Below, piece by piece: positions 1 through 64,000 of a DNA stretch of 64,000 bases (the stretch's first letter is position 1; the number at the start of each line of letters is the position of its first letter). The DNA comes from Salinisphaera sp. (GTDB taxonomy: Bacteria; Pseudomonadota; Gammaproteobacteria; Nevskiales; Salinisphaeraceae), in contig JAQIBT010000045.1 of NCBI GenBank assembly GCA_027858915.1, positions 1-64,000 on the forward strand, written 5' to 3'. The position numbers and the translations under genes were made by a program. The notes under the pieces are model-generated. The model saw nothing but the letters and a program-made list of their open reading frames with translations, was not told where the DNA came from and searched no databases.

Positions 1-74
1 GCCGTAAGCGCGATGCTGGCTTTCGTCGTGCTGTCATGGGATTGGCTTCAGGAACAACAAGGCGACTGGGTCAA

Positions 75-150
<76 letters not shown>

Positions 151-303
151 ACTGGACCAGAAACTGGTCTGTACTGACGGCGCGATTGTACCTGTCACGA
201 CGACGCTGCACATAGAAAAATCAATGGAGCGCAATATCCGGTTGGCACATTTCTGGCACGGTGACGGGTAAGTTCGACCTTTGGCAACACGCCCAAGGCT
301 GCG

Positions 304-717
304 TCAATTGCCACCCGGATTGGATAGAACGGCAATCTTCTGAATGCCGGCTTCCTGAAGCGCCACCATGGCCTTCGCTACGCGCCCGTATTTCACCCCC
401 GCGTCTGCCTGTAACTGAGCGGCAATATTCGGGTTTTTCTGGTGCGCGGCTACCAGCTGCGTTTTCATATCTGTGATGGTGACGGGCTCCTTGCCGATGT
501 AATAGCGACCATCCTGGTCCACGCTCACGACCAGCGGCTTGTGGGTGTCCGGCGGAACCACAGCATCTGTTTTCGGCAGGTTGATCTTGACGGCAGTGGT
601 CACGGCCGATGCGGTGACTATGAACACCACCAGCAGCACCAACATGACGTCGACCAACGGTGTGACGTTGATTTCACAGAGGACTTCATCGTCGCTCGAT
701 TTAGCGCCTATGGCCAT
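304..717 (-). CDS. exbD: ExbD/TolR-family biopolymer transport protein
   Basis: This is the proton-channel partner of ExbB that energises TonB at the inner membrane. The protein has a short cytoplasmic N-terminus, the family signature EINVTPLVDVMLVLLVVFIV with the essential membrane aspartate (the D of PLVDVML), and a periplasmic C-terminal domain. The ATG at 717 is preferred because it gives the usual short N-terminus; a TTG at 741 in the same frame would add eight residues. The length of 137 residues is normal. It is the last gene of a tonB–exbB–exbD set, about 70 bp after exbB. Iron control by Fur is usual for such sets, but no clear Fur box was identified here. Confidence 0.93.
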   Translation of the reverse strand: MAIGAKSSDDEVLCEINVTPLVDVMLVLLVVFIVTASAVTTAVKINLPKTDAVVPPDTHKPLVVSVDQDGRYYIGKEPVTITDMKTQLVAAHQKNPNIAAQLQADAGVKYGRVAKAMVALQEAGIQKIAVLSNPGGN

Positions 718-786
718 GACAGAATCTCGGTGTTGGTACAACGGCTATTCGCGGAGTGCTCTGGATTCAGGCGCTGGCGATCTTGC

Positions 787-1485
787 TCAGGCCGACGATG
801 GGCGGCTCGAAGACCGCTCGACGCTTGTGCTGTCGAACCCGGTCTGCTCCGACAGGCTGAAGAATTCATTGGCGAAGTCGTTCATCCGGTGCACGGCCGT
901 TTTGAGTCGCCTCAGCAGAAAGTTATAGATCAGCACGGCTGGCACCGCTACTGCAATACCCATGCCGGTGGCAATCAGGGCATGGCCAATAGGACCGGCG
1001 ACAACCTCCAGACCGCTGGAGCCGGAATCACCGATATTGACCAGTGCGCCCATGATGCCCCACACAGTACCAAACAGCCCGATGAACGGAGCCGTCGAGC
1101 CCAAACTGGCCAGTATAGCCAGCCCACCTTCAAGCGACCGGCGCTCGCGCTCAACCTGCTGGCTGAGAATACGCTCAAGACGATCAGACTTGTTGATCCG
1201 CCCGGCGAGATCCCGGTTGCCCGGAAGAATATCGCGACCGGTGATGACCGCAAAACCCGCCTTGGCAATATCAGCCATCGGCCCCGCAGTCTCATCGCTG
1301 ACCGACTCGCCCTGCTCGAGACTATCGATCCCCCAGAAGCGTTTCAGAAATCGCTTATCCAGCGAGCGGGCACGCCCGAACTGTACGAGTTTCACAAGTA
1401 GGATAGCCCAGGTAACGACCGACAGGGCAAGCAAAAGCCAAAGGACGGCTGGAACAACCAGCCGCGTGATCTCAGTATCCAGCAT
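787..1485 (-). CDS. exbB: ExbB/TolQ-family proton channel protein
   Basis: A 232-residue inner-membrane protein of the MotA/TolQ/ExbB family. There is an N-terminal membrane helix (roughly residues 8–30), a long cytoplasmic loop with the GGLAILASLGSTAPFIGLFGTVWG segment typical of the family, and a second helix pair ending near residue 200. Together with ExbD it uses the proton gradient to drive TonB. The ATG at 1485 is preceded by GGAAC. It sits between tonB and exbD in one transcription unit. The conserved GLFGTVWGIM segment distinguishes it from unrelated membrane proteins; ExbB rather than TolQ is chosen because its neighbours are tonB and exbD and no tolA or tolB is present. Confidence 0.94.
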   Translation of the reverse strand: MLDTEITRLVVPAVLWLLLALSVVTWAILLVKLVQFGRARSLDKRFLKRFWGIDSLEQGESVSDETAGPMADIAKAGFAVITGRDILPGNRDLAGRINKSDRLERILSQQVERERRSLEGGLAILASLGSTAPFIGLFGTVWGIMGALVNIGDSGSSGLEVVAGPIGHALIATGMGIAVAVPAVLIYNFLLRRLKTAVHRMNDFANEFFSLSEQTGFDSTSVERSSSRPSSA

Positions 1486-1518
1486 GATGATGTTCCATAT
1501 CTTGAATCACTTGCTTCT

Positions 1519-2262
1519 CTAGTCTGGCAGCTTGAAGCTGATGGATTGCAACGCATAGCCGCGGATGGGCGTACTACCGCGACGCGCCGGTTTGAATTTC
1601 CATTGCTCCACAGCTTCAATCGCTGCCTTGTCCAATGCCCTATGGCCGCTCGACTTCACCACCGTGACCTTGCCGGCGGTACCGTCGGGCTCCACCAGTA
1701 TCTTGAGCTCAACGACACCCTCCTCGCGCCTGCGCACTGCGCGCGCCGGATATTTGGGCGGCGGGTTATTCAGCCCCTGCAATCCGGACACGGCCGGCGT
1801 GATCCTGTTCGACGTACCCTGGCCTGAGGGAGATTGCGGTGCTGTCTTAGTTGCTGTCCTGGGCAAGGGCCTTGGTTTGGGCGCCGGCATCCGGTTGCTA
1901 GCCGGCTCAGGGCTCGGTTGTGGCTTCGGTTGTGGCTTCGGTTTCGACGTGGGTTTCGGCTTGGGCTTGGGCTTGGGTGCCGGTTGTGTCGGCTTCGACG
2001 GCATCACTGCATGCCGATCGATCACAGATGCCTTGGCTGTCGGCTTCGGCGGCGATTCCAGCGTAATCATTATCGGGCTCGACGCCTGCTTGTGCATCGG
2101 TTCCGGCTCGGCCAGCGGCGACTGCTCATAAAGCCACCATGCCCCCAGATGGAGCAAGGCCGACAGCACGACGATCGCCCCAATTTCAATCGTCGTCAGC
2201 GAATTTCGCGGCTTGAGAACGACGCTTGGAACGCCACTTTTCTTTCTCGCTCCGTCGATCAT
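1519..2262 (-). CDS. tonB: TonB energy transducer
   Basis: The protein spans the periplasm and carries energy from ExbBD to TonB-dependent receptors. An N-terminal signal-anchor helix contains the S-x3-H motif (SALLH) known to be needed for ExbB contact in TonB. A long Pro/Lys-rich spacer follows (runs of KPKPKP around the middle of the protein) and then the C-terminal TonB box-binding fold with PPPKYPARAVRRREEGVV and VEQWKFKPA. The ATG at 2262 puts about 30 residues before the anchor; a TTG at 2334 in frame is less likely because the extra residues are not TonB-like. No strong ribosome binding site precedes either. The adjacent exbB and exbD support the call. Confidence 0.93.
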   Translation of the reverse strand: MIDGARKKSGVPSVVLKPRNSLTTIEIGAIVVLSALLHLGAWWLYEQSPLAEPEPMHKQASSPIMITLESPPKPTAKASVIDRHAVMPSKPTQPAPKPKPKPKPTSKPKPQPKPQPSPEPASNRMPAPKPRPLPRTATKTAPQSPSGQGTSNRITPAVSGLQGLNNPPPKYPARAVRRREEGVVELKILVEPDGTAGKVTVVKSSGHRALDKAAIEAVEQWKFKPARRGSTPIRGYALQSISFKLPD

Positions 2263-2586
2263 CAAATGCCAGTTATCGGGACAATGAACGCAACCGTCGA
2301 GGCCACGCGTGGAAACACAGGGATTCACAAACAATCAGGCGCGCCCGATGCTAGTCTTTAGAAAGCCGTCGCAGGCTAACGCAACCTGGCAGCCTAACGA
2401 CAAGACAACTCGAAAGACTCAGATCGGCCGCACCGCCGCGTCGCCGACGCGACGTTCATCGGTTTGCCTCGTTAGATCCGCTGCGCCCGCCGTTATTATC
2501 TCCTCACATGGAATTTGACAGTCACTCCGGCTTCACATATCAACGGAGTAGGCGACTGAATACTTGGACTGGCTATCTAGCAAGTT
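2263..2586. other. Divergent intergenic region, tonB / lhgO
   Basis: This 324-bp stretch separates two divergently transcribed genes, so it must hold promoters for both. I see no convincing sigma-70 pair, Fur box, tRNA or repeat in it, and no believable coding region. Confidence 0.4.
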
Positions 2587-3777
2587 ATGTACGACGACAT
2601 GATAATCGGCGGAGGCATCATCGGCTTAGCGGTTGCGCGCGAGCTCACACGGCGCCGCCCGCAAAGCCGATTATTGCTGGTCGAGAAGGAAGAGCGTTTA
2701 AGCGCTCACCAGACCGGTCACAATTCGGGCGTCATTCATGCCGGTGTCTATTACGCTCCGGACAGTCTGAAAGCGACATTCTGTAAAGCCGGAAACCGCG
2801 CAACCCGGGAATTCTGCGACGGGCACGGCATTCCATACGTTGACTGCGGAAAGCTCGTCGTAGCGATCACAGAGGCCGAACGCGACCGGCTTGGGCAACT
2901 GTGGCAGCGCATCAAAGCCAACGGGCTGGAACGGCGCTGGCTCGATAGTCGAGAGCTGGCCGAGTACGAACCGAGCATTCGCGGAACGACAGCAATCTTC
3001 GTTCCTGCCAGCGGGATTGTAGATTATCGCGCGGTGGCACAGGCGTTGGCAGACGACGTTATCGCGGCTGGGGGAGAAATCCGTTGTGCGACTCAGGTCA
3101 CGGCCATCCATGAATACCCAGACGAGATCGTTGTTGAGACATCCAATCGCGCATTTCATACCAGGCGCCTGACGGTTTGCGCGGGCTTGATGGCCGATCG
3201 GGTCGCCCGCTTGCAGGGTCTCAACCCAGACTTCATGATTTGTCCATTCCGCGGCGAATACTATCGATTAAAAACCGAACGAAATGGATGCATTCGACGT
3301 ATGATCTATCCGGTACCTGATCCGGCCCTGCCATTTCTGGGCGTACACCTGACGCCAATGGTCAACGGGTCGATTACAGTCGGGCCGAACGCCGTACTCG
3401 CATTCGCCAGAGAGGGGTATCGTAAGACCGACGTCTCGCTAGCTGATAGCGCTGAACTTCTAGGTTTTCCGGGCATTCGAAAGATGCTGGCGGCAAATAT
3501 GAGATTCGGCCTGCATGAATTCGGCAACTCGATCTTCAAGCGTCGGTATCTGCACCAAGTTCAGCTATATTGCCCTTCATTGACGCTGGATGATCTTCAA
3601 CCGCATCCAGCCGGCGTGCGAGCCCAAGCGGTCGGCCGCGACGGGGCGTTGATCAGCGACTTTTTATTCCTGACGACTCGTCGCAGCCTGCACGTATGCA
3701 ACGCACCCTCACCGGCCGCGACATCCGCGCTGCCGATCGCGGCATATATCTCGAACCGGCTCGATGATCTTTCCTGA
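2587..3777 (+). CDS. lhgO: L-2-hydroxyglutarate oxidase (FAD-dependent)
   Basis: A member of the DAO family that oxidises L-2-hydroxyglutarate to 2-oxoglutarate, passing electrons to oxygen or the quinone pool. The N-terminus has the FAD dinucleotide-binding motif IIGGGIIGLAVARELTRR, followed by the LhgO hallmark HQTGHNSGVIHAGVYY, where the His/Gly-rich loop lies next to the flavin. The C-terminal half has FRGEYYRL and PFLGVHLTP and ends with the typical PAGVRAQA segment. The length of 396 residues is standard. It is a single gene facing away from tonB. No clear ribosome binding site precedes the ATG, so the start rests on the FAD motif beginning four residues later. Confidence 0.93.
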   Translation: MYDDMIIGGGIIGLAVARELTRRRPQSRLLLVEKEERLSAHQTGHNSGVIHAGVYYAPDSLKATFCKAGNRATREFCDGHGIPYVDCGKLVVAITEAERDRLGQLWQRIKANGLERRWLDSRELAEYEPSIRGTTAIFVPASGIVDYRAVAQALADDVIAAGGEIRCATQVTAIHEYPDEIVVETSNRAFHTRRLTVCAGLMADRVARLQGLNPDFMICPFRGEYYRLKTERNGCIRRMIYPVPDPALPFLGVHLTPMVNGSITVGPNAVLAFAREGYRKTDVSLADSAELLGFPGIRKMLAANMRFGLHEFGNSIFKRRYLHQVQLYCPSLTLDDLQPHPAGVRAQAVGRDGALISDFLFLTTRRSLHVCNAPSPAATSALPIAAYISNRLDDLS

Positions 3778-3828
3778 TAGCAACAATTTCGCGACAAACT
3801 CGCTTCAATCCTTCCAGTTCTTGTGCAC

Positions 3829-4797
3829 TCAATCGTTCAAATAACGCTGTATCAACGATTTTTCTTCCGTCCGATAAAGCGAATCGTCGATCAAATGCTT
3901 ATCGTGCAGATGCTTGAGTGCTCGAAGCTTGGATTCCAGCGTCGCGGGAAATGGCTCGGTGGACGGCGATGTCGGCCTGGTCGCGTCGGATGAAGTTGAC
4001 GATGAAGGGGCAACAGAACGGAGCGCAGGCGTCGGATGTTCCGCAGGCAGCCTGGAAGATGACGGCGACTCGAGATTGATCACGATCCAGTCCGGCCGGC
4101 TTGCCTCCCGGCGCCGGGCGAAAGACGGAAGAACCAGCACACCGGGACCTTTCCCCGCAGCGGCTCGCGAGCCGATTTCCCGCATGTAATTGGCGGCGCG
4201 ATCGAGGCGCGGGCTGGGCGCTGCCACCGCCGACGTTACAGTGTGACCGGGCCTGATTCGATCGGGATTCTGTCCCAGGGTACCGAAGATGAGATTTAGT
4301 TGCCCATGAACCACGAACGCACGCAACGCCGTAACCCGTGGGCTCCGCTGCACGCCGAAGAAGGCATTGCGATATTGTTCCACCCGGATCGCGACATCCT
4401 GCCTCGGCGTTGCCTGGGCCAACTCATGGCTGAGCGCATCGGCAACCGCAGGAAGACGACGAGCGGTAAACACCGAGCGCATTTGGCCGGAACTATCAGT
4501 CAGCTCATCCAGCGCTCGCGCAGGCAACCTGACCTTCAACTGACCAAGCCAGCGCTCGAGACGGCCGACAGGGATCTGTTGCGGATGATCGCTGGGCTGC
4601 GCCGAGGCCGCGCTGGAAACTCGCGTCGCCAAACCGCCAAGGCCCAGATTCGGACCTGATGACGACGATGCGAGATGCATACCGCACCCGGCCACAGCGA
4701 GCGTCAACAGCAACGGAGCAATTCCACGACCGACCGCCCGCGGGACTGCATGCCTAACTGATAAATTAAAATTTTCGGCTGACACAAGAGCCCCCAT
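3829..4797 (-). CDS. Putative lipoprotein with C-terminal SHOCT-like segment
   Basis: A 322-residue protein of unknown function. Near residues 26–38 there is a hydrophobic run ending in LAVAGC, a good lipobox with the lipidated cysteine at position 38, preceded by a rather long, positively charged N-region. The middle is low-complexity, rich in Ser, Pro, Ala and Arg. The last 40 residues (LESKLRALKHLHDKHLIDDSLYRTEEKSLI) look like a SHOCT motif, a short helical module often found at protein ends. The gene ends close to the end of lhgO on the other strand and may be independent of the porin. The lipoprotein call is solid; the function is not known. Confidence 0.65.
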   Translation of the reverse strand: MGALVSAENFNLSVRHAVPRAVGRGIAPLLLTLAVAGCGMHLASSSSGPNLGLGGLATRVSSAASAQPSDHPQQIPVGRLERWLGQLKVRLPARALDELTDSSGQMRSVFTARRLPAVADALSHELAQATPRQDVAIRVEQYRNAFFGVQRSPRVTALRAFVVHGQLNLIFGTLGQNPDRIRPGHTVTSAVAAPSPRLDRAANYMREIGSRAAAGKGPGVLVLPSFARRREASRPDWIVINLESPSSSRLPAEHPTPALRSVAPSSSTSSDATRPTSPSTEPFPATLESKLRALKHLHDKHLIDDSLYRTEEKSLIQRYLND

Positions 4798-4895
4798 CCA
4801 ACGGATATTCTGCTGAATTCATCAATCCAAGGTGTGCGACGCGGGCTGCCACATCGCTGCGACGGCCCGCGCCATAGGTGCAATCACCAACGCTG

Positions 4896-6173
4896 CTAGA
4901 ACGCCAGGGTGACAGCCAGACTCACTGTATTCTCCCACTTGTTGTTGTACTGCCCGCTGTTTACGTTAGCAAACGCAGCGTTTTTCCCGAGCACATCTTC
5001 CAGATAGATATTGAAATGACCGGTCGAGATGTGTGCGCCGAGCAGATTGAACTGCGAATTATTGCTCGTAAACTGATCATTGCTGCCGCTCTTAACAAAA
5101 TCGTAGTCGTCGTAAAAAACGATCGCCTTGAACGGTCCGACAGCGATCGGATGCGTATACGATAATCTTGTCGAGTAGATCTGGCCCTTGGCGGCTACAA
5201 TTCTGCCATCCGACAACAAAACAGAATCACTCAGGTTATTGCCGTTAAAGGTTGAGTCCCCGTTCTTTACGTTGCGGTTGAAACCCATCCACTGGAGTGT
5301 GGCGCCAAAATTGCCCTGTTTGTAGTTGACAAACGCAGCGGTCGCCCACTGATCACCTTCATAGCTATTACGTAAATTATTGTATAAGCTACTGAATTGA
5401 CCGTTGGCACCCAATTGAGCGGAACCACCGTTATCGAGGTGAAACGTGTATGCACCGCCACCACCCAGAATATTATCTGGTCTAGCGTTGCTTGCAAAAT
5501 TACCGCTGACGCCATTAACCGTCGTCGTTGTGCTATTACCATAAATCTGATCCGGACGGAAACGGGCACCGGCCGAAGTCGTTTCGGGATTTTTCATGAA
5601 GCTGGCAACCAGTTCCACGTTCCTTGTCTTGTAAATGCCCTTGATGCCGATGTCTGGATTGTTCTCGTAGCCGAGCCACAGCGTGGCATCGCTCAGGTAG
5701 CTGTTGTCATAATACGACCCGTCGACCCCCGCACCGAGCGGCTGGTTGATCACGCCACCACGCAAAGTAAAGTGCTTGGAGAAATTGTAGCCCACGTACA
5801 TCCAGGCCGGGAAAAATAACTGGGTGGAAACCTGATAATCGAAGCGGGATCCGTAGTACAACCCGTTATCGAAATCGCCGCTGGCATAAACCTCGATCTT
5901 GTTTGTGAATGCGCTACCTCCTTGCTTTTCATTAGATTTATTATAATTTTGATACTGATATAGCGACTCGAAGCCAACGCCCACATGTATTGGCACCCGC
6001 TTGTTCATTTGCTTGATCTGTTTTTCTATAGTGGACATGCGTCCCGCGAGATACTGGTTCCCGCTCTGATCGCCTACGTTTGCCTGCTCCATCCCAGGCG
6101 CAGCAAGACCAGCCGTAGCCCACAATGCAAGGACCGAGCCGCCAACAGCAGCCTTTATCCGATTTTTAATCAT
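4896..6173 (-). CDS. Outer-membrane porin with N-terminal coiled coil (DcaP-like)
   Basis: A 425-residue beta-barrel protein. It starts with a signal peptide (cleavage expected after GLAA, near residue 25), then a short coiled-coil-like segment (MSTIEKQIKQMNKRV), then alternating beta strands rich in Tyr, Gly and Asn, and ends in LAVTLAF with the terminal Phe recognised by the BAM complex. The N-terminal coiled coil before the barrel recalls trimeric DcaP-type diffusion channels; a phosphate-selective porin-like protein is the alternative. GGGGAG precedes the ATG. The large AT-rich upstream region suggests complex control. The substrate cannot be told from sequence. Confidence 0.78.
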   Translation of the reverse strand: MIKNRIKAAVGGSVLALWATAGLAAPGMEQANVGDQSGNQYLAGRMSTIEKQIKQMNKRVPIHVGVGFESLYQYQNYNKSNEKQGGSAFTNKIEVYASGDFDNGLYYGSRFDYQVSTQLFFPAWMYVGYNFSKHFTLRGGVINQPLGAGVDGSYYDNSYLSDATLWLGYENNPDIGIKGIYKTRNVELVASFMKNPETTSAGARFRPDQIYGNSTTTTVNGVSGNFASNARPDNILGGGGAYTFHLDNGGSAQLGANGQFSSLYNNLRNSYEGDQWATAAFVNYKQGNFGATLQWMGFNRNVKNGDSTFNGNNLSDSVLLSDGRIVAAKGQIYSTRLSYTHPIAVGPFKAIVFYDDYDFVKSGSNDQFTSNNSQFNLLGAHISTGHFNIYLEDVLGKNAAFANVNSGQYNNKWENTVSLAVTLAF

Positions 6174-7160
6174 TGTTACTCCCCTCCGACGCTTTGAAGC
6201 GTCGTATGTTTTATTTATTTACGCAAAATAATTTCCTAATTATTATTGCGCAATGCGTAAATTTTGCAGCAATGTAATTGAATCTATATTATTTGGCGTT
6301 GCCGAATAATTTCGCGTACCGACACTGTATTTTGATAAGTGCGCAGTCATGGTTAAAAGTGATATTAACTTTAGGATACGCACCGCTATTCGTTTTCTAT
6401 CGGTACAGCTAAATTTACAGATCGCGCTATCTTAGGCAAGCAATGATATATTCATTTTGATAACTTTTATTTAAAAAAAACGAAATTAATATTTCCTTTA
6501 TGAACATATTTCATTTATCGAATGCAATAAGATACATACCGCAGACCCATACCGCAGTGTGTAGCTCGAAAACCAATATCCCTGTTTGCGTGGCGCGTTC
6601 AGATCGACGCCATTCACTAATAAGCTTTAGCAACGCGCGCTATCGATTCGCTATGCATGGGATGTGGGTGAACACTCAGGCTGAGATCAAAAGCGATACT
6701 GTCTGTCTCGGTCGCATGCTTGGCCTCACCTGTCAGATCCCCTGTGTAGCAAGCCCTCTTCGACAGCAACGGTCTGAGCTGAGATAGATTCCAGGGCCAG
6801 GGATTGAGACGCGATAGATACGCCCGAGCGAGCGCTGCCACATCCGCCCACCACTTGTCTTAGACGGGAGGACGGCGGCGACGTCGAGAAATCGCGGTCG
6901 GCGTTAATCTCCAACGCGACGGATTGGACGTGGCAATACGCGCACAGCAAACTCAGGAAATCTACAGACGTGCCCCGTGCTGATTCCTGCGGCACACTTT
7001 TAATTCTTTCGTTGCGTGCGTTCGGATCGCCAAGACGATGATAAGCGTCCTCCGTGCAATTGCGTTGCACGAAGACGTCGGTATCAAAAGAATCCGAAAA
7101 CGCGTACTTGGTAGTCCCCGAAGTGCGGACAGCGCAGTAACGGATAGTCAGTCAATACGT
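6174..7160. other. Long intergenic region: AT-rich porin leader and decayed DNA
   Basis: Nearly 1 kb without an intact gene. From about 6200 to 6540 it is strikingly AT-rich for this genome, with repeated ATTATT and TTTATTT tracts; it lies directly upstream of the porin and probably holds its promoter and regulatory sites. From about 6600 on, composition returns to normal and a remnant of an E3 gene is present (separate entry). The stretch 6730–7160 shows no coding signal I trust. Confidence 0.6.
6610..6719 (-). pseudogene. C-terminal fragment of a second dihydrolipoamide dehydrogenase gene
   Basis: On the minus strand one reading frame gives FDLSLSVHPHPMHSES, which matches the C-terminal active-site segment TDISLTVHPHPTLSE of the intact E3 gene next door, including the His-Pro-His-Pro element. 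The alignment runs over about 35 residues, from HATETDSIAF to ARVAKAY and a stop codon, with good conservation in the catalytic loop. Upstream of it no E3 sequence continues in frame. It is therefore a broken remnant of a paralogous flavin disulfide reductase, either a tandem duplicate or a leftover from an earlier rearrangement at the end of this operon. Confidence 0.75.
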
Positions 7161-8711
7161 TTATCTGGAGGATGGAAGCGCAGACTTCGGCACATACAGA
7201 TCAGTAATTGTGCCTTCGGCTATTTCGGCGGCCAGCGCAACCGTCTCGCTCAATGTAGGGTGCGGGTGAACGGTAAGGCTGATATCAGTAGCGGTGCTGC
7301 CCATCTCGATGGCGTGGGCGACTTCGGCGATGAGATCTCCTGCGCCGACTCCGACAATCGCGCCGCCGACAAGGCGTCCTGTATCCGGATCGAAAAGCAG
7401 CTTGGTCAAACCCTCTTCCCTTGCCATCGCCAACGCTCGGCCGCTCGCTGCCCAGGGGAAAGTGCTTTTTTTGACCGGAATGCCTTGTTCTTTGGCGGCC
7501 CGCTCGGTCAGCCCGACCCAGGCGACCTCCGGGTCGGTATAAGCGACCGAGGGAATCGTCACGGTATCCAAGGCACTGACATGGCCGGCGATGACTTCAG
7601 CCGCGACCTTGCCTTCGTGGGTCGCCTTGTGGGCAAGCATGGGCTGCCCCGTGACATCGCCGACCGCGAAGATATGCGCTACGCGCGTGCGCTGATAAGA
7701 GTCCACTGGGATAAATCCGCGGTCCACTTGCAGGCCAACTGCCTGTGCATTCAAGCGATCACCATTGGGTCGACGCCCGACCGCTACGAGCACACGGTCG
7801 AACAGATCATGCGCCGGTGCCTCCGGTCCTTCGAACGAGACCTTGATCCCGCCTTTTTCGGCCTGCATGTCGGTGACGCGCGTCCCGGTGAAAAGATTCT
7901 CGTAGCGCGTCCGCACACGCTTCTCGAAAGGCCGGAGAATATCGCGGTCCGCTTCCGGCATGATCTGGTCCATGAGTTCAACCACGGTCACTTTCGAGCC
8001 GAGCGCGTCATAGACCGTCGCCATTTCCAGGCCGATGATGCCGCCACCGATCACCAGCAGGCGATTCGGGATTTCATCCAGCCTCAGAGCATCGGTGGAG
8101 TCCATCACCCTCGGGTCGTCCAGCTCAATGTCGGCGGGCGCCACCGGCCGTGAACCGACAGCGACAATCGCGTGCCTGAAGGTGACCCCGCACTCGCCAT
8201 CCGCGCGGTCTATCTTGAGTTCATGCGGCCCCGTAAACGTCGCTTGCCCGCTGATGGTTCGTACCTTGCGCTTGCTGGCCATGCTGGCAAGCCCGCCCGT
8301 GAGCTGGGCCACAACACCCGATTTCCAGTCGCGGAGTTGCTCAAGTTCGATCGCTGGCCGATCGAAGACGACTCCCTGATTCTGGAGCTGTTCAGCCGTG
8401 TCGATGACGTGGCCCACATGCAGCAGAGCCTTGGACGGAATGCATCCCACATTGAGACATACACCGCCCAAGGTGTCGTAGCGCTCTACGAGAATCGTTT
8501 CAAGCCCAAGATCGGCGGCTCTGAATGCCGCGGTGTAACCGCCCGGACCCGCACCGATGACCACAACATCACAATCTCTGTAATCGGGGGTGCCAGCTGC
8601 CGGCTTTTCGACCGACTGTAGGGCTTCAGATGGATCGGACGTGCCGGCTAGCCGCTTCGTCAGGCCATCGGCCGCGCTATTTTCTGGCGCGTTACTCGTT
8701 GTGTTCGCCAT
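7161..8711 (-). CDS. lpdA: Dihydrolipoamide dehydrogenase (E3)
   Basis: E3 re-oxidises the dihydrolipoyl groups of the complex and passes electrons to NAD. About 45 Ala/Ser-rich residues precede the FAD motif VVVIGAGPGGYTAAFRAADLG; this extension contains no lipoyl domain. The redox disulfide is in GGVCLNVGCIPSK, the NAD-binding motif is VIGGGIIGLEMATVYDALG, and the C-terminal active site VHPHPTLSE supplies the His–Glu pair. Length is 516 residues, slightly long because of the N-terminal extension. It is the last gene of the 2-oxoacid dehydrogenase cluster, about 100 bp after the catalytic E2, so it probably serves that complex rather than the general one. Confidence 0.95.
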   Translation of the reverse strand: MANTTSNAPENSAADGLTKRLAGTSDPSEALQSVEKPAAGTPDYRDCDVVVIGAGPGGYTAAFRAADLGLETILVERYDTLGGVCLNVGCIPSKALLHVGHVIDTAEQLQNQGVVFDRPAIELEQLRDWKSGVVAQLTGGLASMASKRKVRTISGQATFTGPHELKIDRADGECGVTFRHAIVAVGSRPVAPADIELDDPRVMDSTDALRLDEIPNRLLVIGGGIIGLEMATVYDALGSKVTVVELMDQIMPEADRDILRPFEKRVRTRYENLFTGTRVTDMQAEKGGIKVSFEGPEAPAHDLFDRVLVAVGRRPNGDRLNAQAVGLQVDRGFIPVDSYQRTRVAHIFAVGDVTGQPMLAHKATHEGKVAAEVIAGHVSALDTVTIPSVAYTDPEVAWVGLTERAAKEQGIPVKKSTFPWAASGRALAMAREEGLTKLLFDPDTGRLVGGAIVGVGAGDLIAEVAHAIEMGSTATDISLTVHPHPTLSETVALAAEIAEGTITDLYVPKSALPSSR

Positions 8712-8809
8712 AACCGTTCCTTGTTAACGCAGACTTATCGCCGCGGCCGCCAACTACGGCGGTCCGCGCGACAAGCGACTGTCAGGTGGCGTGAACCCAC
8801 GCCACCGGG

Positions 8810-9709
8810 TCAGATCAGCATTTCTCGCGGATCAGCGAGCATGCGCGCGTAGTGAGTCAGAAAACGCGCGGCGTCGGCACCATTGATGACGCGGTGATCG
8901 TAGCTGAGGCTCAGCGGACAAAAAGCAGTTGGCGCGAACGCCTCGCCGTCCCAAACCGGCTCGACCGTAGTCCGCGTAAGACCCAGAATCGCGACCTCCG
9001 GCGGGTTTACGATCGGGGTAAACGATTGCCCACCAATACCGCCCAGATTACTGATCGTCATGCTGGCGCCAGCCATTTCGTCGGGACTCAGCTTTCGATC
9101 ACGCGCGCGTCCGGCCAGATCGATGATCTCGTCGGCGATAGCGAATATTCCTTTGCGGTCCGCATCCCTGATGACCGGGACCATCAGGCCATTCGGGGTA
9201 TCCACGGCAATGCCGATATGGATGTAATGCTTGAGCCAAAGCGTTTCGCCATCCGTGGAAAGCGACGCATTGAAACGCGGAAATATTCGCAGGCTGAGCG
9301 CCAGCGCCTTTACATGAAACGCAAGGCTCGACAGCTTGGTTCCACGCGCCTGTGCTTCATTCTTCAAGGAGCTCCGGAACCGCTCTATTGCCGACATATC
9401 GGCCCGGTCCTGATGAGTGACGGCAGGAATAACCTGTTGTGCGGCGCTCAAGTTGGTCGCCGCCAGACGGCTGAGACGCGAGGTCGGTTCGGCCTCGACC
9501 GGACCGAACCGGCTGTGGTCCTGATCCCACGGCGAGGTATCTGACCTCGGCGCTGCGGTCGGTGCGCTACTGCCACCGAGCTTGCGTTCCACGTCCGTTC
9601 GGTTCAACCAGCTCTGCCCAAGCTCGTGCGAGAGCGCATCCAGATCCACCTCGCGCTCACGAGCAAATCGACGGGTAGACGGGGACGCCAGGGTCTGGGG
9701 AGTCTGCAT
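8810..9709 (-). CDS. Dihydrolipoyl acyltransferase catalytic subunit without a lipoyl domain (E2 core)
   Basis: This gene encodes only the back half of an E2 protein. Residues about 5–45 are a peripheral-subunit-binding domain (ASPSTRRFAREREVDLDAL), followed by a short linker and a complete 2-oxoacid acyltransferase domain ending in the active-site motif SYDHRVINGADAARF. HRVING with Asn is the form I recall from Azotobacter and Pseudomonas AceF proteins, so it should be active. No lipoyl domain is present; the lipoyl arms are encoded on the separate gene at 11178–12548. The ATG at 9709 is preferred over a TTG at 9721; either way the start overlaps the end of the aldehyde dehydrogenase gene, implying coupled translation. 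Confidence 0.9.
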   Translation of the reverse strand: MQTPQTLASPSTRRFAREREVDLDALSHELGQSWLNRTDVERKLGGSSAPTAAPRSDTSPWDQDHSRFGPVEAEPTSRLSRLAATNLSAAQQVIPAVTHQDRADMSAIERFRSSLKNEAQARGTKLSSLAFHVKALALSLRIFPRFNASLSTDGETLWLKHYIHIGIAVDTPNGLMVPVIRDADRKGIFAIADEIIDLAGRARDRKLSPDEMAGASMTISNLGGIGGQSFTPIVNPPEVAILGLTRTTVEPVWDGEAFAPTAFCPLSLSYDHRVINGADAARFLTHYARMLADPREMLI

Positions 9710-9714
9710 ACGAT

Positions 9715-11181
9715 TCACCAATTGGTCGAGATGTACTGGCTTTCCATGAATTCGAGCATGCCCTCATGCCCGCCTTCCCGGCCCAGGCCAGACTGTTTGA
9801 CACCGCCGAACGGCGCCGCCGGATCCGATACCAGCCCACGGTTGAGACCGACCATGCCGAACTCCAGCTGCTCGCTCACCGCCAGACCGCGCCTCAGATC
9901 TTCCGTGAATACGTATGCCACCAGGCCATACTCGGTGTCGTTGGCGCGCGCGATCACGTCAACCTCATCGGTAAAGGTCTGAATCGCAGCCACCGGGCCG
10001 AATATTTCCTCGCGGCAGCAATCCGCGTCGCGCGGTACGTCGGTGAGGACCGTCGGCGGATAGAAAAATCCCTTGCCCTCCGGGGCTAATCCGCCACAGC
10101 GGACTTTTGCGCCTTTGGCTACCGCGTCGGCAACCAGCGCTACCACCTTGTCGCGCGTCGCAGAATTGACCAGCGGGCCCACATCGGTACCGTCAGCCAG
10201 ACCATCGCCGACCTTCAAGGCCGCCATACGGGCGGTGAATCGCTCGATGAACGTCTCGGCGATCGATTCATGGACGAAAATCCGATTAGCGGCAGTGCAG
10301 GCTTCGCCGAGATTACGCATCTTGGCCAGCATGCAGCCCTCGACAGCCGCGTCGATGTGGGCATCCTCGAACACTACAAATGGCGCATTGCCGCCCAGTT
10401 CCATGGCCGGTTTGATCACCTGCGATGCCGCGCTCCGCAGCAGCGTACGGCCTACGGGCGTTGAACCGGTGAACGAGACAACGCGGACACGTGGATCCTG
10501 GAGCATCGTATCCACCACCGGGCCGGGCTGGCGTGTCGGCAGTACGTTGACGATCCCGGGAGGTACCCCTGCCTCTTCCAGCAAGGGCATGAGCGCCAGC
10601 ATGGTCAACGGCGTTTCCGCCGCCGGCTTGATGATGACCGGGCAGCCTGCTGCGAGTGCCGGTGCTATTTTCCGGGTGCCCATGGCCGCCGGATAGTTCC
10701 ACGGCGTCACCAGGACCGCGACTCCCGCTGGCTTGTAGTGGACGAGCGTGCGCGCTCCTGATGACGGGGCCTTCGCCAGCATGCCCTCGCCGCGCACAGC
10801 CTCTTCGGAGAACCAGCGGAAAAACTCTGCCGCATAGGTCGCCTCGCCCATTGCATCCGCGCGGGCCTTGCCGTTTTCAAGGGTGATCAGCCGGGCAATA
10901 TCCTCCAGCCGATCGTGCATCAGTTCGAAGGCCTTGCGCAGGATCTCGCCGCGGTCCCGGGGCTTCAGCGCAGCCCAATCCGGGAAGGCGCGCTGTGCCG
11001 CGTCAAGCGCGGCGATCGCATCATCCTCTGAAGCCGACGCAACGCTGGCGAGCAGTGTTTCATCGGCCGGGTTCAAGACGTCGAAACGCTCGCCGCCAGA
11101 ACCTGGGCACCAGGTTCCATCAATATAGAGATCGTTATATTTCATTGAGTTCTTAGTAGACGTAGCCAAATCGGATGTCAA
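9715..11181 (-). CDS. NAD(P)-dependent aldehyde dehydrogenase, succinate-semialdehyde type
   Basis: A 488-residue ALDH-superfamily enzyme oxidising an aldehyde to the acid. The Rossmann region has VTPWNYPAAM, the general base Glu is in MELGGNAP, the nucleophile Cys is in GEACTAANR, and the substrate-pocket region has EEIFGPV. Overall it is closest in feel to succinate-semialdehyde dehydrogenases (GabD type). The gene sits between the two halves of E2, overlapping the lipoyl-E2 gene at its start (ATGA) and the catalytic E2 at its end. That embedding strongly suggests it acts on a product of the same pathway; the actual aldehyde is unknown. Confidence 0.9.
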   Translation of the reverse strand: MTSDLATSTKNSMKYNDLYIDGTWCPGSGGERFDVLNPADETLLASVASASEDDAIAALDAAQRAFPDWAALKPRDRGEILRKAFELMHDRLEDIARLITLENGKARADAMGEATYAAEFFRWFSEEAVRGEGMLAKAPSSGARTLVHYKPAGVAVLVTPWNYPAAMGTRKIAPALAAGCPVIIKPAAETPLTMLALMPLLEEAGVPPGIVNVLPTRQPGPVVDTMLQDPRVRVVSFTGSTPVGRTLLRSAASQVIKPAMELGGNAPFVVFEDAHIDAAVEGCMLAKMRNLGEACTAANRIFVHESIAETFIERFTARMAALKVGDGLADGTDVGPLVNSATRDKVVALVADAVAKGAKVRCGGLAPEGKGFFYPPTVLTDVPRDADCCREEIFGPVAAIQTFTDEVDVIARANDTEYGLVAYVFTEDLRRGLAVSEQLEFGMVGLNRGLVSDPAAPFGGVKQSGLGREGGHEGMLEFMESQYISTNW

Positions 11182-12548
11182 AGCAGGTGGCGCAGCGGGC
11201 TCTCGACGCGCTCGGCAAACGCGGTCAGCATCACGGCTGCCGCATCTGGACTCAGGGCGTCCTCATCGAACGCCAGACGCATTTCCAGACTGCCGCTGGC
11301 ATTGGCCTTGAAGACGGTCAGGGTCGGCACGCCACCAGCCCCAGGCACGTTGAACTCGGTCAACGGGCTGGCGCTCAGATCGTGTATGCGTACCGTCGGC
11401 GTCGTATCGTCCGCGTCCACGGTGCACTCAGCCGCCTGGGTCAGTCCGGTTCGATCGGGATCGACCAAAGTCAGCGGGGGGCGCCCGCTGCCCGGGGCGG
11501 CGAGGTGCACGACGATGGGTTGATCGCCCATATCGCTTGCCAGGGCAGACCGCCAGCTGCCTGCCACAAAGGCAGCCAGCAAAATACTCGCGGGTGTGGC
11601 GCCGTCGGCGCGGCCCGCAAGCCAACCTGCGAAGTCAGCAAACGCTGCTCCATCAACGGCAGCTCGCAGACTCGCGCTGGCTGCGATCGACGGCCTGTCG
11701 GCCACTGCGACCACCTTATCCAGGTCGGCCACATGAAACGGCTGCGGCACGCCCTGCCGGACCAACTGCCGCAGATCGATTCCGCGCTCTTGCGCCAGAC
11801 GCCGCGCCTTCGGCGACGCCAGAATTATTGCGCTACCGGGCGCCGGCATCGGCGTCCGGATCGCAGCTGCAGGCTGCTTGTTTTCTGCCCCTGCTGCCTT
11901 GGCCGACCTGATCGGTTCAGCAGGTTTGGGTTGCGGTGCGGCTGCCAATTTCTTTGCCGAGGGTGCAGACGAGGCCGTCGCATCCGGCGAATCGCCGATG
12001 ATAGCGACGGTCTCTCCGACCGGCACATCGGAACCGGCCTCGGCGCGGATCGCTACGAGATAACCATCGTAGCCAGCCTCAACCTGTACAACGGCCTTGT
12101 CGGTCTCGACGTCCATCAGATCGTCGCTTGCCTTGACGACATCGCCTACCTGTTTGTGCCAGGCCACGACCTGACCGGCATCCTGAGACATGCCCAGTGC
12201 CGGCATGATGACCTCGTACACGGTCCCATGCCCGGTGGAATCGGATGCGCTGGCCTGGTCTGCGGATTCTGCGCCTGCGACCGGCTTCGATGAGGTCGTC
12301 GTGGCCTCGGGTGAATCCCCGATCACCGCAACCACGTCGCCGATTGGGACGTCGGTCCCTGCCTCGGCACGAATCTCGGTGAGATAGCCGTCATGGCCTG
12401 CCTCTACCTCGACAACAGCCTTGTCGGTTTCGACGTCCATCAGAATGTCGCCGGCCGCCACCGCATCGCCTACCTGCTTATGCCAGGCCACGACCTGACC
12501 GGCATCCTGCGACATGCCCAGAGCCGGCATGATGATTTCATGCGACAT
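11178..12548 (-). CDS. Lipoyl carrier protein with two lipoyl domains, E1/E3-binding domain and inactive acyltransferase-like C-terminus
   Basis: The 456-residue product has two near-identical lipoyl domains (residues about 1–78 and 110–188), each with the lipoylation motif DVETDKA, lysines 43 and 151. A linker and a peripheral-subunit-binding domain follow (about 244–280, ASPKARRLAQERGIDLRQL). The last 170 residues resemble a shortened E2 acyltransferase domain, but where the active enzyme has DHRVING this protein has DEDALSP (about 428–434), so the catalytic His is gone. It therefore looks like a swinging-arm scaffold that works with the separate catalytic E2. It overlaps the E1 beta stop by 11 bp. 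Confidence 0.9.
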   Translation of the reverse strand: MSHEIIMPALGMSQDAGQVVAWHKQVGDAVAAGDILMDVETDKAVVEVEAGHDGYLTEIRAEAGTDVPIGDVVAVIGDSPEATTTSSKPVAGAESADQASASDSTGHGTVYEVIMPALGMSQDAGQVVAWHKQVGDVVKASDDLMDVETDKAVVQVEAGYDGYLVAIRAEAGSDVPVGETVAIIGDSPDATASSAPSAKKLAAAPQPKPAEPIRSAKAAGAENKQPAAAIRTPMPAPGSAIILASPKARRLAQERGIDLRQLVRQGVPQPFHVADLDKVVAVADRPSIAASASLRAAVDGAAFADFAGWLAGRADGATPASILLAAFVAGSWRSALASDMGDQPIVVHLAAPGSGRPPLTLVDPDRTGLTQAAECTVDADDTTPTVRIHDLSASPLTEFNVPGAGGVPTLTVFKANASGSLEMRLAFDEDALSPDAAAVMLTAFAERVESPLRHLL

Positions 12549-13533
12549 CGTGGAGTCTCCCTTCGACCACCGCGCGTACTCGCTCTACCACGGCATCGAC
12601 GGTAGGGACCGTAAGATCCTCCAGCACCGGAGAGAACGGCACCGGAACGTCCATCGCTCCGACCCTCTGTACCGGCGCATCCAGATAGTAAAAAGCCTTG
12701 TCGGCGATCCGACTGGCGATCTCTCCGGTAATTCCGTAGTTCTGATGGCCTTCGTCAATCACCATCGCGCGACTGGTTTTTCGGACCGAGGTGATGAGCG
12801 TGTCCTCGTCCAGCGGCACCAGCGTGCGCGGATCGATCACTTCCGCCTCAATCCCATCGGCTGCCAGCGTTTCCGCGGCTTTGAGCGCGACCTGAACCAT
12901 GGAGGACGTGGCAATCAGGGTTATGTCGCGGCCCTTACGCAGTACAGCCGCCTCGCCGAAGGGAATCAGATACTCTTCTTCCGGAACGGCAGCCTTCTCC
13001 TGGTACATCAATTTGTCTTCGATGATCACGACCGGGTTGTCGTCACGGATCGCTGTTTTCATCAGCCCCTTGGCTTCGTACGCCGAAGACGGCATGGCCA
13101 CCTTCAATCCGGGGATATGGCAAACCAGCGCGTGCAGCGACTGGCTGTGCTGAGCCGCCGAGCGGCGCGTCGCCCCCAGGTTCGTGCGTAGCGTCAACGG
13201 GACCTTGAGTTTGCCGCCAGACATATAAGACTGCTTGGCCGCCTGGTTACAAAGCTGATCCATGACCAGGAACAGGAAATCACCAAACATCAGATCAATG
13301 ATCGGCCGTGTTCCAGTCATCGCGGCGCCGACCGCAATGCCGGTGAAACCCGGCTCGGAAATCGGCGTGTCGATAATTCGGTCCGTGCCGAATTCCTCCA
13401 CCAGTCCGGACAGAACCTTGAACGGTGTTCCGGCTTCAGCAACGTCCTCGCCCAGCACAAAGGTCGTCGGATCGCGCCGCATCTCTTCGGCAATGGCTTC
13501 GTTTACGGCCTGAGACAGAGTTATTTCGCGCAT
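12538..13533 (-). CDS. 2-oxoacid/acetoin dehydrogenase E1 component, beta subunit
   Basis: The transketolase-like beta subunit of a thiamine-diphosphate-dependent E1. It has the family's opening MREITLSQAVNEAIAEEMRRD, the DTPISEPGFTGIAVGAAMTG region and the C-terminal VIDPRTLVPLDEDTL and VIDEGH segments. It forms an alpha2beta2 enzyme with the gene just upstream. The ATG at 13533, with AGGAA eight bases before it, is preferred over an upstream in-frame start because the family begins here; the gap to E1 alpha is then 7 bp. Family resemblance is to AcoB (acetoin cleavage) and PdhB; sequence alone does not separate these. Confidence 0.93.
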   Translation of the reverse strand: MREITLSQAVNEAIAEEMRRDPTTFVLGEDVAEAGTPFKVLSGLVEEFGTDRIIDTPISEPGFTGIAVGAAMTGTRPIIDLMFGDFLFLVMDQLCNQAAKQSYMSGGKLKVPLTLRTNLGATRRSAAQHSQSLHALVCHIPGLKVAMPSSAYEAKGLMKTAIRDDNPVVIIEDKLMYQEKAAVPEEEYLIPFGEAAVLRKGRDITLIATSSMVQVALKAAETLAADGIEAEVIDPRTLVPLDEDTLITSVRKTSRAMVIDEGHQNYGITGEIASRIADKAFYYLDAPVQRVGAMDVPVPFSPVLEDLTVPTVDAVVERVRAVVEGRLHDVA

Positions 13534-13540
13534 GACATTC

Positions 13541-14527
13541 CTATGCGTTTGCCGCGTAGACATGCATGTCTACCTCGGACAAGTCGGGATAAGAGGCTTC
13601 AAGGGCATACTCCACCGCTGCTTTGGCGTCGGCCTGCACCTGTTCGTCGATCGCCTCGAGTTCTTTCTCGGTAGCAATCTTCTGTTTGCGCAGCCAAGTG
13701 CCGAACAGCGCGATGGGATCACGATTGTCTTTCCAATCGGACTCTTCTTCCTTGCTACGGTAATAGGTGCGATTAATGTCGCCGACGTGATGGCCGTGGT
13801 AACGATAGGTATTGAGCAGTACAAAGAACGGCCCCTCGCCGGCTCGTGCCCGCGCTACCAGATCATCGGCCAGCGACTTGACCGCCAGCACGTCCTGGCC
13901 GTCCAGCTCATGGGCTTCAATGCCGAACGCCGTCGCTCGGGCGCACAAGTCCCCAGCTGCCATTTCAGACACATGGGTGTACTCGCCGTAGAGGTTGTTC
14001 TCGCAGACATAGATCGCCGGCAATGACCATAGCGACGCCATGTTCATCACTTCGTAGAGCAATCCCTGACCAAGCGCGCCGTCACCAAAGAAACAGACGG
14101 CGACGTCTTTCTTGCCCAGGAGTTTTGACGTGAGCGCCGCCCCGGTGGCAATACCCGCAGAGCCGCCGACAATGGCGTTGGCGCCCAGATTGCCGTTGTC
14201 CTGATCGGCGATATGCATCGAACCGCCTTTACCGCGGCAGTAGCCTTCTACCTTGCCCAGCAGTTCACAGAACATTTCACGGAAATGCGCGCCCTTTGCC
14301 ACACAATGGCCATGTCCACGATGGGTCGACGTAATGTAATCGGTACTCTCCAACGCTTCACAGATGCCAACCTCGGCCGCTTCCTGACCCGAGGACATAT
14401 GCGTCAAGCCCTGCATTTTTCCGGACAGATACAGCTGGTTGGCGTTATCCTCGAAAGCGCGAATTCGACGCATTTGACTGTAGATATGGAGATAACTCTC
14501 GCAGTCGTCTTTATTTTCAGCAGCCAT
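13541..14527 (-). CDS. 2-oxoacid/acetoin dehydrogenase E1 component, alpha subunit
   Basis: A 328-residue thiamine-diphosphate-binding alpha subunit. The cofactor motif runs from GDGALGQG to the closing NN (FFGDGALGQGLLYEVMNMAS…VCENN), and the HRGHGHCVAKG and GKGGSMH segments are typical of AcoA/PdhA. This subunit carries out decarboxylation (or C–C cleavage) and passes the acyl group to the lipoyl arm. It opens the complex genes E1 alpha, E1 beta, lipoyl-E2, aldehyde dehydrogenase, catalytic E2, E3. About 140 bp of non-coding DNA separate it from the FmdB-like gene upstream. Confidence 0.93.
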   Translation of the reverse strand: MAAENKDDCESYLHIYSQMRRIRAFEDNANQLYLSGKMQGLTHMSSGQEAAEVGICEALESTDYITSTHRGHGHCVAKGAHFREMFCELLGKVEGYCRGKGGSMHIADQDNGNLGANAIVGGSAGIATGAALTSKLLGKKDVAVCFFGDGALGQGLLYEVMNMASLWSLPAIYVCENNLYGEYTHVSEMAAGDLCARATAFGIEAHELDGQDVLAVKSLADDLVARARAGEGPFFVLLNTYRYHGHHVGDINRTYYRSKEEESDWKDNRDPIALFGTWLRKQKIATEKELEAIDEQVQADAKAAVEYALEASYPDLSEVDMHVYAANA

Positions 14528-14670
14528 GATGTCTCTCTTTGTCTACCTGCCCCAGGGTCCGGCCTTTACAACGAACGCCCGCGAGGCCCGGTCGAAAATT
14601 CTTGAATCGTCGCTCTATGCGGCCTGACGGCCGACATCGACCGAAAACCAGGAAAACTGCACGAGCGCGG

Positions 14671-15051
14671 TCACTTGTGGCCGTGCCCATGGCAGCAACC
14701 GCCCCCATGACCTGCTTGATGGCTGTGATGGGAATCACGGCCCAACGAACCAGCCACACTGGCGGCTTTCGACGCGGTATAACGCGGCGGCGGCTTGGCA
14801 CTGGTATTCAACACGGCACTTGCGAGCGCTGCATTCGAGGCACAGCCGCAGGCGGTCGCTGCCGGCAGACGCTTGTTGACACGAGTGCTTCGCTTGAGGC
14901 CGGCGGTCCGGATCGCCACGCCGGGAGCAATCACGTATCGGATTGCTTCGCCGGTCTCGGGATGATGAGTCAACCGAGTTTCGTTGAGCGCTTGTAGAAA
15001 CTCGTACCGGACGTCCGGATGCTCAATGGATTCATAAACATAGGACGGCAT
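14671..15051 (-). CDS. FmdB-like small protein with degenerate zinc ribbon and His/Cys-rich tail
   Basis: The start MPSYVYESIEHPDVRYEFLQ resembles FmdB-family zinc-ribbon proteins (MPTYVYRC-x2-CG…FE), but the ribbon cysteines are absent: YES-IEHPD replaces the first CxxC and HHPETG the second. After residue 60 there is an Ala/Ser-rich stretch with CGC, and the protein ends GGGCCHGHGHK, which could bind a metal. Length is 126 residues. AAGGAGG lies just upstream of the ATG at 15051, a strong ribosome binding site that fixes the start. It follows the M24 gene closely. Possible role in metal handling or regulation; this is only a guess. Confidence 0.65.
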   Translation of the reverse strand: MPSYVYESIEHPDVRYEFLQALNETRLTHHPETGEAIRYVIAPGVAIRTAGLKRSTRVNKRLPAATACGCASNAALASAVLNTSAKPPPRYTASKAASVAGSLGRDSHHSHQAGHGGGCCHGHGHK

Positions 15052-15084
15052 TAGCGACCTCCTTCCAAACAGCGAAACCGACAC

Positions 15085-16389
15085 CTAGTAGGCATTGGCA
15101 ACGAACAGTTCCTGGGCTGGGAACAGTGTGATCACACGACAGCCGTCTGCGGTCACGACGACCTCTTCTTCGATTCTTGCTGCGCCATTACCGTCAGCCG
15201 CAGGGCAATAGGTCTCAAGCGCAAACACCATGCCTTCCTGCAACTCGAATGGGTTGTCCAGGGACACGAGCCGGCTGATGATCGGCCGCTCGTGTAGCGC
15301 GAGGCCAAGTCCGTGGCCAAACTGGAGGCCAAAGGCTTCCATCTCGGAACTAAATCCAAAATCCTGAGCGCGCGGCCAGACCGCTGCGATCTTGTCCGTG
15401 GTGACACCCGGCTTGACCAGGTCGATCGCATTGTCTATCCACTCACGACATTGACGATAAGCGTCGGCCTGGGCGGTTGTGTATTTGCCCACATTCAGGG
15501 TCCGGTAGTAACAGGTCCGATACCCCATATAGGATTGGATGACATCAAAAAACGCTTGGTCACCAGGACGGTACATGCGATCGGTAAAGTTGTGTGGATG
15601 CGGATTGCAACGCTCGCCAGAGACGGCATTAATCGCCTCTACGTCATCCGAGCCATTGTCGTAGAGAAATTTGTTGGCGATCGCCACGAGTTCGTTTTCC
15701 CGCTTCCCAGGCTTGAGCTCTTCTGCTATCACCTGGTAGACCCCATCTACCATCGAAGCGGCCTGATTGAGCAGGATGATTTCGTCCTTGCTCTTGATCT
15801 GACGCGCATCGAGCATCACTTGTTGCACGTCGCGGATGTCCAGACCCTCGGCCTGCAGGGCAAACAGCATCGGCGGCTCAACGATATCCACACCGAGCGG
15901 CAGGGACGCCAGGCCCTCGGTTTTTAGCAGATCCGCGATCTCCTTGGCAGCATCACGGAATAAACCAGCGTCCGCGTTAACCGCGCCACGCAGGCCGAGC
16001 ATCCCGGCACGGCAATGATCGTTATCCAGCCACGGCGCATAGATCCGGTGATGGGCTGCTGCGGAACCGAAATCCCACAGATAAGGGTCCGAGTTGCCCG
16101 TGAACAACGCATACCGACAGAACTTGTCGCGTGTCCACTCACCAATGACGCTGCTGGTCAGGTACCGAATATTGTTGTTGTCGAAACAGAGAATCGCTGC
16201 GATATCGGAATCCGCGAGCGCCTGCCGCACGCGCGCCAGCCGATAACTATGCAAACGCTTGAAATCGACCCGCTCCTCGAAATCGACAGCCATTCTGCCC
16301 GGCGAGTCGATCGGCCTATCCCAATTCCAGCGTGGAAGAATATCCTCGCTCTGGCTCTCCGGCATATTGATTTTACTTTGAGCTGTCAT
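15085..16389 (-). CDS. M24-family (creatinase/prolidase fold) protein lacking one metal ligand
   Basis: 434 residues with an N-terminal creatinase-like domain (DNNNIRYLTSS) and a C-terminal pita-bread fold. Compared with active M24 metallopeptidases (five ligands D, D, H, E, E) it has D282, H359 in GHGLGL, E392 in ALET and E407 in RIEEEV, and the second His at 366, but position 293, eleven residues after D282 where the second Asp belongs, is Cys. So a normal di-metal peptidase site is unlikely. Some M24 proteins act outside peptide hydrolysis, for example creatinase and the DMSP lyase DddP, and the N-terminal half has a DddP-like feel. The catabolic setting favours a small-molecule role. Confidence 0.82.
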   Translation of the reverse strand: MTAQSKINMPESQSEDILPRWNWDRPIDSPGRMAVDFEERVDFKRLHSYRLARVRQALADSDIAAILCFDNNNIRYLTSSVIGEWTRDKFCRYALFTGNSDPYLWDFGSAAAHHRIYAPWLDNDHCRAGMLGLRGAVNADAGLFRDAAKEIADLLKTEGLASLPLGVDIVEPPMLFALQAEGLDIRDVQQVMLDARQIKSKDEIILLNQAASMVDGVYQVIAEELKPGKRENELVAIANKFLYDNGSDDVEAINAVSGERCNPHPHNFTDRMYRPGDQAFFDVIQSYMGYRTCYYRTLNVGKYTTAQADAYRQCREWIDNAIDLVKPGVTTDKIAAVWPRAQDFGFSSEMEAFGLQFGHGLGLALHERPIISRLVSLDNPFELQEGMVFALETYCPAADGNGAARIEEEVVVTADGCRVITLFPAQELFVANAY

Positions 16390-16430
16390 TTTCCCGTTCC
16401 TCTGTCTTATACTCTGGATCTGTCCCGCAG

Positions 16431-17234
16431 TTACTGAATAACCATGCCGCCATCAATCATGAGCAGCTGGCCGGTCATATAGTCAGAATCGGGGCTGGCA
16501 GCGAGAAACGCCGCGGTGCCGAGAATATCTTCGGGATAGGAATAGCGCTTCATCAGGATCATGTTCTCAGCAAGGGAATCCATGGACTCGCCTTCTTTCT
16601 CAAATTTCCCGATGGCGACAAGATCCTTGTCCAGCTGCTCCCATAGCTCGGTACGAACCACACCGGGGCCGTATCCATTGACGGTGATGTTGTGTTCGGC
16701 GAGCGCCTTCGCGCCGCCCTTGATCATCGCAAGTACTGCATGCTTGGAGCAGCTGTAAGGGATCACGTCATCAAAGACTTCACGTGAGAGAATAGAGCCC
16801 ACATTGATGATTTTGTAAGGCCCGTTGTCCTTGCCCTGAGCGATCATCTGCTTGGCTGCTTCCTGCATACAGATCAGCACGCCTAACGCGTTGACCTTCA
16901 TGATCTGATTCCAGTTTTCTTCTGTAATATCGAGGAACATCAGCGGCTTGTTGATTCCTGCGTTATTCAGAATAAGATCAAGACTACCGAAGGCCTCAAC
17001 CGTGGCCTCCACCGCAGCAGCGACTTCAGACCGATTGGTGACGTCTAACCTGGTTGCGATAGCCTCACCGCCGTTCGCTTTGATGCGCTCGACGACCTCA
17101 TTACAACCATCGATATTCAGATCGCCGACACAGACTCTGGCCCCAAGCGAGGCATAATGTTCTGCCACCGCAGCGCCCATACCTTGAGCCGCGCCCGTAA
17201 TAAGACAATTTCTACCTGCCAGTCTTTCGCTCAT
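16431..17234 (-). CDS. Short-chain dehydrogenase/reductase (SDR)
   Basis: A 267-residue classical SDR. The nucleotide-binding motif is TGAAQGMGAAVAEHY, the NNAG motif follows (LILNNAGINKP), and the catalytic Ser (VGSILS) and Tyr-x3-Lys (YSCSKHA) are all present. The acidic residue after the second strand (GDLNIDG) favours NAD over NADP. The start at 17234 has AGAGGAA before it; an upstream in-frame start is unlikely. It is the gene before the M24 protein, about 40 bp away, and probably oxidises a hydroxyl group of the imported compound. The particular substrate cannot be told. Confidence 0.92.
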   Translation of the reverse strand: MSERLAGRNCLITGAAQGMGAAVAEHYASLGARVCVGDLNIDGCNEVVERIKANGGEAIATRLDVTNRSEVAAAVEATVEAFGSLDLILNNAGINKPLMFLDITEENWNQIMKVNALGVLICMQEAAKQMIAQGKDNGPYKIINVGSILSREVFDDVIPYSCSKHAVLAMIKGGAKALAEHNITVNGYGPGVVRTELWEQLDKDLVAIGKFEKEGESMDSLAENMILMKRYSYPEDILGTAAFLAASPDSDYMTGQLLMIDGGMVIQ

Positions 17235-17681
17235 GGACTTATTCCTCTGATATCCGGATTTCCCCGAGTTTTTTGAAACAAATAGCATAGGGGACGCCTG
17301 TCTTTATCAATTAAAAACCTCGGCGCGCCAGGCTGCAACAGGCAGGAAGTTCGAAACGAATAAGTTCATTTTGGGGACTATGGAGCAGCCACAGAGAAGC
17401 GCGGTCAATCAGCGCACAGCTTTGGAAATCGAAAGTGAAAAGTTCATCCGCGCCGGGTATATCTTCGCCGTCGAATGACAACGGCGGCCCGCACTGCTGC
17501 AGTGCGCGGCCGGGGGAAGCTATTTGAGACAGAGAACGCGGATGCTCATCTGGTATTCGGCCGGAACATCTGCAGCGCCGTACATAGCAGCAGTCGTAAT
17601 GGCTTGGAGCCCGTTAATCGGTTTTGCGATCCAATCAAGATCAAGCACGCTCATTGATAACGGCTTATTTCGTGCGCAGGC
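17235..17681. other. Gap inside the catabolic island
   Basis: About 450 bp between the SDR and the Gfo/Idh/MocA gene, both on the minus strand. A 44-codon frame (17520–17654, minus, MSVLDLDWIAKPINGLQ…) can be read, with no ribosome binding site and no recognisable relatives. Otherwise I see nothing. The gap could hold a promoter for the downstream half of the island. Confidence 0.35.
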
Positions 17682-18819
17682 TCATGACGCCACGACCATA
17701 CGGTTGAGCTGTTGTGATGAGGCATGGATCGCTGCAACCGTGGCCTGGACGGCATAGGCTTCGGCAAAGTCCGGGAAGGCGTGTCCATCAGTCGCATAGG
17801 CCCGGAGTAGACCCGCCACCTCGATAATCTTGAGATCGTTGAATCCCAAATGATGACCCGGCGCTGGGCAGAATCGGTCGTAGGGCACATGCGTCGGGCC
17901 GGCCTCGATCCGCGTGAAGCCCTGCTGCCCGGAGGCCGCATCGGAGCGGTAGACCAGAAGTTCGTTCATCCGCTCCTGGCTGAAGCTTATAGCGCCTTGC
18001 GTACCAGTCACCTCGAATGACAGATCCATCGTCCGTCCGGTCGCCGCCCAGTTGGCCTCGACGCTACCAAGCTGCCCACCCTGAAACCACAACAGCGCAT
18101 GCGCGTGATCGTCGACCCGAACCGCTGCCGTCTTATCCGAGCCTTCGAAGACCGGGCGTTCGGGGTAGATGGTGGATGTTGAACCGCACACCGAGACAAT
18201 CGGGCCGACCATATACCGCGCCATGGATAGAATGTGACTGCCGATATCGGCGAGTGCGCCACCGCCTTCCGGATCGGTGCGGAAAGAATGCGGTGCCTCG
18301 GCGCGGGCCATATAGTTCTCCGCATGTCGCCCACGGAAAGAGGTCACTTCGCCGATCTCGCCAGCCTGCACCAGCTCGCGTGCCATCCGGACCATGGGAT
18401 TGCAAAGGAAGTTAAAGCCTACGAGATTGACCACGCCGGCCTGGGCGACGGCGTCGCGCATCCGAGCCGCCGACGCCAGGGTCGTGGACAGCGGCTTTTC
18501 GCAGTAGACGGCTTTGCCTGCTTGCGCGGCGGCCACCGCGATCGGCTCGTGCAGTTTATTCGGCGCGGTGATAGCGACAATATCTATATCAGGGTCCGCC
18601 ACCAGCATTCGCCAGTCACCCGTCGAACGACGAAAACCCAGAGTCGAAGCGGCCGATGCCGCACTTGTCTCATCCATGTCGGCCAGCAATTCCAATTGCG
18701 GCGCGACAGGCAGGTCAAACAGGCCGTTCACGGCACGAAAAGCGTTTGCATGACACTTGCCCATGAACCCGGCGCCCACCAGCCCGATCCGCACGGGTTT
18801 TTTCTCGGTTACGTTCATC
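17682..18819 (-). CDS. Gfo/Idh/MocA-family sugar/polyol dehydrogenase
   Basis: A NAD(P)-dependent oxidoreductase of the glucose–fructose oxidoreductase/inositol dehydrogenase family. The Rossmann motif is GLVGAGFMGKCHANAFRAV, the family's catalytic EKP is in YCEKPLSTT, and the C-terminal part has GGGALADIGSHILSMARYMVG with the conserved Asp and His. GGGAGGGA stands just upstream of the ATG at 18819, so I reject the longer frame beginning at 18947. It follows the ABC transporter ATPase gene and most probably acts on the imported sugar or a sugar acid. Members oxidise inositols, sugars and their derivatives; the substrate is open. Confidence 0.92.
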
Positions 18820-18949
18820 GTCTGGAATCCCTCCCTATTCCGCCATAACTGGCCGCTCTCGCAACACGAGCAGGACCTCCCTGGACTCGACCTACCGGAC
18901 GTGATCAATAACTTTGGGTACGGGACCACCAAGCGAAATCGAATCAAAT

Positions 18950-20476
18950 TCAGTCTTGAGGCGAGGCCGCATTCAGAAGCTTGTTCTCAGTCACATCACT
19001 ATGACTGAAGTCGCCGGTCAGACGTCCCTCACACATCGTAAGGATCCGTTGGCTTATACCCATGATTTCGGGCATCTCGGAGGAAATGACCAGCACCGCC
19101 AAGCCCTCCTCTGCAAGACGGGCGATAAGCTTGTGGATTTCGGACTTGGAGCCCACATCGATGCCACGCGTCGGTTCGTCGAGGATCAGCAGTTTGGGTT
19201 CGGTGGCAAGCCATTTGGCGATCACGAACTTCTGCTGATTTCCGCCACTGAGGTTGACTACTGGTTGTTTTGGGCCGGTAGTACGAATCTGGAGCGATTT
19301 CTTGTATTTGTCGAACAGTGCAGTTTCCCGCCCCCTTTGCATGAAACCGAACACATTGAGTTCGTTGACAAGGGGCAGCGTGGTATTGTCCCGGCCACCC
19401 ATCCCAAGCACGAGGCCTTGCCCCTTGCGGTCCTCTGGAACCAGCCCGATACCGAGTTTCATTGCTGCTTTTGGACTTGTGATCTGCTGGGGCTGACCAC
19501 GCCAGAAGATAGTACCGGCGTCTGGCTTGCGAATACCGAAAATGGTTTCGGCTACCTCGGAGCGACCTGCGCCGACCAGGCCATACATGCCCACGACCTC
19601 TCCTGCTCTGATATCGAAACTGATGTCGTCGATCAGTCCCGTAATGGTCAGACCCTCCACTCTGAGGAGCTCGTCCCCTGGTTCCGACTCGGCGCGCTCG
19701 AAATAAGAATCGAGCGATCGTCCGATCATACGATGGGTGATGTCGTCGGCATCCGTGTCCGCCGTATTCATGGTCCCCTGAGTCTTACCGTCTCGTAATA
19801 CTGTTATACGATCCGTAATCTCAAATATCTCGCTCATCTTGTGCGATATATAGACGATGCCGACGTCCTGCGCCTTCAGTTTTCGAATAGTCTCGAATAG
19901 CGCCTCTTTCTCCTGGTCGGTCAGTGACGCAGTCGGCTCATCAAAAATAACTACGTTGCAGTGAAAGGCATCTGCACGAGCAATCTCGACCATCTGCTGC
20001 TTGGCGATCGACAAAGAGCCGACGATGTCGCTGGCGCGAAAACTACAGTGCATATCCTTCAATACACGGTTGGTTTTCTCGTTGAGCATCCGCCAGTCGA
20101 CACGTCCGAAACTCTTCAACGGCATACTGCCAAGATATATATTCTCAGCGACAGACAACTCTGAGACCAGAGAAAGCTCCTGGTGAATCAGCAGAATGCC
20201 ACGCTCCTTGGCCTCCAGCGGATTGTTGTGCCGAACCGGCTCGCCCATATGACGAATGGTCCCACCATCCGGCTTATAGTTACCCGCCAGCACCTTCATC
20301 AGAGTGGACTTACCCGCTCCGTTTTCGCCGACCAGGGCGTGAACCTCGCCGGGTTTGACATCGAAGCTTACCTCGTCGAGTGCCTTGACTCCGGGAAAAG
20401 TCTTGATGACTCCCGACACCTCGAGGACGTACTCCGTCGCCGCCGATACGGCAGCCTGTGCGGCATTTGCAGTCAT
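18950..20476 (-). CDS. Sugar ABC transporter, double ATPase (RbsA/XylG/MglA type)
   Basis: 508 residues with two fused ABC domains. Domain 1 has Walker A GENGAGKST and Walker B VVIFDEPTAS; its signature is the weaker SIAKQQM. Domain 2 has a degenerate P-loop (GLVGAGRSE), the signature LSGGNQQKFVIAKWL and Walker B LLILDEPTRGID. This arrangement is diagnostic for CUT2-type monosaccharide importers. It powers the two permeases encoded just upstream. About 80 bp separate it from the binding-protein gene before it. The end overlaps no other gene. Confidence 0.95.
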   Translation of the reverse strand: MTANAAQAAVSAATEYVLEVSGVIKTFPGVKALDEVSFDVKPGEVHALVGENGAGKSTLMKVLAGNYKPDGGTIRHMGEPVRHNNPLEAKERGILLIHQELSLVSELSVAENIYLGSMPLKSFGRVDWRMLNEKTNRVLKDMHCSFRASDIVGSLSIAKQQMVEIARADAFHCNVVIFDEPTASLTDQEKEALFETIRKLKAQDVGIVYISHKMSEIFEITDRITVLRDGKTQGTMNTADTDADDITHRMIGRSLDSYFERAESEPGDELLRVEGLTITGLIDDISFDIRAGEVVGMYGLVGAGRSEVAETIFGIRKPDAGTIFWRGQPQQITSPKAAMKLGIGLVPEDRKGQGLVLGMGGRDNTTLPLVNELNVFGFMQRGRETALFDKYKKSLQIRTTGPKQPVVNLSGGNQQKFVIAKWLATEPKLLILDEPTRGIDVGSKSEIHKLIARLAEEGLAVLVISSEMPEIMGISQRILTMCEGRLTGDFSHSDVTENKLLNAASPQD

Positions 20477-20558
20477 CTCTCACGTACCTCGTAGATCATG
20501 TGGAGCTGCCATGGCCTGGCGGTCGCGCCAGGCCATGGTGCAGTGGTTCCACGGTCGC

Positions 20559-21545
20559 CTAGAAAACGGGCCGTTGGTACTTGTCTATGTTTTTCTTTGT
20601 GATCGGTGGCGTGTCAATATAAGACGTCTCAGGCACACTCTGACCTTCCGCGACTTCGACAGCCGTTTTCAGTGCGTTCTGAGCATCTTCCACGGGCGAC
20701 TGCACGACGGAGCCGTAGTAGCAGCCATCCTTGATGGCATCGTAGCCAACCCCGAAATTGGTAGCCCCCGTAATCTTGATCCGGCCACAAGGGATACCCG
20801 CGCCTTTGATTGCGTTCAGCACCCCTGCACCCATGTTGTCATCGGCTGCGAAGACACCATCGATTTCCTTGCCATATTTGGTGATGAAACTCTCCATTAC
20901 GGACTGCGCCTTCGCCCGGTTCCAGTCCGCCGGCTGGGCATCCAGAATCTTGATGCCCTTGTGCTTGCCGACGGCTTCATCAAAGCCTTTTTCACGATTG
21001 ACGGCTGTGGCATAGCCCGGTGTCCCATTGATCACCACCACCTTGCCTTTGCCGTTTAGCGCTTTGACCATCATCTGGCCGGCAACGCGCCCCTCCTCGG
21101 TGGTGTTGGGGCCGGAAAAAGCGACCGTGCACTTGCGTCCAGCTTTGTCGATACGCGAGTTGGTGATCACTACCGGTATACCCGAACGTTTTGCACGGCA
21201 TACCGCAGGCACTACGGCTTTGGCGTTCGTCGGCCAGACGATCATTACATCAACCCGCTGTGCGGTCAGATCCTGGATCTGATTGGATTGACGAGCCGGG
21301 TCACCTTGAGGATCCAGTACGATAGCTTGGATACCCAGCTTCGCCGCGTAGTCCTTGAAGCTCTGCTCATAAGTCGTCTCATAGGCATCGACGCCCGCAT
21401 TGTTTTGCGTGATGCCAATTCGAACCTCGCTCAGCGGCTTCTTCAGGGGCTGCTTGAGCCATGAGGGAGCATCCGCAGCCGAGGCCACTGTGCACGCGGC
21501 GCACAACGCCACTGCTGCTGACACGGTTTTCAATGTGTTATTCAT
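20559..21545 (-). CDS. Sugar ABC transporter, periplasmic binding protein (second copy)
   Basis: A 328-residue periplasmic binding protein of the ribose/galactose (peripla_BP_4) type with an N-terminal signal peptide ending near ASAA. The fold features VRIGITQNN, LDPQGDPARQ, VDVMIVWPTNAKAVVP and GVFAADDNMGAGVLNAIKGAG are characteristic. TTGGAGGATTATA precedes the ATG. It is strongly similar along its length to the protein at 25505–26494 (shared WLK-PLKKPL, DPQGDP, QPADWNR-KAQSVME), showing a duplication. Both presumably feed the same permease/ATPase pair. Confidence 0.94.
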   Translation of the reverse strand: MNNTLKTVSAAVALCAACTVASAADAPSWLKQPLKKPLSEVRIGITQNNAGVDAYETTYEQSFKDYAAKLGIQAIVLDPQGDPARQSNQIQDLTAQRVDVMIVWPTNAKAVVPAVCRAKRSGIPVVITNSRIDKAGRKCTVAFSGPNTTEEGRVAGQMMVKALNGKGKVVVINGTPGYATAVNREKGFDEAVGKHKGIKILDAQPADWNRAKAQSVMESFITKYGKEIDGVFAADDNMGAGVLNAIKGAGIPCGRIKITGATNFGVGYDAIKDGCYYGSVVQSPVEDAQNALKTAVEVAEGQSVPETSYIDTPPITKKNIDKYQRPVF

Positions 21546-21641
21546 TATAATCCTCCAAAACGATCGTCTGATCGCGTTCTAAAACAGCCCCTTGCGGGAC
21601 ACAAGAAACGAGTCCGGCAGTGCCCAGTCTCCTGAATCCCG

Positions 21642-22658
21642 TCACTCGTTATTGAATTGCTTGTCCACGATCAGTGCGAGAATCAGGACGACTCCAAGCA
21701 GGACAAGTACGTAAAACGGCTGGACATGCATGAGGTTCATGCCATTACGCAAAACGCCCAGTGTGAGCACGCCACCCAGCGTGCCCCAGAGAGCGCCCGC
21801 GCCCCCCTGCAGTTTGGTGCCGCCGAGCACGACCGCGATAATCGTCCACAGTTCATAGTTCGTGCCCAGGTTTGGCGTCGCGGCACCCATTTGGGTTGAC
21901 ATCGTGATCCCGGCGACCGCCGCCATGAGCCCGGAGACCATGAAATTGATCACGATGTGACGCGACACTTTGACTCCGGCATTTTCTGCCGCCTGGCGAT
22001 TACCGCCGATGGCATAGGCTTCGCGTCCGTGACGAGTGCGCGAAAGTGCCCACTGTGCGAACGCTATGAACACCAGAAACAGAATGGCAATCAGGGACAC
22101 CGGACCAATCGAGATCATGCCGAAATTCATGAAACTCATGTTGGTCGCCGACAGGGAGTTCTCTCCGGTATAGACAAACACCAGTCCACGAATTCCGATC
22201 AGGCCCCCAAGCGTCACGATGAATGAGTGCACGCCAGTCTTGACTACGATGATGCCGTTTAGAAACCCGAGTAGCAGACCGGCCCCAAGCGCCCCCGTTA
22301 TGGCCACCACCAGACCATATTGCTGAAGGCCAATAGCAAGACATGCGCAGAGCGCGAGTGTCGATCCCACCGTCAAGTCAATCCCGCCGTTGATCATGAT
22401 CAGTGTCATACCGATCGACAGGAAGCCGATGAACGCACTCTGGACCAGAATGTTCGACAGATTGAATACCGTAAAGAAATACGGACTGCCGAAACTGAAG
22501 CCGATCAAGCAGACAATCAGGATCACCCAGATCGAATTACGGCCAACCCAGTGCAATAAAGAGCCACCCAGGAATCGTTCGTGCTGAGTGCACACCACAG
22601 ACTTCCGGGTTGGCGCATCCTGAGCCATGGACTTGTCAATCGAGTTTACGGATTTCAT
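21642..22658 (-). CDS. Sugar ABC transporter permease (first of the pair)
   Basis: An inner-membrane permease of the BPD_transp_2/RbsC type, 338 residues with eight to ten membrane helices and the family's GGIDLTVGSTLALCACL and GVHSFIVTLGGLIGIRG loops. The start at 22658 overlaps the stop of the upstream permease (ATGA), with GGGAG just before it, which rules out the longer frame. It forms the membrane channel with the gene at 22655–23623 as a heterodimer. Confidence 0.93.
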   Translation of the reverse strand: MKSVNSIDKSMAQDAPTRKSVVCTQHERFLGGSLLHWVGRNSIWVILIVCLIGFSFGSPYFFTVFNLSNILVQSAFIGFLSIGMTLIMINGGIDLTVGSTLALCACLAIGLQQYGLVVAITGALGAGLLLGFLNGIIVVKTGVHSFIVTLGGLIGIRGLVFVYTGENSLSATNMSFMNFGMISIGPVSLIAILFLVFIAFAQWALSRTRHGREAYAIGGNRQAAENAGVKVSRHIVINFMVSGLMAAVAGITMSTQMGAATPNLGTNYELWTIIAVVLGGTKLQGGAGALWGTLGGVLTLGVLRNGMNLMHVQPFYVLVLLGVVLILALIVDKQFNNE

Positions 22659-23623
22659 TCGAACAAACTCCCGCGTTTGGACGCTACATCGAGCCATACC
22701 GCGCCAATGATCACACCCCAGGTCACCAGCCATTGGACGTAATACGCGAACCCGAGCAACAGCAGACCGTTCTTGATGAAACCAAGAATAGTTATGCCGA
22801 TAACGGTCTTGAGGATTGTTCCGGACCCACCTAGCAGACTGGTACCACCGAGAATGATTCCGGCGAGAACCTGAAGCTCGTACCCCTGCCCGACGTTATT
22901 CTGAGAGCCCATCACACGCGAACCCAGGATAACCGCGGCCACTGCCACAGTCAGGCCGGACAGAACGTAGGCGCTAAATACGATACGTTTTGCATTTATC
23001 CCAGAAGCGCTGCTGGCGACCTCGTTGCCGCCAACCGCGTATATCTGTCGACCGTAGGCCGTCTTGGCCAGCACCACGCCCAACACCAGAGCGCCGCCAA
23101 GAAAGATCCATACGGGCACCGGAACGTCAAGGAAATAACCCCGTCCAAAGATCGCGAACCAGGTCGCGTCCGGGTCCGCAATGCCGACGTTCTTACCGCC
23201 GGTATATATCAGGGTGACGCCCTGCAACGCGGAGAGCATGCCGAGGGTGACAATCAAGGAATTCAGACGCACATAGCCGATCAATATTCCATTGACCGCC
23301 CCCACAAGAAGCCCGACCAGGAGCGCAACCAGAATGGCCGGCCCTGGACCGATCTTGTCGTGCAGACCAACCACGACAACCGTAGTCAGGGACAGCATCG
23401 AGCCGACAGACAAATCGAGTCGCCCGCTCAGGACCACAAACGTCACGCCCAAGGCCATCGTGCCCACGATCGAAACCTGCCGCAGCACCTGCAACACGTT
23501 CCCGATTGTCAGGAATGTGTCCGAATTCAGCGCCACAACGACCAAGAAAATCACGAAGGCGATTAGAATCCCTTGCTGGCGCGCCAAATCGGGCAAATTC
23601 ATCCGCTTGATTAATGCGTCCAC
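22655..23623 (-). CDS. Sugar ABC transporter permease (second of the pair)
   Basis: A 322-residue RbsC-type permease with GRLDLSVGSMLSLTTVVVVG and the LNSLIVTLGMLSALQG loop. It starts with GTG at 23623, with the strong ribosome binding site GGAGGAGA before it. Two different permease genes side by side mean a heterodimeric channel, unlike the single-permease ribose system of E. coli. It is the first gene of the importer block that continues with the second permease, the binding protein and the ATPase. Confidence 0.93.
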   Translation of the reverse strand: MDALIKRMNLPDLARQQGILIAFVIFLVVVALNSDTFLTIGNVLQVLRQVSIVGTMALGVTFVVLSGRLDLSVGSMLSLTTVVVVGLHDKIGPGPAILVALLVGLLVGAVNGILIGYVRLNSLIVTLGMLSALQGVTLIYTGGKNVGIADPDATWFAIFGRGYFLDVPVPVWIFLGGALVLGVVLAKTAYGRQIYAVGGNEVASSASGINAKRIVFSAYVLSGLTVAVAAVILGSRVMGSQNNVGQGYELQVLAGIILGGTSLLGGSGTILKTVIGITILGFIKNGLLLLGFAYYVQWLVTWGVIIGAVWLDVASKRGSLFE

Positions 23624-23788
23624 TGCTTTTTATCTCCTCCACCGGTGCTGCCGCTTGGCTATCACCTGCAGTTAAAGCAAATTGTATTTAGTGGGGCCTT
23701 GCCGCAATCTCTCTACTTTTGACCGTATCCATGGTCAGTATCTGTCGTATGTTGGTCAGTGGCGGCCCGAGAAGCTGATCTCGAAATG

Positions 23789-24337
23789 TTAGTCGCTTGG
23801 AAATTTCGCGTGCCAAAGCCGTCCGCGATACTCCGTTTCATAAGCCTTGCCCTCTGGATAGCTCACCAGTTCCAACTGCATGCCCCAGGGCGTGAGGAAA
23901 TACACCCATGCCTCACCGGCACTAGGCCCCCGCGTCTTGTACTCGGGGTCACCAAGAACAGTCAGGCCATGGCCACGCACATAGGCAACTGCCTTCTCCA
24001 TATCGTCCACGTAGAACGCCAGATGGTGGCCACCAATATCGCTGTTGCGCGGCGGCTCCTGCGCCTGTCCAGGGGCCTCATATTCGAACACCTCGAAGTT
24101 CGAACCACTCCCACAACGCAGCAGTCGGATTCCCTTGATACGAGCCTTTGGATCAACATTCAGTCGCCGTTCCATCCAATCGTCTCCGGCCGATATTGGC
24201 CCCATGGGATAAAACACCTCACAGCCGATCACATCACGAAAGAACGCAACTGCCTCGTCGAGGTTTGGCACGGTGAATCCAATATGATCCGTTCCACAGA
24301 GTCCCGGAATGCCTTTACCCACTTTTCGCTCAACCAT
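23789..24337 (-). CDS. VOC-superfamily protein (glyoxalase/dioxygenase-like)
   Basis: A 182-residue protein of the vicinal-oxygen-chelate fold with two beta-alpha-beta3 units. The four expected metal ligands can be placed: His in TDHIGF, Glu in NFEVFEY, His in GGHHLAFYV and Glu in MQLELVSY, so a metal site is probably intact. Members include glyoxalase I, epimerases and ring-cleaving dioxygenases. Set inside a sugar catabolic operon, an isomerase or lyase acting on an oxidised sugar is the most natural reading, but it is inference. GAGGGG precedes the ATG. Confidence 0.85.
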   Translation of the reverse strand: MVERKVGKGIPGLCGTDHIGFTVPNLDEAVAFFRDVIGCEVFYPMGPISAGDDWMERRLNVDPKARIKGIRLLRCGSGSNFEVFEYEAPGQAQEPPRNSDIGGHHLAFYVDDMEKAVAYVRGHGLTVLGDPEYKTRGPSAGEAWVYFLTPWGMQLELVSYPEGKAYETEYRGRLWHAKFPSD

Positions 24338-24682
24338 AAAGAAACCCCTCGTCCGTCCTCTCGCGACCTGCCCGTTTGGATTTTTTTGGGCGAATCGGGC
24401 TATTCGAAACTTATGCTTCGATTATCGGTCCAGTTTTTTAATATTGGAATAGGCAGTTATTCCGCTTTGGAGATTATCCAAACTGAATATTTTCCGAGTC
24501 CGAGATCAGTACTGGTATGTGTAAACAGCACTCTATTTAGTCAAAATAAAACGCCTCGGCAGGTGACTGTTCCTGCCAGATATCTGCGTAAACTTTGTGC
24601 CAGAACCGTTGGATTCAGCGACGGATTTTCGGTTGCATATCCGCCCTGCGCACGCAGCTGAGGCGCAATCGTGGCTTTCCGG
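24338..24682. other. Gap between the SDR and VOC genes
   Basis: About 345 bp of AT-richer DNA with no gene. It contains a hairpin with a T-rich end (see the terminator entry) close to the SDR stop, and the T/A-rich stretch 24410–24500 may carry a promoter for the VOC gene. Nothing else was seen. Confidence 0.4.
24545..24577 (-). terminator. Possible Rho-independent terminator after the SDR gene
   Basis: Read on the minus strand, GGCAGG and CCTGCC pair around an 8-nt loop, then come GAGGCG and TTTTATTTT. The stem is short (6 bp), so strength is uncertain. It would separate the first binding-protein/SDR unit from the rest of the importer genes. Confidence 0.4.
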
Positions 24683-25453
24683 CTACCACACGGTGTAGCC
24701 ACCATCGGCCATCAGAAGATGGCCCGTGACGCTACTCGCGGCATCGCTCGCCAGAAAGAGGACGACGCTGGAAATCTCCTCGGGTTCACTCATGCGTCCT
24801 ATCGGGACATTCGACATCCAGGCCTCCATCAGGCCACCGTTCCGACCTGCAGCCAGGGGCATATCCGTCGCCACGTAGCCCGGGCCGACTGCGTTGACAC
24901 GCACACCGTGCGGCGCCCACTCTGATGCAAGCACACGGGCCAAATGCGCGACGCCGGCCTTGGAAACGCTGTACGCGACATGCGACTGGGGCCTGACATC
25001 TACTACACCCGCCATAGAGGAGATGTTGACGATGCTTCCGCTTCGCTGTTCAACCATGTGCCGACCGAACTCGCGACAGCAGTAAAACACGCCGCTTAGA
25101 TTGACCTCCATCTGTCGCGCCCATGTCTCGTCGGTTGTTTCCAGTGCATCAGCGTTGATACAGATTCCGGCATTATTAACCAGCACATCGACTCGTCCCT
25201 GGGTACTGATAACTTGCTCTGCGGCCCACTTCACGGCTTCAGAATCCGCAACGTTGACCGGCACGAAACTCGCTTGGTAACCTAGGTCAGCTAGCGCCAG
25301 CACCGCCTTTTGACCCAACTCCGGATTCAACTCCGCTACAACCACCGTCGCGCCCGCCTCTGCCAATGTTCTGGCTATCGCAAAGCCAATCCCGCGACCA
25401 GCACCCGTGACTACGGCCACACGATTTTCCAAACTGAAAATTTTTCCGCTCAA
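24683..25453 (-). CDS. Short-chain dehydrogenase/reductase (SDR)
   Basis: A 256-residue classical SDR with TGAGRGIGFAIARTLAEAG, NNAG (LVNNAGICINADA), catalytic Ser (ISSMAGV) and YSVSKAG. It starts with TTG; AGGGGTG five bases upstream supports this, and there is no better in-frame ATG. It follows the first binding-protein gene by about 50 bp on the same strand and probably belongs to the same transcript. The E in VAELNPE at the end of the second strand is more compatible with NAD. Substrate unknown, likely a sugar or polyol derivative. Confidence 0.92.
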   Translation of the reverse strand: MSGKIFSLENRVAVVTGAGRGIGFAIARTLAEAGATVVVAELNPELGQKAVLALADLGYQASFVPVNVADSEAVKWAAEQVISTQGRVDVLVNNAGICINADALETTDETWARQMEVNLSGVFYCCREFGRHMVEQRSGSIVNISSMAGVVDVRPQSHVAYSVSKAGVAHLARVLASEWAPHGVRVNAVGPGYVATDMPLAAGRNGGLMEAWMSNVPIGRMSEPEEISSVVLFLASDAASSVTGHLLMADGGYTVW

Positions 25454-25504
25454 AATTCACCCCTAAGTAAAAATGTCCAAATTAAAGCCAATCGTCTCAA
25501 GTGC

Positions 25505-26494
25505 CTACCACGTAGGCTGACTAAAGTTCTTGATGGTTTCGGCATCAACCTTGGGCGTCGGAATATGCTGCACCTTCGGAACAGGCTTGCCTTCGGCAAC
25601 ACGAATCGCTGTCTGGATCGCAAGTTTTGCGTCATCACTGGGCGACTGCCAGACAGAACCCGTTTCCCATCCGTTCTTGATGGCTGTGTAGCCCTGACGG
25701 AACATGTTCGCCGTCACCAGCTTGATGCGACCCTTCTTTATTCCCGCACCCTGAATGGCATTGAGGACACCCAGACCCATGCCGTCATCCTCGGCGTAAA
25801 CGCCATCGATTTTCTTACCGTATTTGGTCAGGTAGGCCTCCATGACCGACTGGGCCTTACCGCGATTCCAGTCGGCCGGCTGTTTATCGAGAACCTTGAT
25901 CTCGGGGTGCTTCTTGATGACATCCAGGAAACAGGATTCACGGATCATCGCTGTGGCGTAGCCAGGCGTGCCAAGCACCAGGACAATCTGTCCCTTGTCA
26001 TTGAGCGCCTTGACCAACATCTCGGCTGCTTTGCGGGCCTGTCCACAATCGTCCGGGCCAGTAAAGGCCACGGTATATTTGCGTGCTGATTTCTCGATGT
26101 GCGAATTGGAAATGATCACGGGAATGCCTGCCGCGTGCGCGCGGCGAATCGCCGGTGTCACCGCCACAGCGCTCGTTGGCCAGACCACCATTGCATCCAC
26201 GTGCTCAGCGATCAGGTTTTGAATCTGGCTGAACTGTTTGGAGGGGTCGCCCTGCGGATCCATGATTGTGGCCTTGACGCCCAGCTGCTTGGTATATTCG
26301 GCCGCCGTATCCGCATAACGCGCCTGATAGGAATTTGATTCCGGATACAGCACCGTGATTCCGAGCCGAATCTGATCGAGCGGCTTTTTCAGGGGCCCCT
26401 TAAGCCAATCGGGTTGATCAGCAGCCGCAGCGCTCAACGCAAATCCGGCCAGCGCCACAACTGCAATAACGCGTCTAAAAGTGTAAAAATTCAT
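25505..26494 (-). CDS. Sugar ABC transporter, periplasmic binding protein (first copy)
   Basis: A 329-residue paralogue of the protein at 20559–21545. A signal peptide (VALAGFALSAAA) is followed by WLKGPLKKPLDQIRLGIT, DPQGDPSKQ, VDAMVVWPTSAVAV and DWNRGKAQSVMEAYLTKYGKKIDGVYAEDDGMGLGV. GAGGAGG precedes the ATG. It opens the importer region of the island, with no ATPase or permease of its own, so the two binding proteins may share one channel and widen its substrate range. Differences in the ligand-pocket stretch (LYPESNSY against NNAGVDAY) fit that idea. Confidence 0.94.
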   Translation of the reverse strand: MNFYTFRRVIAVVALAGFALSAAAADQPDWLKGPLKKPLDQIRLGITVLYPESNSYQARYADTAAEYTKQLGVKATIMDPQGDPSKQFSQIQNLIAEHVDAMVVWPTSAVAVTPAIRRAHAAGIPVIISNSHIEKSARKYTVAFTGPDDCGQARKAAEMLVKALNDKGQIVLVLGTPGYATAMIRESCFLDVIKKHPEIKVLDKQPADWNRGKAQSVMEAYLTKYGKKIDGVYAEDDGMGLGVLNAIQGAGIKKGRIKLVTANMFRQGYTAIKNGWETGSVWQSPSDDAKLAIQTAIRVAEGKPVPKVQHIPTPKVDAETIKNFSQPTW

Positions 26495-27027
26495 GATTTC
26501 CTCCTCAGAATGGCTTGGTCTTTCTGTAAACGCTTTTTTACCCAGCGCTGTCCGAGAAAACTAGCACTCAAGGGAGCAAGTCACTAGCTGGAAGGCATTC
26601 ACAATGGGAATCCCCATCGAGAACAAAATAGAGGAGACGATCAGCCTTGCCGTCGTCATCTGGTTTCACAGGGCACCAGCTGCTATGCGTAGTCAACCTC
26701 AACAGCGAGCAGCTAACCTATCGGCCATGAGCCGCGGGAGTTTGTGCTTGCGATTGAGACGCCAGGCGGTTCGCCAGCTCATGCCGAACTGGCGCATGAG
26801 TTACAGGACCGGGATATATTTCTGGCGTGCAGGAGCAGATGCGTGGTCAGGAAGCAGACCGTTACAACGAGCTGGGTCGCATGGCAGCTTGTGCCGGCCG
26901 TGACGATGCCCTGACCACGACAACGCTGGCACTGCAAGATGCGGCGGCGGCCGCTAGTCGTCCAATTGGAACCGGTATCAACAACAGGCAGCCCTAATTC
27001 CAGAACGCTCCAGCAGCGCCATATGTT
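26495..27027. other. Gap with possible promoter and decayed coding DNA
   Basis: About 530 bp. Near 26520–26545 the sequence TGTAAACGCTTTTTTA recalls half of a LacI-family operator and lies just upstream of the binding-protein gene. From about 26730 to 26990 on the plus strand, stretches of open frame with coding-like composition (PREFVLAIETPGGSPAHAEL, then in another frame QEQMRGQEADRYNELGRMAA) are interrupted by frame changes, which suggests the remains of a gene I cannot identify. Confidence 0.35.
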
Positions 27028-28725
27028 TCAGTAATGGCGGTGAGCACGCATTAGTTGATCGATTTGCGACTGGGCTCGTGACAGCGCATGGGATGGTGTG
27101 ACGTCACCACGCATCATGTCATGTATCTCTCGGCCGAGAACGCGCACGATGTCATTGAATTCGGGCACTGGCGGCCGCTGCCAGAACTTGAGTCGACCCT
27201 GCTGCGCCAGGTTATCGACTGTCTCGATGATCTGGCTCATGTTTCTAACCTCCGGGTCAGCGTTGACGCTGAAACGGGGACTCACAAGGCACCCCTTCTG
27301 CATATAAAATTTCGTCACTGCAGGGGACGTGAGATATTTGATCACGCGCCAAGCCAGATCAACACGTTCCGGCGCAATATTGGCCGGGATCCCGAATGCA
27401 TAGCCACCCATTGGAGATATGCTGGTTCCTCCCGCCCCATGCGGGTGGGCCAGGTAGCCGGCCTTTCGATAGGCCGGCGATTCGGGGTTCAGATCGAAGC
27501 GCGCTGCACGGCCGGACCAAGCATAGGCGAATGCCACGTCGCCATCACTGAACCGCTGCACGGTCTCGTCCCAGGCCAGCTCAAGGATGTCACTTGGCGC
27601 AAAATCCTTTAGCCTCAGAAGATAGTCGGCCGCAGCAAGGCCTTCTGGCGTGTCGATGCAGGGGCGCATGTGTTCGCCCTGAATGCAGGAAAGATCGAAG
27701 TCACCGTTCACAAATGGCAAATCAATTGGCGGACGGCCAAAGTCCCCCATGATCTGCATGAACATATGGGCAATCGGGGCCCCAGCGGCGGCACAGAACG
27801 TTATTCCACCAAGGTCCGGACGTCTCCTGCGCAGTGTAGAGAGCGCTTCCAGTAGATTATCTGTCGTTTCTGGCGGTTCGATATCCTCTGCCTCGAGGAT
27901 ATCGCGCCGATAGAACAGAAGCTCCGGGGTGGGCTCGATCGGCACGCCATACTGCACGCCATCATACGAGGACGCATCCCAGGCCGCAGGCTGGAAATCT
28001 GAAGGATTGAAATTACCGAGGGCTACTAGATCATCTATCGGGTGCAACACGTTGCCGCGGTGATACTCGCCAAGCCACGGCAGATCGAAATCGATAATGT
28101 CGTAATTGGACAACTCCTCGCTTGCATTCTCCAAGGTGAGTTCACGTAGTTGGTCCAGACCGACAACGGTGATATCGACATGGCCGCCCAGCCACTGCTC
28201 AAGATCTCCGGTGACTCGCTGCAGGATAAGAAAAGTCTGGTCGTCGTTTGTCAGGAAGCGCAAGGTATTGTCGACGCCGATACCTTGCCTCAGAACAGTC
28301 GGCGCGGGGATGATATTGGCAGCAAGGTAAGATGCACCGAAATAGTAATTGCCACGGCCCTCCTCATCCATGGGGAAGCCAAACGTCGTCGCCACGAGAT
28401 GCTTCATATCTAGTGCGTATTGATGAAACCGGCCGACCAGTTCTTCGCTTGGGTGCAGAGAGAATGATTTGCCAGTCACGGTGCGAGCACGCTTGATGAC
28501 CAAGCCTTCCTCGATCATATGGTCGATTTTTCGTACGGCTGTGGTGTACGGAAAATTGGTACATTGGGCCAGGCTGGTCACCGTCACCAGCTTGTTTTCC
28601 AGATGGCGCCGCATGACGAACAGCACCATATCCCAAATCGGCTCCGTAATTCCCAGATGCTCCGTTGAGAAGCCGCGTCCTTTCTCCGCAAAAGCGATAA
28701 TTGTTTGCAACTCTTCTCTAGTCAC
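27028..28725 (-). CDS. Fusion of winged-helix DNA-binding domain and solute-binding-protein domain (predicted regulator)
   Basis: The N-terminal 110 residues look like a MarR-type winged helix: VTVTSLAQCTNFPYTTAVRKIDHMIEEGLVIKRA, a recognition helix followed by a wing. Residues about 130–560 resemble a family 1 extracellular solute-binding protein, with YDIIDFDLPWLGEYHRGNVLHPIDDL, GVPIEPTPELLFYRRDIL and WRVIKYLTSPAVTKFYMQKG. There is no signal peptide, so the binding domain is cytoplasmic and would sense an imported ligand. GTG at 28725 is the preferred start; a GTG at 28755 adds ten residues. It is the only plausible regulator of the 7–27 kb island, at its upstream end. Confidence 0.85.
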   Translation of the reverse strand: MTREELQTIIAFAEKGRGFSTEHLGITEPIWDMVLFVMRRHLENKLVTVTSLAQCTNFPYTTAVRKIDHMIEEGLVIKRARTVTGKSFSLHPSEELVGRFHQYALDMKHLVATTFGFPMDEEGRGNYYFGASYLAANIIPAPTVLRQGIGVDNTLRFLTNDDQTFLILQRVTGDLEQWLGGHVDITVVGLDQLRELTLENASEELSNYDIIDFDLPWLGEYHRGNVLHPIDDLVALGNFNPSDFQPAAWDASSYDGVQYGVPIEPTPELLFYRRDILEAEDIEPPETTDNLLEALSTLRRRRPDLGGITFCAAAGAPIAHMFMQIMGDFGRPPIDLPFVNGDFDLSCIQGEHMRPCIDTPEGLAAADYLLRLKDFAPSDILELAWDETVQRFSDGDVAFAYAWSGRAARFDLNPESPAYRKAGYLAHPHGAGGTSISPMGGYAFGIPANIAPERVDLAWRVIKYLTSPAVTKFYMQKGCLVSPRFSVNADPEVRNMSQIIETVDNLAQQGRLKFWQRPPVPEFNDIVRVLGREIHDMMRGDVTPSHALSRAQSQIDQLMRAHRHY

Positions 28726-28807
28726 CCTTAGCCCCCAGTAGCCTACTCCGAGCACGCTTTATGATCGTACCAGTGTCATGGGGCCTTTCACACCGACCAC
28801 AGGCTCC

Positions 28808-29497
28808 TCAAGCCACGACCGGCAGTTCGATGACTTCATAGCCATGCTTTATGGTCCGATCGCGCACCGGGTCATGCAGCGCCATGCGAAAGGCTCGCGC
28901 GGGGCGCACGCCGTCTGTCACACCGAGGGTCCCACACAACAGGCCAGCCACCGAACCATTGCCTGCGGCCTGGCAAATACCCGCATCGGCGATCAGCCGG
29001 TCGAGCGGACAAATCGCCGCCAATGTGCCGCACTGATAAAGCGTCCAGTCGTCGCCGTCGCTTTCCTGGATCCACGAGCGCAATTCAAGGCGTTCGAGAT
29101 GGTCTGCGACATCCTCGAATCGCCAGAGTTCGCCTGCCACCGGCTTCGGACATATCTGCTTGGACAGCGCCACCGAATGGCTTTCCAGTTCACGGTCGGT
29201 ATGGTCGGAGGCCAGGCCCAGATATAACGCGCCTGCCTGGGCCACGATAAAAGGCTCGACCTCGCCGGAGCTGCCGCGGCCGACCACCTCAATCACCGGC
29301 GCTTGCGTCAGGATGCCGCGTGTGACCCGGTAATAAAGTGGCACATTGGACGGCGGCGTCACGCCCAGGGCGGCCAGCTCATTAATATGATGCTGGATGG
29401 CGCTCTGGTCGCGCCCGGTCCAGCCCGCTACCGTACAGTGGCTGAACTCGAAGGTTGTCGGCGTGCCATCGAGACTGAATTGAAGTGTCTTAGCCAT
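28808..29497 (-). CDS. DUF2848-family protein
   Basis: A 229-residue protein recognised as DUF2848 by overall pattern: an opening beta-rich stretch (LQFSLDGTPTTFEF), the GWTGRDQSAIQHHINELAALGV segment, and the conserved end CGTLGVTDGVRPARAFRMALHDPV. The family is thought to have a fumarylacetoacetate-hydrolase-like fold; no reaction is established as far as I know. It lies downstream of the TRAP permease gene on the same strand and probably processes the imported compound together with the DUF1445 protein. Confidence 0.85.
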   Translation of the reverse strand: MAKTLQFSLDGTPTTFEFSHCTVAGWTGRDQSAIQHHINELAALGVTPPSNVPLYYRVTRGILTQAPVIEVVGRGSSGEVEPFIVAQAGALYLGLASDHTDRELESHSVALSKQICPKPVAGELWRFEDVADHLERLELRSWIQESDGDDWTLYQCGTLAAICPLDRLIADAGICQAAGNGSVAGLLCGTLGVTDGVRPARAFRMALHDPVRDRTIKHGYEVIELPVVA

Positions 29498-29579
29498 TGA
29501 TACTCACTCACCTGGGCCGAAACTGCGCGGGTCGTCGGGTTGTTAGCGCTCGCCAGCAGGGGCAAGGATTCATACCGCA

Positions 29580-30863
29580 TTACCCGAAATGCGTGGGCAG
29601 ATACAGTGCCAGACCGGGAACGACGATCAGCATCACCAACATCGCCAGCATCACCAGCACATAGGGAATGGTGCCCAGCATGACATCGGTCATGCTGCCG
29701 GACTTGCGCGCGCTCTGAACCACGTAGAGATTCAGGCCCACGGGTGGAGTAATCAACGCCATCTCGATCATCACGATCAGGAGGATGCCGAACCACACCT
29801 TGTCAAAACCCAGTTGGATGATGATCGGCACGACGATGGGAATGGTCGCTACCATCAGCGACAGGGTTTCGATGAAGAAACCCAGCACGATATACATCCC
29901 GATAATCACCGCCAGCGTTCCCAGCGGGCCGAAATGCAGGTTGCTGAGGGTGTTTGTGAGCAGCTGGCCCAGACCGGCCGAGGTCAGAGTGAAGTTGAGA
30001 AAGTAGGCACCCATGATCACCAGCGTGATCATGGAAGTAATGCGCACTGTGCCGACCAGGCTCGATCCGAACATGTCGCGGGAAATACCCCCGTTGGCGG
30101 CCACGATCACGAGTGCCATCACGACCCCGATGGCCGCCGACTCAGTCGGCGTGGCCCAACCGGCATAGATGGCGCCGACCACCACGAAAAACAGAACTGC
30201 GATGGGCAGCAGATGAACCAGGCTCGCCAGCCGCTCGCCCCATCCAAAGGAACGGCTTTCGCCGCCGAGCGACGGTTTGATGGTGCAGAGCACCGCGGTG
30301 ACGATAACAAAAACCAATGCCATCAACAGGCCCGGCACGAGGCCGGCTAGAAACAGCTGCGGAATCGACGTCTGAGTCAAAAAGCCGTATACGATCAGGT
30401 TGATCGATGGCGGAATCATGATGCCGAGCGTGCCGCCGGCAGCGATCGCGCCTGAAAACAGCTTGGGGTCGTAGCCGAGCCTTTCTGCCTGGGGCATGGC
30501 GACTGTGGCCACGGTCGCAGCGGTGGCCACCGATGAGCCCGACGTGGCCGAGAACATGGTGGCGGTGCCGATGTTGGCGTGGATAAGACCGCCCGGCAGC
30601 CAGGAGAACCACTTGTCCAGCGCGGCATAGGTGTTAGTGGCAATTCCGCCACGTACCAGAATCTCTCCCAGCAGCACGAAAAAAGGAATGGCGATCAATG
30701 TCGACGAATCCGACGACGACCAGACCACCTGCCCCAGCGCCCGCATCAGGGGGAAAAACGAAAAGAACTGGCTAATGCCAAAGCCGAGCAGGAACAGGAC
30801 AATGCCGACCGGTATCGACAGTGCCAGCAACCCCAGCAGGGACAGACTCAGCGCCAGAATCAC
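29580..30863 (-). CDS. dctM: TRAP transporter large permease (DctM)
   Basis: A 427-residue inner-membrane subunit with about 12 hydrophobic segments and typical DctM stretches FSATSGSSVATAATVATVAMPQ and GILLIVMIEMALITPPVGLNLYV. It catalyses sodium- or proton-driven uptake of the ligand delivered by DctP. It begins with GTG and overlaps the DctQ stop (GTGA), showing translational coupling. Confidence 0.95.
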   Translation of the reverse strand: MILALSLSLLGLLALSIPVGIVLFLLGFGISQFFSFFPLMRALGQVVWSSSDSSTLIAIPFFVLLGEILVRGGIATNTYAALDKWFSWLPGGLIHANIGTATMFSATSGSSVATAATVATVAMPQAERLGYDPKLFSGAIAAGGTLGIMIPPSINLIVYGFLTQTSIPQLFLAGLVPGLLMALVFVIVTAVLCTIKPSLGGESRSFGWGERLASLVHLLPIAVLFFVVVGAIYAGWATPTESAAIGVVMALVIVAANGGISRDMFGSSLVGTVRITSMITLVIMGAYFLNFTLTSAGLGQLLTNTLSNLHFGPLGTLAVIIGMYIVLGFFIETLSLMVATIPIVVPIIIQLGFDKVWFGILLIVMIEMALITPPVGLNLYVVQSARKSGSMTDVMLGTIPYVLVMLAMLVMLIVVPGLALYLPTHFG

Positions 30864-31408
30864 TGCTCGAGCTCCATCTCGCTGCGCGCACCGACCAGCG
30901 CATCAGCCCGCTGCAGGTCACCCCGTGCCAGTAGCAGCACAGTCAGCAGCACCAGCAGGCTGGAGCTGAGGGCAAACCATATCCAACCGGCAAACCAGAT
31001 CGACTGTGGAATCCACAACGGGGTCGCCATGGAAGTGTTCGCTCGCGCGTGATTGGTCAACGTCGTGTGCAGCACCGGCCAGCACTGGAAAGCGATGGTC
31101 ACCGCGGTGGCGGCCACCGCCAGGATCGCAATCAGATCCAGCATCGCCTTGCCGATCGGCCGCAGCCGCAGCCGGATCAGATCGATACGCACATGGGCCA
31201 GCTCGGTCAGGGTGAATGACATCCCCCAACTGGCGACACCGGCCATGACGTAGCCGGAGATTTCCGACGAACCGCCGAATGCGATGCCGCATTTTCGTAG
31301 CAGCACGGCGACGAGTATCAACAGCACGCAGCCGATCAGGGCAATACCGGCTGCCATCGCGATAACGCGGTTGATGCGCCGGATAACGCCAATCATACGA
31401 TCAATCAT
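30860..31408 (-). CDS. dctQ: TRAP transporter small permease (DctQ)
   Basis: A 182-residue four-helix membrane protein, partner of DctM. Helix 1 is near residues 12–35 (NRVIAMAAGIALIGCVLLILVAVLLRK) and the family's GGSSEISGYVMAGVASWGMSFTLTELAHVRIDLIRLRL follows. GAGGG precedes the ATG at 31408, favoured over an earlier start at 31462 whose extra residues are not family-like. Confidence 0.92.
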   Translation of the reverse strand: MIDRMIGVIRRINRVIAMAAGIALIGCVLLILVAVLLRKCGIAFGGSSEISGYVMAGVASWGMSFTLTELAHVRIDLIRLRLRPIGKAMLDLIAILAVAATAVTIAFQCWPVLHTTLTNHARANTSMATPLWIPQSIWFAGWIWFALSSSLLVLLTVLLLARGDLQRADALVGARSEMELEQ

Positions 31409-31474
31409 GACAAAGCCCTCTTCCGTGCGTGAATTCCGGAGCCCGACCGGACTCCGGATCAAAACGACCAGGGC

Positions 31475-32527
31475 CTAGTTCAAAGGCACTTGCACGCCAA
31501 CCGTTTTCCCGACGGTTTGATTCCAACGCACAATCCATTTCCTGTCGGTATGGGCGGCCCATTCGGGCAGCACCTTGTCATGCAGAATCTTGCGGGCCTT
31601 GGCTATATCAGCCGGACTCACCTTGACCAGCTTCATATGGGCTGGCTTGCCAGAGGAGCAAGTACCGTTGCCGGTCAGGCAGGCAATGTTGTTCTTCAGC
31701 GCACCGGACGCGGCCTGCCAGGCCGGTTCTTCGAACTGGCTCTTGATGTTGCTGGTTATCAGCTGCTGCATCTTGGGTGACAGGCTGTTCCAGCTGTTCA
31801 TGTTCATGGCGGTGATCACCGGGTCCCAGCCGCCCAGCGGAATGGGCAACAGGCTGTGGCTGACCTGGTACCAGCCGGCGCTGTAACCGGAACCAGCGCC
31901 GGTCACCGCGCAGTCAATCACGCCCCGCTGCAGCGCGCCTGGCACCTCCGAGAACGGCAGGTTGACGCCGGTCGCTCCGAGCGCCTTGAGAAAATCGGTG
32001 GTCATGCGACCGGAGCCCCGCACCTTTTTGCCCTTGAGGTCGGCCAGTGATTTGATGTCGCCCTTGCAGAACACCACCTGGGGCGGATAAGGCGCGATCG
32101 CCAGCACCTTGGCGTTGAACTGCTGCTTCATGATGTCATCGACCATCGGCCGGGCCGCCTTGACCATGGCCTGCGCCTGAGCCGCGGTGGTGGCAACCAT
32201 CGGCACATCCACGCCTTGCAGCGCTGGCGCGTCGCCAACCTCATAGTCGGCGACGGTCATGCCGACGTCGAACACACCGCTGCTGAGCAAGCGAAACACG
32301 TCGCTGCCCTTGATGCCCATCTGGTCAAAGGTCGTCATCCTGACGGAAATCTTGCCGCCGGAGTCGGCGGGCAGGTCCTTGGTCCAGAAAGGCACTTCGA
32401 ACTTCTTGTGCAGTGGCAGGCTGCTCCAACTGCCGACTACCGACAGCTCCTTGGCGTTTGCGGTCGATGTCAGCACGACAGCACCCAGCGCAACCGCGGC
32501 TAAAAGAACGTGTAATGATCTTTTCAT
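31475..32527 (-). CDS. dctP: TRAP transporter periplasmic binding protein (DctP)
   Basis: A 350-residue periplasmic protein with a signal peptide (cleaved after STANA, near residue 25). DctP-family features are present: the DLKGKKVRGSGRMTTDFLKALGATGVNLPFSEVPGALQRGVIDCAVTGAGSG core, which includes the arginine that usually binds a ligand carboxylate. A carboxylate ligand is therefore likely. It precedes the two permease genes in the standard order. Confidence 0.94.
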   Translation of the reverse strand: MKRSLHVLLAAVALGAVVLTSTANAKELSVVGSWSSLPLHKKFEVPFWTKDLPADSGGKISVRMTTFDQMGIKGSDVFRLLSSGVFDVGMTVADYEVGDAPALQGVDVPMVATTAAQAQAMVKAARPMVDDIMKQQFNAKVLAIAPYPPQVVFCKGDIKSLADLKGKKVRGSGRMTTDFLKALGATGVNLPFSEVPGALQRGVIDCAVTGAGSGYSAGWYQVSHSLLPIPLGGWDPVITAMNMNSWNSLSPKMQQLITSNIKSQFEEPAWQAASGALKNNIACLTGNGTCSSGKPAHMKLVKVSPADIAKARKILHDKVLPEWAAHTDRKWIVRWNQTVGKTVGVQVPLN

Positions 32528-32589
32528 CAGTACTTCCCCTGTCTGCTTATATCGATTTATCGGGAGTTCGAACTGGTATTTATCAACGT

Positions 32590-33432
32590 TTATGCGGGCG
32601 TTGCCATCACCGAAAACTCCGCCGCTTCGGCGGATACGTCGGTAATCAGCATCATGCCCGGCTCATGGGTGATCGCGAAATCAGGGCGAGCGTTGCGAAT
32701 CGCTACCTGCGGCGTCACGCCGCAAGCCCAGAACACCGGAATATCGCCCTCTTCGAGAACGGGCGCATCGCCGAAGTCCGGTTTCGACAGATCCTGGATG
32801 CCGATCGCTTCGGGCTGACCGATATGCAGCGGTGCACCGTGGGCGAGCCGATAGCGGTCGGAATAAAGAATGGCCTTGATCGCATTCGACGGCTTGAAGG
32901 AGCGCATGGAAACCACCGTCGGACCATGGAAGCGCCCGGCTGCAGCGGTCGGCATATTGGTTTCGTACATAGGCACGTTGCGGCCGTGATCGATATGGCG
33001 CAGCGGCACACCGGCCCGCATGAGCGCGTCCTCGAATGTGAAAGAGCAACCCAGCACAAAGGTCACCAGATCGCTGCGCCATATCTCGCACAAATCGCTG
33101 ACCCGCTCATAGTCCGTGCTCGCGCGAAATACGCGATAGCCCGGCAGGTCGGTGCGGATATCCAGATCCTGGCCCAGCGCGGGAATATGCGGCGAACCCG
33201 GCTCGGATACCCCGATCAGGGGACAGGGCTTGGGATTGCGGACGCAGAACTGTAGAAAATCATCGGCCAACGCCTTGGGCAGGATGGCCAGATTGCCTTG
33301 CAGATAGCCCGGCGCGAAGCCAGCCGTCGAACCCTGAACGCGACCCGCGCGAATGGCTCGGCGCGACGCCAGCGGTGAAATACAAGCGGCGCGTTCAGAG
33401 TTCGGTGCCGGGGCGCTGTCGTCGATGGCCAT
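32590..33432 (-). CDS. Putative hydro-lyase, DUF1445 (D-glutamate cyclase-like) family
   Basis: A 280-residue protein with the recognisable pattern of the DUF1445 family: GRVQGSTAGFAPGYLQGNLAILP near the start, LVTFVLGCSFTFEDAL in the middle and VFWACGVTPQVAIRNARPDFAITHEPGMMLITD at the end. Vertebrate D-glutamate cyclase contains this domain; bacterial members are usually called putative hydro-lyases. It leads the TRAP operon, so a small carboxylic acid, perhaps an amino or hydroxy acid, is the expected substrate. The upstream LysR gene probably controls it. Confidence 0.88.
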   Translation of the reverse strand: MAIDDSAPAPNSERAACISPLASRRAIRAGRVQGSTAGFAPGYLQGNLAILPKALADDFLQFCVRNPKPCPLIGVSEPGSPHIPALGQDLDIRTDLPGYRVFRASTDYERVSDLCEIWRSDLVTFVLGCSFTFEDALMRAGVPLRHIDHGRNVPMYETNMPTAAAGRFHGPTVVSMRSFKPSNAIKAILYSDRYRLAHGAPLHIGQPEAIGIQDLSKPDFGDAPVLEEGDIPVFWACGVTPQVAIRNARPDFAITHEPGMMLITDVSAEAAEFSVMATPA

Positions 33433-33520
33433 GGGCCGATCCGATGATTGTCGATGACGCTACGATAAAAAACTTTTGTGATCTATATAAGCTATCAATT
33501 TGTCTATAAATAGATCGTAT

Positions 33521-34414
33521 TTAACGATCATTGTGATCGAAGGCCCGCGCGGTATTTGCGACTGCCTCGCCAATTTCCCGGTTACGCTCCGGAAAGTAGC
33601 TGATCACGAACTGAAGATCCGTCAGCGATGCCTCCGCCTGCACCCGGATGGGTTTGGTCCGATCCGAGTCACTGCTGGTTTCAGCCATGGACACGGGTAA
33701 AACGCCGATGCCGAAACCGCTACTGACCAGGTGCTTGACGGTCGACAGCGAAGCCGAGCCGTGCAGCGACGGACTAGGCACATCGGGCGCAGAAAAGCGG
33801 CTTTCGATTTCCCGGAACGGCAGCGTAGTCTTGGAAAAAGTCACAATGGCGTATTGCGCCAGCTCTGCCAGAGACAACGGATGGTCGGGAAGAACCATAT
33901 GCTCGGGGCAATACCAGCCCAGCCTGACCGGTTTCAATGAAACCCCTGTCGCGCCCCGGGGCACCGATTCACGCAGCAGAATCACCACGTCCAGGACATC
34001 GTCGGCCAGCGCACCGGCCAGGTTCATGGAAGTATCCACAGCCAGCTCGAAGCGTACCATCGGAAAGTCGTTTTTCAACGCGTTGAGGGTATCGGTCAGC
34101 AGCGTGTGAACGATGGTTTCTGCCACACCAATGCGCACCGTGCCGCTCAGCCCGCCGGCATGGGTCATTTCCTGCCAGATCCGATCGCGCCCTCTCAGTA
34201 GCCGCTGACTTTCTTCGAGAAAACGACGGCCGCTTGCGGTCAGCCGTACCCGACGGTTGGCACGATCAAACAGCGGCACCCCCAGGCGTTTTTCGAGGGT
34301 CGATATCCGGGCAGAAATGACCGACTGTGACAGTTCGTATTTTTGGGCCGCCGCACGAAAGCCGCCGGCTCTGACCACATCCCGAAGCATCTCGATATCC
34401 TTGAACTCAAACAT
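33521..34414 (-). CDS. LysR-family transcriptional regulator
   Basis: A 297-residue regulator with an N-terminal helix-turn-helix (GGFRAAAQKYELSQSVISARISTLEKRLGVPLFDRANRRVRLT) and a C-terminal periplasmic-binding-like sensor domain. It lies immediately upstream of the DUF1445/TRAP genes, with about 90 bp between, in the same direction. The gap 33433–33520 is AT-rich (TATATAAGC, TCTATAAATAGA) and is the natural place for its target promoter. Confidence 0.93.
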   Translation of the reverse strand: MFEFKDIEMLRDVVRAGGFRAAAQKYELSQSVISARISTLEKRLGVPLFDRANRRVRLTASGRRFLEESQRLLRGRDRIWQEMTHAGGLSGTVRIGVAETIVHTLLTDTLNALKNDFPMVRFELAVDTSMNLAGALADDVLDVVILLRESVPRGATGVSLKPVRLGWYCPEHMVLPDHPLSLAELAQYAIVTFSKTTLPFREIESRFSAPDVPSPSLHGSASLSTVKHLVSSGFGIGVLPVSMAETSSDSDRTKPIRVQAEASLTDLQFVISYFPERNREIGEAVANTARAFDHNDR

Positions 34415-34519
34415 CGTCTGCCTATTGCCTCGTGCCGTTCAGGCCTGGGTGTTTGATTCCTCGGTATAACGATACGGTCTTATCAACGAAGTTAACAAAG
34501 TCTTTATGACTCCGTCCGT

Positions 34520-35731
34520 TCAGTGACCAAATAACTGCCCGAAGATACGGAAACCGGCGACGTAGGTACCAATCGCCGAACCGATTGTCGAAAACAGAAA
34601 TACCAGCAGCGTGCGCGATACGCGGTTTCGCCACCAGCCGCGCACGCTGGTCACATCCTGCTTAAGGGTAGAGAAATCGCCGACCCGTGGCTTGCGCAGC
34701 CACAGTTCGGCGGCGGCCGTCACCATGCCGGCGCCAATGGTCGGATTGAGCGAGGTGATAGGCGCAGCAATGAAGGCGGTGACGATAGTCAACGGATGCC
34801 CGAGCGCGATCAACGCGCCAAGCGCCGACAGCGCGCCGTTGATCACGATCCACTCGATCACCAGTTGCTGGCCAAGCCCGGTGCTGCGTGAAAAACCCAG
34901 CGCAAAGCCCGCGAAGATGGCGACCACAATCAGCCACGGAATCCATTTCACCCAGCGCGCACCGGGCGGGACGTTGTCCAGTGACACGATGGTATCGGCG
35001 GGATTTTGCATGCCGGCTTCCAGATACGCGGCCATTCCCTTGAGATGGCCGGCTCCAATGACGACCAGTGTGGTGCCAGGCAGGCCCTGTTCGAGCAGCT
35101 GTGCTGCCATGTACCGATCACGCTCATCGATCAGCGCTTCGTGCATCGCCTCGGATTCCTGGGCGAACTCGTTGAAGGTCGACTCCAGCATGTCGCCCTC
35201 CTTGAGTTTTTCGATATCTTCTTCGCTGATCTTGTCGCTGGACACCAGACTCGCGGCCAGCGCGGCCAGCGTGCTGACGCGCTGCCACCAGGGAATTCCC
35301 CGATAGACCCGCTTCAGCGTGATACCGATGTTGCGATCGATCAGCGCCAGCGGCAGGCCCGCGGATTCGCTGCCGGCAATAGCCGCCCGCATTTCCGCGC
35401 CCGGCTCGATACCGAATTGATCGGCCAGCCGTTGCTGATAGGCCCCCAGCGCGAGATTGGCCGCGACCATGCCCGCCTTGCCTTGGCGCAGCACCTGGAA
35501 CAGGTCCATCTGGGCGACCTCGTCGCCACGGGTCAACGCCGCATGACGCGCATCGCAGAGTTCGATGGCGACCGCGTCGTAGCGGCCCGACTCGATCTCG
35601 GCGCGCACTTCCTCGGCGCTCGCGCGCGAGACATGGGCCGTACCAAGAATGACAAAGCGACGGTTGTCGCAGACCACGGTACGTCGCGGCCCGGCCTGTT
35701 CGAGCGTTCCTGCGGTTTGGGTTTCGGACAT
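34520..35731 (-). CDS. TraB/GumN-family membrane protein
   Basis: 403 residues. The cytosolic N-terminal part is a TraB domain with FVILGTAHVSRASAEEVRAEIES and VVIGAGHLKGM, carrying the conserved GTAH and GxGH motifs of the family. Three to four membrane helices follow, roughly residues 255–400. Relatives include the PrgY pheromone-shutdown protein of enterococci and archaeal homologues. The domain is related to erythromycin-esterase/ChaN-like folds with a possible metallo-protease activity, which is not proven. It is a single gene between regulators and metabolic genes. Confidence 0.88.
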   Translation of the reverse strand: MSETQTAGTLEQAGPRRTVVCDNRRFVILGTAHVSRASAEEVRAEIESGRYDAVAIELCDARHAALTRGDEVAQMDLFQVLRQGKAGMVAANLALGAYQQRLADQFGIEPGAEMRAAIAGSESAGLPLALIDRNIGITLKRVYRGIPWWQRVSTLAALAASLVSSDKISEEDIEKLKEGDMLESTFNEFAQESEAMHEALIDERDRYMAAQLLEQGLPGTTLVVIGAGHLKGMAAYLEAGMQNPADTIVSLDNVPPGARWVKWIPWLIVVAIFAGFALGFSRSTGLGQQLVIEWIVINGALSALGALIALGHPLTIVTAFIAAPITSLNPTIGAGMVTAAAELWLRKPRVGDFSTLKQDVTSVRGWWRNRVSRTLLVFLFSTIGSAIGTYVAGFRIFGQLFGH

Positions 35732-35897
35732 GAAAGATCTCTGTACGGCACATTGAGCCGGGCTTGAACAGCAGTCAGGATACAGGGCGAATAACGGTTA
35801 CCGTCGACCCAGCCGCCCGCGCGATCGCAGTTTACGCGATGGGGCCAGACGACGGACGACGTTGGAGGATCGCAGATGCACGGTTGTCGACAAAGCG

Positions 35898-36185
35898 CTA
35901 ACTCCGCGGATGAAACACCGAGCACCAACCCTTCGAAGCAATCGGACTTTGCACAATCTGGCACTGATTGCTGTCCTCTGATTCGCCCACTTCGAAGTAT
36001 TTGCACTGAGCGCAGAAGTGGCCGTTTCTGGGCGTGTCCCGATACTGAACGACCAAATGCTCAGCCTTGGCTGCGGACGCGTCGCGCGAGGACAGCGCCA
36101 ACAGGGGAACAGCGGCAGTGCCGGTAGCAGCGACCGTTTTCAGAAAACAGCGGCGCGAGCGGTTGTGCATCATCGTTTTCTTCAT
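35898..36185 (-). CDS. High-potential iron–sulfur protein (HiPIP), Tat-exported
   Basis: A 95-residue precursor. The start holds a twin-arginine signal (NRSRRCFLKTVAATGTAAVPLLAL…ASA), so the protein is folded with its cluster before export to the periplasm. Four cysteines fit the HiPIP pattern: CAQCKYF, then NQCQ, then GWC, binding one [4Fe-4S] cluster. It is a soluble electron carrier between bc1 complex and oxidases or reaction centres. The mature part is about 60 residues, at the small end for the family. Confidence 0.92.
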   Translation of the reverse strand: MKKTMMHNRSRRCFLKTVAATGTAAVPLLALSSRDASAAKAEHLVVQYRDTPRNGHFCAQCKYFEVGESEDSNQCQIVQSPIASKGWCSVFHPRS

Positions 36186-36259
36186 GTGGGTCTTTTAGAA
36201 AGTCTATCGCGTCCACGCTCTACTTGACGACCTCACGGCGAACGATTAAACCGGCAGAC

Positions 36260-37135
36260 ATGCAGATCGGTATCGTCGGCGACATACATGCCGCGTGGGA
36301 TACCCACGACACCGCGTTCTTCAATAACTCGGATTACGACAGCCTTCTATTCGTTGGCGATCTGGCGCGTATCACCGGCAGCCTGCCTGTTGCTCGCCGA
36401 CTGGCTGAACTGACCAAGCCGTCCTGGGTGATCCCCGGCAACCACGATGCGGTGACTCTGTTCCAGCTCGTGGCCGAACTGAAATCCCGGCCGCTGGCGG
36501 CAAGAGTGGGTGCGGTCGGCATGCGCTGGCGCGTGGCCCGACTCGCCGCCGCGCTCGGCCCTGTCAGACTGGGCGGCTACAACCGCGTGACCCTGGCCGA
36601 TAACCTCGGGCTGATCATTGCGCGCCCCCATGCCATGGGCCCGGACCGGCCTTATTTTCGGCCTTATCTGAAACGAGCCTTTGGCGTCGATGATTTTCAG
36701 ACCAGTCAGCAGCGGCTGTGCGCGCTCGTGAATGACAGCCCGGTCGATCTGGTGTTTCTGGCCCACAACGGGCCGGCCGGCCTGGGTGACACGCCCGATT
36801 CGCTCTACGGCTGTGATTTCGATCCGGGGCGAGGCGATTTTGGCGATCCGGATCTCAAAGTGGCAATAGATCATGCCCGCGCCACCGGCCATCGCGTGAG
36901 CGCGGTCATCGCCGGGCATATGCATCATCGCAGCAAACACACCGGCGAGTGGCGCCAGACCTCACTACGTCGCGACAACACGCTCTATATCAATGCAGCT
37001 CGTGTCCCCCGCATTGAAGGCCACGGCTCGCGTCGACATCACATCCGTCTGTCGATCAACGCCGATGTCGTAAAGGCACACGCGGTATTCGTCGATGATC
37101 GGATGCAGATCATCAGCCAGGAGCGGCTGGCTTGA
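36260..37135 (+). CDS. Metallophosphoesterase
   Basis: A calcineurin-like phosphoesterase. The metal-binding motifs are GDIHAAWD (GDxH), FVGDLARI (GD), GNHDA (GNHD), and near the C-terminus AGHMHHRS (GHxHx). The family normally starts just before GDxH, so the ATG at 36260 (MQIGIVGDIH) is preferred; an in-frame TTG at 36224 would add 12 residues. The protein is 291 residues and has no signal peptide, so it is cytosolic. Its substrate (nucleotide, phosphodiester or protein phosphate) is not shown by sequence. Confidence 0.9.
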   Translation: MQIGIVGDIHAAWDTHDTAFFNNSDYDSLLFVGDLARITGSLPVARRLAELTKPSWVIPGNHDAVTLFQLVAELKSRPLAARVGAVGMRWRVARLAAALGPVRLGGYNRVTLADNLGLIIARPHAMGPDRPYFRPYLKRAFGVDDFQTSQQRLCALVNDSPVDLVFLAHNGPAGLGDTPDSLYGCDFDPGRGDFGDPDLKVAIDHARATGHRVSAVIAGHMHHRSKHTGEWRQTSLRRDNTLYINAARVPRIEGHGSRRHHIRLSINADVVKAHAVFVDDRMQIISQERLA

Positions 37136-37145
37136 AGGGTTGAAT

Positions 37146-38435
37146 TCAGACCAAACGACGCTTGTCTGCCGTGATCAGAATCCGCAGCGGCAGCGCCATG
37201 CCGAGAATCGCCACACCCACCAGGCCGTAGACCCAGTCATAGCCGATCAGCGGCCCAAGCACCAGGCCGAAAGCCGGCCCGATCGCGCCGCCGAAATCCG
37301 AAGATAACTGGTACACCGACAGTGCCCGGCCTTGCAGACGCGCCGGTGTGACATCGCCTAACAGCGTGATCATCGGAATGCTCAGCCCGCCGGAACCGAT
37401 GCCGACCAGCAACAGCGCGACCACGGCTACCTCTACGTTCATCGCCTGGCCAAGCAGCACGAACCCAACAGCCACCAGAAGCATGGCCGGCAGCAGGAGC
37501 CGCGTCCGATACGTCGACCGATCCAGATAGCTGCCACAGGCCAGCGATGCCGCGCCGCGCGCCCCAATCACCACCGCCATCAAGATGCCTGCACTGCCCT
37601 GGGCGTCCAGACCGAACACAAACAGCGCTCGATGCTCGACCAATACGGCCGTGGTGGCCAACAGCACACCAGAAACCGCCAGAAACTGCAGCGCATTCGC
37701 GGCCCAGATCACGCGCAGCGTCGGCACACGCAGAATACGGCGCCAGTCGACCCGCCGACGCCGAGCGCTGGCACTACGCGAGCGTTGCAGACGTGGGCGC
37801 TCCATAGGTCGCCTGACCTGAGCCGGAACCAGAAACGGCGCCAGCAACGCACCGGCCAGGCTCCGGGCAGAGGCGACGAAAAACGCCGCCGAGCTGGAGA
37901 CCAGATCAGCGACCAAGCCGCCGAGCACTAGCCCGCCCGGCGCACCCAGGCTAACCGCCGTGCGCACCCGCGCCGTCATGCTGCCCCGAGTCGCGTCGCT
38001 GGCGATCGCCATCACCGCCGCCAATGCGCCGACCAGCATCAGCGACGAGCCCATGCCCCAGATCACACGGCCAAGCAGGAACCAGGCCGCCGGATGCGGC
38101 AAGCGCAGCGCCAGACAGAACACCAGCGTGCCGACGGTTTCCAGGAGCAGCCCTGCGGTCACTGGCCAACGAGCCCCAAAACGATCCAGCAGGGTCCCGG
38201 TTACCGGGTTGAAAGCCAGCCGCGTAAGACGGTTTGCGGACAGGATCAGACCGATCATGAAATCCGAGATGCCCAGACTCATGCCGACTACCGGCAGAAT
38301 CGGAAACACCGCACCGCCGCCCAGGCCGCCGATGAAGGCAATGCCGGCTATGGCCCAACTACGCCCCTGGCGATCTGCAAGTGGCCTATCCCCGAGCGGT
38401 TGCGGCATCGTCCGAACTCGAGGCAGATGATGCAT
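37146..38435 (-). CDS. Major facilitator superfamily transporter
   Basis: About 429 residues with 12 predicted helices. The first MFS loop signature is present in the form NPVTGTLLDRFGARWP and the central cytoplasmic loop is Arg/Ser-rich (RPRLQRSRSASARRRRVDWRR). This pattern suits a drug or metabolite exporter. AAGG just before the ATG at 38435 supports that start, which lies inside the last 50 bp of the SBF symporter gene, so the two are probably co-transcribed. Substrate unknown. Confidence 0.85.
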   Translation of the reverse strand: MHHLPRVRTMPQPLGDRPLADRQGRSWAIAGIAFIGGLGGGAVFPILPVVGMSLGISDFMIGLILSANRLTRLAFNPVTGTLLDRFGARWPVTAGLLLETVGTLVFCLALRLPHPAAWFLLGRVIWGMGSSLMLVGALAAVMAIASDATRGSMTARVRTAVSLGAPGGLVLGGLVADLVSSSAAFFVASARSLAGALLAPFLVPAQVRRPMERPRLQRSRSASARRRRVDWRRILRVPTLRVIWAANALQFLAVSGVLLATTAVLVEHRALFVFGLDAQGSAGILMAVVIGARGAASLACGSYLDRSTYRTRLLLPAMLLVAVGFVLLGQAMNVEVAVVALLLVGIGSGGLSIPMITLLGDVTPARLQGRALSVYQLSSDFGGAIGPAFGLVLGPLIGYDWVYGLVGVAILGMALPLRILITADKRRLV

Positions 38436-39381
38436 AACGCCTTGCAATGAAGGCACAGGCAATCAGCTGGATCTGATGGAACAACATCAGCGGCAGCACA
38501 ACGGCACCCAGCGAGCCGGATGCAAACAACACCTTGGCAATCGGAATGCCGCTGGCCAGGCTTTTCTTGGAGCCGCAGAACAACAACACGATCTGGTCCT
38601 GACGATCGAACAGCTGCCGGCCAACGCCGAACGTCACCAGCAATACAATCGCCAGCAGCCCCAGATCGACAGCCAGCAGGATCGCCAGCGCCGAAAGCGG
38701 GATCTGATGCCACAGCCCTTCCACAACCGAGGCACTGAAGGCGCCGTATACCACGAGCACGATCGACCCCTGATCGACAAACTTTACCAGGCGCGGATGC
38801 GCTGCCACCCAGCCGCCGATCCAGCGCCGCAGCAACTGGCCCGCCGCAAACGGCGCCACAATCTCCAGCACGATATGGCCGACGGCTGACAACGACACGC
38901 CAGCACCTGCATCGGTTGCGATCAGCAGGCCGGCAAGCAACGGCGTAATCACGACACCCAGCAGATTCGACAGACTCGCACTGCAGACCGCAGCCGAAAC
39001 GTTGCCGCCGGCAATCGAGGTAAAAGCGATCGACGACTGCACGGTCGACGGCAGCAGGCAGAGAAACAACAAGCCGGTATAAAGCTGTGCCGGCAGGATC
39101 GACGTCAGAAACGGCCGCGCCAAAATTCCAATCAGGGGAAACACGACAAAAGTGGCTGCGAGCACGCATAGATGCAGCCGCCAGTTCGACGCCCCCGCAA
39201 CGATGGCGCTGCGCGAGAGCTTGGCACCGTGAAGGAAGAACAGCAGCGCGATCGCAGCCAGCGTTGCATGGTTGTAGATCGCCCCGGCTACACCGCTGAT
39301 CGGCAAAAAAGTGGCCGATAGAATGGCAGCCAACAACGCCAGCACGAAATTGTCGGGAAGAAAGCGCGGTCGTTTCATCAT
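38386..39381 (-). CDS. Bile acid:sodium symporter (SBF) family protein
   Basis: A 331-residue protein with about ten membrane helices, YfeH-like. Motifs include ALLFFLHGAKLSRSAIVAG and the LLPSTVQSSIAFTSIAGGNVSAAVCSASLSNLLGV segment that forms the sodium-binding crossover in SBF transporters. The tandem ATG at 39378/39381 is preferred; an earlier start at 39426 lacks support. It is followed, with an overlap, by the MFS gene. Substrates of YfeH-type members are mostly unknown. Confidence 0.9.
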   Translation of the reverse strand: MMKRPRFLPDNFVLALLAAILSATFLPISGVAGAIYNHATLAAIALLFFLHGAKLSRSAIVAGASNWRLHLCVLAATFVVFPLIGILARPFLTSILPAQLYTGLLFLCLLPSTVQSSIAFTSIAGGNVSAAVCSASLSNLLGVVITPLLAGLLIATDAGAGVSLSAVGHIVLEIVAPFAAGQLLRRWIGGWVAAHPRLVKFVDQGSIVLVVYGAFSASVVEGLWHQIPLSALAILLAVDLGLLAIVLLVTFGVGRQLFDRQDQIVLLFCGSKKSLASGIPIAKVLFASGSLGAVVLPLMLFHQIQLIACAFIARRYASSASSSDDAATARG

Positions 39382-39756
39382 GCAATGATAACTGGCATCC
39401 AGCGGCCCGTGCCTTGCTGCCGGCAATCCAGCCGCGGCCGGCGTGGGTGAGGCTATGCTACGAGGCGCTTGAGTCCGACAGCCTCATGAAGCACGCCATT
39501 AATGTCTGATTTTATTGAAATACTTTTGACCCCCAGCCCTGAAGCAGAAGGCATTTTATCCGCAGATTGACGCAGATTGACGCAGATTCTCGCAGATTAA
39601 GGACAAGGACACGGCAAGTTTTCAGACCGACCCTGCTTACGCTGCAATCTCGTCGGGTCAGATCATCTGTGACACGAGTTGAGCGGCTTTTGTCTTCGTC
39701 TTCAATCCTTTTAATCTGCGCAAATCTGCGGATAACCCTGTCTTGGTTTTTGCTGC
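39382..39756. other. Intergenic region holding a palindromic repeat element
   Basis: About 375 bp between two minus-strand genes. Its centre is the inverted-repeat element described separately. The stretch 39382–39556 shows no gene or clear signal. Confidence 0.5.
39557..39735. repeat. Small inverted-repeat element with CGCAGATT-type ends
   Basis: The left end TTATCCGCAGATT (39557–39569) is matched exactly, in inverse orientation, by AATCTGCGGATAA (39723–39735). Inside the left end the unit CGCAGATT recurs three more times at 10-bp spacing; the right end carries one more copy inside (AATCTGCG, 39713–39720). About 150 bp of unique DNA lie between. Short palindromic units of this CGCAGATT type are, as far as I remember, found dispersed in many bacterial genomes; whether this one moves or acts as RNA is unknown. 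No coding capacity. Confidence 0.7.
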
Positions 39757-40824
39757 CTAGAACGCCCGCGCATACTGCCGGGGCGGGCTGGCGTTGTCCT
39801 TACCGTGCAGCTCGTCGGCCGCGCGCAGCGGAAAATACGGGTCGCGCAGCAGCTCGCGCGCCAGCAATACACAATCGGCCTGGCCGGAATGCACAATATG
39901 CTCGGCCTGCACCGGATCTGTGATCATGCCAACCGCGCCGGTCGCGATACCCACTTCCTGCTTCACCCGTGCTGCGAACTCGGTCTGGTAGCCGGGGCCC
40001 ACCGGAATCCTGGCGGTCGGCGTATTGCCACCACCGGAGCAATCGAGCACGTCAACGCCTTCGGCTTTCAGCCAGTGGGCAAATTGGACGGTCTGCTCCA
40101 TATCCCAGCCGCCCTCTTCCCAGTCGTTGGCCGAGATACGAAAGAACAGCGGCTTGGTCCTGGGCCAGACCTTGCGTACCGCACGCACCACTTCCAGCGA
40201 AAAACGTACGCGGTTCTCCAGACTGCCACCGTATTCGTCATCCCGCCGATTCGACAAAGGCGACTGGAACTCGTGCAACAGATAACCGTGAGCCCCATGC
40301 AGTTCGATAACGTCGATCCCAGCAGCATCAGCGCGGCGCGCCGCCGCGACGAATGCCTCGACGAGCTCAGCGATCTCTTCCTTGCTCAACGCTTTTGGCG
40401 TAGGCGAATTCTCCGAAAAAGCAACCGCGCTTGGACCCACGGTCTGCCAGGCGCCTTCATCGGCCGTAAGCGCACGGCCGCTGTCCCACGGCGCCACACA
40501 AGAGGCCTTGCGACCAGCGTGTGCCAGCTGGATACCGGCCGCCGCCCCCTGGGCCTTGATAAAATCAGCGTTGCGCTTGAATTGGGCCACGTGATCGTCG
40601 CTCCAGAGCCCCAGATCGCCGGGCGTGATGCGTCCATCGGGGCTCACCGCCGTGGCTTCGGTCATCACCAGTCCAGCACCACCAACGGCGCGGCTGCCGA
40701 GATGGACGAAATGCCAGTCGTTGGGAAAGCCATCTTCTGCCGAGTACTGACACATCGGCGAGACAAAGATGCGATTGCGAAAAGTCACATCGCCGATGGT
40801 CCAGGGGTTGAACAAGTCACTCAT
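39757..40824 (-). CDS. NADH:flavin oxidoreductase, Old Yellow Enzyme family (YqjM-like)
   Basis: A 355-residue FMN enzyme reducing activated C=C bonds. It begins LFNPWTIGDVTFRNRIFVSPMCQYSAEDG, where the Cys of PMCQYS is typical of the thermophilic-like/YqjM group; the active-site His pair is represented in ELHGAHGYLLHEFQSPLSNRR. The C-terminal part has the FMN phosphate-binding GAVGMIT. The ATG at 40824 is the family start; residues further upstream in the same frame are not related. It stands alone downstream of a divergent amidase gene. Confidence 0.93.
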   Translation of the reverse strand: MSDLFNPWTIGDVTFRNRIFVSPMCQYSAEDGFPNDWHFVHLGSRAVGGAGLVMTEATAVSPDGRITPGDLGLWSDDHVAQFKRNADFIKAQGAAAGIQLAHAGRKASCVAPWDSGRALTADEGAWQTVGPSAVAFSENSPTPKALSKEEIAELVEAFVAAARRADAAGIDVIELHGAHGYLLHEFQSPLSNRRDDEYGGSLENRVRFSLEVVRAVRKVWPRTKPLFFRISANDWEEGGWDMEQTVQFAHWLKAEGVDVLDCSGGGNTPTARIPVGPGYQTEFAARVKQEVGIATGAVGMITDPVQAEHIVHSGQADCVLLARELLRDPYFPLRAADELHGKDNASPPRQYARAF

Positions 40825-41105
40825 GCGATCGCCTCGGCAAAGCGACGACCACGCGTCGCTGAAAATTAGTTGTGCGCAATAAATGCGGCATGCCCTGCGG
40901 TTTTCAAGCATGTGGTTTGTGCATCGGGTAGACCGCGCCCCCCTCAGCCGTTCTCATACGACATTCACCGGCGTTTCGACCGCCGCCCCGGCATCTCATC
41001 TGCTGGTATGCTCCACCGCTCGTTTACGAAAATATTTCGTTCCTGACAGCACACGTATCGATGACTGCCGTCACTGGCACGCCGACAGATTCCAGAGACC
41101 TATTT

Positions 41106-42575
41106 ATGAGCGAGATTCACCATTTGTCGGCCAGCGACCTGGCACAGCAGATTGCCAATGGAGAGATCGGCAGCCGCCAGGCGCTTGAGCATTATCTGGC
41201 GCGTGTGGATACCTTCAACCAGACCATCAATGCCGTGGTTGCCTTGGATGTCGACGGTGCGCGGCGCCACGCCGACGAAGCCGATGCGGCACTGGCACGC
41301 GGTGACAGCTGGGGGGCTCTGCACGGCGTGCCGATGACGGTGAAAGACACCTTCGAGGTCGCGGGCATGCCAACCGTGGTCGGCGAGCCGAAACTCAAGG
41401 ATTACGTCAGTCGACGCGATGCGGTCTGCGTATCCCGTTTGAAGAATGCTGGCGCCGTGATATTCGGCAAGACCAATACCCCGCGCATGGCACAGGACGT
41501 ACAGACCTATAACCCGGTCTACGGCACGACCTGCAATCCGTGGGATATCCAACGCACCTCGGGCGGTTCATCGGGCGGCGCGGCTGCGGCGCTGGCGGCC
41601 GGCCTGACACCGCTAGAGATCGGCTCGGACCTCGCTGGTTCGATTCGTACGCCGGCTTCCTGGTGTGGCGTCTATGGCCACAAGCCGAGTTACGGCCTGG
41701 TGCCGCTGCGTGGACATGTGCCAGCCGCGCCCGGCACCCAGGCCGAGCCGGATCTATGCGTCGCTGGGCCGCTGGCCCGCAGCGCGACCGACCTCGAACT
41801 GGCGCTCGGCGTGCTCGCCGGGGCGGACGAGCTCGACGCCAGCGCCTGGCAGATCAAGCTGCCGCCAGCGGCTGCCACCGAACTCGCTGAATTTCGAGTG
41901 GGGTATCTGTTTTCCGATCGGTTCGCGCCGATTGCTGAAGCCGTCGCTGCGAAACTACAGGCTGTGGTCGACACGATGGCCGGTCACGGCACCGTCAGCC
42001 AGCCGCTGGATACCCTGCCCGGCGGTTTCGATGACAGCTACGATCTCTACGATCGGCTGCTCAATGCCATGATCGGCGGCAGTATTCCGGACAAGCTCTA
42101 CACCCGGGCCAGACGCGGCGCCAGGCTTTACTCACTGCTGCGCAAGACCGGGCGGGGAACGCTGGGTGGCTTCTCGGCCCGCGCCACCGACAGTCATCGC
42201 GCCTGGATCGCCGACAATGAGCAACGCCAGCGGCTACGCTACGACTGGCATCGTCTGTTTGCCGATCACGACGTGATACTGCTGCCGAGCGTAGCGGTGC
42301 CGGCGATTCCGCATACACACGAGGGAAATCTGTTCGATCGCAGGATTGATATCGACGGTAAACCGTATCCGTATACCCACCTGTTCCGCTGGATTGCGCC
42401 GGCCACCGTGGCCGGTCTGCCGGCCACGGTCGTCCCGATCGGTATCACCGACGGCGGTCTCCCGGTCGGCCTGCAGGTCGTAGGCGACTACGGTCGGGAC
42501 CGCACGACCATTGCTTTTGCAAAAGCGCTGGCAGACGCAGGCATCGGCTATACGTCGCCGCCGGATTTCACCTGA
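41106..42575 (+). CDS. Amidase, amidase-signature family
   Basis: An enzyme of 489 residues cleaving an amide bond. The Ser-cisSer-Lys triad can be traced: Lys in VPMTVKDTFEV, cis-Ser in the glycine-rich QRTSGGSSGGAAAALAAG, and the nucleophilic Ser in GSDLAGSIRTPA. It has no neighbours suggesting GatA function, since there is no gatB or gatC. Start: ATG at 41106 with CAGAGA upstream; an in-frame ATG at 41061 is possible but lacks a ribosome binding site. Substrate unknown. Confidence 0.92.
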   Translation: MSEIHHLSASDLAQQIANGEIGSRQALEHYLARVDTFNQTINAVVALDVDGARRHADEADAALARGDSWGALHGVPMTVKDTFEVAGMPTVVGEPKLKDYVSRRDAVCVSRLKNAGAVIFGKTNTPRMAQDVQTYNPVYGTTCNPWDIQRTSGGSSGGAAAALAAGLTPLEIGSDLAGSIRTPASWCGVYGHKPSYGLVPLRGHVPAAPGTQAEPDLCVAGPLARSATDLELALGVLAGADELDASAWQIKLPPAAATELAEFRVGYLFSDRFAPIAEAVAAKLQAVVDTMAGHGTVSQPLDTLPGGFDDSYDLYDRLLNAMIGGSIPDKLYTRARRGARLYSLLRKTGRGTLGGFSARATDSHRAWIADNEQRQRLRYDWHRLFADHDVILLPSVAVPAIPHTHEGNLFDRRIDIDGKPYPYTHLFRWIAPATVAGLPATVVPIGITDGGLPVGLQVVGDYGRDRTTIAFAKALADAGIGYTSPPDFT

Positions 42576-42588
42576 GGCCAACCCGGCA

Positions 42589-43287
42589 CTATGAGTCAGA
42601 AGCGCGTTGGGTAGTCGTCGCCTTGGCAATCAGTGGCCCGAGGGTCTGCATGATGCGATCGAGCAATGCGGGTTCGGCCGCAGCTACCGGATGGATGCCG
42701 TCGGCCTGAAACTGGCTGCGATCGGTGGCGATCGGTGCGAGAAAGAACGGGTCATATGCCAGATGGCGCTGCTCGGCGAGCGTGTCGAACACAGCATGAA
42801 ACTTGCGCGTATAGGCAGGCCCGTAATTAGGCGGGATACGCATGCCCAGCAGCAGCACACGGGCGCCGGCGCGCTGGCTGTCGCTGATCATCGTGCCGAG
42901 GTTCCACTGCATGCGCGCCAGCGGCAATGCCTGCAGTCCGTCGTTTCCGCCCAGCTCGAGCACAACGATATCCGGTTTGACGCGTTTGAGCGCGGCCGGT
43001 AGTCGTGCCAGACCGCCCGCGGTGGTTTCACCGCTGACGCTGGCATTCACCACCGAAGCTGAGGGATAGTTCTCCGACAATCGTTTTTTGAGCAGTGCCA
43101 CCCAGCCGGCTTCCTGCGGTATACCGTGGGCAGCACTAAGGCTGTCACCGAACACCAGGATCCGCGGACCTGCCATGGCAGGCAGCGCCACGCACCACAG
43201 CAACAATACAAGCGCCAGCAGCCGGCTGGTGCAAGCGGCCGCGCCCGTTGGCCAACCACCGGTTTGCCCGAAGAGATTTCGAATCAA
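42589..43287 (-). CDS. tesA: Arylesterase / lysophospholipase, SGNH hydrolase (TesA-like)
   Basis: A 232-residue periplasmic SGNH hydrolase. A signal peptide (LLALVLLLWCVALPAMA) is followed by the block I motif VFGDSLSAAHG with the catalytic Ser, block III LGGNDGLQ and block V DGIHP with the Asp and His. The start codon is TTG at 43287, whose first base is also the first base of the ATG of the divergent ybbA gene; no in-frame ATG exists before the signal peptide. The tesA / ybbA–ybbP arrangement is the same as in E. coli, which supports the naming. Confidence 0.92.
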   Translation of the reverse strand: MIRNLFGQTGGWPTGAAACTSRLLALVLLLWCVALPAMAGPRILVFGDSLSAAHGIPQEAGWVALLKKRLSENYPSASVVNASVSGETTAGGLARLPAALKRVKPDIVVLELGGNDGLQALPLARMQWNLGTMISDSQRAGARVLLLGMRIPPNYGPAYTRKFHAVFDTLAEQRHLAYDPFFLAPIATDRSQFQADGIHPVAAAEPALLDRIMQTLGPLIAKATTTQRASDS

Positions 43288-43985
43288 TGTCGTCCCCGAT
43301 TGCCATTAATGCATCCAACATAGCCAAACGCGTCAACAGCGGCCACGGCCATCTGACTATTCTCGACCATCTCAGCCTGCAGGTTGCCCACGGCGAGCGT
43401 TTGGCGATCGTCGGCACTTCAGGCTCGGGCAAGTCTACCCTGCTGGCGTTACTGGCAGGGCTGGACGTGCCGTCCGAGGGTCAGATCCAGCTTCTGGGCA
43501 CCGAGCTGACAGAACTCGACGAGGATGCGCGCTCGGCCTGGCGTGCTCGTCGCGTGGGATTCGTGTTTCAGTCTTTCCAGCTGCTGTCGAGCCTTTCGGC
43601 GCTGGCCAACGTGATGCTGCCGCTCGAATTGACCGGCGCGGCGCCGGACAGTGCTCGCGCGCGTGCTGCGGTGTTGCTCGAACAAGTGGGGCTGGGTGCT
43701 CGGATTCAACATACGCCGCGTCAGCTCTCCGGTGGCGAACAGCAGCGGGTGGCGCTGGCCCGCGCATTTGCCTGCGAACCCGAGGTGTTGTTTGCGGATG
43801 AGCCCACCGGCAACCTGGACTCGGACACCGGCCGGCACGTCATCGACCTGCTATTCGCACTGAACAACAATGCCGGCACCACGCTGGTACTGGTGACCCA
43901 CGATGACAAGCTCGCGGCCCGCTGCGACCGTATCGTGCAGCTAGCCGACGGTCGTATCGAAACGGCCGACGAGAATGCGCCATGA
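43287..43985 (+). CDS. ybbA: ABC transporter ATP-binding protein, YbbA/LolD type
   Basis: A 232-residue ATPase of the MacB/LolD group. Walker A is VGTSGSGKST, the Q-loop FVFQSFQLL, the signature LSGGEQQRVALARAF, and Walker B VLFADEPTGNLDSDTG; the last is characteristic of this group. It pairs with the FtsX-type permease immediately downstream, which it overlaps by 4 bp. In E. coli the pair's role is not settled; a part in lipid or peptide handling at the envelope is proposed. Confidence 0.93.
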   Translation: MSSPIAINASNIAKRVNSGHGHLTILDHLSLQVAHGERLAIVGTSGSGKSTLLALLAGLDVPSEGQIQLLGTELTELDEDARSAWRARRVGFVFQSFQLLSSLSALANVMLPLELTGAAPDSARARAAVLLEQVGLGARIQHTPRQLSGGEQQRVALARAFACEPEVLFADEPTGNLDSDTGRHVIDLLFALNNNAGTTLVLVTHDDKLAARCDRIVQLADGRIETADENAP

Positions 43986-46513
43986 ACCGATCGGCCTTGA
44001 TGGCAGCGAGGCTGGCCTGGCGCCAGGCCCTGGCAGCGCTCCGTGCTGGCGGCGCCACGCGCCTATTGTTGATCGCCTTGGTGGTAGCCGTAGCGGCTGT
44101 GACCGCCGTCACGCGCCTCACCGATCGCGTCGACGGTGCCATGCGCACTCAGGGTAGCCAGACGCTGGCGGCTGATCTCAAACTGATGCTGACCGCGCCG
44201 ATCAGCGACCAACGCCTGTCGCTTCTTGCACGTCATCACGCGCGAACGGCACCGGTAGCGACCTTTCCCAGTGCCATCAGCGCACACGACCGCGTGGTGC
44301 TCGTCGCAGTCAAGGCCGTAGGCCCCGCCTATCCGCTGCGCGGACAGCTGACGATACGCCGAGGTGCGCCGGGCACACCAACCCAGGCCGTATCACACGG
44401 GCCGCCGTCGGGCGCGGTATGGGTTGATCAGTCGCTGCTCGACCGGCTAGATCTGCATAGGGGCCAGACCCTGCCGCTGGGTAACAGTCACCCGAAAATT
44501 GCTGCGGTGCTGGTCGATGAACCCGATCGCAGCCCGAGTTTTATCAATATCGCCCCGCGGGTGATGATCGCGAACGCCGATATCGCTGCCACTGGGCTGA
44601 TTGGACCCGGCTCGCGTATTCACTACGCAGAACTTATCGCCGCCAGCCGGAACAACATCCGCGACCTACAGCAGGCGCTGACGCCAACGCTGGCAGCCGG
44701 CGAAAGACTGCAGACACCTGCCCAGGCCAATCGAGGGCTTTCGAGCGCGCTGGCCAAGGCCGGGCTCTTTCTGAATCTCTCGGCGTTGGCCGCCGTGGTC
44801 CTGGCCGGGGTCGCTATTGCGCTGTCTGCACGCCAACACGCAAGGGCACGCCTGGATGAGATCGCCCTGCTCAAGACGCTCGGCGCTGGCCGCGGCGTGC
44901 TGCGCCAACTCCTGGCCTGGCAGCTCGGCTTTCTAGGCTTGGGCGGAGTGGCGATCGGGCTGGCGGTTGGAGAGTTGGCAGAGCTCGGCCTGGGGCTGGT
45001 TGTACACGCCGGGCTCGGCGTGACGCTACCCGTCGGTCATGTGCTGGCTGCCTGGCCTGCGCCGTTGGTAGCCTTCACGCTGCTGGCCGGCTTTGCCTGG
45101 CCGGCTGTCGCGAGCGCGCTGGGCACCCCGCCGGCGCGTGTGTTGTCACGCAGCAGCGAGGGCGATACGGCCCGGCGCTGGCCGGTCTACCTGACGGCCA
45201 GCATCAGCGTGAGCGCCATGGCAGCGATCGCAACGAACGACCTGGGACTCACCGCCGCGGTCTTGCTCACGGTCGTCGGCGGCGCGCTGGTCTTCGCGCT
45301 GGGCGGCTGGCTGTTGCTCAAGATACTCGCCTGGGTGCAGCCGCGCATCGGCAACCGTTTCGGACCTGGCCTGCGGCTGGGCGTAGACGCCCTGCTGCGC
45401 CGTCGCGGTGTCGCCATTGCCCAGTGCGTAGCGCTGGGTATGGGACTGACACTGATCTTCATGCTGGTGGTGGTGCGCGGCGACCTACTGGACAGTTGGC
45501 GCGCCAGTGTATCGGCTGATGCGCCGAACCGTTTTCTGATCAACATCACGCCGGATCAGACTGGTCCAATCGGCGATTTTCTAAGCAGTCAGGATATTCA
45601 GCGTCCGACGTTCTATCCAATCGTGCGGGCCCGCCTGACTCGTGTGAACAAGCAATCGCTTGCGGCGTCTCCGGAACTGCGCAAATCAGCGGGTGGCCTG
45701 TCGCGCCGGGCGCTTAATCTATCGTGGATGGCTCGGCTGAAAGCCGACAACGAGCTGGTCAAGGGGCATTGGTGGACGCCGGCGGACCGAGGCAAGGCGC
45801 TGGTATCACTAGACGACTCGGTAGCTCGTCGCCTGGATCTATCAATCGGCGATACGCTGGCCTTCGACATCGCAGGCCAGTCGCTGACCGTACGCGTGGC
45901 AAGCATTCGGCACATCGACTGGTCGAGCCTGCAGCCGAATTTCTTCGTGCTGGCCCCACCCGGCCTGCTCGACCATTATCCACAAAGCCTCATTACCGGT
46001 TTTTTCCTGCCGCCCAATGACCACAAGATCATGGCACAGCTGGTACAGCGTTTTCCCAACGTCAGCGTGATCGATATCGGCAGCCTGCTGGCCCAGATCG
46101 AAAACCTCATCGATCAGGTCAGCCTTGCCGTGGAGCTGGTGTTCGGCTTCACCTTGCTGGCGGGCCTCGTTGTTCTGGTCGCGGCCCAGAGTGCCACCCG
46201 GGACGTCCGTCGCCGTGAAGCTGCCGTACTCCGCGCAATCGGCGCCCGCGGCACATGGCTGCGGCAATCGGTATGGGCCGAATGCCTGTTCATCGGAACG
46301 ACGACCACGCTGTTGGCTGCAGCGGCTGCCCAGATCGGGGCTAGCGTGATTGCCACGCATTTTCTGCATCTGGAATACCATATCCGCTGGGATGTCTGGT
46401 TGGTCGCAATCCTTTTCGCCATCGGTGCCATCGCGCTTGCCGGTGCGCTCACGCTAGGCAATGTCATGCAACAACCCGCGTGGACGGTGCTCCGACAGGC
46501 CGACGCTGACTAG
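43982..46513 (+). CDS. ybbP: ABC transporter permease, YbbP type
   Basis: An 843-residue inner-membrane protein with ten likely helices: one near the N-terminus, two sets of FtsX-like helices in the middle (from NLSALAAVVLAGVAIALS to about residue 475) and a final set from LVFGFTLLAGLVVLVAAQSATRD. Large periplasmic domains lie between. The duplicated FtsX/MacB architecture and the adjacent ybbA define it as YbbP. It starts inside the ybbA stop (ATGA). The GLSRRALNLSW region in the second periplasmic domain is a typical YbbP feature. Confidence 0.92.
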   Translation: MNRSALMAARLAWRQALAALRAGGATRLLLIALVVAVAAVTAVTRLTDRVDGAMRTQGSQTLAADLKLMLTAPISDQRLSLLARHHARTAPVATFPSAISAHDRVVLVAVKAVGPAYPLRGQLTIRRGAPGTPTQAVSHGPPSGAVWVDQSLLDRLDLHRGQTLPLGNSHPKIAAVLVDEPDRSPSFINIAPRVMIANADIAATGLIGPGSRIHYAELIAASRNNIRDLQQALTPTLAAGERLQTPAQANRGLSSALAKAGLFLNLSALAAVVLAGVAIALSARQHARARLDEIALLKTLGAGRGVLRQLLAWQLGFLGLGGVAIGLAVGELAELGLGLVVHAGLGVTLPVGHVLAAWPAPLVAFTLLAGFAWPAVASALGTPPARVLSRSSEGDTARRWPVYLTASISVSAMAAIATNDLGLTAAVLLTVVGGALVFALGGWLLLKILAWVQPRIGNRFGPGLRLGVDALLRRRGVAIAQCVALGMGLTLIFMLVVVRGDLLDSWRASVSADAPNRFLINITPDQTGPIGDFLSSQDIQRPTFYPIVRARLTRVNKQSLAASPELRKSAGGLSRRALNLSWMARLKADNELVKGHWWTPADRGKALVSLDDSVARRLDLSIGDTLAFDIAGQSLTVRVASIRHIDWSSLQPNFFVLAPPGLLDHYPQSLITGFFLPPNDHKIMAQLVQRFPNVSVIDIGSLLAQIENLIDQVSLAVELVFGFTLLAGLVVLVAAQSATRDVRRREAAVLRAIGARGTWLRQSVWAECLFIGTTTTLLAAAAAQIGASVIATHFLHLEYHIRWDVWLVAILFAIGAIALAGALTLGNVMQQPAWTVLRQADAD

Positions 46514-46545
46514 GGCCTGGTGAGCTCGTTGCTCGACTCTTCCTT

Positions 46546-46565
46546 TTCAGCAAACATTTGCTGAA
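46546..46565. repeat. Perfect 20-bp palindrome after ybbP
   Basis: TTCAGCAAACATTTGCTGAA reads the same on both strands apart from the central bases. It lies between the end of ybbP and the Hsp20 genes. There is no T run after it, so it is not a typical terminator; it may be a protein-binding site or a weak transcript end. Confidence 0.45.
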
Positions 46566-46688
46566 CCTATAGCGGGCTTCTTGAATTTATCGCCATCGAA
46601 TCTATTATTTCGATTGAGTGTCCGAACGGCTTATTACCGGTAGGATGCCAAGGTGATTATCCTTCTATTAGCAAGGAGGTAACTGATC

Positions 46689-47150
46689 ATGTTTGAAGAT
46701 CTATGGCGGTTCGCGACGCCCCAGCTTGGCGGGCGAGACTGGCTGCGTGAGATGCTGGACGATGCGTTTCTGGATCGGGGCGCATCGGATATCCGTGCTG
46801 TACCACGTGGCACGTTTCCCATGGTGAATCTGGGCGCCACCGATGATGCGGTGTACGTCTATGTGTTCGCCCCCGGCGTCGACCCGAAGGCATTGGATAT
46901 TTCCATTCAGGACAATGTCCTCACGCTGCGGGGGGAGCGCCGGCTTCCGGGCAAAGGCACAGACACAGAGCAATGGCCGGTATTCCATCGCCGCGAACGG
47001 ATGGGCGGCCATTTTTCACGCGTGCTGACGCTGCCCGAGGGCGTGGACGGCGATGCGACCGAGGCGTTTTCACGCGATGGCGTGATACAGATCAAACTGC
47101 CCAAGCGCGCAGAGCAGAAGCGGCGCAAGATTGAAGTCAAGGCACAATAA
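46689..47150 (+). CDS. Small heat-shock protein, Hsp20 family
   Basis: A 153-residue alpha-crystallin-domain chaperone that holds unfolded proteins. The domain covers about residues 40–140, with the beta strands LDISIQDNVLTLRGERR and the end strand GVIQIKLPKR (the I-x-I/L-type motif). AAGGAGG precedes the ATG. It is followed 16 bp later by a second, diverged Hsp20 gene; such pairs often form mixed assemblies. No convincing sigma-32 promoter was found upstream. Confidence 0.94.
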   Translation: MFEDLWRFATPQLGGRDWLREMLDDAFLDRGASDIRAVPRGTFPMVNLGATDDAVYVYVFAPGVDPKALDISIQDNVLTLRGERRLPGKGTDTEQWPVFHRRERMGGHFSRVLTLPEGVDGDATEAFSRDGVIQIKLPKRAEQKRRKIEVKAQ

Positions 47151-47166
47151 GCAGGAGGTGATCATC

Positions 47167-47577
47167 ATGAGCCAAGGGAAAAATACAGATGATCAGCAGG
47201 TTGCAACTCAAGGGCAATCGCGCAATGTGGCAACTCAGCGATCCGAGCGTCCATTGCTGCCGCCTGCCGACATTTACGAGGAGGCCGACGCAATCCGCGT
47301 AGTGGCCGATATGCCGGGCGTCAGCAAGGACGGCTTGAACATCGAAGTGGACGGTACGGAGCTCACCATCAGCGGCGATATCCGGGTCGATACGCCGGAA
47401 GGCCTGACGGCCTCCTATGCCGAGATACGCGGCTCCCAGTACTACCGCCAGTTCATACTCGGCAGGGAAATCGACAAGGAAAGGATTAGCGCCGAGATGG
47501 ACAACGGAGAGCTCACGGTCGTGTTGCCGAAGAAAGAGAGTCATCGCCCACGGCAGATCGAGGTCAAGACGGCCTGA
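47167..47577 (+). CDS. Small heat-shock protein, Hsp20 family (second gene)
   Basis: A 136-residue Hsp20. The N-terminal arm is Gln/Arg-rich, then PPADIYEEADAIRVVADMPGVSKDGLNIEVDGTELTISGDI opens the alpha-crystallin domain, which ends with GELTVVLPKKES. CAGGAGGTG lies before the ATG at 47167. It is co-transcribed with the first Hsp20 gene. Confidence 0.94.
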   Translation: MSQGKNTDDQQVATQGQSRNVATQRSERPLLPPADIYEEADAIRVVADMPGVSKDGLNIEVDGTELTISGDIRVDTPEGLTASYAEIRGSQYYRQFILGREIDKERISAEMDNGELTVVLPKKESHRPRQIEVKTA

Positions 47578-47684
47578 TCACCACCAGTGGCGCCGCGCCG
47601 TAATGCTGTGTAATCAGCGCGTTGCTAGTCAGGGAGCCCTCTGCACTGCGGCCGGAGTCATGCGAGGTTGAGCTATCGTCTCAA

Positions 47685-47709
47685 GGGCCGGGAAGTTCGC
47701 TCCCGGCCC
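47685..47709 (+). terminator. GC-rich hairpin after the Hsp20 genes
   Basis: GGGCCGGGA and TCCCGGCCC pair perfectly around a 7-nt loop. Only two T follow, so it is probably a poor Rho-independent terminator, though it may protect the Hsp20 mRNA end. Confidence 0.45.
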
Positions 47710-47799
47710 TTCACCGTTCAGGCACTTGATCAATATCCTGAAGTTCAGTATAGCCAGTATCCCGCGTGAACGCTGCGTTGCAGTACACCACTCAAGGAC

Positions 47800-48170
47800 C
47801 GGGACTATCGATTGGTTCTGCCTCGGTGATCAGAACCGGCGCCTGCCACGACTCGCCCCGGTTGCCCGAGCGTCTGATGCCATGCCTCACCAAGCGTCAG
47901 CGAGATCTCCCCAGGTAAGAACGCACTCCGTCACTGCACAACCGCCGGATCTACGCCGCTCCGCCTTGATCACGAGAGCTTCCCGGTTTTTGGCCCGCTC
48001 GCCCTGCTCGGCAACGCCTTGTATCCGGTTCTTGTTCGTCGGCTCGCAGCTTCGCTCCACGCTTCCTCCCCACGGTCGGTCGCCCTTCCGCAGTTGCGCT
48101 TCGCTTCGCTCGTTGTGATCAACTCACGGGAGGACTTGCACCTCCAACAGTGCGCCCATGCTGGGCGCAC
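47800..48170 (-). mobile_element. Probable 5' fragment of a group II intron (no maturase gene)
   Basis: Directly beyond the pnp terminator's T run the minus strand begins GTGCGCCCAGC…GGGCGCAC, an intron-like GUGCG start forming a hairpin, followed by TTGGAGGTGCAAGTCCTCC, a second hairpin typical of domain I of bacterial group II introns, and then a highly structured GC-rich stretch. The junction just after a terminator stem is the preferred insertion site of class C introns. No reverse transcriptase and no domain V were found, so it would be a truncated or heavily deleted copy. The left border at about 47800 is approximate. Confidence 0.55.
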
Positions 48171-48171
48171 C

Positions 48172-48198
48172 AAAAAAAGCGCTCCTTAGAGCGCTTTT
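48172..48198 (-). terminator. Rho-independent terminator of pnp
   Basis: On the minus strand AAAAGCGCTC and GAGCGCTTTT pair around a 4-nt loop and continue into a T run, about 25 bp after the pnp stop. It ends the rpsO–pnp transcript. Confidence 0.85.
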
Positions 48199-48223
48199 CC
48201 TTATCAGCGACCAACTCGCCAGA

Positions 48224-50347
48224 TCATTCGGTGGCGGAGTCCGCCTCTTCAGCCAATTCCTTCATCGACAGACGAACACGACCTTGGCGGTCAACTTCCA
48301 GCACTTTCACCTTGACTACCTGGCCTTCAGACAGTTCGTCGGTGACCTTTTCGACCCGATGCGGCGCGATCTGGGAGATATGCACCAGACCGTCCCGGCC
48401 CGGCACAAGATTCACGAACGCGCCAAAGTCGACGATACGCACGATCTTGCCCTCGTAGATCTGGCCCGCCTCGATGTCGCGGGTGATGTCTTCGATACGC
48501 TTGATTGCGAGATCGGCTGCGGACTTGTCGACAGCGGCCACATGGATCGTGCCGTCGTCTTCGATGTCAATACTCGCACCGGTTTCTTCGGTAATGCTGC
48601 GGATCGTGGCGCCGCCCTTGCCGATCACGTCGCGAATCTTGTCGGAGTCAATCTTGATTGTGAAGATACGCGGCGCCCACTCGGACACTTCCTCGCGCGG
48701 CGCAGCGATCGCTTCATCCATGGCGCCGAGGATATGCAGCCGACCTTCCTTGGCCTGATCCAGCGCGACTTCCATGATCTCACGGGTGATGCCGGCGATC
48801 TTGATATCCATCTGCAGCGCAGTGATGCCGTTCTTGGAACCGGCTACCTTGAAATCCATATCGCCGAGGTGATCTTCGTCGCCCAGAATATCGGTTAAAA
48901 CAGCGAATTTGTCGCCGTCCTTGATCAGGCCCATGGCCACGCCGGCCACCGGCGCCTTGATCGGCACGCCGGCATCCATCAGCGCCAGACTGGTACCACA
49001 GACGGACGCCATCGAGGACGAACCATTGGACTCGGTGACTTCCGAGACTACGCGCATCACGTAGGGGAATTCCTTCTCCATATCCGGCAGCACGCCCATG
49101 ATGGCGCGTTTGGCCAGCTTGCCGTGGCCGATCTCACGCCGCTTGGGGCTGCCCATGAAACCGGTCTCACCTACGCTGTACGGCGGGAAATTATAATGCA
49201 GCATGAAGGGATCGTCGTACTTGCCTTCCACCGCGTCGATCATCTGCGCATCACGGCCGGTACCCAGCGTGGAAACCACCAACGCCTGGGTCTCGCCGCG
49301 CGTAAACAACGCCGAGCCGTGGGTGCGCGGCAGCACGCCGGTCTTGATAGTCAGCTGACGAACCGTACGCGTATCGCGACCGTCTATACGCGGCTGGCCC
49401 GCGAGGATACGTGAACGCACGCTGGTCTTCTCGAGCGCGCCCAAGGCACCCTTGACGTCATCTGCCGAGTAGCCCTGTGCGCCTTCGGCGGCTGCCAGTT
49501 CGTCGACAACCTTGGTCTTGATCTCCGACAGGCGCGCGCTGCGCTCCTGCTTGTCGGCGATCTGATAAGCCGCGGTGACGTCATCGCCGGCCACACGAGC
49601 TACAGCCTCGGCCAACGACTCGTCTTTCTCGGCTGCGGTCCAGCCCCAGGAGGGCTTGCCTGCTTCGCCAGCCAGCGCCTCAATTGCCTTGATCGCGGCC
49701 TGGAGCTGCTCGTGGCCGAACAGCACGGCACCCAGCATAATCTCTTCGGACAGCTGCTTGGCCTCCGATTCAACCATCAGTACGGCATCCGAAGTGCCCG
49801 CAACCACAAGGTTGAGCTCGCTGCTCTTGAGCTGGGTCGCACTCGGGTTAAGAATGAAATCGCCGTCGGCATAGCCGACCCGCGCGCCGCCAATAGGGCC
49901 GGCAAACGGCATTCCCGACAGCGCCAGCGCAGCAGACGCACCGATCATGGCCGGAATATCGCCGTCGATCTCCGGATCCACCGACATGACCGTCGCAACA
50001 ATCTGGACTTCGTTATAGAAGCCCTTGGGAAACAACGGGCGGATTGGACGATCGATCAGCCGACAGGTCAGGGTCTCCTTCTCGCCGGGACGACCCTCGC
50101 GCTTGAAGAAGCCGCCGGGAATCTTGCCGCCGGCATAGGTGCGTTCCTGATAGTTCACGGTTAGCGGGAAGAAGCCCGCATCGGCCCTGGCTTCCTTCTT
50201 GCCCACGGCGGTGACCAGCACCACCGTGTCACCCATGCTGACCTTGACTGCGCCGTCGGCCTGACGCGCAATCTCACCGGTTTCGAGCGTGACACTGTGC
50301 TCGCCGTACTGGAATGTCTGCTGACTGGTTACTTTGACGTGGCTCAC
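48224..50347 (-). CDS. pnp: Polyribonucleotide nucleotidyltransferase (PNPase)
   Basis: A 707-residue 3'-to-5' exoribonuclease, a phosphate-dependent core of the RNA degradosome. Two RNase PH domains flank an all-helical domain. The second has [23 protein letters not shown] with catalytic Asp residues; KH ([21 protein letters not shown]) and S1 ([29 protein letters not shown]) domains follow. The start is GTG at 50347 with AGGA eight bases upstream; an in-frame TTG at 50377 lies inside the upstream hairpin and is rejected. It follows rpsO as usual. Confidence 0.97.
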
Positions 50348-50375
50348 GTGATTTTCCTGATTCGGTTTTCGAAAC

Positions 50376-50415
50376 AAAAAAGCGCCCGACCCGGGAGACC
50401 GAGGGGCGCTTTCTC
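50376..50415 (-). terminator. Hairpin between rpsO and pnp
   Basis: On the minus strand AAAGCGCCCC and the facing GGGCGCTTT pair, followed by a T run. In E. coli the same interval carries both a partial terminator and an RNase III site that starts autoregulation of pnp; by position and shape this one can do the same. Confidence 0.7.
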
Positions 50416-50436
50416 TAAACGCTCGGAGTCGCGATG

Positions 50437-50706
50437 TTATCGGCGCAGACCGAGGTCCTGAATAATAGTTTTGTAACGCGACGCGTCGTGGCGCTTGACA
50501 TAGTCGAGCAACTTGCGACGCTGATTGACCATCTTGAGCAACCCACGGCGCGAATGATGATCCGCCTTGTGGCTGTCAAAATGCGAACCCAACTGAGTGA
50601 TTCGCGTGGTCAAAAGCGCAATCTGCACCTCTGGCGAACCGGTGTCGCCCGCTGCGCGAGCGTGTTTTTCTATGACTGCGGCCTTTTCTTCGGTCGACAG
50701 GGCCAT
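50437..50706 (-). CDS. rpsO: 30S ribosomal protein S15
   Basis: 89 residues with the standard S15 sequence: [55 protein letters not shown]. It binds the central domain of 16S rRNA early in assembly. The length is exactly that of the family. Its leader includes a long inverted repeat (separate entry). Confidence 0.98.
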
Positions 50707-50763
50707 GGATTACTCCTGATTCAAGTACATGGGCTACGGCCGCCACCCCAGGCGAAGCCAGCC

Positions 50764-50812
50764 GGCTTTTTCCAAATCAGCAACACGCATTCTGCCGGAT
50801 TTGGAAAAAGCC
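50764..50812 (-). promoter_or_regulatory. Perfect 15-bp inverted repeat in the rpsO leader
   Basis: GGCTTTTTCCAAATC (50764–50778) and GATTTGGAAAAAGCC (50798–50812) pair perfectly around a 19-nt loop, 58 bp upstream of the rpsO ATG. S15 represses its own translation through leader structures in several bacteria, and the folds differ widely between groups. This one is a candidate for such a structure or for a transcript end after truB. Confidence 0.5.
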
Positions 50813-50905
50813 CGTCCGCTTGCATAAAGCGAGAGGGACCGTAGTTTTAAGAGCACATATTCTAGCCGTTCGCAGGTCTGCTGTATAGCACTGAAAAACG
50901 AGTAC

Positions 50906-50928
50906 TGCCGGTCTTTTGAGTACCGGCA
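50906..50928 (-). terminator. Possible terminator after truB
   Basis: TGCCGGT and ACCGGCA pair around a 9-nt loop about 10 bp past the truB stop; on the minus strand GTACTCGTTTTT follows. The offset between stem and T run makes it weak. Confidence 0.4.
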
Positions 50929-50937
50929 ACCACCGCA

Positions 50938-51870
50938 TCAGATCTGCGGCCGTGCAAACAATCTTTTGGGTGCCAATCGGCCGTCGGCGTCCAGGAATCC
51001 GATGCCGAGCACACCGGCCTGAGTCCGGAGTACGAATACGTCGTTTGTGTCTGCATCGCAAGGGGCGCTGTGGCGGTCCACGCGCTGGCCCTGCGCGATC
51101 GCCGCAGCCTGCGCTGCATCCAGTCCGACCGACGGCCAATCGGACACAAGCATCGACAATGGATACAGCCATCGGCCCAGGGCCTCTGGTGCATCGACGG
51201 CTGCATTCTGCAACGTGTCGAGCGTCACCATCGGATACTGCATCCCCAACGCGCCGACGCCGGTACGCCGGAGCTCGACAACGTGCGCCCGGCCATCGAA
51301 GGCACGCGCGATGTCCTCTACGAGCGTCCGGATATAAGTACCGCCAGACACCGTGACATCGAGTGAAAATCGATCGCTTGCCCGATCGACGCAGGCAAGC
51401 TGCTCGATACAGATCGGTCGTGGCTCGCGCGCAATAACCTGACCGGCGCGCGCGTAGGCGTAGAGCGGCTTGCCATTGACCTTGAGCGCCGAATACATGG
51501 GCGGGATCTGGGTTTGATCACCGCGAAAAGTCTCAAGCAGGCGCTCGAACGCGTCGGCCGGCGGAACAGCCTGCTGACTGGTGCTGGTCGGTGCGCCCTC
51601 GAGATCTCCTGTTTCGGTCTCGTGACCGACGCAGGCTGTGACCCGATAGCGCTTGGACGCCGACAGCAGGTAAGACGATAACTTGGTCGCTTCGCCGAGG
51701 CAGATCGGCAACAGCCCGGTCGCCAGCGGATCCAGGCTGCCAGTGTGCCCACCCTTGCGCGCATCGAACGCCTGTCGTACTCGTTGCAACGCATCGTTGG
51801 ACGATAGATTCAAGGGTTTATCCAGCAGTACGACGCCGTCGATCTGGCGCCCCTTGCTACGACGTCCCAT
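50938..51870 (-). CDS. truB: tRNA pseudouridine(55) synthase
   Basis: A 310-residue enzyme forming pseudouridine 55 in the T loop of tRNAs. It starts GRRSKGRQIDGVVLLDKPLNLSSNDALQRV; the catalytic Asp is in KGGHTGSLDPLATGLLPICLGEATK. A C-terminal PUA-like part follows. The ATG at 51870 is the family start and overlaps the end of rbfA by 14 bp. Confidence 0.97.
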   Translation of the reverse strand: MGRRSKGRQIDGVVLLDKPLNLSSNDALQRVRQAFDARKGGHTGSLDPLATGLLPICLGEATKLSSYLLSASKRYRVTACVGHETETGDLEGAPTSTSQQAVPPADAFERLLETFRGDQTQIPPMYSALKVNGKPLYAYARAGQVIAREPRPICIEQLACVDRASDRFSLDVTVSGGTYIRTLVEDIARAFDGRAHVVELRRTGVGALGMQYPMVTLDTLQNAAVDAPEALGRWLYPLSMLVSDWPSVGLDAAQAAAIAQGQRVDRHSAPCDADTNDVFVLRTQAGVLGIGFLDADGRLAPKRLFARPQI

Positions 51871-52261
51871 CGCTCGAAGCCGCATCCGGCGTGTGACGGC
51901 GGTCAGCGTCAACGGCGTCATCGATCAGCTGACTCATGCGCTGTGCTTCGCGCTCGGTCGGATCTTCAAGGAAAGTCAGCTCGGGCATGACCCGCAGACG
52001 AAGGCGCCTGCCCAGTTCACGCTTGAGGTAGCCGCGTGCCGCAGTCAGCCCGGCTATCACTTCCCCCGGCTTTTCGACGCCAGCGGTCACATCGAAGGTG
52101 CCGACATGGACCTTGGCATATTTCAAGTCCGTGGAAACTTCAACGCCGGTGATCGCCGCCAGATGCACTCGCGGATCCTTCACATGCGTTGTAATCAGGA
52201 TGCCGAGTTCACGTTTGAGCTCCTCGGCCACCCGATCCCGACGTTTGAATTCGCGTCCCAC
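51857..52261 (-). CDS. rbfA: Ribosome-binding factor A
   Basis: 134 residues with a KH-like fold, needed for 16S rRNA 5'-end maturation at low temperature. RVAEELKRELGILITTHVKDPRV and AKVHVGTFDV are family hallmarks. It starts with GTG three bases after the infB stop, so translation is coupled to infB. Confidence 0.96.
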   Translation of the reverse strand: MGREFKRRDRVAEELKRELGILITTHVKDPRVHLAAITGVEVSTDLKYAKVHVGTFDVTAGVEKPGEVIAGLTAARGYLKRELGRRLRLRVMPELTFLEDPTEREAQRMSQLIDDAVDADRRHTPDAASSDGTS

Positions 52262-52264
52262 GAA

Positions 52265-54928
52265 TCAGGCCGTTTCCGTGCTCACGACCTTGCGCTGGAT
52301 CTCGGTGCGCTCATACACCTCGATCTGGTCGCCGGCCTTGATGTCATTGTAGTTCTTGACGCCGATACCGCACTCGGTACCCATCGGCACGCGGTTGACG
52401 TCGTCCTTGTGGCGACGCAACGACTCCAGTTCGCCCTCATAGATCACCACATTGTCGCGCAATATGCGGATCGGCTGCCCGCGGACGACGTTGCCCTCGG
52501 CCACGATACAGCCAGCGATGGCGCCCAGCTTGGACGAGCGGAATACGTCGCGAACCTGCGCCAGACCAATGATCTCTTCGCGCATCTCTGTACCGAGCAG
52601 ACCGCTTACCGCATCGGTGACATCCTGGATCGCTTCGTAGATAACGCTGTAGTAGCGCACATCCACGCCCGATTCCTGGATCGATTTACGCGCCTTGGCA
52701 TCGGCGCGCACGTTGAAGCCGATGATGATTGCCTGCGAGGCCACCGACAACTCGACGTCGGACTCGCTGATACCACCGACCGCACTCGAGACAATACGGA
52801 TCCTGACTTCTTCCGATGGAATCTTCTTCAGCGACTCCACCAGCGCCTCGACGCTGCCCTGCACGTCACCCTTGATGACCAGGTTGAGATCCTTGGCTTC
52901 GGCCGGGCCGTCGTCGCCAATCGTCGAGAACACTTCTTCCAGGCGCGCGGCCTGTTGCTGAGCCAACTTGTTTTCGCGCTGGTGTTCCTCGCGCTGCTCG
53001 GCAATCTCGCGTGCTTTTTTCTCGTCCGCCACGACAAAGGCATTGTCGCCGGCCTCCGGCGTGCCGGACAGGCCCAGAACCTCGACCGGAATCGACGGCC
53101 CGGCCTCTTGCAACTGCTCGCCCAGCTCGTTGAACATGGCGCGGACGCGGCCGAAATGCGGACCCGCCAGAATGCTGTCGCCGCGCCTGAGGATGCCAGC
53201 CTTGACCAGTATAGTCGCGACCGGGCCACGCCCCTTCTCGAGACTGGACTCAATCACCGTGCCGCGTGCCGGTACGTCCAGCGGCGCCTTGAATTCGCTG
53301 ACCTCGGCCTGGAGCAGCAGCGCATCCAACAGCTCATCCACGCCTTCGCCTGTCTTGGACGATACCGGCACGATCTGTGTATCACCACCCCAGTCTTCCG
53401 GGATGATGTTCTCGGCGGACAGACCGGATTTGACCTTGTCCATATCGGCGTTCTCGACGTCGATCTTGGTCACGGCGACCACAATCGGTACGCCGGCGGC
53501 ACGCGCGTGCTGAATCGATTCCTTGGTCTGGGGCATCACACCGTCGTCGGCCGCGACGATCAGAATTGCGATATCGGTAATCTGGGCGCCACGCGCTCGC
53601 ATGCGAGTGAATGCCGCATGTCCGGGCGTGTCAATGAACGTGATCGCGCCCTTGGCGTGCTTTACGTGATAAGCGCCAATGTGCTGCGTGATGCCGCCAG
53701 CCTCACCTGCCTGCACCTTGGTGCGGCGGATATAGTCGAGCAGCGATGTCTTGCCGTGGTCGACGTGTCCCATGATGGTCACGACAGGCGCACGAGGCAC
53801 ACCCTCGACTTCCTGTTCGTCGGCGCGCACTTCCTCGACCAGCGCCTCTTCGGCGGTTTCAGTCTTCACAGGCTTCGGATTGTGGCCCATTTCCTCGACG
53901 ATGATCATCGCGGTGTCCTGATCAACCGTCTGGTTGATGGTCGCCATGACGCCCAGCTTCATCATGCGCTTGAGCACTTCGCCACCCTTGACGGCCATCC
54001 GCTGCGCAAGATCCGCGACGGTGAGCATTTCCGGAAGCTCCACGTCCCGAATAACCGGCGCCGTCGGACGCTCGAAACCGTGCTCAGTCGCCACGTTGAC
54101 GTTCTTCTGACGCCGCCCTCCGCGCTTTTTCTTGTCCTTGCGACGGCCCTGTTTGCCTTCTGCCACGTGCAGTTTCTTGCGCGGGCTGCTATCACTATCG
54201 CTATCGTTGTTACGAGTGCGCTCGCGGTCCACATCTTCTTGGGTACGCCCGTGATTCGCAGCAGCACGACGAAGATTTTCGCGTGCTCGCGAACGCGCAT
54301 CGTCGACACCGACGGTGCGTTTGGCACGCTCTTTTTCCAGCGCGGCGCGATCCGCCGCCTCTTTGGCATCCCGTTCGGCCGTAATCTGCGCCTGGCGTTT
54401 CGCCTCAGCTTCAGCCGCTTCGCGCTCAGCGGCTTCGCGCTGGCGTGCCTGCTCCGCTTCCTGGCGCTCGGTCTCTGCTTGACGCGCCTTCTCGGCGGCA
54501 TCGGCTTCTGCCCGCTGGCGATCGTTCTCAGCCTGGCTCGCCGCGGCGGCCACCTCATCCATCGGCGGCTGATCCGGGGCAGGCGGTCCTTCCGGCTCGG
54601 CTTCCTGCTGGCGGTTGGCGAACGTGCGTCGCTTGCGCACTTCAACGCTGACGGTGCGACCCGACGAGCTACCTCGGCCTGTGTTGACCTTCAACTCCGA
54701 GGTCGAACGTCGACGCAGCGAAACATTCGAGCGCTTGGCGCCCAGCTTGCTACTGGCCTTGCCACCGTCCGAATCACGCAGATGACGCAAGAGCTTGAGT
54801 TTATCGTCATCGCTGATGCCGTCGTCGGCCGTACTGGCAGACACGCCAGCCTCGGCCAAGCGCGAGACGAGTCGCTCGACCGGAATTCCGACTTCCGATG
54901 CCAGCTGCTTGACTGTCGTTTGCGCCAT
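52265..54928 (-). CDS. infB: Translation initiation factor IF-2
   Basis: 887 residues. An IF2_N domain at the start ([29 protein letters not shown]) is followed by a long charged coiled region of Glu, Ala, Arg and Lys (about residues 115–260), then a second IF2_N module, then the GTPase core with P-loop [17 protein letters not shown] and TKID. Domains III and IV complete the tRNA-binding end. Length and order are standard. Confidence 0.98.
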
Positions 54929-55018
54929 ACTTCAATTACTCCGTGGTGCCCGCGCCGGTTTTGTCCGCGGCGGGCGATCCGTTTATACCGATTATGGTCA
55001 TGCCAATTCTCGGTGTGT

Positions 55019-56545
55019 CTATTCAGCGCTGGCTTGCTCGTCGGCAAACCAGTGAGCACGCGCGGCCATGATCAGCTCACCCGCGGCTTTTTTATCCATC
55101 TCGACGATCTCGATCAGCTCATCCGTACCCAGCTCGGCCAGGTCATCGCGCGCCACCACACCGGCGGCGGCCAACGTGTGGGCCATATCCTGGCTCATCC
55201 CGGCAACCTCGAACAGGTCGTCTTCGGGCGCAGCGTCGCCACCTTCGGCACTCGAAATCGCTTTCGAGAGCAGATAGTCGCGCGCCCGGCTACGCAGTTC
55301 TTCGACGATGACCTCATCGAATTCCTCGATCTCAAGCAACTCCGATTCCGGCACATAGGCAATTTCCTCCGTAGAGGTAAAACCTTCCTGGACCAGAATT
55401 ACCGCCACTTCCTCGTCCACATCCAGTTCGTTGCGGAACATCGTGTTCAGAGTCTCGGTCTCGGCTTCGCTCTTGGCGTCGGCGTCTTCCAGCGTCATGA
55501 CATTCAGATGCCAGCCGGTCAGCCCCGACGCCAGGCGAATATTCTGTCCGCCGCGGCCGATCGCCTTGGCCAGCGACTCTTCGTCCACTGCCAAGTCCAT
55601 ACTACCCGAATCTTCGTCCATAACGATCGATTCGACGTCAGCAGGCGCCATCGCGTTGATGACAAACTGGGCCGGGTTTTCGTTCCACATGATGATATCG
55701 ATACGCTCGCCGGCGAGCTCGTTCGACACGCTCTGCACACGCGAGCCCCGCATGCCGACGCAGGCACCCACCGGATCGATCCGCCGGTCTTTGGCCTGCA
55801 CCGCAATCTTGGCTCGCAGGCCTGGGTCGCGGGCAGCGCCGCGCAACTCGATCAGACCCTGCCCGACTTCGGGCACCTCGAGCTTGAACAACTCGATCAA
55901 AAATTCCGGCTTGCTTCGCGACACAAACAACTGCGGGCCGCGCTGCTCAGGGCGCACATCGTAGAGGAAACCACGGACACGGTCGCCCGGGCGCATCGGC
56001 TCGCGCGGGATCATCTGATCACGCGGGATGATGGCCTCGGCGTTGCCGCCCAGATCGAGGATTACCGACCCACGCTCCATCCGCTTGACCAGCCCCGTGA
56101 TGAGCTCGCCGACGCGATGCTTGTACTGTTCGACGATCTGCGCACGCTCGGCTTCGCGTACTTTCTGTACGATTACCTGCTTGGCGGCCTGCGCGGCAAT
56201 CCGGCCGAATTCCACCGATTCCATCGATTCCTCGATGAATTCGCCGGGGTTGATTTCCGGATGATTTTCGCGCGCCGACTCAAGCGAGATTTCGCGCTCG
56301 GGGGCTTCAATAAATACCGGCTCGCCGTCTTCGTTCTCGCTACCCGGATCGATGACTTCCCAGCGCCTAAACGTCTCGTAGTGACCGGTTTTGCGATCAA
56401 CTTCCACACGCACGGCAATCTCTCCACCGTGCTTTTTGCGGGTGGCAGATTCTAGCGCGGCCTCGATCGCCTCGAAGATGATCTCGCGATCAACGCCCTT
56501 TTCGTTGGAAACCGCTTCGGCAACCAATAGGACATTCTTGTTCAT
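55019..56545 (-). CDS. nusA: Transcription termination/antitermination factor NusA
   Basis: 508 residues, full length with the gammaproteobacterial C-terminal acidic repeats. An N-terminal RNAP-binding domain ([31 protein letters not shown]), S1 domain ([20 protein letters not shown]) and two KH domains ([25 protein letters not shown]) are visible, and the end has two repeats, [21 protein letters not shown] being the second. Standard place between rimP and infB. Confidence 0.98.
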
Positions 56546-56609
56546 TGCTACACCCGAGTGTTCGTCATGCGTTTACCGCCCCGCTTCGTGCCGCCTGTCG
56601 GCGCCGCAT

Positions 56610-57062
56610 TCAATCCTCGAATACCGGCTCCAGACTGGCTTTGGCCATATCGCCCAAGGGAAGCTGGTATGTCTGGTCATCGCAGCGCAAATCAACCGAC
56701 GTATCGGAAACACTTTCGATGACACCTGCAAACTTACGATGTCCGGCGACTGGCGCGAACATACGCACGCGTGCGCGCTCGCCAATGAATTGCCTGAAGT
56801 GCCCGGCAGACACCAACGGACGATCCAGGCCGGGTGAAGAGACTTCCAGCGTATAGCCTGCGCCACCTTCATCGTCGACATCCAGCGCCGCACCGACTTC
56901 ATGACTGACTTTCTCGCAGTCTTCCAGATCAATACCGTTCGGCGAATCAATATAAATACGCAACATAGCGTTTCGGCCACCGCCGACAGATTCCAGATAC
57001 CAAAGGGTATAGCCGAGATCCTCGACGATCGGTTCCAACAGAGTGATGAGCCGTTGCGACAT
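56610..57062 (-). CDS. rimP: Ribosome maturation factor RimP
   Basis: 150 residues with GYTLWYLESVGGGRNAMLRIYID near the start and GAALDVDDEGGAGYTLEVSSPGLDRPL, the most conserved family motif. It helps assemble the 30S subunit. It begins the protein part of the operon, 78 bp after the initiator tRNA, in the order metY–rimP–nusA known from E. coli. Confidence 0.97.
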   Translation of the reverse strand: MSQRLITLLEPIVEDLGYTLWYLESVGGGRNAMLRIYIDSPNGIDLEDCEKVSHEVGAALDVDDEGGAGYTLEVSSPGLDRPLVSAGHFRQFIGERARVRMFAPVAGHRKFAGVIESVSDTSVDLRCDDQTYQLPLGDMAKASLEPVFED

Positions 57063-57098
57063 AAATCCAATACGTTTGCGCGATTATGAGTCGCCAAC

Positions 57099-57124
57099 AA
57101 AAAAGCCCCACGTCGGGGGCTTTT
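57099..57124 (-). terminator. Terminator between initiator tRNA and rimP
   Basis: On the minus strand AAAAGCCCC and GGGGCTTTTTT form a tight hairpin with a T run just after the tRNA. It should end most tRNA transcripts and let only part continue into rimP–nusA–infB. Confidence 0.8.
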
Positions 57125-57139
57125 CGTCCAACCAATAAG

Positions 57140-57216
57140 TGGTAGCGGGGGCAGGATTCGAACCTGCGACCTTCGGGTTATGAGCCCGACGAGCTGCCAG
57201 ACTGCTCCACCCCGCA
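57140..57216 (-). tRNA. metY: Initiator tRNA-fMet, anticodon CAU
   Basis: A 77-nt tRNA with CCA. Anticodon stem CGGGC/GCCCG-type with the loop containing CAT and the run of three G–C pairs typical of initiators; the D arm GGAGCAGTCTGGCAGCTC matches the E. coli initiator closely. Positions 1 and 72 are U and U and cannot pair, the hallmark of an initiator. Confidence 0.95.
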
Positions 57217-57230
57217 TCCGATTGCGCGAA

Positions 57231-57260
57231 ACTATACTTTAGTTGCCGGTCAAAACGCAA
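57231..57260 (-). promoter_or_regulatory. Sigma-70 promoter of the initiator tRNA operon
   Basis: Minus strand: TTGCGT, an 18-bp spacer and TATAGT, with the –10 box 15 bp before the tRNA. The GC-rich TTTCGCGC discriminator fits stringent control of stable RNA. Confidence 0.6.
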
Positions 57261-57375
57261 GGACAATCTGGATTTTGTCTTTGCTAACCGGCCAGTTGTC
57301 TGTGCGACAACCCTCCCGCGAGGCGCGCATCATGGCAGAGCCCCGATTCGAACGCAAGCATTATTTTAGAACTCC

Positions 57376-58395
57376 TTACGCCGCGTTTTCCATGTCTGCA
57401 GAGTACTCGCCCCTGGACGCCGCGCTGTTGTTACGGGCGCGTTTCAGGAATGCCCGTTGCGCCGCTTCGACGTTAGCCTGTTGACCACGCCACGCCGCAA
57501 GCGCTGGCGCCTGTAGCGCTCGGCCATAGGAGAACGTCAACGCCCAGGGCTGCACGCCCTGACGATTCACCGCATTCAGATGCGCGGTCGCCAACTCATC
57601 GCTTTGGCCACCGGACAGAAATACGATACCCGGCACAGCCGCAGGCACATGGCGACGCAGACATCGCAGCGTGGCCTGCGCCACTTCCTCAACGCCCGCT
57701 TGCGTCGAACATTGCTTGCCGGAGATGACCATGTTCGGCTTAAGCAACATCCCCTCGAGCAATACCTGCTGTGCTGCGAGTTCGGAAAATACGGCTTGTA
57801 GCACTCGCGAAGTCACTTCTTCGCAGCGCTCGATCGAATTGTCCCCGTCCATCAGCACTTCCGGCTCGACGATCGGCACAACGCCGGCTTCCTGGCAGAG
57901 CGCGGCGTATCGCGCCAGCGCGCTCGCGTTCACGCCGATGCAGTAATCCGTTGGTTTGTCGGCAGCAATATCAATCACCGCGCGCCACTTCGCGAAGCGC
58001 GCGCCCGCGGCACGATAATCGGCCAGACGCTCGCGCAGGCCGTCCAGGCCTTCCGTTACCATTTCATCATTGCTGTTCGCCAGCGTCTTGGCACCCATAT
58101 CGACCTTGATTCCGGGCATGATGCCGCGCCCGGCCAGCAACTCGACAAACGGTGTTCCATCGTGTGCTTTCTGGAACAGCGTCTCTTCGTAAAGAATGAC
58201 ACCACTGATGAAGCCCTCCACACCCTGCGTGGTGAACAGGAGATTCCGATAGGCTTGTCGATTGCTCTCGGTTGATTCGACGTCGATCCCCGCCAATCGT
58301 TTCTTTATCGTACCGGTTGACTCGTCGGCAGCCAGAATCCCCTTGCCTGCCACAACCATTTCCCTGGCGGTATCGATCAATTCCTGTCTATGCAT
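57376..58395 (-). CDS. Fructose-bisphosphate aldolase, class I
   Basis: A 339-residue Schiff-base aldolase cleaving fructose-1,6-bisphosphate to two trioses. GKGILAADESTGTIKKRL near the start and the Lys of GMLLKPNMVISG (the Schiff-base Lys) are diagnostic, as is LSGGQSDELATAHLNAVN. The start is the ATG at 58395 with GGAGGG upstream; the longer open frame runs through the tRNA-Ser gene and cannot be real. The eukaryote-like class I type is common in marine Gammaproteobacteria. Confidence 0.96.
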   Translation of the reverse strand: MHRQELIDTAREMVVAGKGILAADESTGTIKKRLAGIDVESTESNRQAYRNLLFTTQGVEGFISGVILYEETLFQKAHDGTPFVELLAGRGIMPGIKVDMGAKTLANSNDEMVTEGLDGLRERLADYRAAGARFAKWRAVIDIAADKPTDYCIGVNASALARYAALCQEAGVVPIVEPEVLMDGDNSIERCEEVTSRVLQAVFSELAAQQVLLEGMLLKPNMVISGKQCSTQAGVEEVAQATLRCLRRHVPAAVPGIVFLSGGQSDELATAHLNAVNRQGVQPWALTFSYGRALQAPALAAWRGQQANVEAAQRAFLKRARNNSAASRGEYSADMENAA

Positions 58396-58475
58396 GCGCC
58401 CTGCCCTCCAGCGTGTTAACGGATCAAGCGTTAGAAATGCCCGATTACAAAGATACTCGGACGGGTTGGAACTCG

Positions 58476-58565
58476 TGGCGGAGAGGGTGGGATTCGAACC
58501 CACGAGGGGTATCAACCCCTGCCGGTTTTCAAGACCGGTGCATTCAACCGCTCTGCCACCTCTCC
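58476..58565 (-). tRNA. tRNA-Ser, anticodon UGA
   Basis: A 90-nt tRNA with CCA. It has the long variable arm of serine tRNAs (AGGGGTTGATACCCCT), the T arm GGGTTCGAATCCC and the anticodon TGA within CCGGTCTTGAAAACCGG. It is 80 bp upstream of the aldolase gene on the same strand. Confidence 0.97.
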
Positions 58566-58789
58566 GAAAAACTAGTCGGCTTCAACTGAACCCGCGTTGA
58601 CTGCGGCGGCTTACCACCCGCCGGCACCGTAACAGACCGCATTTGCGAGCGGCAGTATGCCGGTAACAGTATCTCAGCGCTATACTCTCGCGATCAACCA
58701 CCAAAGCACTTCCGCCCCGCGGATACGACACAAGCGCTGCCCATACTCGGTCGAAATAATCGCCGTTCGGCTCTTAGCACAGCCGCGGA

Positions 58790-58818
58790 TTGTCCAATCG
58801 ACAACCTTTCTTTATACT
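58790..58818 (+). promoter_or_regulatory. Sigma-70 promoter of tRNA-Thr
   Basis: TTGTCC (58790–58795), a 17-bp spacer and TATACT (58813–58818) stand 20 bp before the tRNA. The GC-rich start region GCGCGCCTCGC is the stable-RNA discriminator pattern. Confidence 0.7.
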
Positions 58819-58838
58819 GCGCGCCTCGCACGACCCCT

Positions 58839-58914
58839 GCCGGGGTAGCTCAGTCGGTAGAGCAACTGATTCGTAATTAGTAGGTCGGAGGTTCGATTCC
58901 TCTCCCCGGCACCA
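58839..58914 (+). tRNA. tRNA-Thr, anticodon CGU
   Basis: A 76-nt tRNA with CCA. Acceptor GCCGGGG/CCCCGGC pairs fully, the T arm is GGTTCGATTCC, and the anticodon loop TTCGTAA gives CGT, reading ACG. Phage-type genes begin right after it, so its 3' end is the natural attachment site of the prophage-like element, as is common for tRNA genes. Confidence 0.96.
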
Positions 58915-58940
58915 GACATACTGTTAAATCAGTGACTTAG

Positions 58941-58966
58941 GGCAGGCTTCACGGTCTGCCATTTTT
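58941..58966 (+). terminator. Terminator after tRNA-Thr
   Basis: GGCAG and CTGCC pair around a 10-nt loop and are followed by ATTTTT. It ends the tRNA-Thr transcript at the border of the phage-derived DNA. Confidence 0.6.
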
Positions 58967-59067
58967 CTTGCCCAACATCAAAAAAATGCCCCATTGATGC
59001 TTGGCGGCTTGGTGTCCTGCGCTAATCCGCGCGCTGCACTGCACAAGCCCGGTTTCGAGCGTGATTG

Positions 59068-59079
59068 TCTACCGGTAGA
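59068..59079. promoter_or_regulatory. TCTACCGGTAGA palindrome across the stop codon
   Basis: A perfect copy of the 12-bp palindrome whose TAG is the stop codon of the ribbon-helix-helix gene. Confidence 0.65.
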
Positions 59080-59473
59080 TATACGGCGCATCGATCAAGT
59101 CGAACGCCACGGCATCCCGCGTCTTACCCTTGGCCCACTTGTAGGCCATCGACGCATCCAGGTACTTGCCGCGCCAGCCGTTGATCGGCTCATAACGCTG
59201 AATACCCGCAACCGGCTCGCCGTCCACGATCACCAGCCAGTCGAAGTCATCGTGACTCTTGGCCTTGCGTAGGCTGTAGCCCGCGCTCTGCGGCTCTGTG
59301 GCGGATTGTGCGGGCATATCCGTCAGTAGGTGAGCAATCACGCCAGCACGCGACTGTCCGCGCTCTGACGCCAGCTTGTCGAGTGCGGTTAGGGTATCTA
59401 CTGGTAGATAGACTTCGACGCGCCTACGGTCGCTGTTATCTCGCCAGCGCTTTTGATCCTGTGCTCTTGCCAT
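59069..59473 (-). CDS. Ribbon-helix-helix protein, probable autoregulator of the phage-derived element
   Basis: 134 residues. The first 50 form a ribbon-helix-helix DNA-binding unit: RRRVEVYLPVDTLTALDKLASERGQSRAGVIAHLLTD. The rest (DDFDWLVIVDGEPVAGIQRYEPINGW and onward) has no recognised function. TCTACCGGTAGA palindromes lie at 59488–59499 and 59528–59539 upstream, in the coding frame at 59397–59408, and across the stop codon at 59068–59079. It probably represses its own transcription and perhaps other genes of the element. Confidence 0.8.
   Translation of the reverse strand: MARAQDQKRWRDNSDRRRVEVYLPVDTLTALDKLASERGQSRAGVIAHLLTDMPAQSATEPQSAGYSLRKAKSHDDFDWLVIVDGEPVAGIQRYEPINGWRGKYLDASMAYKWAKGKTRDAVAFDLIDAPYIYR
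59397..59408. promoter_or_regulatory. TCTACTGGTAGA palindrome inside the coding region
   Basis: One mismatch to the other copies, flanked by TA/TA (TATCTACTGGTAGATA). It lies in the codons for YLPV, part of the DNA-contacting ribbon. Confidence 0.6.
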
Positions 59474-59487
59474 GACTACGCCTGTTA

Positions 59488-59499
59488 TCTACCGGTAGA
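59488..59499. promoter_or_regulatory. TCTACCGGTAGA palindrome, promoter-proximal
   Basis: Perfect copy, 15 bp before the start codon of the ribbon-helix-helix gene. Binding here would block the ribosome site region or the promoter. Confidence 0.7.
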
Positions 59500-59527
59500 G
59501 ATAGCATAAGCGCAGTGTCTAATAATG

Positions 59528-59539
59528 TCTACCGGTAGA
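59528..59539. promoter_or_regulatory. TCTACCGGTAGA palindrome, promoter-distal
   Basis: Perfect copy exactly 40 bp from the previous one, about four helical turns, so both lie on the same face of the DNA, as expected for cooperative operators. Confidence 0.7.
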
Positions 59540-59646
59540 CACAAAAAAGCCCATAGGCACCGCCTACAGGCTTCCTGCCGACCATGCGCCCGGTGACTGC
59601 GCCGCCAGCTCTAAGATTTAGGCTCTCAGGGGCCTTGGCACGTTAT

Positions 59647-60330
59647 CTAAGCGACTTCGAGCATTGCCACGTCTGAGCCGTTCAGGGTTACGCCGTGTTC
59701 AGTGACGGTTGCGAGGTCGTAAGCGTCTGACAGCTTCACGCCAGCACGTAGCAGGCCGTTGTCACACTGCCAGCGTTGATTAGCCTGTAACCGTTCGTGG
59801 AACAGTTCGACGCTCTTGCCTTCGCTCGCAGACATCCAGGTGCTGGACAAATGCCAGTAGTCAGGTGCTCGCGGATCAACGACCGGCATCAGCGTATGCC
59901 CGCCGAAGTCCAGGCGTACCGGCTCGAACTCTCGTTGCCAGTCGTAGCAATAGCCGATAACGCGCTTGTCGGCGCGGCTGAATCCAGCATGGAGCACGAT
60001 CAACTCGCTTGTGAGACTTTTCTGAGTCATCACCAGTTCACGGAGCACCTCGGGCGCCTTTTCGTTCACGGCGTCGATGTCGCCATCGCTGTGATTGTTC
60101 AGCCACCATTGCCAGGTGCGGGCATACAGCAGTGAGCCTGCACAGCCCACCAGTAACCGACGTTCTGGGTATGTGGCTATCTTGCATAGCTCGCCCAGGG
60201 ATTCGCCGGGATGATCGGCGTCGGCGCCTTTGACGGACATATCAGGCAGCGCGGTTTCGTGGTGGTATGCAGCGCGGTCCTGCGTCATCCACGCCCGCGA
60301 AGGCGTGATCGTGAGGTTGAGCGTTGTCAT
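59647..60330 (-). CDS. Predicted Ntn hydrolase, HslV/proteasome-beta-like (phage-derived)
   Basis: 227 residues. After removal of Met1 the chain would start TTLNLTITPSRAWMTQDRA, aligning with HslV TTIVSVRRNGHVVIAGDGQ. The Thr nucleophile is T2, and D18 lies at the exact spacing of HslV Asp17. CKIATYPERRLLVGCAGS aligns with HslV VKKVRRLYNDKVIAGFAGG, with K50 in the place of Lys33, 15 residues before the Gly of the GS loop as in HslV. Between Asp and Lys there are 16 extra residues. The ATG at 60330 overlaps the stop of the preceding gene. A longer frame to 60639 is rejected. Confidence 0.65.
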   Translation of the reverse strand: MTTLNLTITPSRAWMTQDRAAYHHETALPDMSVKGADADHPGESLGELCKIATYPERRLLVGCAGSLLYARTWQWWLNNHSDGDIDAVNEKAPEVLRELVMTQKSLTSELIVLHAGFSRADKRVIGYCYDWQREFEPVRLDFGGHTLMPVVDPRAPDYWHLSSTWMSASEGKSVELFHERLQANQRWQCDNGLLRAGVKLSDAYDLATVTEHGVTLNGSDVAMLEVA

Positions 60331-60725
60331 GGGTTCACCTTGTTCAGTTGGATAGGTCCGGCAATATCGATGCCCGCCCCTACGGCGAGGGCACCAGCGC
60401 CGCCTGCAAACGTTGATGAGCTTGCGACTAGCCCCAAGCCTTCCGGGCCTAGTGCCCCACCCGATACCACGGTTGCCGCAATCGCAACGCCGATAAGCAA
60501 AACAGAGGCGAGGATCTTGCCGTTCTGCGGAGTAGGCCGGATCGTGACTTGCACGCCGTCTTTCAAGCGGGCCTTTTCGATGAACGTCGCAGAGACTTCG
60601 CGGCCGTTGATCCACGCATGAATCGGCGCATCGCCGCATATCTCGCGGATCGTCTGGCCTGGCGCGACTTCGGCCGTTATCCAGTCATCGTGCAGCGGGT
60701 GCTTGCTGGCTTGAATCGTGATCAT
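60327..60725 (-). CDS. Short tail-tip J-like N-terminal protein
   Basis: 132 residues. The first 60 resemble the ubiquitin-like start of phage host-specificity protein J/TipJ (GQTIREICGDAPIHAWINGREV…LKDGVQVTIRPTP); then come two hydrophobic stretches (ILASVLLIGVAIAATVVSGGAL and a Gly/Ala-rich one). In tail-J proteins this start is joined to more than 1000 further residues; here it stands alone. It overlaps both neighbours by 4 bp (ATGA). Confidence 0.6.
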   Translation of the reverse strand: MITIQASKHPLHDDWITAEVAPGQTIREICGDAPIHAWINGREVSATFIEKARLKDGVQVTIRPTPQNGKILASVLLIGVAIAATVVSGGALGPEGLGLVASSSTFAGGAGALAVGAGIDIAGPIQLNKVNP

Positions 60726-61498
60726 GAGTCATCGCCGAAGTTCAGCGCAGACTTAACCGCTGCGTCGGCCGCGTCCATCCGCTGCTGCATCTCGCTGGCG
60801 CCAGGATCGCGCATGGCGTGGACGTTGGACATGTACTGCTCAAAGCCTGTGGTAATCAGGTCGCGGGCACGCTCGTACCGGGCGCGCTTATTGATCAGGT
60901 CCGGAAACTTGCGTTGTCGCCAGTTGTGCTCGATGACCTGTGCCTCGGCCGGACGCATGCCGGACAGATAGGATTTTCCGCTCATCACCGCGCTAAGCGT
61001 GTCGTCATCGGCTTGGGATAGAAAAGAACGGCGCTGCTCGTCGCTCAGACCTTTAACAAAGGAGCGAATCTCCTGCTGCTCGGCCGGGGTCATGCGGGCT
61101 TTCGTGTCGTGTTCAATCTGCGTGTCGATCTGCGCGATCTGGTTGTTCAGCTGATCGGTTGCCGCCTGTGCCCGCTTGCCCACCGGCTCCAACGCCTGGG
61201 CGGCTATTTGCGACACGCGCAGATCGTGAGCGGCCGTTGTTTTGGTGGCATCGGCTCGAATAGTCACTTCTCGGTCGTACAGCTGATCAAGCGCGGACGC
61301 ATAGGAGTTAAAGGCGTTCTTTGCCGCGATGATGGTCGGGTCGGACTCATCGGCCACCATTTTGACGTGATGCGCAAAGGTCCGGCTATCAAGCGACATC
61401 GGCGTTTTGCGCTTCTTGAATGGCTGATTTGCGTGATTGGCTGCAAACGCCTGTGCGGGGCTGACTGATCGTTTGCCTGATACATCGGATGTGCTCAT
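60722..61498 (-). CDS. Phage protein of unknown function
   Basis: 258 residues, hydrophilic, mostly helical, rich in Ala, Gln, Arg and Asp, with coiled-coil-like stretches (AQAATDQLNNQIAQIDTQIEHDTKARMTPAEQQEIRSFVKGLSDEQRRSFL). No family recognised. Its place right after the terminase would suit a portal or scaffold, but it is far too short for a portal. Confidence 0.55.
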   Translation of the reverse strand: MSTSDVSGKRSVSPAQAFAANHANQPFKKRKTPMSLDSRTFAHHVKMVADESDPTIIAAKNAFNSYASALDQLYDREVTIRADATKTTAAHDLRVSQIAAQALEPVGKRAQAATDQLNNQIAQIDTQIEHDTKARMTPAEQQEIRSFVKGLSDEQRRSFLSQADDDTLSAVMSGKSYLSGMRPAEAQVIEHNWRQRKFPDLINKRARYERARDLITTGFEQYMSNVHAMRDPGASEMQQRMDAADAAVKSALNFGDDS

Positions 61499-61510
61499 CG
61501 TATGTGCTCC

Positions 61511-62899
61511 TTAAAATCCTACTATTCGTTGAACTTTCACCGGTTTACGTTCCTGACGGGTCAACGCATATCTGCAGCTATCGGCTGCGTGGTCGGCGGC
61601 GCGGGTGTCCAGGTCTTCGGGCTTCCTTGGATCGCGGCCCAAATACGGCACGGTTGCCCAGAAATACTCGGCGCTGCGTGAGATATAGAGACCGGGCACG
61701 TCGGGTTTTCCAGCGTCTTGCAGCATCCTCCTCATAGTTTCCCAACCGCTTTGCCTGCTGCCTTTCTTGGCTGGCATGAAATAGACGCCAGCACGCTTGA
61801 ACTCGTCGGCGATGCTGCCGGCCTGCGAGCCGTGTTGAGCGAATATCGCGTCATCGGCCACGCCATCGGGACGCATGCCCCAGCGGTCCGCCATCTCGCG
61901 GATTTCATCGGCCAATCGCACGGCGGTGTATTGCATGCCCGCGTCCAAATGGCCCGGCTGATTAGTCGCCAGCTCATCCACCAGCACAACCGAACCGCGA
62001 GGATAGAACTGATGATCCGGCCCTTCGCCGCCCGGACTTTCGCAGCAGACATATGTGACGCTCGGCGCGCTGCTCCCGAAGTCATGGGATAAATACATTC
62101 TCCAGCCATCGCCCAACTTGCCCGGCTCCCACGGCGCAACCGCGTTGCGGTCCTCGTCCAACACGCCAGCAAAGTACGCGCCACGGCTCACAGACCAATC
62201 ACCACTCAGCCACGCCCGCAACAACTCGGGATCGGCGGGACACGATGCCTCTAGCTGGCGTCTGTACTCGTCGGCGTCGATAAACGGATTGTCGGTGAAC
62301 ACGGACGGGCAGTGGACCCACCAGGCGCCGGTCTTGGGCTCTTGGAAGGGTTGCCACGGTGCAGCGCGGAACACATAACGCTGAGCTATCCACTGATGGC
62401 CCGGGCCGGCCGGATTGGCGGCCCTGATCTCACGGATAGGCATGCCCTTCGGCCCGCGCAGGTTCGAGCGCAGACGGTCCAGCAGTGACGGTGCAGCGAA
62501 CTGTCCGGCCTCGTCGATCAGCAACAAGGTGAATGATCGGCCTTGATACTTCGGGTAATCGTTGACGCCCTCAAGCTGGCCTAGCTCCATGACAGCGCCA
62601 CTCGGGAACTTCCAGACGTGATCGGTCGCGTTGAACTTTGCCGCCAGGCCATAGGCGCTATGGAACAGGTCGCGGGTGATCTGCTCGAAGTCGGCCAGAC
62701 CGCGATAGCTTTGCCTGAGATACAGGATTTTGGCACGGTTGCCGTATTGCTCGACGTGACGCAACGCCATCAGGGCGAGGCAATAGCTTTTCGCACCACC
62801 TCTGCCACCACCAAGAAAAAGATTAATTGATTCAGGCACTTCCAGCACGCGTGCCTGAAACGGCGACGGCTCGATGCGCTCGGCTACCTCAGTCGTCAT
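61511..62899 (-). CDS. Phage terminase large subunit
   Basis: A 462-residue DNA-packaging motor and nuclease. Walker A is FLGGGRGGAKSY (about 29–39), Walker B LLLIDEAGQ (about 125–133), and the nuclease half opens with MYLSHDFGSS, giving the first metal-binding Asp. It overlaps the terminase small subunit gene by 11 bp. The length is usual for the terminase_6/17 group. Confidence 0.92.
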   Translation of the reverse strand: MTTEVAERIEPSPFQARVLEVPESINLFLGGGRGGAKSYCLALMALRHVEQYGNRAKILYLRQSYRGLADFEQITRDLFHSAYGLAAKFNATDHVWKFPSGAVMELGQLEGVNDYPKYQGRSFTLLLIDEAGQFAAPSLLDRLRSNLRGPKGMPIREIRAANPAGPGHQWIAQRYVFRAAPWQPFQEPKTGAWWVHCPSVFTDNPFIDADEYRRQLEASCPADPELLRAWLSGDWSVSRGAYFAGVLDEDRNAVAPWEPGKLGDGWRMYLSHDFGSSAPSVTYVCCESPGGEGPDHQFYPRGSVVLVDELATNQPGHLDAGMQYTAVRLADEIREMADRWGMRPDGVADDAIFAQHGSQAGSIADEFKRAGVYFMPAKKGSRQSGWETMRRMLQDAGKPDVPGLYISRSAEYFWATVPYLGRDPRKPEDLDTRAADHAADSCRYALTRQERKPVKVQRIVGF

Positions 62900-63305
62900 G
62901 CGAGATAGCCTTGGCCTCGGCCTGCTCGACGCTCAGCAAGCGCCGGTAGGTATTGGCGTCCAGGCTAGCGGGTAGGTTGATAACAACGCTTGAGCGGCCC
63001 TCAGCGCCGTCTGTAGCGCCGTTCTCTCTGAGGCCGTGCCGAGCGCCCAGTATGAAGCGTGCGGCCTGCACATCGCCTTCCATGGCGAGGCTATACATTT
63101 TCCCGACTACGGAATCGCGCTCGATTGCTTTGGCCTCGGTCCACAGCGCTTGTGCGTCCTCGTCATCGCGCAGTATTCGCGTCCATACCTTGTAGGACAG
63201 GCCAAGAGCGCGGCAAATCTTGGTCGGTTGCAAGGCAGCGTCCTCGGCACACCGGAGGATGTGGCTGCGTGCACCGCTGGGTAGTGTTTTCCTCGGTCTC
63301 GGCAT
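62889..63305 (-). CDS. Probable phage terminase small subunit
   Basis: 138 residues. The N-terminal helix-turn-helix (EDAALQPTKICRALGLSYKVWTRILRDD) is what small terminase subunits use to bind the packaging site; a helical middle (KAIERDSVVGKMYSLAMEGDVQAARFILGARHG) is typical too. GAGGG lies before the ATG at 63305; longer starts are unsupported. Directly before the large subunit. Confidence 0.8.
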   Translation of the reverse strand: MPRPRKTLPSGARSHILRCAEDAALQPTKICRALGLSYKVWTRILRDDEDAQALWTEAKAIERDSVVGKMYSLAMEGDVQAARFILGARHGLRENGATDGAEGRSSVVINLPASLDANTYRRLLSVEQAEAKAISHDD

Positions 63306-63770
63306 CGTTTCGCCCTCACAATCGCCGCTATGGGCCGGAATAACTCGCCAATTCGCCACGAGTTGTATATATATACAGTATCTGTTTTTGTTGGGTAAGT
63401 CAATGGGTAAGTGCAATAAACGCCAGTAAGTCTCTGATAAAGCAATACGGTATGTAGAGGCAGTGTCCGCCATATAGGTGGCAATGAGAATCACCACCAC
63501 AATTTCGCCAAAGAATCGCCAGGGATGAATCCGGTTCAGGACGGCCAGATTGCCCCTGCCGGGCACTGGGGTGGTTTCCCTGTGTCCCCGTAGGGGTGGC
63601 AAATCACCCCGCACCCCAGCTTGATACATAAGGCTTTAGCCGGGGTGGGTGGGGTGGTTTTGAATTCACCCCACTAGATAGCCGCATCCTTTGGCGGGCA
63701 ATGGCTCAGCCGGGGTGGGGTGGCAAAAGCGGGGTAGTCACCCCTCACCCCACCACCCCACCTAATAGCC
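63306..63770. other. Leader region of the terminase genes with G-rich repeats
   Basis: 465 bp without a confident gene. A TGTATATATATACA palindrome (63364–63377) may provide the terminase promoter. From 63560 on, runs of GGGGTGG alternate with CCCCACC; see the repeat entry. A 79-codon minus-strand frame over the repeats looks like composition only. Confidence 0.45.
63638..63763. repeat. G-rich direct and inverted repeats
   Basis: AGCCGGGGTGGGTGGGGTGG (63638–63657) recurs in shorter form as AGCCGGGGTGGGGTGG (63708–63723), and CACCCCACCACCCCACC (63747–63763) is its inverse. Each G-run set could form a four-stranded structure, and the inverted copy a long hairpin. Position is upstream of the terminase genes and just after the next, partial gene. 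Confidence 0.6.
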
Positions 63771-64000
63771 TTACTTCCACGTCCGCAGTACGGCGTGCGT
63801 CGCGCCCTCTGGCGTGTGTTCGCTGATATGCGACTCCTGAATTGCGCGTTTAGCCATGCCGCGCAATCGCTGATCGCCCATGTCGAACACGCCACCACGC
63901 CCGGCATAGTCACGTAGTCGGCGCATCGTTAGCGGGTTGCCGCTTTCCTGTGCCCTGCGGACGAGCGTTTTCAGCTTGGCTACCGTGTCCTGATAGCAGT
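63771..64000 (-). CDS. C-terminal part of a phage-type protein (cut by the window edge)
   Basis: The frame enters from the right edge and ends at TAA (63771–63773), giving 75 residues: …VAKLKTLVRRAQESGNPLTMRRLRDYAG…MAKRAIQESHISEHTPEGATHAVLRTW. The look is like the end of phage replication proteins, but the family cannot be fixed from this part. Same strand as the terminase genes. Confidence 0.5.
   Translation of the reverse strand, partial: CYQDTVAKLKTLVRRAQESGNPLTMRRLRDYAGRGGVFDMGDQRLRGMAKRAIQESHISEHTPEGATHAVLRTWK

Follow-up and report, generated by a model that had tools for sequence, protein, structure and literature searches.

The fusion gene and the catabolic island beside it

The window analyzed here, a 64,000-nucleotide stretch of Salinisphaera sp. 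DNA, carries on its minus strand an intact open reading frame (27028-28725, without internal stops) for a protein in which a predicted winged helix-turn-helix (wHTH) is joined to a solute-binding protein (SBP) domain. The gene, the parts of its product, and the surrounding features are listed below by their positions in the window.

27028..28725, minus strand: gene of the predicted wHTH-SBP fusion regulator, GTG start, 565 aa
28378..28725, minus strand: N-terminal MarR-like winged helix, residues 1-116 (AlphaFold2, structure and profile matches)
28270..28377, minus strand: linker, residues 117-152 (from pLDDT)
27031..28269, minus strand: family-1 solute-binding (Venus flytrap) domain, residues 153-565 (SBP_bac_1, Foldseek)
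25505..26494, minus strand: Peripla_BP_4 sugar-type SBP with a leader-like N terminus (PF13407, E 2.5e-58; hydropathy 2.47)
24683..25453, minus strand: SDR oxidoreductase (Pfam)
24472..24492, no strand assigned: candidate operator GATTATCCAAACTGAATATTT, top motif match in the 64 kb
23789..24337, minus strand: VOC/glyoxalase-family protein, the first gene downstream of the candidate operator
22655..23623, minus strand: sugar-type ABC permease (BPD_transp_2)
21642..22733, minus strand: sugar-type ABC permease (BPD_transp_2)
20559..21545, minus strand: second Peripla_BP_4 substrate-binding protein
18950..20476, minus strand: ABC ATPase with two ABC_tran stretches
17682..18947, minus strand: Gfo/Idh/MocA dehydrogenase, levoglucosan-dehydrogenase-like, under that model's cut-off
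16431..17288, minus strand: SDR, 2,3-butanediol dehydrogenase-like, under that model's cut-off
15085..16389, minus strand: M24 metallopeptidase-fold enzyme
8810..14527, minus strand: E1 alpha, E1 beta, lipoyl protein, SSADH-like aldehyde dehydrogenase, and E2 catalytic domain
7161..8711, minus strand: dihydrolipoyl dehydrogenase-like protein (E3)

A second in-frame GTG for the fusion gene lies at 28755; we favored the start at 28725 because the N terminus of the relative L045 (MTREELLRIL) aligns in register with that of the window protein (VTREELQTII). The gene runs in the same direction as the operon, and about 2.5 kb separate it from the candidate operator. In the gap between it and the Peripla_BP_4 gene, positions 26721-26948 are 72% identical to C36:14065-14287 in the same genome and are perhaps the remnant of a mobile element.

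Just upstream of the fusion gene, 28808-34414 encodes DUF2848, DctP, D-glutamate cyclase, and LysR regulator genes by Pfam, together with two TRAP permeases that were named by eye only. The LysR gene (33521-34414), about 5 kb further upstream, corrects the first-pass annotation, which had placed the fusion at the head of an island with no other regulator.

The winged-helix head and the solute-binding domain

The fusion protein is 34-46% identical to its relatives in the two alignments that we made, and AlphaFold2, run on a 38-row alignment, modeled it with a mean pLDDT of 87.5. Residues 117-136 of the linker fell below a pLDDT of 50 and are probably disordered, as judged from this model. The head modeled alone had a mean pLDDT of 88.2 and a winged-helix topology, with helices at residues 3-15, 31-42, 49-54, 60-72, and 94-115 and wing strands at 76-80 and 88-92. 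In a VIA-align search, MepR was the top row (Z 11.4, rmsd 3.0, 100 residues), a score to be read with care since a Z under about 13 may reflect just a common arrangement in mostly helical models; the 50 rows listed were mostly MarR-type, including DNA-bound structures, with a few others (AF1382, TubR, MotA). Foldseek matched the head model best to an EmrR homologue (E 3.4e-4). On the predicted model, therefore, the head has the MarR winged-helix topology.

The sequence match to MarR regulators is weak. In the full-length window protein, Pfam MarR_2 aligned to residues 33-80 with E 0.0014 and 19.1 bits, short of the 27-bit cut-off, and the best MarR_2 score obtained for the protein was 22.6 bits against the same curated value. 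With the head alone as query, MarR_2 reached E<=0.1 in 32 of the 38 family members (best 1.8e-7), and the head profile searched against PDB chains gave a best E of 0.03, to a SlyA-like regulator, the others being worse. We do not file the protein as a MarR member despite its fold, because the defining MarR_2 score falls short. It shares the winged-helix topology with flanking helices seen in MepR, HpaR, and the EmrR homologue; however, most of the MarR chains found in the search are about 125-170 aa long, which leaves no room for an SBP, whereas the fusion adds a domain of about 410 residues. No LysR (HTH_1) or LacI head was found in the fusion protein at E<=1 with Pfam, and the same search did find HTH_1 in the LysR gene at 33521-34414.

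In the second part of the protein, Pfam SBP_bac_1 (PF01547) matched residues 183-471 with E 1.3e-24 and 88.2 bits, above the curated cut-off of 26. By sequence, the closest solved chains were two family-1 sugar-binding proteins: 5iai, with E 7.6e-25, and 1eu8, a trehalose/maltose-binding protein, with E 2.6e-24. Foldseek returned the same two chains for the modeled domain (5iai with E 4e-30 and a TM of 0.90 by target length; 1eu8 with a TM of 0.85). The AlphaFold2 model contains a complete two-lobed domain at about residues 153-565, with pLDDT mostly over 85. Residues W217, W385, G440-G441, and R517 show no variation across the 38 aligned rows and match the same residues in 5iai; the domain has both the complete fold and the conserved motifs in common with family-1 sugar SBPs. 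NCBIfam had no model over its cut-off for the fusion protein.

The fusion differs from family-1 transport SBPs in being joined to a DNA-binding-type head and in having no signal-peptide-like leader. We estimated the latter with a simple hydropathy measure rather than a signal-peptide predictor: within the first 45 residues, the highest 15-residue value was 1.40, compared with 2.01-2.63 for the three leader-bearing SBPs of the window. Among the relatives, the median was 1.0 and the highest value 2.15, each taken as the maximum over all candidate starts of a locus. By this sequence measure, the protein appears to lack the export signal of an SBP that serves an ABC importer. Thus, the MarR-like winged helix, the complete family-1 domain, and the missing signal peptide that the first-pass annotation had read from the DNA all stood up to profile, fold, and hydropathy analysis.

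Distribution and gene neighborhood of the family

We searched for relatives in one genome per species, obtained 434 pattern matches and 419 relatives, and kept the best 80 loci. The head profile matched 80 of these 80 (worst E 4.4e-40) and was likewise found in all 43 loci outside the set from which the profile had been built. Of 244 genomes from one order of relatives, 40 contained the head, and all 51 head matches in them sat in open frames of at least 594 aa. The hosts are many bacteria, mostly marine. The window's own class had the head in one of 274 genomes, the window's own, and among 61 relatives the protein was found at E<=1e-20 in one, again the window's own genome. In a sample of 398 genomes of the phylum, 28 matched the head at E<=0.001, and six reached E 1.1e-17 or better, including the window's own and one class member, G461. 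A tblastn search of plasmid records gave 515 with a match, a number that may include many SBPs without the head; 42 of them spanned 80% or more of the query, each with an identity below 60%. Judged from these sequence matches, the fusion is a widespread family and not a singular occurrence, and we infer from its patchy presence that it was acquired by transfer.

In a tree of 86 rows, the window protein joined a clade of eleven (L045-L052, L054, L055, and L083) with a support of 91, and two of the eleven are Vibrio penaeicida. Its exact place is unsure because its branch is long. L087, which has a stop four codons before the end of the excised frame, was omitted.

The genes around the fusion recur with it. 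At least 4 kb of sequence was available on both sides in 65 of the 80 loci. Homologues of the island's ABC genes lay within 10 kb in 77 of 80, some just about 30-40% identical; a Peripla_BP_4 gene was adjacent in 72, being divergent and directly upstream in 58. The island's SDR was directly downstream in 61 loci, and 53 combined the divergent SBP/sugar-ABC operon, the SDR, and M24 or E1 genes. The window's island is built from homologues of these neighbors, but with the regulator facing the same way as the operon. The gene order from E1 alpha to E2 is repeated in many relatives. In the window, the conserved SDR-M24-E1 alpha-E1 beta-lipoyl-SSADH-E2 operon occupies 8810-17288; M24 or E1 genes were found near the regulator in 60 of 80 loci. 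ThuA genes were also seen alongside the SDR, M24, E1, E2, and SSADH genes.

Of ten plasmid loci with annotation, L036, L037, L039, and L044 had both halves of the neighborhood; L038 had the downstream half, its record ending on the other side, and L035 the transporter half only. The fusion genes of L040-L043 adjoin different operons, so the ligands probably differ between clades. An intradiol dioxygenase gene was found in L035, L040, L041, and L042, accompanied by a maleylacetate reductase gene in L035, L040, and L041.

Operator-like palindromes and the proposed mode of action

Operators of MarR regulators are short palindromes, and the fusion family is predicted to be alike in this respect. 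The divergent regions of 62 of the 80 loci were usable (18 were dropped), and in them we found an ATCCA-N3-TGGAT palindrome. Its core TCCA-N3-TGGA occurred in 47 of the 62, while any dyad of the same size reached at most 7 in each of five Markov resamplings. With a matrix built from 58 sites, the best site scored at least 15 in all 62 regions, a count that is partly circular. In 56 of 62 regions, a second site (score at least 5) stood at a spacing of exactly 21 bp, the next commonest spacing being found in 8; in some regions there was also a third, weaker site at a distance of 83-106 bp. The 62 regions are not independent because they come from related species. We also examined a held-out set of 28, made up of the 18 dropped loci and the ten plasmid loci, some of them close kin of training species so that independence is partial: 20 had a site of at least 17 in a promoter zone, compared with 6 for the best of 200 permuted matrices. 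These promoter zones make up 7.8% of the held-out sequence yet contain 32 of the 42 hits at or above 17. In L035, L037, L039, and L044, about 120-160 bp separated the best sites from the SBP gene downstream of them; in L036 the distance was 274 bp. In the rhizobial loci, a variant palindrome, ATCCG-AAA-CGGAT, precedes the gene adjoining the regulator (L040:10833 and L041:10825), hinting that head and operator co-evolved.

In the window, one site stands out. The candidate operator at 24472-24492 scored 20.4 with the first matrix (next in the 64 kb, 11.1) and 24.7 bits with the refined one (next, 14.9); the predicted start of the VOC gene, first in the permease operon, lies about 135 bp downstream of it. 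Among 300 resampled windows one reached the first score, as did 1 of 20,000 when only the intergenic region was considered; the refined score was reached by none of 400 resampled windows and by 3 of 1000 permuted matrices. In the clade nearest to the window, the sites of Vibrio penaeicida and L045 precede the permease gene. The tandem partner 21 bp from the window site is absent, and the only site nearby is a weak one (4.6) 16 bp away. The matrix scan of the window found no family motif before the regulator gene or at 26495-27027, so the promoter at 26495-26600, earlier proposed as a target, gave way to 24472-24492 as the best match. A weak candidate (17360-17380, score 9.8) precedes the SDR-M24 operon. 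Genome-wide, the loose motif pattern was not enriched, with 3 matches versus 6 for the pattern reversed. Downstream of the E3 gene, the stretch 6446-6509 holds a pair of lower-scoring motif-like sites (13.1 and 14.9 bits) separated by 43 bp.

We propose that the fusion is a cytoplasmic one-component transcription regulator. Its MarR-like head, presumably acting as a dimer, would bind ATCCA-N3-TGGAT-type palindromes upstream of sugar-type ABC transporter and catabolic operons. The family-1 SBP domain would close on an imported substrate or early product, perhaps a small polyol or sugar-like compound, and closure would change the grip of the head on DNA, most likely relieving repression. The layout is that of a one-component protein, with a putative sensor and a predicted DNA-binding domain in a single chain without a leader. 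We put the probability of the core of this reading, a DNA-binding regulator with a sensing SBP and either sign of control, at about 80%, on the strength of the domain make-up, the missing export signal, the conserved neighborhood, and the operator-like palindrome conserved in relatives. The neighborhood and palindrome also lend support to the view, taken from the first-pass annotation, that the protein is the ligand sensor of the island.

Other explanations share part of this evidence. The protein could be a regulator whose SBP domain binds no small molecule, serving instead as a scaffold or sensing transport activity through another protein; the domain has no known ligand, and the adjacent transporter owns an SBP of another Pfam family, Peripla_BP_4. 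We judge this unlikely, because the two-lobed domain is complete and confidently modeled and keeps the invariant residues that it has in common with a transport SBP. Nor is it probable that the winged helix binds no DNA and acts through proteins, as its weak match to MarR might suggest: the basic residues R65 and R79 are invariant, K86 is kept at 90% or more, and palindromes are conserved where the family sits. A normal periplasmic SBP whose start codon had been miscalled would agree with database labels: among the plasmid rows listed, 24 of 30 bear the annotation "extracellular solute-binding protein" (one has another label and five have none under the match). We rejected it as extremely unlikely on the basis of hydropathy and of the head, which is kept at the protein level in every one of the 80 loci.

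The sign of control is a separate matter within the core reading, with which a ligand-responsive activator is compatible. Tandem sites two helical turns apart also suit activation or looping, as would the weaker third site in some regions; established MarR-type regulators, however, are mostly repressors, and we regard activation as the less probable, if possible, variant of a sensing, DNA-binding regulator.

LysR and LacI are one-component regulators that sense through a periplasmic-binding-protein fold. The fusion follows the same principle, with a different head and a different type of binding domain. In PMC4618731, SBP_bac_1 is given as a sensing domain of Azospirillum histidine kinases; these are two-component systems, whereas here the SBP joins a DNA-binding head directly. 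Other papers describe SBP_bac_3 in c-di-GMP proteins (PMC8846402) and an SBP fused to the membrane domain of a transporter, not to a regulator (PMC6207618); SBP_bac_10 in PMC8567305 is not relevant to the fusion, and the passages of PMC5882156 considered here mention neither SBP nor solute. We did not find the fusion described in the literature searched, a scope outside which most subscription journals and supplements lie, and we found no named class for it in Pfam, NCBIfam, or that literature.

Overall, we think it quite likely that the family is a widespread, unnamed class of one-component regulators, in which a captured cytoplasmic family-1 SBP serves as sensor, a MarR-like head would read tandem palindromes two helical turns apart, and the protein responds to the substrate of a transporter with an SBP of a different family. 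The neighboring transporter is of the BPD_transp_2/Peripla_BP_4 type, a further difference from the family-1 sugar SBPs of ABC transporters. With 419 relatives in the scan and the head confirmed in the 80 kept, the family is sizeable. The predicted operator and regulon, together with transport cousins of the sensor that have solved structures, make ligand and mechanism testable at once, and the fusion lends itself naturally to use as a biosensor for small nutrients. The family is the likely regulator of a catabolic pathway that is common and, as far as found, uncharacterized, and it is easily overlooked because the label "extracellular solute-binding protein" misleads.
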